A DNA stretch of 25,785 nucleotides. It comes from a virus. Position 1 is the first letter of the stretch. Every line of letters starts with the position of its first letter. The notes under the pieces were generated by a model, which worked only from the letters and a program-made list of their open reading frames with translations, searched no databases and was not told the DNA's origin. Shown piece by piece: positions 1 to 25,785 of this stretch. The position numbers and the translations under genes were made by a program. The stretch lies in the IMG/VR virus record IMGVR_UViG_3300027906_000137, positions 1 through 25,785 of that record; one strand, 5' to 3'.

Positions 1-50
1 AATGCAGCCGTAGCTGTGGATATTGCAGCACTGACTGTTAATGGGTCTAT
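1..50 (-). CDS. 5' end of a paralogue of the 162-aa membrane protein (partial)
   Basis: Only the first 16 codons are in the window; the gene runs off the left edge. They read I/M-D-P-L-T-V-S-A-A-I-S-T-A-T-A-A, matching residues 1-16 of the protein at 19940-20428 except for V/I at position 6 and the first codon. The DNA differs at many third positions, so this is a diverged paralogue and not a copied end of the genome. A perfect Shine-Dalgarno (AAGGAGG, 57-63) lies six bases before codon 1, but codon 1 is ATA and there is no ATG, GTG or TTG in frame nearby. It is either a rare AUA start or a sequence variant of ATG. Function unknown. Confidence 0.6.
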   Translation of the reverse strand, partial: MDPLTVSAAISTATAA

Positions 51-61
51 GGTACACCTCC

Positions 62-253
62 TTAGTCAGCGTCTTTAATGGTAAGTGTACCTGCTTTGAC
101 TTGTTTCATAGCTTCGTCATAATAGCGATTGCCTACAACTGTAGGAATAGACAGTATTCTGCCATCTACAGTACATGATATGCTAATATACGGCTCAGTC
201 TTTTTCTCTTCATCCATGTAATCTTTAACATATTTTGCGTTTTTAAATTCCAT
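62..253 (-). CDS. Small conserved phage protein, 63 aa, unknown function
   Basis: I chose the ATG at 253, one base after the stop of the preceding fibre gene and preceded by GTGAG. A longer reading from a TTG at 271 would overlap that gene by 17 bases. The protein is soluble, with a charged N-terminal half and the stretch ISISCTVDGRILSIPTVVGN, which looks like two beta strands. There is no signal peptide or membrane segment. Its place at the end of the fibre array suggests a tail accessory or assembly role, but I recognise no family. Confidence 0.7.
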   Translation of the reverse strand: MEFKNAKYVKDYMDEEKKTEPYISISCTVDGRILSIPTVVGNRYYDEAMKQVKAGTLTIKDAD

Positions 254-254
254 T

Positions 255-1361
255 TTATAACTCACTTTCAAAAGCTAAATAGGCTGATGTTGAATCCCTA
301 GCTATAGCATTAGCTCCTCGTCCTGCTGTTAAAGTGCCAGAACCTGTTGGAAAAGTTACAGCACTCCCCCAAACACTTGGATTATTAATTGTAGGTACAT
401 CCGAAAGAGCAACAGTATCTATAGAATAAGCATAAAATGTATCTGCCGCTGTTGTTTCTAAAACTGGAATATGGTTCATTTCAACAGGAAAATTTTGATG
501 CAACCTAGCGGCAGTAGCGGAGGCATTATGCCCTGAACCCCAATACGAGTAAGCACTCCCTGCTTGCCGTTTTAAATAGTACCTTTGGCACTTTCTAAAA
601 GTAGCCTCATATGGTTCATGCTCAAATTCCGTAGCCTTCTCGCCAATCTCAAGTTGCACTCCAGTAAGGAAGAATGTTCTGCTAGTGCTGTCAAAGAAGG
701 AGGTTGCACTACTATTACCACGATTTGCTGTTGTAGCACTTGCCCAAGCAGATGAATTTGTAGTACCAGATGTAAAGTTTGAACCATCGTGTAGATGTAT
801 TGCTAACTGAAGACTAAGAGCATTATCATCATCTAAAGCACCTGTAGTATCAGCAGGAAAAGTTAATTCTACTCTACTCCAAGAAGTTGTAACAGAAAAT
901 GTTTTACTTATTTGTCTAGTATTATCCGCATCATATAATTCTGCCACATAGGTTGCACTAGCATTTCCTTTAACATAAAAACTTGCTGTTATAGGTTTTG
1001 CATCTGCTGTTCCTTTAGCAATAGACTGAAGATTTTGTCCTTCCATCCTATGTTGCAAATGGAAATACTCAGTAGCCGCTACTGATGTATCAGCCGTAGT
1101 ACAGCTTAATTTTAAACAATTAGCAAATCCACTAGGACCATCAGCAATTATAGCACTTGTAAATCTTCCTGCGGTGTTGCCTAACGAATGACAAAATCTG
1201 TCAGCAGTATTATAAGTAGCACCATCCGCACCAAGACCTGTAGTTGACGTACCTCTTTGTGCCACGTTCATATTTCCATTTATGATAAAATTCTTTGCCG
1301 CTAACGAGCTACCATTGTTCACATTGGCAATTAGTGCCGCTAGTTCTGCCGCTTTACTCAT
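255..1361 (-). CDS. Tail fibre / receptor-binding-like protein, 368 aa
   Basis: This is the longest protein of the fibre array. It starts with a short helical segment (residues 1-20), followed by the KNFIINGNMNVAQRGTS signature near residues 23-39, typical of many phage tail-associated proteins. A beta-rich region follows, with SFYVKG, SWSRVELTFP and GVQLEIGEKATEFEHEPYE (about 125-255) ending in CQRYY. That layout resembles a carbohydrate-binding jelly roll. The last 110 residues are a separate serine/alanine-rich module, possibly the tip. It overlaps the upstream gene by ATGA. A role in host-surface glycan binding is inferred from the fold-like pattern and position. Confidence 0.75.
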   Translation of the reverse strand: MSKAAELAALIANVNNGSSLAAKNFIINGNMNVAQRGTSTTGLGADGATYNTADRFCHSLGNTAGRFTSAIIADGPSGFANCLKLSCTTADTSVAATEYFHLQHRMEGQNLQSIAKGTADAKPITASFYVKGNASATYVAELYDADNTRQISKTFSVTTSWSRVELTFPADTTGALDDDNALSLQLAIHLHDGSNFTSGTTNSSAWASATTANRGNSSATSFFDSTSRTFFLTGVQLEIGEKATEFEHEPYEATFRKCQRYYLKRQAGSAYSYWGSGHNASATAARLHQNFPVEMNHIPVLETTAADTFYAYSIDTVALSDVPTINNPSVWGSAVTFPTGSGTLTAGRGANAIARDSTSAYLAFESEL

Positions 1362-1744
1362 GCTAAATCTCCGTGTACCGTAACGGCATTATCTGCATCT
1401 TGTGCAGTACCATTATTATCTGCAAAACTTATCCTATAGCTAGATGTTGCTCTTAATTTATTCCACACAATTCTAGTATTATCTTCAGCACCAGTAGGCA
1501 CAGCAGAAAAATTTGTGTTACCAAGATTAGTGCTTACAGCATAACTATAATCCCCTGTACCATTATCTGTACCACCAGATACATTTAAACTATCTGCAGG
1601 ACTTGCAGAACTACTGGCTAACACCCATGATTTAGCTAAACCCTGCTGTAGATTAGTCGTAGTGCTATTACCTTCACCTGTGACTGCAATGCTACCTGCT
1701 GTGCTAACTCCTGTGAGTGTATTTACTTTGAGTTCAGATGCCAT
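1358..1744 (-). CDS. Fibre-array protein, GDLA-ending family, copy 1 (128 aa)
   Basis: One of three paralogues with 5335-5742 and 5742-6176. The first 40 residues (LKVNTLTG, AGSIAVTGEG, STTTNLQQGLAKSW) closely match those of 5742-6176, and all three end in V/I-x-G-D-L-A. The middle (DNGTGDYSYAVSTNL) matches the NGTGDYTHTYSNAM of the second copy. This copy lacks the NGTGTIAHRDSFN segment of the other two, so the centre has diverged. No membrane segment. Translation is coupled to its neighbours (TAATG upstream, ATGA downstream). Likely a short trimeric fibre or tip subunit; the function is inferred from context. Confidence 0.75.
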   Translation of the reverse strand: MASELKVNTLTGVSTAGSIAVTGEGNSTTTNLQQGLAKSWVLASSSASPADSLNVSGGTDNGTGDYSYAVSTNLGNTNFSAVPTGAEDNTRIVWNKLRATSSYRISFADNNGTAQDADNAVTVHGDLA

Positions 1745-2700
1745 TACTTAGCCTCCAGTACCGCTATACGAGCCTCTAATTCCTGTATGGTTTTAACAAG
1801 AAGTGGTACTAATTTTGACTGGTCGATGCCTTGTGGCTCAATATTTCCATCTTTATCTACAGCGTCTTTTTTACCAATAATAGCTTCTGGCACAATGCTA
1901 CTTACTTCATGGGCTAAAAATCCATCTACTGTTGTATCTTTGTCTGCCTTGAAGTTAAACCTACTTGGCTTGAGTTGTTTTAACCTTGATGTAGCATCCC
2001 AATCTGTAACTACATTTTCTTTTAAACGATAGTCTGAAGTTGTATTGAAGGAAGTTGATGAGCCGTTGGTAGTTATTGAACCTATTGCGGAACTATCTCT
2101 ATAAAAATACATCAAACCACTGACATTAGACCCAGTTTTGAGATACATAACTGCATATCCACCTGCTGTATTTGTATGAAAATATCCTGCATAGCCATCA
2201 GTTGTTCCTGAGTCAACCGCAAGTTTAGCATAGCCATAAGCTACTCCCATCTCTACAAGGCCTGCACTGGTTATTCTCATACGTTGTGCAACACCCGCAC
2301 CAGACTTAGCAGTAGCAAAAACTAACGTACCTACACGACTAGTACCAGTTCCATCAGCATCACCATGAACACCATAAATAGCCGAATCAATTCCACCTGC
2401 ACTATTTTCAAAGTATAGGGTAGAGTAATTACCATCTGTCGTACCTGTGTTTTTAAGAGATAATGCCGCACCTGCACCTGAATCTACGTTAGTGGTGTTT
2501 TCTGAACTTGCTAAAGTAGTATGTGTAGTTGCAGTAGCCGCAGAAGTAGTCCCTAACATTAATCTACCAGTGCTATCAATACGCATACGTTCTGTATTTG
2601 CTGTCTTTACTGCAACAACATCGTTTGTTGAGAGGTCAACTCCGCTATCGTTGTCTCCACCTTCGTTATGTATTTTGTCTACTCTAATTTCACTTGTCAT
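1744..2700 (-). CDS. Tail fibre with C-terminal S74 intramolecular chaperone domain, 318 aa
   Basis: The N-terminus carries the short tag MTSEIRVDKI shared by other proteins in this array. A beta-rich shaft contains two copies of an RMRI-x-S-x-G motif (about 38-50 and 139-152). From residue 222 there is a typical Peptidase_S74 domain: SDYRLKENV, FLAHEVSSIVPEAIIG, DKDGNIEPQGID, and a final coiled coil QELEARIAVLEA. In this family the domain trimerises and folds the fibre, then cuts itself off. The serine of SDYRLK (S222) and the lysine five residues on (K227) fit the known Ser-Lys dyad, so cleavage just before S222 is predicted. The mature fibre would be about 221 residues. Confidence 0.9.
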   Translation of the reverse strand: MTSEIRVDKIHNEGGDNDSGVDLSTNDVVAVKTANTERMRIDSTGRLMLGTTSAATATTHTTLASSENTTNVDSGAGAALSLKNTGTTDGNYSTLYFENSAGGIDSAIYGVHGDADGTGTSRVGTLVFATAKSGAGVAQRMRITSAGLVEMGVAYGYAKLAVDSGTTDGYAGYFHTNTAGGYAVMYLKTGSNVSGLMYFYRDSSAIGSITTNGSSTSFNTTSDYRLKENVVTDWDATSRLKQLKPSRFNFKADKDTTVDGFLAHEVSSIVPEAIIGKKDAVDKDGNIEPQGIDQSKLVPLLVKTIQELEARIAVLEAK

Positions 2701-2704
2701 TTAT

Positions 2705-3199
2705 TTATCCTATTAAATATCCTTCAAAACAAGGGTCGTATTGGGGGTTTGTATCAGAGTATGCAAACTCACCACCTATATTTACTTTAATTTCGTCACC
2801 TGAACTTAATAGTGAAGTGGAGTTTCCAACAAGAGTAGCATGGAAATTAGTAGCCGCACTATAAAAATAAAATCTACCTCCAGGCAAAGCACTACCATTC
2901 AAAAGAAAATCGCCATACGGATACTCACCAGCGGTATTTGCACTACCAGTGTTATTAGTAGAAGTCAAACACCTAAACATAATATGATAAAGACCAGTAG
3001 TAGGGACAGTAAATATCCCAGTTGATGTATTATAATTCCCACCAATATCAAAGTCTTCTGTTTCAAACACTAAAACTCCAGTGTCACCATGACCACCAGT
3101 TGAACCTGCAATTCTAGCTCTAAAAGCAGGTCTATCAGGTGTTAAAAAGCCTTGACCTGTTCTACCTTCAATGTTGTCTAATACAAGTTTACTTGTCAT
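2705..3199 (-). CDS. C1q-like jelly-roll fibre protein, copy A (164 aa)
   Basis: The start is the ATG at 3199, which overlaps the upstream stop as ATGA and has GGAG before it; a TTG further up is less likely. The N-terminal tag MTSKLVLDNIEG is followed by TPDRPAFRA, then a C1q/TNF-like pattern: YNTSTGIFTVPTTGLYHIMF, then GDFLLNGS, and the closing CFEGYLIG. Metazoan and bacterial C1q domains share the F-x-x-P-x-x-G-x-Y core and a C-terminal F-x-G-x-L. It is one of three such proteins here. Trimeric C1q heads bind varied ligands, so a fibre-tip adhesin is a reasonable inference. Confidence 0.8.
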   Translation of the reverse strand: MTSKLVLDNIEGRTGQGFLTPDRPAFRARIAGSTGGHGDTGVLVFETEDFDIGGNYNTSTGIFTVPTTGLYHIMFRCLTSTNNTGSANTAGEYPYGDFLLNGSALPGGRFYFYSAATNFHATLVGNSTSLLSSGDEIKVNIGGEFAYSDTNPQYDPCFEGYLIG

Positions 3200-3660
3200 A
3201 CTATACTCCAATGTCCTGCAACAGTTACAGTGCTGGATGAATTAATTGTTATTGGTCCTGCCGATAATCCATTTGTACTACTATCTATACTTATATCTGT
3301 TTCTACTGTAGCACCATTAGTTCTGATGATTGAGTTGTTACCTAAGAATGGATAGCGTGTATCTGCCTGTGTCTTAGTGTAGCTATCAGCTACGTCAAAC
3401 ACATCGTAGACTACCATCTCAACTACGTCATTAGCTGATGCTGAACTTTCTAGTACAACTGTTGTACCTGTCGTAGCGGTATAGTCGGTTGAAGGTTTGA
3501 GTAACACCCCATTTTGATAAACGTCCATATACAAACTATCTGGATAGCTAAGTGTTAGCGAATTGCTATCACTGCCACTAAAAGAAGTCTGTGCTGCAGT
3601 CGCTTGGTATATATAGCGATTACGGACTGAGTTCTTTGGTGCTTTACCTATGTATGGCAT
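3196..3660 (-). CDS. Tail-fibre-like protein with MPYIGKAP N-terminus, 154 aa
   Basis: The N-terminus MPYIGKAPKNSVRN is common in marine phage fibre proteins. A small beta domain follows (about 20-90: QTSFSGSDSNSLTLSYP, DVYQNGVLLKPSTDYTATTGTTVVL), of the type also present in the protein at 6701-7156, then VYDVFDVADSYTKTQADTRYPF and a beta-rich tail ending GHWSIV. The domain pattern resembles virion-attachment domains at the N-terminus of larger fibres, but here it stands alone as a short ORF. It overlaps both neighbours (TAATG and ATGA). Confidence 0.7.
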   Translation of the reverse strand: MPYIGKAPKNSVRNRYIYQATAAQTSFSGSDSNSLTLSYPDSLYMDVYQNGVLLKPSTDYTATTGTTVVLESSASANDVVEMVVYDVFDVADSYTKTQADTRYPFLGNNSIIRTNGATVETDISIDSSTNGLSAGPITINSSSTVTVAGHWSIV

Positions 3661-3923
3661 TACTTCTCTCTATCTGCTCTGTTCTTATAATCACTTCTTG
3701 CCGTAACTAATTTTACAAAGTCTGCTTGATTGCTTGGGATTGGGTCTGTAAAACTACTGTCGTTCATCAGATTTGTTGTCCACTCTGACTGCATCCTTTT
3801 CCATGCGTTATTTACTTTTCCTGTCATTGCCGCTTGTAGCCACGCATCTAAGTCTAGTAAATCGTTTTTTAATATTGTTTGTTCTGTGTCTGAAAGTTCC
3901 ACAGTTAATGTTAGTTTTGCCAT
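3660..3923 (-). CDS. Small conserved protein, possible tail-fibre assembly factor, 87 aa
   Basis: A compact, mostly helical protein: a short beta start (MAKLTLTVELSDTEQ), a helix with LLDLDAWLQAAMTGKVNNAWKR, then DPIPSNQADFVKLVTARSDYKNR. Similar short proteins sit among fibre genes in marine phages. There are no membrane segments and few glycines, which sets it apart from the beta-rich, serine/threonine-rich fibre proteins around it. A chaperone or connector role is possible but not shown by any motif. It is coupled to the next gene by TAATG. Confidence 0.65.
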   Translation of the reverse strand: MAKLTLTVELSDTEQTILKNDLLDLDAWLQAAMTGKVNNAWKRMQSEWTTNLMNDSSFTDPIPSNQADFVKLVTARSDYKNRADREK

Positions 3924-3933
3924 TTGTTTCTCC

Positions 3934-4452
3934 TTAACATGCTAAAAAGCCACTAAAAAAACTATTAGTTTGTACATCCATTTGTGAAGACCCTGAGTTA
4001 TGCAGGTCAAGCCTAACATATGCTGTGTCACTTGCATCCATGTCTGCTAAAATAGCTAGCTTAAATACAAAATAATGTAAGTCACCACTAAAATCTGGTT
4101 CTATTATGTCGTAGTAAGTTCTGTTAGATGTAAGAAGAGTACACTGCACCCAACTAGTAGCAGTATCCAAATGTTGAACATATATATGAACATTTAGCTG
4201 ATATCTACCTGTTACAGGAGCGGTAAAAGTATTGGATGCAAAATCTCCATTTTGGTCATATATTTCTGTTCCAAATACTATAGTCGTATCTGCATTTATT
4301 GGAATATTATCTTGAGAAGATGCAGGTTGTACTAAAAAAGCAGGTTGTAATGGCTTGGTCATAATACCATCAGTATCTAATACTAAGGTATTACTCCCTG
4401 CTAGAGTTGTCTGAGTACCTAGTCCTCGTCCTGTAACTTGTGTTAGTGCCAT
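3934..4452 (-). CDS. C1q-like jelly-roll fibre protein, copy B (172 aa)
   Basis: The N-terminal lead MALTQVTGRGLGTQTTLAG differs from the other tags and is followed by the linker MTKPLQPAFLV, where PAF aligns with the RPAF of copies A and C. The C1q-like core is NTFTAPVTGRYQLNVHIYV, with the closing FFSGFLAC. The most diverged of the three C1q-like proteins in this window. No signal peptide or transmembrane segment is visible. Likely a trimeric adhesin subunit. Confidence 0.78.
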   Translation of the reverse strand: MALTQVTGRGLGTQTTLAGSNTLVLDTDGIMTKPLQPAFLVQPASSQDNIPINADTTIVFGTEIYDQNGDFASNTFTAPVTGRYQLNVHIYVQHLDTATSWVQCTLLTSNRTYYDIIEPDFSGDLHYFVFKLAILADMDASDTAYVRLDLHNSGSSQMDVQTNSFFSGFLAC

Positions 4453-4462
4453 TTACTTATCC

Positions 4463-4834
4463 TTATGCGTAAGGGCTAGTACCCAATGTGCTTGTATCCC
4501 AAGCTGCTTTTAGCTTGGTAATATTATCTGCCGCATCTATAGCAGAGGTAGATGTTGCATCTCTCAATGCTTTCTTCTTTGTAACACACGCTGATTGTGC
4601 AGAACTATCTCCAGCTTCTAATGCTTTCATATAAACAACATCTTCAGCGTCTAATAGAGGTTGACGTACACTCCTAATTTTGTCTTTGAAGATAGCTTTT
4701 GCCTTTGTCATATCCTCTGTAATAACATCACCGTTCAGGACCCACGCTCCTCGAAAGTGTCGGTCAGAAGGTTTCGTTACACTTGAGGCATCTGCCGTAT
4801 TGCCCTTCATGTCTGTGATATAAGATTTCGTCAT
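4463..4834 (-). CDS. Tail-fibre assembly chaperone-like protein, 123 aa
   Basis: The second half is helical with the pattern AKAIFKDKIRSVRQPLLDAED, then MKALEAGDSS and KKKALRDAT. It resembles the R-x-x-L-x-x-x-D...A-L-E-x-G-D...A-L-R-D signature of phage tail assembly chaperones and tail-fibre assembly proteins. The N-terminal half (SDRHFRGAWVLNGD) may bind the fibre. It sits inside the fibre array, as such chaperones usually do. The match is by pattern only and the family is very diverse, so the call is moderate. Confidence 0.6.
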   Translation of the reverse strand: MTKSYITDMKGNTADASSVTKPSDRHFRGAWVLNGDVITEDMTKAKAIFKDKIRSVRQPLLDAEDVVYMKALEAGDSSAQSACVTKKKALRDATSTSAIDAADNITKLKAAWDTSTLGTSPYA

Positions 4835-4846
4835 AGTTTTACTCCT

Positions 4847-5338
4847 TTATGCCGCTACTTCATTGTTTATAACAAGATCCTCGCTAATTTGCCAAGCATT
4901 TCGCCATTCACGAGTTCCAGGTAATTGATCTTTCTTACAGATCACCATCTTGGGTTTGTTCGATTTATCCCAATCTCTCCACACCGTTTCTGGTATATCC
5001 TTCATTATTAAATATTCTATTGCTTCTTCTTCTGTCATAGCGTCAATAGGTTTCATATTGTGTAGAAGCTCTGGACCTCGTGTATGCTTTACAAAGTCAG
5101 GCTTGTTTTCATCTTTCTTCAGTTCCCAATAGGATTGTACTGGTGGTAGTATCCCACCCTGTAATGCACAAGCCATCCAGTTAGGGTCTGGGTGTGTAAC
5201 TTTAGCAGGGTTTTCCATATCGTTAGGGTCTTCCCATACTATGCAATACTCACTCCTGTAAGGCTCTAGCTTTTCTTTCGCCCAACATAGACGCTCCCAC
5301 AAGTGTGTGCCTTGAAACTCTGGTGTTTCTATTGTCAT
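4847..5338 (-). CDS. Conserved phage protein in the fibre array, 163 aa
   Basis: Rich in tryptophan and charged residues, quite unlike the low-complexity fibre proteins on either side. Notable segments are WERLCWAKEKLEPYRSEYCIVWEDP, HPDPNWMACALQGG and TEEEAIEYLIMKDIPETVWRDW. Similar proteins occur among tail genes of marine phages without an assigned function. It is probably a soluble assembly factor or a minor tail protein. It overlaps the next gene by ATGA. Confidence 0.65.
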   Translation of the reverse strand: MTIETPEFQGTHLWERLCWAKEKLEPYRSEYCIVWEDPNDMENPAKVTHPDPNWMACALQGGILPPVQSYWELKKDENKPDFVKHTRGPELLHNMKPIDAMTEEEAIEYLIMKDIPETVWRDWDKSNKPKMVICKKDQLPGTREWRNAWQISEDLVINNEVAA

Positions 5339-5742
5339 GCTAAGTCTCCGTGAATTGTTACTGTAGCTATTACAGCATCAGCATAGTTCATAGTATCATG
5401 TCTATTAGTGGCATGTCTCATACTGGTAGTTGTAAATGTGTCATCAATTACACCGCCAAGAAAACCGAAGTAGCTATTTACTCTAGCAAATCCACCATTC
5501 GCTTGGTTTACAGAAGCCATAGCATTACTGTAGGTATGAGTGTAATCTCCTGTTCCATTATCTGTTATTGAACCAACATTAAAGCTGTCTCTAATTGCGA
5601 TTGTGCCTGTACCATTAATGTTATTCCACACTTTAGCCACACCATTAAATACATAACTCGTATCTATAGACTTCTCAGTGCCAGTATTTACTTGGTCAGA
5701 CGTTGTGAGCGTGTCAAATGCTATTGTTCCATGTGCTACCAT
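5335..5742 (-). CDS. Fibre-array protein, GDLA-ending family, copy 2 (135 aa)
   Basis: A paralogue of the next upstream gene: VAKVWNNINGTGTIAIRDSFN, then ITDNGTGDYTHTYSNAMAS, ending VTIHGDLA. It lacks the TLTG...GLAK N-terminal segment of the other two copies and instead starts MVAHGTIAFDTLTTSDQ, so the N-terminal anchor has been exchanged while the body is conserved. It starts at a TAATG overlap directly behind its paralogue, consistent with tandem duplication. Confidence 0.75.
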   Translation of the reverse strand: MVAHGTIAFDTLTTSDQVNTGTEKSIDTSYVFNGVAKVWNNINGTGTIAIRDSFNVGSITDNGTGDYTHTYSNAMASVNQANGGFARVNSYFGFLGGVIDDTFTTTSMRHATNRHDTMNYADAVIATVTIHGDLA

Positions 5743-6176
5743 TATGCTAAGTCTCCATCTACACTAACAAAATTTAATTCCGCATCTTGATAAGCACCTC
5801 CTGACTCAAAAGAACCTAAACTTGTATTAGAAGCTGTATTACCTGTCATGCTACTATGAGATGTTCCCACAGGACAAAAAGCCGATGAGTTGAAATTATT
5901 AGTAGCATTATACGCATTACTATTTGCAGTAGGACAATGATTTGCACTTGCCATATTTGATGTAAAATTTATATCGTATTGACCTGTTCCTTGGTCAGTT
6001 AAAGTACCACAATTAAAGCTATCCCTGTGTGCGATAGTTCCAGTGCCGTTAAAATTAGTCCACGCTTTAGCTAATCCCTGTTGCATATTCGTAGTTGTAG
6101 AACCACCTTCGCCTGTCACCACGATAGAACCTGCGGATGTTTTGCCTGTTAGTGTGTTTAGTAAGAGTGTACTCAT
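5742..6176 (-). CDS. Fibre-array protein, GDLA-ending family, copy 3 (144 aa)
   Basis: Combines features of the other two copies: the N-terminal tag MSTLLLNTLTGKTSAGSIVV with GLAKAW as in copy 1, and the core NGTGTIAHRDSFNCGTLTDQ with GTGQYDINFTSNMAS as in copy 2, ending VSVDGDLA. The region between core and end (asparagine- and serine-rich, with two cysteines) is variable and may be the ligand-facing part. It is four bases from the next gene. Likely a short virion-surface protein. Confidence 0.75.
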   Translation of the reverse strand: MSTLLLNTLTGKTSAGSIVVTGEGGSTTTNMQQGLAKAWTNFNGTGTIAHRDSFNCGTLTDQGTGQYDINFTSNMASANHCPTANSNAYNATNNFNSSAFCPVGTSHSSMTGNTASNTSLGSFESGGAYQDAELNFVSVDGDLA

Positions 6177-6179
6177 GTT

Positions 6180-6704
6180 TTATCCTATTAAATACCCACC
6201 AAAATGACTACTCGTACCTGCCGCTCCTCCACTTCCAGGGTAATAACCAGAAGCTGTATCATCCGCATGATAATAATATGCAGCAACAGTATCATTTGCA
6301 GCTAAATTTAATACATCATAAATTTGCCCTGTCCGTGACATCCCTGTACCACTAGAGTCAAGAATAAGATTACCAGAATATCTAGCATCATTTTTATAAA
6401 GATATATATACCTTGTACCACCAGAAGCATGAGAATAAGCTATTGCCCAAAAGTAATACAAACCTGATACTGGAGCAGTAAATTTGTAAGTACTAGTATT
6501 ATAGTGACTTCCAATATTGTAATCTGTAGTATTAAAAGCCATTATTGTAGTTGTATTGTGAGTTATTTCAATCCATGAAGTTCCTGAATTATACGCTCTA
6601 AATGCAGGTCTAGCAGGAGTTAGTACTCTACCACTGCTATCCATTGTTAAACCATCTGCACTGCCTCCAGAACTTCTTATAGCATCTACTTTTAATGTAC
6701 TCAT
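6180..6704 (-). CDS. C1q-like jelly-roll fibre protein, copy C (174 aa)
   Basis: The clearest of the three C1q-like proteins. The N-terminal tag MSTLKVDAIRSSGG is followed by DSSGRVLTPARPAFRAYNSG, then the core FNTTDYNIGSHYNTSTYKF with TAPVSGLYYFWAIAYS, YIYLYKNDARY, and the closing SSHFGGYLIG. The F-x-A-P-V-x-G-x-Y-x-F motif and the F-x-G-Y-L end match the C1q family consensus. At about 140 residues the domain is full length. The glycine-rich GSGGAAGTSS loop near the end may be exposed. Probable trimeric receptor-binding head. Confidence 0.85.
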   Translation of the reverse strand: MSTLKVDAIRSSGGSADGLTMDSSGRVLTPARPAFRAYNSGTSWIEITHNTTTIMAFNTTDYNIGSHYNTSTYKFTAPVSGLYYFWAIAYSHASGGTRYIYLYKNDARYSGNLILDSSGTGMSRTGQIYDVLNLAANDTVAAYYYHADDTASGYYPGSGGAAGTSSHFGGYLIG

Positions 6705-7156
6705 AGTACTACTAGCCTCCCACCTGATTCAATCGTTAGTGTTACACCAGAAGCAACAGACAAAGTTCCTGTTGCATTAGCGTTTTCAGTTGCCAATATA
6801 GTAAGATCAGAAGTTAGAGACTGTGCATTAGTCCTAAACAAACCCCCTGCCTTAAAATTACCTTTGTTTTCTGCGGCAGGTGTAACTGTCTCAAAAGTTC
6901 TGCCAAAGAACATTACAAAGATGTTATTACCTGAATTAGAAGAAGGTGCGGCAGTAAAAGTTAAAGTTACTCCATCAGGTACGGTATAAGCTCCAGTAGG
7001 CTCTTGAACCACTCCGTCTACGGAAACCACAATATCTTGCTCAGAACTTACCGTATTATTTAAAGTGAAAGTAGTAGTGCTACCATCCCCACTAAACTCT
7101 TGTCTTGTAGGTAAACTAGAGAAAGCCGTTGATGGACTTGTGCCATAATAAGGCAT
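6701..7156 (-). CDS. Tail-fibre N-domain-like protein, 151 aa
   Basis: The first 90 residues (MPYYGTSPSTAF, RQEFSGDGSTTTFTLN, VVSVDGVVQEPTGAYTVPDG, NIFVMFFGR) form a small beta domain recurrent at the N-terminus of phage fibres, also seen in the protein at 3196-3660. The rest (RTNAQSLTSDLTILATENAN, SVASGVTLTIESGGRLVVL) has the regular short-strand pattern of a beta-helix or fibre tip. It overlaps both neighbours, ATGA downstream and TAATG upstream. It could attach other short fibres to the virion. Confidence 0.72.
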   Translation of the reverse strand: MPYYGTSPSTAFSSLPTRQEFSGDGSTTTFTLNNTVSSEQDIVVSVDGVVQEPTGAYTVPDGVTLTFTAAPSSNSGNNIFVMFFGRTFETVTPAAENKGNFKAGGLFRTNAQSLTSDLTILATENANATGTLSVASGVTLTIESGGRLVVL

Positions 7157-7494
7157 TAGCTTGTAATCTCCATAATTGATAGCACAGTATCTAGTGAGTC
7201 TGCGGTGTTAGAAGCAACTTGTAAGGTATCTCCTGACTCCATAATAATCTTATTACCCCCCATATATTCAAAACTAGATCCAGCAGGGATCGGTATGGCC
7301 TTTGCCAAGAAAACAGACTGACCTGCCATTAGTTTTATATCGGCTGTAATTTGGCTTGAAGTCGTGTTGGCTAGAGTTAATCCTATAACAACCGTTGCGG
7401 TAAGATTTGTAGTATTTGCCGTATACACGCTCATTAGTGCATTAGCAGAAGTATTGGCTCCACTATACACTTTATTTTTAAAGGTATTAGCCAT
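7156..7494 (-). CDS. Conserved virion-associated protein, 112 aa
   Basis: A beta-rich protein with the pattern TATVVIGLTLANTTSSQITADIKL, then FLAKAIPIPAGSSFEYM, MESGDTLQVAS and DTVLSIMEIT. The alternating hydrophobic strands and the LESGDT-like motif recur in a family of small structural proteins of marine phages, probably a single beta sandwich. No membrane segment. Exact role unknown; the context says tail or fibre. Confidence 0.7.
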   Translation of the reverse strand: MANTFKNKVYSGANTSANALMSVYTANTTNLTATVVIGLTLANTTSSQITADIKLMAGQSVFLAKAIPIPAGSSFEYMGGNKIIMESGDTLQVASNTADSLDTVLSIMEITS

Positions 7495-7503
7495 TATCTA
7501 CTC

Positions 7504-7965
7504 CTATGCTACATCATCTAATAAAGCCGCTACTATGCAGTTTGATGTTCCAGATGCAACTAATGCGTGAATATCTCCCACTATTTGTTTTGGCAATCTA
7601 GCACAAAAAAACTCATTCTCTCCAATATGAAATGCCTCTGTTGCGGTAGAAGAAGGAGTGCTTCCGTCTATTGTTAAATACACAGTGCCAGAACCTACAT
7701 TTTTTACAAATAAAAACATGACTAAATCATTTGTGTGTATAGCCGTTAACCCTGTATCATCGTTAATAGCGGCTCTAGGAATAAAAGATCCTGCCATTAA
7801 ATCAGTATCATTGGTATCTACGCTAGTAAGTTTATAGTACCATTTTTGACTAGCATCATCACTCCCACCTGGAGTCGGACTTACTGTCATTGTTGACGAA
7901 AATACTTTTGAAATTTCATCAGGTAAACCCTGAACTTGTATTGTAGCTATTGCATCATCTGCCAT
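7504..7965 (-). CDS. Putative structural protein of the fibre array, 153 aa
   Basis: Beta-rich with few charges: DDASQKWYYKLTSVDTNDTD, LVMFLFVKNVGSGTVYLTIDG, FHIGENEFFCARLPKQIVGD, ending AALLDDVA. I recognise no named family. Its composition, length and spacing match its neighbours, and the second half resembles the small beta-sandwich protein at 7156-7494. Ten bases separate it from the next gene, with no terminator or promoter in that gap. Confidence 0.65.
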   Translation of the reverse strand: MADDAIATIQVQGLPDEISKVFSSTMTVSPTPGGSDDASQKWYYKLTSVDTNDTDLMAGSFIPRAAINDDTGLTAIHTNDLVMFLFVKNVGSGTVYLTIDGSTPSSTATEAFHIGENEFFCARLPKQIVGDIHALVASGTSNCIVAALLDDVA

Positions 7966-7979
7966 TTTTACCTCCTATA

Positions 7980-8597
7980 TCAGCCCAAAGCGATGGCAAG
8001 TGCTGTGGGATCGTCCGTAACGTATCCAGCACTCGTTAAATACGTTTTTACATTAGATAATGCCACCTGTCTCATTACTCCACCTGTACCACCATCATTA
8101 ACAACAAGATTATCCGCGTCTAATAAAGTAATAGTATCCGTAGACGCATTACCGTCAATTATATTTAACTCGGTTGTCGTAACACTAGCACCATCCAATA
8201 TCTCTAATTCAGCCTCAGTAATAGCCGCACTACCGATTGTTAGTCCTGTAGAGGTCAAAACTCCAGCAATAGATACGTTATTACTTGCATCTTCAATAAC
8301 AGACTTTTCAGCAGGTAACGTACAGAATATCTGCCTTGTTCCAGCACTCCAGTTCACTGCACTATCACTATTGCTAGATTGTAAGATAGTTGTTCTAGCT
8401 AAAGTTGTGCCACTAGAAGCATAAGTTCCTACACCAACCTCAAAATTGGTTCCGTCAGTACAACAATAATATGTCGTGTTGGTGTTGCCAATAGAACCAA
8501 AAGTTTCAAAACCAGTTACGGCTCCTGCAAGGGTATAGGTTCCTGTGCCTGTAGTAGTAGTGGTTTCTCTTACACGATCAGCAACGACATGAGCCAT
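7980..8597 (-). CDS. Tail fibre protein with ELNILDG-type repeats, 205 aa
   Basis: The first 100 residues (VADRVRETTTTTGTGTYTLA, GFETFGSIGNTNTTYYCC, FEVGVGTY, LARTTILQSSNS, FCTLPAEKS) belong to a very common marine-phage tail-fibre N-terminal domain. Residues 129-149 hold two copies of an ELNILDG-type repeat (AELEILDG and TELNIIDG, 13 residues apart). Longer phage fibres carry many such repeats as a shaft, so here the shaft is reduced to two units. The C-terminal 50 residues resemble fibre segments that normally continue into a receptor-binding head, which is absent. Confidence 0.8.
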   Translation of the reverse strand: MAHVVADRVRETTTTTGTGTYTLAGAVTGFETFGSIGNTNTTYYCCTDGTNFEVGVGTYASSGTTLARTTILQSSNSDSAVNWSAGTRQIFCTLPAEKSVIEDASNNVSIAGVLTSTGLTIGSAAITEAELEILDGASVTTTELNIIDGNASTDTITLLDADNLVVNDGGTGGVMRQVALSNVKTYLTSAGYVTDDPTALAIALG

Positions 8598-9049
8598 TAT
8601 GCAATCCTTATTATAGCGTTAGAAGCATCTGCTGTTGGAAATGTTACAGTAAATGTACCAGAAGTAGAAGTTTTGTTACTTGTAAAATCTAACACCGCTA
8701 CGGCCTTGTCACTGTTAGTATCGTTATAGATTAACGCACCCATTGCAGTAATTGTAGCCGTTGTAAAGCTTATATCTGAAAAATCAGTAAGAGCCGTTGT
8801 TCCTGAAGTAGTCGGTGCAACTTTTGTTAAAGCTCCTCCACCAGCAGTATAAGATCCGCTATTTGCCACTTCGCCAGTTGTGGTGTATGCAGTTGTTGCG
8901 GCCCCTAAAGTAGCCGTAGTAGAAGATTTTCCTCCTCCACCCTCTGCGTACAAGGCAAGCTTAAAAGCATTGCCGTTAGTTGCAAAATTATGTGTGCCTA
9001 ACATCAGTTCTTGCTTAAAAGATGTACACATTGCTTGAGTAATTGCCAT
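8597..9049 (-). CDS. Conserved phage structural protein, 150 aa
   Basis: It starts MAITQAMCTSFKQELMLGTH, continues with FKLALYAEGGGGKSSTT and a beta-rich GS-rich body (GALTKVAPTTSG, DISFTTATITAMGALIYND, AVAVLDFTSNKTSTSGTFT), and ends IIRIA. This architecture is widespread in marine podoviruses and siphoviruses next to neck and fibre genes and is usually found in virions. A good SD (AGGAGG) lies inside the end of the upstream gene, with a TAATG overlap. Confidence 0.75.
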   Translation of the reverse strand: MAITQAMCTSFKQELMLGTHNFATNGNAFKLALYAEGGGGKSSTTATLGAATTAYTTTGEVANSGSYTAGGGALTKVAPTTSGTTALTDFSDISFTTATITAMGALIYNDTNSDKAVAVLDFTSNKTSTSGTFTVTFPTADASNAIIRIA

Positions 9050-9336
9050 TATAGCCTCCTTATGATATTTGCTAATTCTTTGTTACCAGTTTGTTCAATT
9101 ACTTGAATAATTGTAGCACGTTCTTCTTTCTTTGCCAAATCAACATATCCTCTAAGTAGATTTCTTACACGATCAGCAAACAAACGAGCTTGTTCTTGTA
9201 TAGCAGGAGGAGCATTATCTGCTACATATACTATTTTATCCGTAGCCATATCAGCAATCTGGTCGCTTGAAAAACCACCATTTTGAGAAGTATTTACTTT
9301 TACGTTACCTATCTCTGCTGCATTAATTTGAAACAT
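9049..9336 (-). CDS. Small helical phage protein, 95 aa
   Basis: The start is the ATG at 9336 (MFQINAAEIGN), with GGAG about nine bases before it; a TTG at 9345 is less likely. The N-terminal third is polar. The rest is strongly helical (PPAIQEQARLFADRVRNLLR, LAKKEERATIIQVIEQTGNK). Similar helical proteins sit between adaptor and fibre genes in marine phages. It may act as a chaperone or regulator. It overlaps the preceding gene by 14 bases. Confidence 0.68.
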   Translation of the reverse strand: MFQINAAEIGNVKVNTSQNGGFSSDQIADMATDKIVYVADNAPPAIQEQARLFADRVRNLLRGYVDLAKKEERATIIQVIEQTGNKELANIIRRL

Positions 9337-10036
9337 GATTATCAACTCCGTTTAGTTTTTGTATATCATGTCTTCCAAAAAGTATAGGCTTATTGTCTAT
9401 AGGCTCTGGTGGAGCAATTTCAGACTGTTTTGTAATTAAAAGACCTTGTTCGTTAAATTGTTGAACCAAAGGATCGTCTAATCTGTGATATCCATACAAT
9501 TTTTCACTATCAGGTACATTCGTATCTAACAACCCGGATCTGTTAGCAACTTCTACTTTTATACCTTTTGACACAGCCGTAGCACACCAGAACTCTGTGC
9601 AAGCTCTGCCAGATTCTGCCATATAGATATTGTCCTTATATGTATAATCTATCCCATAAAGGCAAATGGAAGAGACATTACGATATATAGCATAACCAAT
9701 AGCGTAAGGTACAGTGTTGTTAAAATAACAAAGATTGGTAGATTTAATGACCTCTTCGAGTGGATATAATTTAAGATTTTTGACTCTTTTATCCAGTTGG
9801 CAAGTGTAGATAGGATTTTTGTTCTTTTTAAGAAATTCATTGGCTATGCCTGTTTGCAGTCCTGCGTTATCCGTATCTAGAAAACGGGATACAGGATCCA
9901 TCATAAAGGTCTTGTCCACATGAATTATTGCACCAATACAATTAATCCCCCAAACTTCATCAAACTTTTCTGATCTTATTCGAGCCGCTATGTAATCTGC
10001 ATAACTTCCTCCAAGCCCAATTATCGCTACTCTCAT
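9323..10036 (-). CDS. Rossmann-like MptE/DUF115- or sialyltransferase-like protein, 237 aa
   Basis: Residues 2-16 (RVAIIGLGGSYADYI) form a beta strand and glycine loop. The central part has EVWGINCIG (27-35), DKTFMMDP (41-48) and, near 124-130, ICLYGIDY followed by a gap, AESGRACTEFWCATAVSKGI and VEV. This order resembles the MptE-like DUF115 fold and CstII-type (GT42) sialyltransferases, where a G-I/Q-D motif follows a hydrophobic strand. Such enzymes act on nucleotide sugars or pterins. It sits inside the structural operon with an ATGA overlap, so it may modify virion or host surface glycans. The activity is inferred from weak motif likeness only. Confidence 0.55.
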   Translation of the reverse strand: MRVAIIGLGGSYADYIAARIRSEKFDEVWGINCIGAIIHVDKTFMMDPVSRFLDTDNAGLQTGIANEFLKKNKNPIYTCQLDKRVKNLKLYPLEEVIKSTNLCYFNNTVPYAIGYAIYRNVSSICLYGIDYTYKDNIYMAESGRACTEFWCATAVSKGIKVEVANRSGLLDTNVPDSEKLYGYHRLDDPLVQQFNEQGLLITKQSEIAPPEPIDNKPILFGRHDIQKLNGVDNHVSN

Positions 10037-10680
10037 GTTCTTGGTCTCTCTGGCAGTCCTCTCCTGTACGAATCTGCATTTTCTCGTGCTTCAGCGAACT
10101 CTTTTAGTCTTAATAAAGATTCTGAATATCGATCGCTGTACATTTTCAATACATCTGCTTCACCCTTCATAAACACATAAGCCTCCATCAGGCTTCCATA
10201 TAAAAGAGCATTAGGAGCGTTTGTACTTAGCCAGGTTGTACCACTATCACTTCCAGCAGTTAAACTAGTAGGTCTATAATAATAATGAACCTCAGTAACA
10301 TACGCAGCATCTGGAGTTGGGGCTATAATAAAATTAGAAGAATCGAATAAAGCATAATACTTTGGGGTACCTGTAGTTGATGAGTTAGGATTATACTCTT
10401 GAATATAGTTAACATCCTTCTGTAACAAAAACTCTTTAGAACTAGAATTTGTTATAGAAACACTAAAAGCTGATAGAAAGTCAGAAGGCACAGCAAGATA
10501 TTGATTACTTATAGTCATCGATGCTGTAGCGTTTTTCCTAAAGTACTCCAAATCTACTGATTTAAGAATCCGTTCTTCTGCCGTTTTTATAAATGTATCA
10601 AGGGTTGCCACAAAAGTAGTTTCTGCGTTATCCGTATAACTTTGGATGGCTGTTTTTAGTCCTGAATATGTAAAACTCAT
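10033..10680 (-). CDS. Head-tail adaptor protein, 215 aa
   Basis: A helical N-terminus (LKTAIQSYTDNAETTFVATL, KTAEERILKSVDLEYFRK) is followed by a beta core (YLAVPSDFLSAFSVSI, KDVNYIQEYNP, YYALFDSSNFIIAPTPDAAY, EVHYYYRP) and a helical end with LLYGSLMEAYVFMKGEADVL. This is the pattern of phage neck adaptor proteins of the SU10/T7 gp11-like type found in marine podoviruses. It lies two genes after the gp4-like adaptor, as expected of a neck module, and both flanking overlaps are ATGA. Confidence 0.8.
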   Translation of the reverse strand: MSFTYSGLKTAIQSYTDNAETTFVATLDTFIKTAEERILKSVDLEYFRKNATASMTISNQYLAVPSDFLSAFSVSITNSSSKEFLLQKDVNYIQEYNPNSSTTGTPKYYALFDSSNFIIAPTPDAAYVTEVHYYYRPTSLTAGSDSGTTWLSTNAPNALLYGSLMEAYVFMKGEADVLKMYSDRYSESLLRLKEFAEARENADSYRRGLPERPRT

Positions 10681-10994
10681 GATGTAGTCACCGTAACTGT
10701 TCCAACTGAAGCCGTAACCTCAAAAGATTCCAATAATTTACCAATTATACCATCTCCACTATTCGTATAAACCACAAAACCAGTAGTTTCTGTAGCAGTA
10801 TCTGGTCGAGCGTTTCTAATAGTCTGAGCGTCTGCTCTGACCCTTTTAGGCTCTAGTTGCGGATGTTTAGGCTCATACTCATCTTTTCCAACAAGAGAAC
10901 CATTCCACTCAAATCTCATATCCCTTAATCTGTACCTAAATCCAGATCTATCCGATATTCCATAAGCATGCTTTCCTTGTGCAAACCCTGCCAT
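10677..10994 (-). CDS. Small neck-region protein, 105 aa
   Basis: Lies between two adaptor genes with 4-base or shorter overlaps on both sides. The N-terminal part is basic and aromatic (GKHAYGISDRSGFRYRLRDM, FEWNGSLVGKDEY), the middle has KHPQLEPKRVRADAQ, and the end is a short beta region (SFEVTASVGTVTVTTS). Similar small proteins are conserved between adaptor genes in marine phages. Probably a minor virion protein of the neck; no enzyme motif is seen. Confidence 0.7.
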   Translation of the reverse strand: MAGFAQGKHAYGISDRSGFRYRLRDMRFEWNGSLVGKDEYEPKHPQLEPKRVRADAQTIRNARPDTATETTGFVVYTNSGDGIIGKLLESFEVTASVGTVTVTTS

Positions 10995-11662
10995 TATACC
11001 CTCATATAGTCCATTCCAGGCTGAAGCTTCAAGGAAACTCTATCTTCATCCTCATCTGCGGCTCGTTGAAATTCTTCTTCGTAAATAGACTTTAACATCT
11101 GAACTCTCTCAGGGGCTTTCTTTATCGCTATATAATAAGCTAGTCCAGCAACCATACAAGGTAAAAACCTAAACGGAGCATCCGTAGTATTTTGCAACGC
11201 ATCAACGTCCTGAATCCTATTTACATAATAATAAACTAGGGTATCTGTAGAGTCATTCGGAGTTGGCCATAGCGTTATTGATGGGGTCACTTGTCTATTG
11301 TAGAAGTACTGTGTTGGTCTGCCTGTATTCGTTTTATTCGGTATAGCTAGATACTCACTCCTAGACATCTTACTAAGAGAAGTATCAACACTACTACTAT
11401 TCCTTACGACCACCTCTAACAAATCGGTGTAGTTTGATGCCAAAGAATATGCAGCAGTACCAGAAACAAGAGACAAAGTAGCTTGTGTAACCGTCCATAA
11501 ATTTAATCCCCTGTTTGCCCAATCAGCAAACATAAGGTTCATGGATCTTCTTGCAGTACGAGCGTCATAGCCAGTTCTTACTTCTAAACCGCAACGCTCA
11601 TACGCTTCTTCAATTATCTCAGCGACATCAAGGTCAAAATCTCTAGAACTGGACGTTGTCAT
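10994..11662 (-). CDS. P22 gp4-like head-tail connector / DNA-stabilisation protein, 222 aa
   Basis: The N-terminus AEIIEEAYERCGLEVRTGYD, RSMNLMFADWANRGLNLWTV is the hallmark of gp4-like head completion proteins, followed by beta strands (TLSLVSGTAAYSLASNYTDL, YLAIPNKTNTGRPTQYFYNR, ITLWPTPND) and a C-terminal helix region with FLPCMVAGLAYYIAIKKAPE. In P22, gp4 binds the portal and closes the packaged head. P22 gp4 is shorter (166 aa), but marine versions of about 220 residues are usual. Its spacing from the next gene (ATGA) shows tight coupling. Confidence 0.85.
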   Translation of the reverse strand: MTTSSSRDFDLDVAEIIEEAYERCGLEVRTGYDARTARRSMNLMFADWANRGLNLWTVTQATLSLVSGTAAYSLASNYTDLLEVVVRNSSSVDTSLSKMSRSEYLAIPNKTNTGRPTQYFYNRQVTPSITLWPTPNDSTDTLVYYYVNRIQDVDALQNTTDAPFRFLPCMVAGLAYYIAIKKAPERVQMLKSIYEEEFQRAADEDEDRVSLKLQPGMDYMRV

Positions 11663-11889
11663 TTCTTCTTTGCCCTCTTCTTATATGGCCCTCTTTTCTT
11701 ACCTTTTGCTTTTGCCTTCGGCTTTTCTTCCCAAGCCTCGTTTTCTGGTGTGCTAGGATCGTCAGCTATAAAATGCCCTTGCTCATTCCTTGCACGAATT
11801 TTAGCCCTAATTCCAAATATATCAGGCATCTTGGGAGTTTTAAACCTATAAGAAATAAGTTTATACCAAGTTATAAGCAATCTACCCAT
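11659..11889 (-). CDS. Small basic protein with lysine/arginine-rich tail, 76 aa
   Basis: I used the ATG at 11889, which overlaps the upstream stop by eight bases; an internal ATG at 11829 (MPDIFGIRAKIRAR, 56 aa) is equally possible and has no better SD. The middle (NEQGHFIADDPSTPENEAWE) is acidic, and the end is strongly basic (KAKAKGKKRGPYKKRAKKK), similar to DNA- or RNA-binding tails. It may bind DNA at the neck or inside the head. The function is unknown. Confidence 0.65.
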   Translation of the reverse strand: MGRLLITWYKLISYRFKTPKMPDIFGIRAKIRARNEQGHFIADDPSTPENEAWEEKPKAKAKGKKRGPYKKRAKKK

Positions 11890-12286
11890 ATTCTTTTCGC
11901 AACTCTAAGACTACACTATATGTATCGCCACTAGAGTGCCCCACAGTTGTAAACTGCATGTCTCCTGTCTTTCCACTACCAGCATTGTTTGTAAGACCAC
12001 CAAAAGAAGAATAATCATGATGGCCAGACTGATTCTCACCTAACTGCATAGCAAGAACATCACTAGTGGCATCAAAAAGAATATTCACTTTCATACCAAT
12101 GCACTGCCACCATATCTTTTGTATAGCAACTCCTGTGCATGTTGAGCCATCTGCTCCAGCTCCTAAAGCACTAACGTCAACTTTTGTAACTGCACTTTCT
12201 CCAGTTCCATCACTAACATTGGTAAATTTCATGACGGCTGTCTTGACACCGTCCTGTATAGTTTGACTTGTTACTGTGTCAGCCAT
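11882..12286 (-). CDS. Conserved structural protein, 134 aa
   Basis: Beta-rich protein: VKTAVMKFTNVSDGTG, SAVTKVDVSALGAG, IQKIWWQCIGMKVNILFD, HHDYSSFGGLTNNAGSG, YSVVLELRKEYG. The IWW...GMKV...LFD order recurs in small virion proteins of marine phages, often found just after the capsid genes. It is the first gene after the terminator hairpin at 12301-12321, so its expression may depend on read-through. No membrane segment. Confidence 0.75.
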   Translation of the reverse strand: MADTVTSQTIQDGVKTAVMKFTNVSDGTGESAVTKVDVSALGAGADGSTCTGVAIQKIWWQCIGMKVNILFDATSDVLAMQLGENQSGHHDYSSFGGLTNNAGSGKTGDMQFTTVGHSSGDTYSVVLELRKEYG

Positions 12287-12300
12287 TTAAATCTCCTTGT

Positions 12301-12321
12301 AAAAAGGGGGATTTCTCCCCC
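12301..12321 (-). terminator. Rho-independent terminator with GAAA tetraloop
   Basis: On the minus strand a perfect 6-bp stem GGGGGA/TCCCCC is closed by a GAAA tetraloop (a stable GNRA loop) and followed directly by TTTTT. It lies seven bases after the stop of the 208-aa gene, and the next gene's SD follows the T-run. It probably lowers expression downstream of the 208-aa structural gene. Confidence 0.8.
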
Positions 12322-12327
12322 TATAGA

Positions 12328-12954
12328 TTAAGCCTCGTATCCAAACAACTCAATAAGCAACTTACCTGCTGTATAATCAGCATCAGTTGTTGCACCTAGA
12401 GTAAGATATAAATACTCATCAGCAGCTGGAACTCCAGTAAAAGTAACAACACTACCAGTCGTTGCGTCACCTGAATTTACTAACAATGTTTCTGATAAGC
12501 TAGAAATAGCTCCATCTTCAACACCTGTACCCTCAGTTGCTGAGTGTACGTTAATGTCTGGGTCACCACCTGCCGGAGCTTCAAAACAAGTCATGCGACC
12601 TGCAAGTATAGTTCCATTTCTTGCAGCAGTTATTTGCCCAATGTGACAGACATTAGATGTACCGTTCACACCAATAATGTCGCCACTTGCTGTTGACCTT
12701 AACCCTGTTAAATCAATAAGAATGCTAGTCTTTATTATTCCACCTTCTCGTATAACAGAGCTTCTGTAAATAGTTCCTGTACCACCAGTAATACCTGTAC
12801 CAGCCTCAGTTGCCATTGTATTAGCATCCAAAGATGCAAAACCTGCCGAAGATACAGACATTTGAGTTGTTTCTGCACCTGTGGTAGAATTTGTAGCTAT
12901 TGAAGAATAACCACCTTCGGAACGTAAGGTTCCTTTAAATGTTGTATTAGCCAT
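12328..12954 (-). CDS. Virion structural protein after the capsid gene, 208 aa
   Basis: A beta-rich protein starting MANTTFKGTLRSEGGYSS, then VSSAGFASLDANTMATEAGT, IREGGIIKTSILIDLTGLRS, HIGQITAARNGTILAGRMTC and ending KLLIELFGYEA. Similar proteins are found next to the major capsid gene in many marine phages and are usually abundant in virions. It has its own promoter-like site upstream and a strong terminator right behind it, so it appears to be a separate, highly expressed unit. A decoration or tail protein is possible; the sequence does not decide between them. Confidence 0.75.
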   Translation of the reverse strand: MANTTFKGTLRSEGGYSSIATNSTTGAETTQMSVSSAGFASLDANTMATEAGTGITGGTGTIYRSSVIREGGIIKTSILIDLTGLRSTASGDIIGVNGTSNVCHIGQITAARNGTILAGRMTCFEAPAGGDPDINVHSATEGTGVEDGAISSLSETLLVNSGDATTGSVVTFTGVPAADEYLYLTLGATTDADYTAGKLLIELFGYEA

Positions 12955-12977
12955 ATGTAATCTCCTTGTCTTGGCTA

Positions 12978-13004
12978 TTGTCAGTTACCCAATGTAACTG
13001 TCAA
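12978..13004. promoter_or_regulatory. 27-bp imperfect dyad, candidate operator or 5'-UTR hairpin
   Basis: CAGTTAC (12982-12988) and GTAACTG (12994-13000) are perfect inverted repeats around a 5-base loop. Past one T-T mismatch three more pairs follow (TTG/CAA), giving 10 paired positions per side. The dyad starts about three bases after the expected start of the extended -10 promoter at 13014-13022. On the minus strand it also carries TTGACA with GACAAT 16 bases on. It could be a repressor site or an RNA hairpin at the 5' end of the transcript. Confidence 0.65.
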
Positions 13005-13013
13005 GAATAAATC

Positions 13014-13022
13014 ATTATAACA
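13014..13022 (-). promoter_or_regulatory. Extended -10 promoter for the tail operon
   Basis: The minus strand reads TGTTATAAT, a perfect extended -10 (TGnTATAAT). It is nine bases after the T-run of the capsid-gene terminator and about 60 bases before the start codon of the 208-aa gene. The -35 region 17 bases upstream is weak (TTTATT), as is usual for extended -10 promoters. Expected start of transcription is near 13007, just before the dyad. Confidence 0.6.
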
Positions 13023-13030
13023 AGTAATTT

Positions 13031-13061
13031 AAAAAAATAAAGGGCGACTTTAGCCGCCCTT
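13031..13061 (-). terminator. Rho-independent terminator after the major capsid gene
   Basis: On the minus strand a 7-bp stem AAGGGCG/CGCCCTT with an 8-base loop (GCTAAAGT) is followed by TATTTTTTT. It lies 23 bases after the capsid gene's stop codon. This is the clearest terminator in the window and separates the head genes from the following genes. Confidence 0.88.
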
Positions 13062-13084
13062 CATAAACATAGATAAAACCAAGC

Positions 13085-13993
13085 TTACGCTCCGGGAGAA
13101 CCGTATACGCAACGTGGGTCAGAATAACCAAAAGAATAACGCTCACGAGCCTTATATCTCATGTTACCTGTGTCAAAGTCTGCTTCCATATTAGTTGAAA
13201 GAGGTGTTCTTTCAAAATGTAGGAAACCCCTTGGAGCGTCAGTCATAACGAAGAATGCATCGGTATCAGTTAAAAAGTCATTAACTGAGTATCCTTCAGG
13301 CAACATTCCCATGTTGCTCATAGCATTTACGTCATTATCCGCTGTTCCGGGACGCAGTGTTGAAGACATTAACCTGTCAGCGATAAACTGCAACTGACGA
13401 GGAATAATAAGCTTCATGCCTCGAAGTGCGACCTTCAAGCCTCTTTCATCAGTATAACCAGCGATATCAATGAGAGCGTTCTCAAGAGAAGTCTCATTCA
13501 AATCTGCAGCTGTAGAAGGTTCATTTCTCAACGTACCACCATTTGTTAGTGGGTGGTCAGTTGCACAAAGTTCCTTTCCATCACCGCCTGTCACCGTGGA
13601 GTCAAAAGCGTTGTTAAGAACAGCAGCTGCCTTAACTTGCTTTGTGTGTGCCATGGATCGTGCAAGAGCACGAGTATAACGAGAAGAAAGTCTGTCATAC
13701 AGATTATCTTCCACAGCTTCCTCAGTAATTGAGAATGCTAGTGCTATAGTCTCGTGGTTGTACCTAGCAGTGAAAGATTCTACCGCATCATCAAATGATA
13801 CAGCCGAACCTTCAGACTTAGTTGGTGCAGCTCCAAAACCAGAGAGCATTACTTCTTCTTCAAATGCACGATCTGAAGACTCAGTAGTGTAAATCTCTGC
13901 GTGTTGGTTCTCATACCGAGCGTATTCCATGCCAAATAAGGCATTAAGACCAGGCTCGAGTTCTTTAGAGAGTTGTGCTCTAGAAATTGCCAT
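13085..13993 (-). CDS. Major capsid protein, 302 aa
   Basis: It starts MAISRAQLSKELEPGLNALF, then GMEYARYENQHAEIYTTESS and DRAFEEEVMLSGFGAAPTKS, followed by RALARSMAHTKQVKAAAVLN, a KELCATDHPLTNGGT loop, and a C-terminal part with DTDAFFVMTDAPRGFLHF and ARERYSFGYSDPRCVYGSPG. This is the layout of the HK97-fold capsid protein of many uncultured marine phages. At about 300 residues it has the usual length. Position supports the call: scaffold, a small protein and a decoration-like protein upstream, a strong terminator behind. No prohead-protease domain is seen nearby. Confidence 0.88.
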   Translation of the reverse strand: MAISRAQLSKELEPGLNALFGMEYARYENQHAEIYTTESSDRAFEEEVMLSGFGAAPTKSEGSAVSFDDAVESFTARYNHETIALAFSITEEAVEDNLYDRLSSRYTRALARSMAHTKQVKAAAVLNNAFDSTVTGGDGKELCATDHPLTNGGTLRNEPSTAADLNETSLENALIDIAGYTDERGLKVALRGMKLIIPRQLQFIADRLMSSTLRPGTADNDVNAMSNMGMLPEGYSVNDFLTDTDAFFVMTDAPRGFLHFERTPLSTNMEADFDTGNMRYKARERYSFGYSDPRCVYGSPGA

Positions 13994-14005
13994 TGATTTA
14001 ACTCC

Positions 14006-14650
14006 TTACACAGCAGTCGTAGAAACAGTACCCTGTGCAATAGACCCAGTAGGTGCATTGAAGTGGTTGTTTATACGAACGATTAATGGGATACCAGCAG
14101 CAGTGTAATCTGAGTTTGCAGGGTCATCTAGGATGCCCATGATTCTCAAAGCATGCGTGTTGGTGGTTGCTACGGTATTTAAATCCGCAGTAGCGGAAGA
14201 CATACCTGTGGTAGTTGAGCCAGCGTTACCTGTTGCAAATTGTATGTTCGCAAAAACAGAGGTTCTGACTTCAGCCTCTGTGTTTTGACCAGACACAACA
14301 TTAGACGTTGCAATAGTGAACAATTGATCTGGATCATCATACAAAAAAGCCTTTACAGGATGATTTGAATCTGCCCCAGAACCAGGCCAGTAGTTAGAAT
14401 AAATTTTTTCACCGGTAGTTGACGATACATATTCACAGCCGTTAAAAACTCCAACAATAGAGACAGATCCACCAGCAGCAGCTTGCAGATCATCAATAAC
14501 ACCAGCAGCAAGCGGAATAACCGCCATGCCCTGATATATTGGGTTAGAGTTATCGGAGGCTATGCGATATTCTGTCAAACCAGTAGAATTGGTGCTTGAA
14601 CCAAGCTTGCTATGCGGTCTTAGACCGAAAGCTCCATTAGCATTTGCCAT
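14006..14650 (-). CDS. Head decoration-like protein, 214 aa
   Basis: It starts MANANGAFGLRPHSKLGSST, then LTEYRIASDNSNPIYQGMAV and IPLAAGVID, and ends with ILDDPANSDYTAAGIPLIVR INNHF. The N-terminal ANGAFGLRP motif and the IYQG turn are typical of small head proteins placed between scaffold and major capsid genes in marine phages, thought to decorate or stabilise the capsid. It is beta-rich with no membrane segment and lies 12 bases upstream of the capsid gene in the same transcript. Confidence 0.75.
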   Translation of the reverse strand: MANANGAFGLRPHSKLGSSTNSTGLTEYRIASDNSNPIYQGMAVIPLAAGVIDDLQAAAGGSVSIVGVFNGCEYVSSTTGEKIYSNYWPGSGADSNHPVKAFLYDDPDQLFTIATSNVVSGQNTEAEVRTSVFANIQFATGNAGSTTTGMSSATADLNTVATTNTHALRIMGILDDPANSDYTAAGIPLIVRINNHFNAPTGSIAQGTVSTTAV

Positions 14651-14675
14651 ATTATAGCTCCTTCAAAAAAGGGTT

Positions 14676-15137
14676 TCATTTATTGGAGTCTCCTTGTGAT
14701 CCTCCAAAGGTTACACGACTTTGCCTATCATTAGTTATAGGCATTGAAGGATGTTGTTCCTTCATTAAGTCAGAATCCACAGCTTGCATTTGTTGGCGGG
14801 TCCGGGTCCCGAAATACTCGGCTCTTTCATGTACTGTCTCTTCAGGGATGCGGGCTAGCATCAATCCACCTGTTCCAATCATTCCTGCGTACTTCCCATC
14901 TTCGATAGTCGGTACATCCATATCAGGGTACTCATCTGAACGGACGGGTTCCCACCCTTCCTGTAGTCTGGTGTAGACATTTGTTTTGTCGTCTTCACCT
15001 CTTACTTCAGTTCGTATCCATCGATGCACATACCCATCTGGGGCATCAGGTGCTTGTAGGCGATTTGGTGGTGCCCACGGCTTTCTGCGTGAATCAGCTT
15101 CACGAGTGTTTTGGTTCCTTGGTTTTCTGTCTGTCAT
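14676..15137 (-). CDS. Conserved small head-module protein, 153 aa
   Basis: A very polar protein: arginine/asparagine-rich start (MTDRKPRNQNTREADSRRKP), then PPNRLQAPDAPDGYVHRWIR, LQEGWEPVRSDEYPDMDVPT, GGLMLARIPEETVHERAEYF and a polar end. The GYVHRWIR...GWEPVR order recurs in proteins placed between scaffold and capsid genes of marine phages. It may be a head assembly factor. There are no enzyme motifs. Two bases separate it from the scaffold gene. Confidence 0.72.
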   Translation of the reverse strand: MTDRKPRNQNTREADSRRKPWAPPNRLQAPDAPDGYVHRWIRTEVRGEDDKTNVYTRLQEGWEPVRSDEYPDMDVPTIEDGKYAGMIGTGGLMLARIPEETVHERAEYFGTRTRQQMQAVDSDLMKEQHPSMPITNDRQSRVTFGGSQGDSNK

Positions 15138-15139
15138 CT

Positions 15140-16042
15140 CTAATCCTTTACATACCTAGCGTATTCTTCAAGCGGAACATTTAACCTTTTAGCCATCGCA
15201 ATTTGTGATGGCGTGAGTTTGACCGACCTGCGTCCCTGTTTTGTGTTGCGGGAAGCCGAAGCAGCAGCAGGGGCGACCTGTGCTCCATTCCCGTTATTCT
15301 TCCGACTAAACTTATGAGGAAACTCATCCTTCATGCGTTTATCGATCTCACTATAGTACTCATCGCTCTCTGGGTCAAACCCTTCTTCTTCAACCATGCG
15401 TTTATGAATACCAAAAGCAGCGTAAGTCATTGTATTATCTGACCCAAACCACTCATTTTTTTCTGCCCAAGTCTTCGCTTTTTCAGAAACTTTAGGAGGT
15501 TGAGGCTGTGCTTGAGGTTGTTTAGGAGCCTCTGCTTGCACTGTTTCTGTCTCTTTTTCCACTTCATTCTCTGATTTAGCCATCCTATATCGCTCTTGTT
15601 CGATAGCGATTTTTGCTAAAGCTTGTTGGGCTTCGACCATTTTATCGGTGTCACCAGCTTCATGAGCCTCTTTATACAGGCGTTTGGCCTGATCTTCCTG
15701 ACTCTCTAGCCGGGTTCCATATTCCATCAAGTAACCCTGATCGAGATTCTTCATCCTACTTTTAAGATCTTTATTCTCTTCCAGAAGTTTCTGCGATAAC
15801 CGTTGAGCTTCCTCACGGTCACGTTCTTCCTGACGGTACTTAGAGGTAAGCTTCTTTATACGCTCTTGGACACCTTTACTATAATTCTCTATTTCTTCAG
15901 CCTGTGAAGTTTCTTCAGAGCTTTCTGTAGCCTCCTGTTGAGAAGTACCCTCTGGCTTCGGATCTTCAACTTGAACTTCTACAGTTTCTCCTTCTTCAGA
16001 ACTAGCTTCAGTTTCTATTTTTGTTTCTTCCTTGTCAGTCAT
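15140..16042 (-). CDS. Capsid scaffolding protein, 300 aa
   Basis: The first 50 residues are highly acidic (runs of E, S and T). Residues 55-185 are a long coiled coil (ENYSKGVQERIKKLTSKYRQ, EEAQRLSQKLLEENKDLKSR). After a P/Q linker there is a folded segment (KTWAEKNEWFGSDNTMTYAA), then a basic C-terminus with TKQGRRSVKLTPSQIAMAKR and LNVPLEEYARYVKD. Acid head, coiled coil and a basic capsid-binding tail are typical of phage scaffolds, which organise the capsid and then leave. Its position before the capsid gene fits. Confidence 0.88.
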   Translation of the reverse strand: MTDKEETKIETEASSEEGETVEVQVEDPKPEGTSQQEATESSEETSQAEEIENYSKGVQERIKKLTSKYRQEERDREEAQRLSQKLLEENKDLKSRMKNLDQGYLMEYGTRLESQEDQAKRLYKEAHEAGDTDKMVEAQQALAKIAIEQERYRMAKSENEVEKETETVQAEAPKQPQAQPQPPKVSEKAKTWAEKNEWFGSDNTMTYAAFGIHKRMVEEEGFDPESDEYYSEIDKRMKDEFPHKFSRKNNGNGAQVAPAAASASRNTKQGRRSVKLTPSQIAMAKRLNVPLEEYARYVKD

Positions 16043-16050
16043 GACATCTC

Positions 16051-16521
16051 CTATATATGGTAAATATCGTCTGGCTCAAGAATAGTTGCGATTATTTCAT
16101 CATCGTTTAGAATCCGAACTTCACCACCTTCAATCTTAAACCGAGAACCTGCATAGCGTCCTATACACACCCACTCGCCCTCTTTACACCAGGGTTCAGC
16201 GTTTTCCCCAAACTTGTTGGGGTCTTTGTATGCCATAGGGCCTACTCGTAGAACATAAGCTACAACCGTAGCTAATGCTTCCCGTTCTCTTATCTGATCA
16301 GGAACAATTAATCCTCCATCCGTCTTTACTCGTCCTTGATAAGGCATAACAAGAATACGCCAACCAGTTGGTTGCGGTAATCTTTCAAGCAAGGATTTTT
16401 CTAGAAGGGAAGGATCTAAGACCTTATTATTTGCATCAACATAAGCTTTTTTAGCGTTCTGTTGTTTTTCTTCATTTCTTTTCTGCACTATATGGTCAGG
16501 AACGTATAATGTCTTCTGCAT
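16051..16521 (-). CDS. GroES-like co-chaperonin, 156 aa
   Basis: I chose the ATG at 16521 (MQKTLYVPDHIVQKR); a GTG at 16587 would overlap the upstream gene by 92 bases. After a charged helical extension (1-50), the GroES fold covers residues 51-150: PTGWRILVMPYQGRV, the mobile loop TDGGLIVPDQI (68-77) that in GroES contacts GroEL, then ATVVAYVLRVGP, CKEGEWVCIGRYAGSRFKIE and DDEIIATILEP. T4 gp31 is the model: a phage co-chaperonin that lets host GroEL fold the capsid protein. Its place beside scaffold and capsid genes fits. The long N-terminal extension is unusual for GroES. Confidence 0.85.
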   Translation of the reverse strand: MQKTLYVPDHIVQKRNEEKQQNAKKAYVDANNKVLDPSLLEKSLLERLPQPTGWRILVMPYQGRVKTDGGLIVPDQIREREALATVVAYVLRVGPMAYKDPNKFGENAEPWCKEGEWVCIGRYAGSRFKIEGGEVRILNDDEIIATILEPDDIYHI

Positions 16522-16708
16522 CGTCAGTGTTTTTCTCCAGCAGGGCTTTAAATTCCATTCTGGCAAAGGCGATGCCCCGTATCTCACCTACCATCATTTT
16601 ATACTGCTCCCAATCTTTGGGAACATCATTAGCAAGAGCATCTTTTAGTTGTTCTTCACGCTCTCCTAAAACCTTATACATATGTTCTGCATATGTTACA
16701 ACATCCAT
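16496..16708 (-). CDS. Small helical protein upstream of the co-chaperonin, 70 aa
   Basis: Almost entirely helical: MDVVTYAEHMYKVLGEREEQ, LKDALANDVPKDWEQYKMMV, GEIRGIAFARMEFKALLEKN. The pattern of a helical hairpin with a GEIRGI turn is seen in small proteins beside head genes in many phages. It overlaps the co-chaperonin gene by 26 bases. No SD of strength is visible (AAAAATG before the start). Possible assembly factor; function unknown. Confidence 0.65.
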   Translation of the reverse strand: MDVVTYAEHMYKVLGEREEQLKDALANDVPKDWEQYKMMVGEIRGIAFARMEFKALLEKNTDDAEDIIRS

Positions 16709-16723
16709 TTTTAAAAAGTACCC

Positions 16724-16903
16724 TTAAAATATTTTAGTTTTTTTAACGCCCTTGGGATAAAGGTTCCAACCTGAGTTTATGTTCATAATAAACCCAGCAT
16801 CCTTAATAGCTTTATCAAACCGTTTCATAGAACCACCAAATTGTTTATCAAAAGCGTCCTCTTTAACTAGTTCAGGTTTAATTGATTTATTTTTCTTATA
16901 CAT
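16724..16903 (-). CDS. Small basic protein, 59 aa, probably frameshifted near its 3' end
   Basis: The start is the ATG at 16903, seven bases after a strong AAGGAG; a GTG at 16942 inside the upstream gene is less likely. The protein is MYKKNKSIKPELVKEDAFDK, FGGSMKRFDKAIKDAG, then NSGWNLYPKGVKKTKIF. The DNA after an A7 run (16738-16744) continues as a homologue of the 3' ends of the three upstream genes. With one A fewer it would read KGVKKLKYFKGTF and stop at the equivalent site. So the stop used here is probably the result of a homopolymer shift, or of a sequencing error. Confidence 0.65.
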   Translation of the reverse strand: MYKKNKSIKPELVKEDAFDKQFGGSMKRFDKAIKDAGFIMNINSGWNLYPKGVKKTKIF

Positions 16904-16913
16904 TTGTATCTCC

Positions 16914-17255
16914 TTAAAAAGTGCCCTTAAACTGCCCACCACGGGAATAACCCTTAGATTTTACCTGACCACCTTTTTTAGCTTCATAGACTTTAGGGGA
17001 TTCATATTTTTTCTTTTCCTTCTTTTTAAATTTTGGCGAAAAAAGCCAGTTTAACCCTCTACTTGTAAGATTCTTTAATTCATCAAAAGAATAGACCCCG
17101 CTACCGTCTGTATCTCCAAACTTCCCTTTTTTAACTTCTATAGTTTTCTTGTTACTTGTAGTCGTATCTGGCTTCTCGGACATAATTCTTCTTGTACGCC
17201 TACGCCTATGAGCTTGTTTTTCCTCAAGATCCTGTCTAGCCAGTTTACTGCTCAT
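16914..17255 (-). CDS. Small basic protein with EF-hand-like loop and GGQFKGTF tail, 113 aa
   Basis: A basic start (QAHRRRRTRRIMSEKP) is followed by D48-T-D-G-S-G-V-Y-S-F-D-E59, a full 12-residue EF-hand calcium-loop pattern (acidic at positions 1, 3 and 12, S at 5, G at 6). Then come a lysine-rich stretch (SPKFKKKEKKKYESPKVYE) and the tail KGGQVKSKGYSRGGQFKGTF. The last 12 residues match the 63-aa protein at 17542-17733 almost exactly. TAATG couples it to the gene upstream. Function unknown; a single EF-hand loop suggests but does not prove Ca2+ binding. Confidence 0.7.
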   Translation of the reverse strand: MSSKLARQDLEEKQAHRRRRTRRIMSEKPDTTTSNKKTIEVKKGKFGDTDGSGVYSFDELKNLTSRGLNWLFSPKFKKKEKKKYESPKVYEAKKGGQVKSKGYSRGGQFKGTF

Positions 17256-17530
17256 TAAAAAAGTCCTTTACAGCCTGTTCCTTTAACAGCGGCACCTGTG
17301 CCTGCCATAGAATATCCAACACTACCGCCAATCGTATAACCTTTCATTTTAACATGGCCACCGCCCATATAACTGGAGTATTTTCTAGTGGATGAGTCTT
17401 TAAAGAAATGCTTTCCACCTTTTGTGTACATATACATTAACCCATCAGAGTCCTTTAGTCCTCTCTTAAAAGCTTCTTCAAACGCTTGGCCTTCATCTAT
17501 AACTATAATGTTTTCGTCTTTTTCTGCCAT
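17255..17530 (-). CDS. Small protein with KGY-GG motif and KGLF tail, 91 aa
   Basis: The N-terminal half is mixed helix/strand (ENIIVIDEGQAFEEAFKRGL, LMYMYTKGGKHFFKDSSTRK). The C-terminal 40 residues are glycine-rich: GGGHVKMKGYTIGGSVGYSM, GTGAAVKGTGCKGLF. GG-x-VK-x-KGY-x-x-GG aligns with the tail of the 113-aa protein downstream, and the end KGLF corresponds to KGTF. A strong SD (AAGGAG) lies upstream. Unknown function. Confidence 0.68.
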   Translation of the reverse strand: MAEKDENIIVIDEGQAFEEAFKRGLKDSDGLMYMYTKGGKHFFKDSSTRKYSSYMGGGHVKMKGYTIGGSVGYSMAGTGAAVKGTGCKGLF

Positions 17531-17541
17531 ATCTTATCTCC

Positions 17542-17733
17542 TTAAAAAGTTCCTTTAAATTGTCCACCATTAGAATAACCTCTGTTTACTAACTTAATCA
17601 AGTCAGACCTTCCTTCGTTCTTTAAACCCTGGTGTAAAGACATTTGATCTGCAAGAGGACCACCATAAAATCTATCTCTAAACTTCTCTAAATCTTCTAT
17701 AAGTTCAGGTCTTGGTTCTTTTTCTCCTGGCAT
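17542..17733 (-). CDS. Small protein with GYSNGGQFKGTF tail, 63 aa
   Basis: A helical front (MPGEKEPRPELIEDLEKFRD, RFYGGPLADQMSLHQGLK) ends in the tag NRGYSNGGQFKGTF. The sequence from AAGGAG to ATG before this gene (AAGGAGATAAGATATG) is identical to that before the next gene, so gene junctions as well as tails have been copied. Unknown function. Confidence 0.68.
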   Translation of the reverse strand: MPGEKEPRPELIEDLEKFRDRFYGGPLADQMSLHQGLKNEGRSDLIKLVNRGYSNGGQFKGTF

Positions 17734-17744
17734 ATCTTATCTCC

Positions 17745-18197
17745 TTAGTTTAGTTCGAAATGTGGGCCGTCTATAAAAGGCCGTCTGCCTTGCGATCTGC
17801 GTAAATCAATATATGCCATCATAGCATCTTCCATGGAATTTTCCCACCCCCTAATATCATCAATATGCCAACTAGCTCCCCATCTTACGGAAACACCTAC
17901 TTTTACAGCAGCTTCTTGCATAGCATCAGCTAGATCATCGTACAAATTCAGTTCCCAGCTTGCTTTACCGTCTACATACGCCATAAGGTCCACTGCATCA
18001 CCAGTTAGATGCTTACTTTTAAGTGTTTGTGATTTCCCAGCATCAAACAGTTTTTGCTGTTCTTCAGGGGTTCGGAGGCCATATATGCATCCAAAATCGG
18101 TTTTTGTAAGGGTTATGGCCGTTTTTACAACCTCAACCAACTCAGGCTTTACACCCTCTAACTTTGCTAAACTTCTACTCGATAAACTAAATGCCAT
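17745..18197 (-). CDS. Peptidase M15 endolysin (L-alanyl-D-glutamate endopeptidase type), 150 aa
   Basis: An M15_4-type zinc peptidase that cuts the peptide stem of peptidoglycan. The motifs are YGLRTPEEQQKLFDAGKSQT, SKHLTGDAVDL with zinc ligands H63 and D70, RWGASWHIDDIRGW, and the C-terminal GPHFELN with the third ligand H146. The length matches single-domain phage endolysins, and there is no signal peptide, so export needs a holin. The gene lies behind the GTA-type holin and the micro-gene. SD AAGGGA is inside the micro-gene's end. Confidence 0.9.
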   Translation of the reverse strand: MAFSLSSRSLAKLEGVKPELVEVVKTAITLTKTDFGCIYGLRTPEEQQKLFDAGKSQTLKSKHLTGDAVDLMAYVDGKASWELNLYDDLADAMQEAAVKVGVSVRWGASWHIDDIRGWENSMEDAMMAYIDLRRSQGRRPFIDGPHFELN

Positions 18198-18198
18198 G

Positions 18199-18282
18199 TT
18201 ATTTTCCCTTTTTCTTTGTTTTTTTCTTCTTTTTCGGTGGCTTGGTTACCTGTTTAGGTATTTGTGCCCTAGTTATAGCCAT
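18199..18282 (-). CDS. 27-codon lysine-rich micro-gene
   Basis: ATG at 18282 shares one base with the holin's TAA (TAATG), and the stop is one base before the endolysin's ATG. It reads MAITRAQIPKQVTKPPKKKK, then KTKKKGK: an N-terminal segment followed by a poly-lysine tail. Its perfect fit between two coupled genes argues for translation. The first 11 residues (MAITRAQIPKQ) resemble the start of the major capsid protein (MAISRAQLSKE). Function unknown; a small nucleic-acid- or membrane-binding peptide is possible. Confidence 0.6.
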   Translation of the reverse strand: MAITRAQIPKQVTKPPKKKKKTKKKGK

Positions 18283-18683
18283 TACTTCGTTAACCCTTTT
18301 GTCTTTTCGTATGACCTCAAACCTCCGATTCCGAGCATACCGCCCAAAACAGGAAGAAGCGTACCTACATCAAACTGAGGTAAATCAGGTGTTTCTAACC
18401 CAATGTAGGCAAAAATAAATATCAATAATGGCTGGAGTACAAAATGATAAGCAAACGCAATTCCGCAGGTCCAGCCCACAAAGGGTCTCCAACCGCCCTT
18501 AAACAGCGAACCTGAAGCCGCCTCTGCCTTATTTATCTCTAATTGAGCAAGCATAGCCTCTTGAGCGTGTTTCTCGCCCATGGTGGCAATTTCGTGAGCT
18601 AAAGCCGCCTTTTGGTCTTTATCCTCAATAAACTTGTCTAGAAGACCTGTAACTGGTCCTACTAAAGTTGTTAATACGCTCAA
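18282..18683 (-). CDS. GTA-type 3TM-family holin, 133 aa
   Basis: The N-terminal half is a soluble helix (DKDQKAALAHEIATMGEKHA, AMLAQLEINKAEAASGSLFK), then GGWRPFVGWTCGIAFAYHFV starts a long TM segment (about 67-92), and a second hydrophobic segment covers 106-122. SGSLFKGGWRPFVGWTCG is the signature of the GTA_holin_3TM family (PF11351). The start is TTG, whose last two bases and the next A form the SNase stop (TTGA), with AGAGGAG seven bases upstream. It would open the inner membrane for the endolysin. Confidence 0.88.
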   Translation of the reverse strand: MSVLTTLVGPVTGLLDKFIEDKDQKAALAHEIATMGEKHAQEAMLAQLEINKAEAASGSLFKGGWRPFVGWTCGIAFAYHFVLQPLLIFIFAYIGLETPDLPQFDVGTLLPVLGGMLGIGGLRSYEKTKGLTK

Positions 18684-19075
18684 ACTGGCACTCCTCTTAC
18701 TTCCAGTAAATCCTGTAGGTTTTTCTCCTTCTTCCCACCATCATACTCCCAAGCATAGCCTTTTTCAACCATCTCTATGTTTATACTGGTTTCTTCTTCG
18801 TGAGAATAAAACCAACCTAACATTCTACCATATTTACCATCTTTTTCTGTTTTTACAATTAATTTCTCGCAACCCTCAAGGCGAGTCTTTAAATAAGCCT
18901 TTGCTTCAAGGCCAAAAACTTTTTCTTCAGTGTCTCTGGTTCTACTCTCGGGAGTATCTATACCAGCAAGACGCACACGTTCCTTTTTGGAAAGGTCAAA
19001 CCCCAAGTCTATCACAACATCAACCGTATCGCCATCAATAACTTTAGTTATTTCTTTAACTGCATATTCGTACAT
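18680..19075 (-). CDS. Staphylococcal-nuclease-like (SNase) thermonuclease, 131 aa
   Basis: I chose the ATG at 19075, four bases after AAGGAGG and overlapping the upstream stop as TGATG; a GTG one codon upstream sits too close to that SD. The SNase fold is clear: EITKVIDGDTVDVVIDLGFD, then RVRLAGIDTPESRTRD with the catalytic R35, D40, T41 and E43, GLEAKAYLK, and EKDGKYGRMLGW with the second arginine (R84). It cuts DNA or RNA in a Ca2+-dependent way in related enzymes. There is no signal peptide, so it may act inside the host, perhaps on host DNA. Confidence 0.9.
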   Translation of the reverse strand: MYEYAVKEITKVIDGDTVDVVIDLGFDLSKKERVRLAGIDTPESRTRDTEEKVFGLEAKAYLKTRLEGCEKLIVKTEKDGKYGRMLGWFYSHEEETSINIEMVEKGYAWEYDGGKKEKNLQDLLEVRGVPV

Positions 19076-19359
19076 CACTCCTCCTTATTTTTTCTATTTA
19101 ACACACTCCCTGTCAGTATAGCACCAAACGACAGATGAAACAAACCCCCACCCATTAAAGTGTACGGATCATGGTGGTCTGTCATCTTTCTCATTAATTC
19201 CATCTGAAGTTGAGCATTTTCCATTGTGTTCATTGTAGCTATAAAACTTGCTATTTCTGGTCTGTTTACTCCATACCATACAGGAACAAGTACAAAATCA
19301 AACAAACATATAAAGAGATAGACACCCAAAGCTATGGATTGAAAGTTAACCTTTTCCAT
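19075..19359 (-). CDS. Two-TM membrane protein, holin candidate, 94 aa
   Basis: The start is the ATG at 19359 (MEKVNFQSIALG); a TTG at 19407 would overlap the upstream gene by 62 bases. TM1 covers about residues 8-29 (SIALGVYLFICLFDFVLVPV), a soluble stretch with charged helices follows (NTMENAQLQMELMRKMTDHH), and TM2 covers about 66-87. The tail is basic. This is the size and layout of a class II holin, and it lies in the lysis block. An alternative is an antiholin or other membrane protein. Confidence 0.65.
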   Translation of the reverse strand: MEKVNFQSIALGVYLFICLFDFVLVPVWYGVNRPEIASFIATMNTMENAQLQMELMRKMTDHHDPYTLMGGGLFHLSFGAILTGSVLNRKNKEE

Positions 19360-19681
19360 TCTCTTTTGCTCTACTCCAAGCAGTAGCACCCATAAACACG
19401 GACACAATACCTAAGTTAGCAACGACATAGGTGCTTAATAATGCAGTGACCATTTCAATACGGCTATCAGGAATAACAGGCGACATAGCCAGTAATATCA
19501 GTCCTATGGACGTAATAGAAGAAACCCAACAAATATATCTTTGTTGATTTGCCATTAAATCCTGATCCCTTACACGGATCATTCTTTCTTCTTGTTCAAT
19601 TTCTTTATCTGTGATTATCCCATCTCCGTCTAGGTCGTATTCGGAAAATTTAGTATCTTTTTGAAACTTCTTTTGGGTCAT
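19346..19681 (-). CDS. EF-hand two-TM membrane protein, 111 aa
   Basis: Residues 16-27 (D-L-D-G-D-G-I-I-T-D-K-E) are a canonical EF-hand calcium loop with all ligand positions filled, followed by a charged helix (IEQEERMIRVRDQDLMANQQ). Two TM segments follow (about 50-70 and 78-100) and a short basic tail. It starts at ATGA behind the lipoprotein gene with AAGGAGG upstream. A holin-like protein gated by Ca2+ is an attractive inference, but only the loop and membrane segments are seen. Confidence 0.75.
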   Translation of the reverse strand: MTQKKFQKDTKFSEYDLDGDGIITDKEIEQEERMIRVRDQDLMANQQRYICWVSSITSIGLILLAMSPVIPDSRIEMVTALLSTYVVANLGIVSVFMGATAWSRAKENGKG

Positions 19682-20064
19682 TTAAACGCCTCCTTCATTG
19701 CACTCATCAGGTCTTTGATTGTAACTCTTTTGTCTTTGGGGTCGTAGAGACATACGAGTTCTCTAGGACATGCATCAATACTTTCCATAATTTCAATGCC
19801 TCCTGATCCGTTAGCTCCCTCGTAGAGGCACCAGTACTGCCTCGTTGTCTTCCCCCGGAAGCTTTCATGGACTTTCTCGACTTTTTTAAGTCTGCAAATC
19901 GTGTATCCTCCGTTGTCAAGGGTTGGCCTCCTATAATGCTCATGTGCTTCTGTCAAGCAAGAGGAGACCGTAAGCAAAAGCAGCGAGGACAGCAATGCCG
20001 ATACCAAAGGTACAGATGCCAATAGTCCAGAATAAAATCTTTTCTTTACGTTCTTGTGCTTCAT
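19678..20064 (-). CDS. Small lipoprotein, 128 aa, overlapping the upstream gene out of frame
   Basis: Basic start (MKHKNVKKRFYSG), hydrophobic stretch (LLASVPLVSALLSSLLLLTV) and the lipobox V-S-S-C with the modified cysteine at C36. The mature part has four further cysteines (C57, C79, C99, C105) and no membrane segment. It begins 125 bases inside the 162-aa gene with a strong SD (AAGGAAG) five bases before its ATG. An outer-membrane lipoprotein overlapping a TM protein in a lysis block recalls Rz/Rz1 spanins, but it is not proline-rich and the partner is anchored at its C-terminus, so the spanin idea is tentative. Confidence 0.7.
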   Translation of the reverse strand: MKHKNVKKRFYSGLLASVPLVSALLSSLLLLTVSSCLTEAHEHYRRPTLDNGGYTICRLKKVEKVHESFRGKTTRQYWCLYEGANGSGGIEIMESIDACPRELVCLYDPKDKRVTIKDLMSAMKEAFK

Positions 20065-20428
20065 AAACTTCCTTCTGTCTACGCTTACGGATTTGCCCTT
20101 CCATCTGAATCAATTCATCCCAAGCTTTGGTTCCATGGGTGAACATTATGAAAGTTTTTAGCTCGTCTCGCTGCTGGTCTAATTTTTTCTTGGCAGCGAA
20201 GGCTTCTATAGCTTCCTGCTCTATACTCTGTCCATTAAATACTTTAGAAAATAAGGTAGGGTTCTTTGCTCTTTTCTCTATGTTCGCTACGTCTGATACA
20301 GCCCCCATCCATTTAGATAGGTCAGCCGTCATAGCCTCCAGCTCTCGACCAGCCATAAAAGCTTTTTTTATCCCACCAAATGCGGCAGTCGCAGTTGAAA
20401 TGGCCGCACTTATGGTGAGAGGATCCAT
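19940..20428 (-). CDS. Coiled-coil protein with C-terminal TM anchor, 162 aa
   Basis: An N-terminal amphipathic segment (MDPLTISAAISTATAAFGGI) is followed by ELEAMTADLSKWMGAVSDVA, a charged helical region (AIEAFAAKKKLDQQRDELKT, GQIRKRRQKEVYEAQERKEK) and a TM segment (about 131-158). Similar proteins with an MDPLT start occur in marine phages, without a known role. The left edge of the window carries a diverged paralogue. It might be the inner-membrane partner of the lipoprotein it overlaps. Confidence 0.72.
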   Translation of the reverse strand: MDPLTISAAISTATAAFGGIKKAFMAGRELEAMTADLSKWMGAVSDVANIEKRAKNPTLFSKVFNGQSIEQEAIEAFAAKKKLDQQRDELKTFIMFTHGTKAWDELIQMEGQIRKRRQKEVYEAQERKEKILFWTIGICTFGIGIAVLAAFAYGLLLLDRST

Positions 20429-20429
20429 A

Positions 20430-20618
20430 TTACATCCGCATAATTATACTTATGAGTAAAAGAACAATAGCACCAGAAGTGCCAATAAGGATAGATTCAA
20501 TACGCTTAACACGGTTAAACAAATCTTTAAACTGAATACTGGTTTCAGTCTCGAGGCGAGCCGTGCGTGTATCAAGATCGTTAACCTTAGTGTTAAGGTT
20601 TGTAACCGATGGCTTCAT
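20430..20618 (-). CDS. XhlA-like coiled-coil/TM protein, 62 aa
   Basis: The front is a heptad coiled coil (VTNLNTKVNDLDTRTARLET, FKDLFNRVKRIESIL) and the end a single TM (about 43-61) with only two residues after it. Haemolysin XhlA-like proteins of phage lysis cassettes have this layout. It starts eight bases after the portal gene with GAGG before the ATG and is one base from the next gene, so it opens the lysis block. Confidence 0.7.
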   Translation of the reverse strand: MKPSVTNLNTKVNDLDTRTARLETETSIQFKDLFNRVKRIESILIGTSGAIVLLLISIIMRM

Positions 20619-20626
20619 GTTATCCT

Positions 20627-23107
20627 CTATTGTCTTCTAAGGGTGGATTGTCTCTGAACGTCAATACGTTCTCTGTTAACTTCGTTTCTATCATCCGCTA
20701 TTTCCTCTTGTAACTCAAGACGTGCGGCATCTGTTGCGGCTCTCTGTTGCATTTTCATTTGCTCCAATAATAACTTTTCCTGCTCCAACTGGGAGTCATT
20801 AGCAACTTCTTGTTGTTTAATGGCCAGTTCCTGCATTCTGATTTTCACTAACGGATCTTCGTTTGCTCCGGGTGGTGGAGCAAGCTGGGCAAAGACCGTT
20901 TGCATAATTTCTACCTCTAACTGGGCGACTCTGTCCTCGACCTGTTTTGGGTCCTGCAGTGCAGATTCCAACTGATTGACATGGTTTTGTGCGTCCTGAA
21001 CAGGAACTTTACCCTGCTGGGTTGCTACGTCTAACTCAGTGATCTGATCTGTAACTTCTTTTTCAACCATCATTCTGGCCTTATATGCGATGTGTTCCAG
21101 TAGGTGACCGTACATCGTCCCCATTACCTGTGGGGAAGTTAACACCATGGGTGTTTTCATAAACTGTATGTGCACGGCCATATGGGCATCGTGCGACTGA
21201 TCTGGAAACGACTGTAGTAGCTCACCCCCCAAAGCCCTCGCATTCTCGATTGCGGGATCTGTGGGCACAGGCTTCTTAGGGGGTGGCAATATCTCTTCTA
21301 TGTTTTGAACCTCAAGAGCCTGATACATCCTTCTATACGCACTATGGAGGTTATGTATTTGAGGATTTGACTGAGCCATTTGAAGCTGTGTCTGTGCCAG
21401 CGTTACTCTTTGAGCCATAGAAAAGATGTTCGGGTCGCTAACAGGTATAACATCTATACGTCCATCGAAATCTTGTGCTTTAATTTCCTGTGATACTCCT
21501 GCTACCTCATACGGATATACAGGAGGTAGATTCTCCCCAAGTATTCTGGCGAGAAGTCTAAATTCTGTTTTCTGAGCATAATGCAGTCTTTTATGAATCG
21601 CAGACATAACTTTCATGCCTCGCTCCAAGATCGCCATAGTTGTGCCTACAGGTGCCTGTCCACTGCCTCCCTCACCAATCTTCTGGTCAGCTATGGAAAC
21701 AAATCTACGTCCACCTTCAATTAAACTTCCAAGAAGTGACGCTAGAGTATTAGACGGCTCCTTATACGGAAGTGGAATAATAGCATCCCTGATGTTGCCA
21801 CCGGGGGCATCTATATCTCTAAACTCACCAGGTTGTAACGGCTCGTCATCATTTCTTACCCTTACGCCTCGTGCCTTAAAACCAGCAGGCAAGTTGGCCA
21901 GTGTTCCCGCATCAATCAACTGCCTCAATATGCTAGTAACAGCTCTACCCAATCCTCCAAGCATATGCACAAGTCCAAAGCCATAGAACCCTAGTCCAGG
22001 CATAAACTTGTAATGCACAAAGTATTGTCTCTTTCTTTTTGCCTGATCACCCTCATCATAGTTTCGTCTGACGGCAAGAACCTCACTGCTGTCCTTATCT
22101 ATAGTCACGATGTAAGGAAGCTTTATGCCTGTCGGCTCACCGTCAAGCCCTGTGTCCTCGAATCCCTCGAGGTCTATATCAACGTGCATTTCCAGAACCG
22201 TATGCACGTCATCTGTGTAGTTCTTGGAAATACCCTCTAATTCATTAACTTTCTTTCGCACGTCACTCGGTTCGTCATCTGTACCAGTAGCTAAGTCAAT
22301 ATCCTTGTAGACTCCTGCAACTTGCATCTTGCGTACCTCATTTGCGTCCATCCTTAAAACATGCGTAACACGAGACGCTGTCTGTAGATCACTAGCAGAA
22401 TATGGTACAACCAGATCTTGAGCAGGTACGAACTTAGATACGGCTCTCTGTTTGGACTCATCGAAATAAATCTTCTTAAAAGTTGATCCTGAGAGTGGTA
22501 AATAGAAAAGCATCTGATCGGTGTCAGGGTCGAACTCTTCCATAACCTCTATCAACTGGTAATTCATAAATTCTTTTACTCGATGTGCCTGTGCTTCTCT
22601 CTCACCATTCTGCAAACCAACGAGGTTCACGGTCACTGGACCGCCAGCAGGGAGCAACTCTTTATACGCCTGTGACTGAAATTGTGTCACGGACTCGGAA
22701 ATCAATGGATGTGTTACACCACTTGCCCCTTCAAAGGGTCTTGTTCTTTCATCGCTCTGTATACCAAGTAAATCCAAACCCTTAACATATGTCTGTTCCC
22801 ATTCTGACCGGGAATCATAATCCTCATTATAGGAACCAAGAAGTTCCGAGGACAGGGAGCCAAGAGCCGAATCGTCCAGCATCTCTGCAAGGTTTGCGTT
22901 GTGATCGTATGCTTCAGCCATAACCTCGGTTATATCACCAGTTATAGACTGAACGATCGCTCCACCCTGACCGTCATCTATAATCTCTGCCCCACCTGAG
23001 AAATCCTCGGGTGTTGCTATTTCAACTTCAACTTCTGGTAGCTCGGGGTCTACTCCCCCCGGCATCATGCCAGAATCTACCATAGATCCTACGGGTCGTG
23101 TTACCAT
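20627..23107 (-). CDS. P22-like portal protein, 826 aa
   Basis: The dodecameric portal through which DNA is packaged. An acidic N-terminal arm leads to RTRPFEGASGVTHPLISESV and FQSQAYKELLPAGGPVTVNL (about 120-160), typical of P22-type portals of marine phages. The core includes DQMLFYLPLSGSTFKKIYFD, FVPAQDLVVPYSASDLQTAS and LLARILGENLPPVYPYEVAG. The last 150 residues are a long Q/E-rich coiled coil (LEQEKLLLEQMKMQQRAATD), as in the barrel of P22's 725-residue portal. The start overlaps the terminase stop by ATGA. No protease or other domain is fused to it. Confidence 0.9.
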   Translation of the reverse strand: MVTRPVGSMVDSGMMPGGVDPELPEVEVEIATPEDFSGGAEIIDDGQGGAIVQSITGDITEVMAEAYDHNANLAEMLDDSALGSLSSELLGSYNEDYDSRSEWEQTYVKGLDLLGIQSDERTRPFEGASGVTHPLISESVTQFQSQAYKELLPAGGPVTVNLVGLQNGEREAQAHRVKEFMNYQLIEVMEEFDPDTDQMLFYLPLSGSTFKKIYFDESKQRAVSKFVPAQDLVVPYSASDLQTASRVTHVLRMDANEVRKMQVAGVYKDIDLATGTDDEPSDVRKKVNELEGISKNYTDDVHTVLEMHVDIDLEGFEDTGLDGEPTGIKLPYIVTIDKDSSEVLAVRRNYDEGDQAKRKRQYFVHYKFMPGLGFYGFGLVHMLGGLGRAVTSILRQLIDAGTLANLPAGFKARGVRVRNDDEPLQPGEFRDIDAPGGNIRDAIIPLPYKEPSNTLASLLGSLIEGGRRFVSIADQKIGEGGSGQAPVGTTMAILERGMKVMSAIHKRLHYAQKTEFRLLARILGENLPPVYPYEVAGVSQEIKAQDFDGRIDVIPVSDPNIFSMAQRVTLAQTQLQMAQSNPQIHNLHSAYRRMYQALEVQNIEEILPPPKKPVPTDPAIENARALGGELLQSFPDQSHDAHMAVHIQFMKTPMVLTSPQVMGTMYGHLLEHIAYKARMMVEKEVTDQITELDVATQQGKVPVQDAQNHVNQLESALQDPKQVEDRVAQLEVEIMQTVFAQLAPPPGANEDPLVKIRMQELAIKQQEVANDSQLEQEKLLLEQMKMQQRAATDAARLELQEEIADDRNEVNRERIDVQRQSTLRRQ

Positions 23108-24570
23108 CAGTAGTACTCCCTTCTTTCGGGTATATAATCCTCTTCATCGTCCTCTCCGTCAAGAAAAATAAATCCTCCTTGTCGAAAACGCAAGATAGCC
23201 ATAGTCATGCTATCACAAAAGTCGTCATGATCACCATACGGGAAAGCTGCGACTTCTTCAATAACTTCTTCTGCAAATTTTCTATCAGCAGGTGCCCAGA
23301 CCCGTCCAGCCTCGAACATCGGAGCAGCCATATGCATCCTTGTAATCTTGTCATTCCCCTTATTCGGTGAATAACTCAGGGCAGGTATCCCTCGGTGACG
23401 CAATTCATCCATTAAAGGCGTACCTGACGCTTTAGCCTCGATTAATACCATATCAGGCTCCCAGTATTCGTATTCTTTGTACGCATGTTCTTTTAATTCG
23501 GGGAAATTCCAGCGTCCACGCTCTGCAGCCATCAGAATTATGTTGTCAGGACCCCCTTCTTGAGGTTGAAACACGCCCCAAGTGGTAATTGCACTGTAGT
23601 CAGCCGATTCTTTCTTAGAAAATGCCGTATCGTAGCTCTGCATAATATATTTTACAGGGGGTATGTCATCTTTTTCCCACATTTTCCACCATTCACGCTT
23701 TACAATCGCAGATTCTGCTGAAGTTGGCTGTTGTTGCCACTGTGCAGACCATTTGGCCACGGGCAAAGACGCTTTAATCGATAACAACGCATCTTTTTCC
23801 CAGAACTCAGGCCATAACGCCTTGTCTGACGGCAATATAGCAGGAAATTCCACGACCTCCCACTGATCGGACATCGCATCACCGCTCTGTGCAGCCAGTA
23901 ATCGGCCTGTCAAGTCTTTTTTACCCCATCGAGTCATAACCAGAATGATGGAACCACCCGGCTGAAGACGCTGTCGAGGTCCAGAAGTGTACCATTCGTA
24001 TGCATTATCAAACGCACTCTCGGATAAAGCGTCCTGCTCCGAGTGTGGGTCGTCAATAATGAACAAATCCGCACCACGACCTGTAACCGCTGCTCCAACA
24101 CCAGCAGCAAAATACTCGCCACCCACGCTTGTTGACCATCGCCCCGCTGACTTACTGTCTTCCTTCAAACCCGTCTTTGGAAAAATGTCCTTATATGCAG
24201 GGTCATCGAGCAAATCACGCACTTTCCTACCAAATCGTACAGCCAGTTCCGTATTGTGTGTCGCCTGAATAATCTTCAGCTTTGGATTTCTGCCCAGAAA
24301 CCACGCTGGCATCAGGTAAGACGCAAATTCCGACTTACTATGTCGAGGGGGCATGTTAATAATTAACCTCTTCAACTTGCCTTGTGCCACAAGTTCAAGC
24401 TTCTTCGCAATCACACGATGGTGATACCCCTCTATAAAGTTCTCATATACATGATGAGCAAAAGGCATGAACTCATTCTGTGCCTTCTCCCTTAGACTGA
24501 TGTTAATCTCAGCCTGTTTAAGTGCTAATATTTCTCGAAGAGCTTCTTCAGGTACTGTTTCAAGATTCAT
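23107..24570 (-). CDS. terL: Terminase large subunit, 487 aa
   Basis: The DNA-packaging motor. The ATPase domain has Walker A PPRHSKSE (74-81), then IIQATHNTELAVRFGRKVRD, Walker B LFIIDDPHSE (169-178) and the coupling motif VMTRWG (211-216). The RNase-H-like nuclease domain has SYDTAFSKK with D314, VLIEAKASG with E378 and DHDDFCDSM with D449/D450/D453. All key acidic residues are present. It is in the length range of TIGR01630-type terminases. Translation is coupled to the portal by ATGA. No small subunit is recognisable in the window. Confidence 0.95.
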   Translation of the reverse strand: MNLETVPEEALREILALKQAEINISLREKAQNEFMPFAHHVYENFIEGYHHRVIAKKLELVAQGKLKRLIINMPPRHSKSEFASYLMPAWFLGRNPKLKIIQATHNTELAVRFGRKVRDLLDDPAYKDIFPKTGLKEDSKSAGRWSTSVGGEYFAAGVGAAVTGRGADLFIIDDPHSEQDALSESAFDNAYEWYTSGPRQRLQPGGSIILVMTRWGKKDLTGRLLAAQSGDAMSDQWEVVEFPAILPSDKALWPEFWEKDALLSIKASLPVAKWSAQWQQQPTSAESAIVKREWWKMWEKDDIPPVKYIMQSYDTAFSKKESADYSAITTWGVFQPQEGGPDNIILMAAERGRWNFPELKEHAYKEYEYWEPDMVLIEAKASGTPLMDELRHRGIPALSYSPNKGNDKITRMHMAAPMFEAGRVWAPADRKFAEEVIEEVAAFPYGDHDDFCDSMTMAILRFRQGGFIFLDGEDDEEDYIPERREYY

Positions 24571-25607
24571 TATATTGTAGACATATAACCTTTTCGGGCT
24601 TCTGGAGTCATTCCCAAAAATGCTCTTTGTTGCTCTGGAGACAATGTTAAATAATGCCTGTATTCTGCCTCAGAACTTAACCCAAGTTCAGTCATCATAT
24701 TTTCAAGCCCACGTCCTCCACCATACTGACCAAGAAAGTTAAAGTTTTGATCTACTGGTTTGCCCACATCGGTCTGAAAACCACCACCTAACTCAGCACC
24801 CGAAAAAGGTTCCCCTTCTCGAGGGTTACTTGCTGTAAAATTTGACATTACACCAGCTTTACTGTCAGTATTTGATCCAAAGCCTGCAAAGAGTTTTGCA
24901 AACGGTAAGTTACTAATTATACCTTTTGCGTCATCAACAACTCTACTAAAACCTGTGCCTAGCTCCGACCCCATAGACTTAACCTCAGTTCCAAGGTGAC
25001 TTGCCCTCTCACCAAGGCCCATGGCCTGATAGGCTTTAGGATCTATGCCAGTTCGCATAGCAGACTGCTTCTCGGAAAACGCAACACCATCCAGATCATA
25101 TCCGGGGACAATGTACTGATAAGCATTGCTAGGTTCAAAGTTAATTATCCTACCCGTCCCTTCTTCATAAACAGGAGCCAAACCTTTTAACTTACCACTT
25201 AGACTCATCTCCCTCATTTTCGTAAGATTGGTTAACGCATCATACTGACTTAACCCTTTTTCTACAGTAGGAGACCCAACTAAATAACTAGGCTTTACTA
25301 ACTGATTCATAGGGGTAGGATCTGCTTTTTTAAAAAAACCCTCACTTTTTGTATTATCTACGTTAGCGTTTTGTGCTTGTGACGCAAGAACAGCGTCACT
25401 TGGTCTATCAGGCATATTAGCTTTAAATATAGGCATATTATTATTGGTGCCGACTTTTTTAAATATGTTGTTTGGTGCTATATTAGCACCGCTTACTTTA
25501 ATCTCTTTTTTTTCAATAGGTGGGTTCACAAAAGGACCTGCCCCACCTCTTCTTGGTGTTGGTGATGGGTTCACAAAAGGACCTGCCCCACCTCTTCTTG
25601 TAACCAT
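24570..25607 (-). CDS. Unknown protein upstream of terminase with N-terminal tandem repeat, 345 aa
   Basis: The N-terminus has two copies of RRGGAGPFVNP, 15 residues apart, encoded by a 35-base exact direct repeat. A disordered, lysine- and asparagine-rich region follows (to about 115), then a part with some predicted helix (LSQYDALTNLTKMREMSLSG), glycine-rich stretches (GFSRVVDDAKGIISNLPFAK, GGGFQTDVGKPVDQNFNFLG) and a final helical segment (TELGLSSEAEYRHYLTLSPE). No HTH is seen, so it is not a normal small terminase. SD GTGAGG is six bases from the ATG. A virion-internal or packaging-related protein is possible. Confidence 0.7.
   Translation of the reverse strand: MVTRRGGAGPFVNPSPTPRRGGAGPFVNPPIEKKEIKVSGANIAPNNIFKKVGTNNNMPIFKANMPDRPSDAVLASQAQNANVDNTKSEGFFKKADPTPMNQLVKPSYLVGSPTVEKGLSQYDALTNLTKMREMSLSGKLKGLAPVYEEGTGRIINFEPSNAYQYIVPGYDLDGVAFSEKQSAMRTGIDPKAYQAMGLGERASHLGTEVKSMGSELGTGFSRVVDDAKGIISNLPFAKLFAGFGSNTDSKAGVMSNFTASNPREGEPFSGAELGGGFQTDVGKPVDQNFNFLGQYGGGRGLENMMTELGLSSEAEYRHYLTLSPEQQRAFLGMTPEARKGYMSTI
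25521..25600. repeat. 35-base direct repeat, two copies 45 bases apart
   Basis: The copies at 25521-25555 and 25566-25600 are identical over 35 bases. The spacing is exactly 15 codons, so the reading frame of the 345-aa protein is kept and the RRGGAGPFVNP motif is doubled. It is probably a recent in-frame duplication. Confidence 0.9.
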
Positions 25608-25716
25608 TATACCCTCACTTCCGAATGAAATTAGAATTGATATTATTTTTTATGACATGAAAAACAAAATTTTACAATACAAAAAGCTATAACCACGGAT
25701 CACGGCTCTCGGACCA

Positions 25717-25785
25717 ATGAAAATGGATGGGAATGAATTTATAAAACAAGGGTGGGAGGGTGGGAGCCAGGCCGACCCCCCGATG
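25717..25785 (+). CDS. Possible start of a divergent plus-strand gene (partial)
   Basis: From the ATG at 25717 an ORF is open to the right edge (23 codons): MKMDGNEFIKQGWEGGSQAD, then PPM. A stop in the same frame lies at 25690-25692. The residues look protein-like, but there is no good SD, the length is too short for certainty, and I recognise no family. If real, this 5' part and the 345-aa gene would be divergent, with their promoters in the 109 bases between. In those bases I see no clear promoter pair. Confidence 0.3.
   Translation, partial: MKMDGNEFIKQGWEGGSQADPPM
25750..25764 (+). other. Perfect G-quadruplex motif (four GGG with one-base loops)
   Basis: GGG-T-GGG-A-GGG-T-GGG lies on the plus strand near the right edge, with one-base loops throughout, the most stable kind of parallel quadruplex. 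It is rare in such AT-rich DNA. It falls inside the possible plus-strand ORF, where it encodes G-W-E-G-G, so it could be coincidental to coding. A role in packaging, replication or expression is not shown. Confidence 0.55.

Follow-up and report, generated by a model that had tools for sequence, protein, structure and literature searches.

Small separate adhesins of a marine phage pair slot-specific N-terminal tags with exchangeable bodies

Results

Two anchors and a row of short genes

The window, by which we mean the whole 25,785-nucleotide stretch analysed here (IMG/VR record IMGVR_UViG_3300027906_000137), carries 17 short ORFs between positions 255 and 9049 in the ORF list, all on the minus strand, encoding 87-368 aa and overlapping their neighbors mostly by ATGA or ATG/stop. 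A sequence-only reading of this DNA had described about fifteen short fiber proteins; the size range holds, whereas the count is 17, and two anchors, two to three assembly-like proteins and three tail-module genes stand among the supposed fibers. The row from 255 to 7494 corresponds to an array in HMO-2011, a cultured SAR116 phage, and 7504-9049 forms part of the conserved head-tail module of HTVC023P-type pelagiphages. The three genes of that module (7504-7965, 7980-8597 and 8597-9049) lie outside the array proper; for those starting at 7980 and 8597, HTVC023P-type phages carry syntenic counterparts at 41-66% identity, and the window's head genes are of the same lineage (syntenic TerL 53-60%, portal 47-50%, MCP 68-71%).

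About 90 IMG/VR contigs have a common order, in which anchor A is followed by three adhesins, two assembly-like genes and an adhesin, and then anchor B by three adhesins and a fiber. Recurrence of this order in these contigs and in HMO-2011 excludes the artefactual splitting of genes by frameshifts. Gene order in relatives also shows that the array adjoins tail genes. The gripping heads of this marine phage are about seven small separate proteins, not one long fiber. The array does not, however, simply take the place of a long fiber, as had been proposed: many relatives have both the array and an upstream fiber-like protein of 400-1125 aa, and HMO-2011 encodes a 593-aa protein annotated 'similar to side tail fiber' besides its array.

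Anchor A (T7N-A; 151 aa, 6701-7156) joins a T7-fiber-like N-terminal domain, which matches PF03906 (Phage_T7_tail) barely above the cut-off (25.5 versus 25.2 bits), to a C-terminal domain that we call CTD (about residues 104-151; window 6704-6847). The protein is 66% identical to HMO-2011 gene 41 and matches positions 1-159 of the 373 in phrog_18673. Directly before it lies a conserved gene (7156-7494; 112 aa, 33% to HMO-2011 gene 42 and 37% to 023Pt_psg01) whose class numbers 132 ORFs in related loci. Anchor B (T7N-B; 154 aa, 3196-3660; 71% to HMO-2011 gene 33) matches the CTD HMM and terminates in that domain (about 3199-3342, ending ..STVTVAGHWSIV); a Pfam search of this protein returned no PF03906 match. 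For the anchors, Pfam searches yielded nothing beyond PF03906, DUF4183 and weak matches, and a single-chain structure prediction of the anchor was unusable (pLDDT 55.6). The window does not have the single chain of anchor, shaft and receptor-binding tip of a T7-like fiber, since the anchors end in CTD and the heads are separate genes; a fused T7N and C1q form occurs in one related locus (L193).

Seven predicted adhesins and their bodies

Behind anchor A lie three predicted adhesins. Slot A1 (6180-6704) couples the tag MSTLKVDAI (6678-6704) to a C1q head (46.5 bits); slot A2 (5742-6176) has the tag MSTLLLNTL (6150-6176), a linker and a GDLA head; and slot A3 (5335-5742) has a divergent tag module, MVAHGTIAFDTLTTS.. 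(5707-5742), before a GDLA head. In the middle of the array, slot M1 (3934-4452) combines a MALTQV.. module with a C1q head (35.9 bits). Behind anchor B, slot B1 (2705-3199) bears MTSKLVLDNI (3170-3199) and a C1q head (31.4 bits), the ATG start of its tag lying within a listed TTG ORF; slot B2 (1744-2700) bears MTSEIRVDKI (2671-2700), a shaft and an S74 chaperone (PF13884, 30.4 bits, cut-off 22; phrog_18673 at 129-367), with an SDxRxK motif, SDYRLK, at residues 222-227 whose serine is a candidate self-cleavage site; and slot B3 (1358-1744) bears MASELKVNTL (1715-1744) and a GDLA head. The terminal slot (255-1361) encodes a 368-aa fiber that begins MSKAAEL.. (NFIINGNMNVAQRG..), matches phrog_4492 tail fiber (E 2e-41) and is 39% identical to HMO-2011 gene 28; members of its body class are tagged in 20 of 52 relatives.

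The claim that similar N-termini lead into different bodies is borne out: all three C1q proteins exceed the PF00386 cut-off of 23.7 bits, the S74 protein passes its own, and three proteins (1358, 5335 and 5742) fall into the GDLA family phrog_11355. PHROG labels the GDLA, S74 and terminal-fiber families as tail fibers. By sequence, no PDB relatives were found for GDLA (E up to 1) or the S74 protein (E up to 0.1). The AlphaFold2 (AF2) model of the A2 protein (pLDDT 78.7) places a beta sandwich at residues 34-144, and in fold comparisons, all of which gave Z below 8, the GDLA head scored 7.1 with the Pam1 RBD (rmsd 2.0 over 70), 5.8 with AP22 gp53 and 5.1 with Helix pomatia agglutinin (HPA). The predicted H-lectin-like fold may resemble phage receptor-binding heads; a beta sandwich of this type is known from pyocin and AP22 gp53 heads and from HPA.

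Two middle proteins look like assembly factors rather than adhesins. The first (4847-5338; 163 aa, 67% to HMO-2011 gene 36) has no Pfam match and sits between the A and B blocks in relatives; the second (4463-4834; 123 aa, phrog_20196, 64% to HMO-2011 gene 35) has a weak match to phrog_8746, 'tail fiber assembly' (E 0.011). We take both as putative chaperones. The small M2 protein (3660-3923; 87 aa) occupies the place of tail assembly chaperones in some relatives; PF16778 is found in the M2 protein of one of these (L162) and in HMO-2011 gene 38, and the window's M2 protein gave no match.

The tag is real and under purifying selection

The five tags quoted in the sequence-only reading are true N-termini of window ORFs and follow the pattern M[ST]x(L/I)x(V/L)(D/N)x(I/L). 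This pattern occurs on 5 of the 17 ORFs; 20,000 shuffles gave 0.004 on average. In related loci not chosen by tag, 116 of 2,271 ORFs begin with it (0.24 expected), and none of 5,570 internal methionine positions does. Reverse-translated, the pattern has at least 120 matches in IMG/VR; a scrambled pattern of equal degeneracy has none there. The shuffles, the internal-methionine control and the scrambled pattern together rule out chance likeness. The tag is confined to adhesin classes, being absent from all 235 anchors, all 240 adaptors and the assembly-like proteins. Its codons in slots A1, A2, B1 and B3 show pN/pS of 0.13-0.39 at pS of 0.55-0.64, indicating purifying selection (A3, where ungapped alignment inflates the ratio, was left out). 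As synonymous sites are near saturation, the tag is not conserved merely as DNA.

N-termini follow the slot and bodies do not

Slots were assigned from gene order alone, and bodies by class HMMs, since single-linkage clustering lumped most classes together by way of their common linkers and was dropped. Among 223 GDLA proteins, N-module identity is 0.669 within versus 0.348 between slots, a difference of 0.322 that compares with a shuffled maximum of 0.013, whereas body identity is 0.326 within versus 0.324 between slots; the nearest neighbor lies in the same slot for 219 proteins by N-module and for 70 by body. Across body classes the slot's own tag type is found, among distinct proteins, in 64/66 for A1, 55/58 for A2, 44/51 for A3, 33/35 for M1 (at least three body classes) and 66/66 for B1-B3, including 17/17 for the B3 10-mer; the misfits are seven A3 proteins and several others. 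The set comprises 9-mers behind anchor A, 10-mers behind anchor B and MALT... in between.

The sequence-only reading had pointed to gene order in related phages as a check, and there different body classes stand behind fixed N-termini and one body behind different N-termini. The B1 tag MTSKLVLDNI leads into C1q in the window and GDLA in three relatives (L185, L196 and L200), and the B2 module RVDKIHNEGGDNDSG into S74, GDLA or another body. Near-identical body DNA also recurs in different slots, starting at a conserved GLAKxW motif and running through the GDLA-stop codon: between the A2 body of L136 and the M1 body of L137 there is a single difference in about 310 bases, their identity beginning at the AK.W pivot and stopping at the stop codon, and five further pairs are alike. 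The window's own A2 body has a 73% match in L165, there behind MASELRVNTL, and its B1 body an 87%-identical copy at slot A1 of L211 behind MSTLKVQEI. Because the N-terminus tracks the slot, the body does not, and body DNA recurs across slots, these comparisons of sequence show that bodies have been exchanged behind fixed N-terminal tags. Of the earlier proposal of a common docking tag with swappable adhesins, body exchange therefore stands, seen from gene position in relatives, whereas the tag proves slot-specific rather than common.

A C-terminal domain precedes tagged genes

The gene preceding the first adhesin ends in the CTD, a domain of about 45 residues absent from Pfam. It also forms the C-terminus of P-SSP7 gp17 and terminates fibers of S-SBP1, MEP301 and ICBM1; PDB sequence matches to CD276, weak repeats with i-E above 1 for each domain, were taken as chance. 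In loci not chosen by tag, a tagged gene follows a CTD-ending ORF in 76 of 79 and 18 of 19 cases, versus 109/711 and 31/551 elsewhere. The rule is weaker in the diverse set obtained by tag scan (48/83 versus 161/1031), where the next gene often has another signature, such as MPITLNG.. in P-SSP7. A search of related loci for a fused protein carrying a tag behind an internal CTD found none.

Discussion

We consider it fairly probable that this phage has split fibers, their heads being plugged into an anchor by N-terminal peptides that work like addresses. The sequences show that each of two anchors stands ahead of a series of short adhesin genes, and that each adhesin consists of a place-fixed N-module and an independently exchanged body (GDLA, C1q, S74 or other), with crossovers at conserved borders, which for the GDLA class are the GLAKxW pivot and the GDLA-stop. 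The T7-like domain would hold the anchor at the tail, the CTD or the whole anchor would serve as socket, and the 9-12-residue tag would be the plug docking each head, presumably a trimer; the tag variant may act as its address (A block, middle or B block), and the two middle proteins may aid assembly. With fixed N-modules and exchangeable bodies, a phage could therefore replace its heads singly through recombination, leaving attachment undisturbed, and could present several binders at once.

A slot-specific N-terminus could also reflect inheritance in place instead of addressing. On such an account bodies are replaced where they stand and the tag is only the start of a trimer, a beta-strand or folding nucleus. 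We regard this as unlikely: conserved borders do flank the body on both sides, and slot types do descend with the anchor lineage (in B1, MTSQLNVDTI accompanies an MPYIGRS anchor and MTSKLVLDNI an MPYIGKA anchor), but it leaves unexplained why one tag pattern is kept by unrelated body classes, why purifying selection acts on tags whose synonymous sites are near saturation, and why a tag follows the CTD. Somewhat more doubtful still is a serial stack, in which the short proteins join end to end, the first head on the anchor's CTD and the others in turn, as one composite fiber resembling an assembled Syn5 gp46. That fiber indeed joins S74 and eight GDLA domains to a T7-like N-terminus, and phrog_18673 unites two parts, anchor and S74, that the window encodes separately; the GDLA proteins, however, end in GDLA without a CTD, so no socket for a next tag is seen on them, and the likeness of the A1, A2 and B tags is expected of parallel rather than serial docking.

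That some or most of the short proteins are not tail adhesins at all, serving as head decoration or as secreted or intracellular proteins, seems improbable to us. C1q and lectin folds do have other roles elsewhere, and our literature search found no virion proteomics of HMO-2011; against this, the array lies beside tail genes, an anchor bears a T7 fiber N-terminal domain, PHROG names and predicted folds point to tail fibers and receptor-binding heads, and tail assembly chaperones occur among the array genes of relatives.

The proposed plug-and-socket arrangement may extend further, as a widespread code of marine phages in which the CTD of an anchor or fiber takes place-addressing tags and heads are exchangeable cassettes bounded by defined DNA borders, common to the unrelated head lineages of HTVC023P-type and HMO-2011-type phages and, with other signatures, found in cyanophages such as P-SSP7; we advance this wider claim tentatively. 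Phages of SAR11, SAR116 and picocyanobacteria are abundant marine groups whose host recognition is poorly understood, and most such short genes are annotated as hypothetical. Should the tag/CTD rule hold, an adhesin would be recognizable from ten residues and its position, a phage's repertoire could be read off the genome, and the turnover of individual heads would be trackable in the ocean; the rule also opens to testing an old question, how receptor binders can be exchanged frequently without particle assembly being broken.

The closest known system is that of HMO-2011 (Puniceispirillum phage, GU557055, genes 28-42), which has the same order, two anchors (66-71% identical to those of the window), two assembly-like genes and seven slots whose N-terminal types agree with those of the window. 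Its bodies differ at most slots (GDLA versus C1q in the window at A1, M1 and B1, another body versus GDLA at A2, C1q versus S74 at B2), and its head genes belong to another lineage. The GU557055 record names most array genes only 'putative tail fiber'. In the cyanopodovirus P-SSP7, the gp17 fiber likewise ends in CTD and is followed by short adhesin-like genes (037-041), whose first-position N-terminal signatures recur in S-SBP1, SS120-1 and RN05-S; there, unlike in the window, the CTD terminates one 715-aa fiber, and the first signature is MPITLNG.. rather than the MSTLKV tag. The P-SSP7 adsorption paper does not mention the short proteins, the P-SCSP1u paper resolved only the fiber N-terminus, and the string MSTLKV occurs in no paper of the literature searched. 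The Syn5 gp46 tail fiber shares GDLA-type domains and S74 with the window, but is a single 1351-aa chain without CTD, and no adhesin array lies downstream of it.

Domain shuffling in receptor-binding proteins (RBPs), with a conserved N-terminus and exchanged C-terminal receptor domains (PMC10684548), and host-recognition modules common to distant phages (PMC10579305) are established; the window differs in that exchange has defined DNA borders and takes place among several slots within a single array. Short conserved N-terminal peptides, thought to dock on an anchor or adapter protein, occur on secondary RBPs of K1-5, K1E and SP6 (7 and 11 residues), KP34viruses (MALxxLV) and PhiK64-1 (PMC6872550). 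As in the window, different bodies follow the peptide, but these are large depolymerases docked on a T4gp10-like domain, whereas the window has 100-170-aa heads, about seven slots, slot-specific peptides and the CTD as candidate partner. Anchor-branched RBP systems with such a peptide include K1-5, G7C, KP34 and PhiK64-1. Conserved docking peptides on RBPs are thus already known, and the slot-specific array would be a new form of them.

Gene order of the array

The window takes in the entire record, a short viral one of 25,785 bases, and represents its structural half, with all main genes on the - strand: terminase (23107-24570, HTVC023P type), portal (20627-23107), capsid (13085-13993, HTVC023P type) and an SU10-type adaptor (10033-10680), from which a row of short genes runs down to 255. 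Head and packaging genes are of HTVC023P type, with identities to the pelagiphages HTVC023P/027P, 023Pt_psg01 and DSL-LC04 of 68-71% for the capsid and 53-60% for the terminase. The best annotated match of the row at 255-7494 (the array), in turn, is HMO-2011, of a different lineage from the head genes; identities are 66 and 71% for the two anchors, which carry T7-fibre-like N-termini (A, 6701-7156; B, 3196-3660), and 64 and 67% for two assembly-like proteins (4463-4834 and 4847-5338). Because the same anchors occur in 66 loci with HTVC-type and 11 with HMO-type head markers, the array has crossed lineages.

In about 90 contigs, as far as each reaches, a conserved gene comes first, followed by anchor A, slots A1-A3, the 4847 and 4463 assembly-like classes and slot M1, which is often accompanied by a small chaperone-like gene; then come anchor B, slots B1-B3 and a terminal fibre (255-1361 in the window). 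We assigned slots from gene order alone and inspected N-termini only afterwards; with regular expressions composed after the sequences had been seen, and across all body classes, 9-mer tags (short N-terminal peptides) were found at A1 in 64/66 and A2 in 55/58, a distinct form at A3 in 44/51 (MANGTIAFDTL, which varies the same hydrophobic pattern), MALT[KQR] at M1 in 33/35, and 10-mers of the form MxSxLxVDxI at B1-B3 in 66/66. The N-termini of HMO-2011 obey the same grammar.

Several other genes of the window were also noted. A phage-encoded GroES-type co-chaperonin (phrog_3188, 16051-16587) is kept in HTVC023P-type relatives, and the stretch separating portal from capsid includes lysis genes (endolysin and holin) together with a nuclease (phrog_452) at 17745-19078. 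Three successive small ORFs at 16914-17733 have related glycine-motif ends (KGYSRGGQFKGTF, RGYSNGGQFKGTF, KGYTIGGSVGYSMAGTG..KGLF), perhaps a common C-terminal tag. Searches of Pfam, PHROG and PADLOC gave no match for the 237-aa ORF between the adaptor and a phrog_644 tail gene (9323-10036), whose start resembles GxGGS; its class is kept in 36 ORFs of the compared loci. Upstream of anchor A, the class of the 205-aa product of 7980-8597 is a 400-1125-aa fibre-like protein in many relatives (L185, L133, L193 and others); an array and a long fibre can therefore coexist.

Bodies are exchanged behind slot-fixed tags

The tag M[ST]x(L/I)x(V/L)(D/N)x(I/L) opens 5 of 17 ORFs, against a shuffling expectation of 0.004. 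Among loci retrieved through their anchor or adaptor, independently of the tag, it matches 116 of 2,271 ORFs where 0.24 would be expected. No internal methionine out of 5,570 matches, and this control indicates that the ORF caller's preference for a tagged ATG, where choice exists, introduces little bias. Scanning IMG/VR with the reverse-translated tag returned at least 120 stretches; of the matches listed, almost every one lies at the start of a long open frame, and the bodies that follow differ widely. A scrambled pattern returned none. With tag-scan loci included, tags occur on 148/364 GDLA, 28/64 C1q, 7/26 S74 and 20/52 terminal-fibre-class proteins; no anchor, adaptor or assembly-like protein carries one. 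Tag codons are under purifying selection.

The sequence-only reading had proposed a common docking tag joined to swappable adhesins and had named gene order in relatives as a check; that comparison bears out the exchange of bodies. Among 223 GDLA-class proteins, N-module identity is 0.669 within slots and 0.348 between them, whereas body identity is 0.326 and 0.324; the nearest neighbour on another contig shares the slot in 219/223 cases by N-module and 70/223 by body. As related contigs are not independent, we attach no probability to this contrast, which sets two halves of the same proteins against each other within one data set. At the DNA level, identity between bodies from different slots reaches 99.7% over the span between the GLAKxW pivot and the stop codon; beyond these borders the sequences are unrelated. 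Behind MTSKLVLDNI, slot B1 of the window holds a C1q body, and the same slot of L185, L196 and L200 a GDLA body; behind RVDKIHNEGGDNDSG, the window's B2 body is S74, that of L185 and L195 is GDLA, and L196 has yet another. The window's B1 C1q body has an 87% identical counterpart in L211, at slot A1; the adaptor of this relative is identical to the window's.

A C-terminal domain often precedes tagged genes

The last 45 or so residues of both anchors follow the pattern (I/F)xxNxxTxxxxxTIxxxxNAxxxGPxTIxxGVTVTVxSGxxWxIV. This C-terminal domain (CTD) reached the cut-off of no Pfam family; in PHROG it sits at the very end of several families, fibre and unknown ones alike, and small proteins of 61 aa as well as fibres whose N-termini differ also terminate in it. 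The gene following a CTD-ending ORF is tagged (loose form) in 76/79 cases in the anchor set, 18/19 in the adaptor set and 48/83 in the tag-scan set, compared with 15%, 6% and 16% after non-CTD ORFs, counts reached in none of 1,000 within-locus shuffles. Among isolates, the CTD ends P-SSP7 gp17 and fibres of S-SBP1, MEP301 and ICBM1, and in two Vibrio phages it ends short proteins; short adhesin-like genes follow most such proteins, S-CAM7 being an exception. The position-specific N-terminal signatures that P-SSP7, S-SBP1, SS120-1 and RN05-S have in common are of a different type from the window's tags.

A split fibre and its possible assembly

In an AlphaFold2 model of 5742-6176 (76 sequences, mean pLDDT 78.7), a beta sandwich is predicted with confidence from residue 34 onward, the first 34 residues being almost devoid of secondary structure. 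For this model a structural aligner ranked phage receptor-binding heads and H-type lectins highest (Z 7.3 to 4.5), and 52 BFVD matches at E < 0.001 include long cyanophage tail fibres. Syn5 gp46 (L298 4328-8383) holds eight GDLA-type domains and a final S74 in a single 1351-aa chain that lacks the CTD, which argues that the array is a split fibre; a 311-aa ORF that joins anchor B to a C1q head (L193 10162-11097) and the fusion of an anchor with S74 (phrog_18673) say likewise.

The N-termini are thus fixed by slot, with freely exchanged bodies, conserved borders, tags under purifying selection and CTD-tag adjacency. We suggest that the anchor would sit on the tail in the manner of T7 fibre N-termini, which in P-SCSP1u bind an adaptor-nozzle dock (PMC10575957). 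Heads, presumably present in virions, would dock through their tags, variants of which may serve as addresses; middle proteins and PF16778 proteins may aid assembly, and the heads could be either branched on the anchor or stacked in series.

Short docking peptides are known from K1-5 (hepta- and undecapeptides), KP34 (MALxxLV) and PhiK64-1 (PMC6872550), as is receptor-domain shuffling behind conserved N-termini (PMC10684548). As far as the literature searched shows, what is new here is how many slots there are, the tag form specific to each, the borders of the cassettes and a candidate partner domain at the C-terminus; the array is therefore a variation on a known theme.
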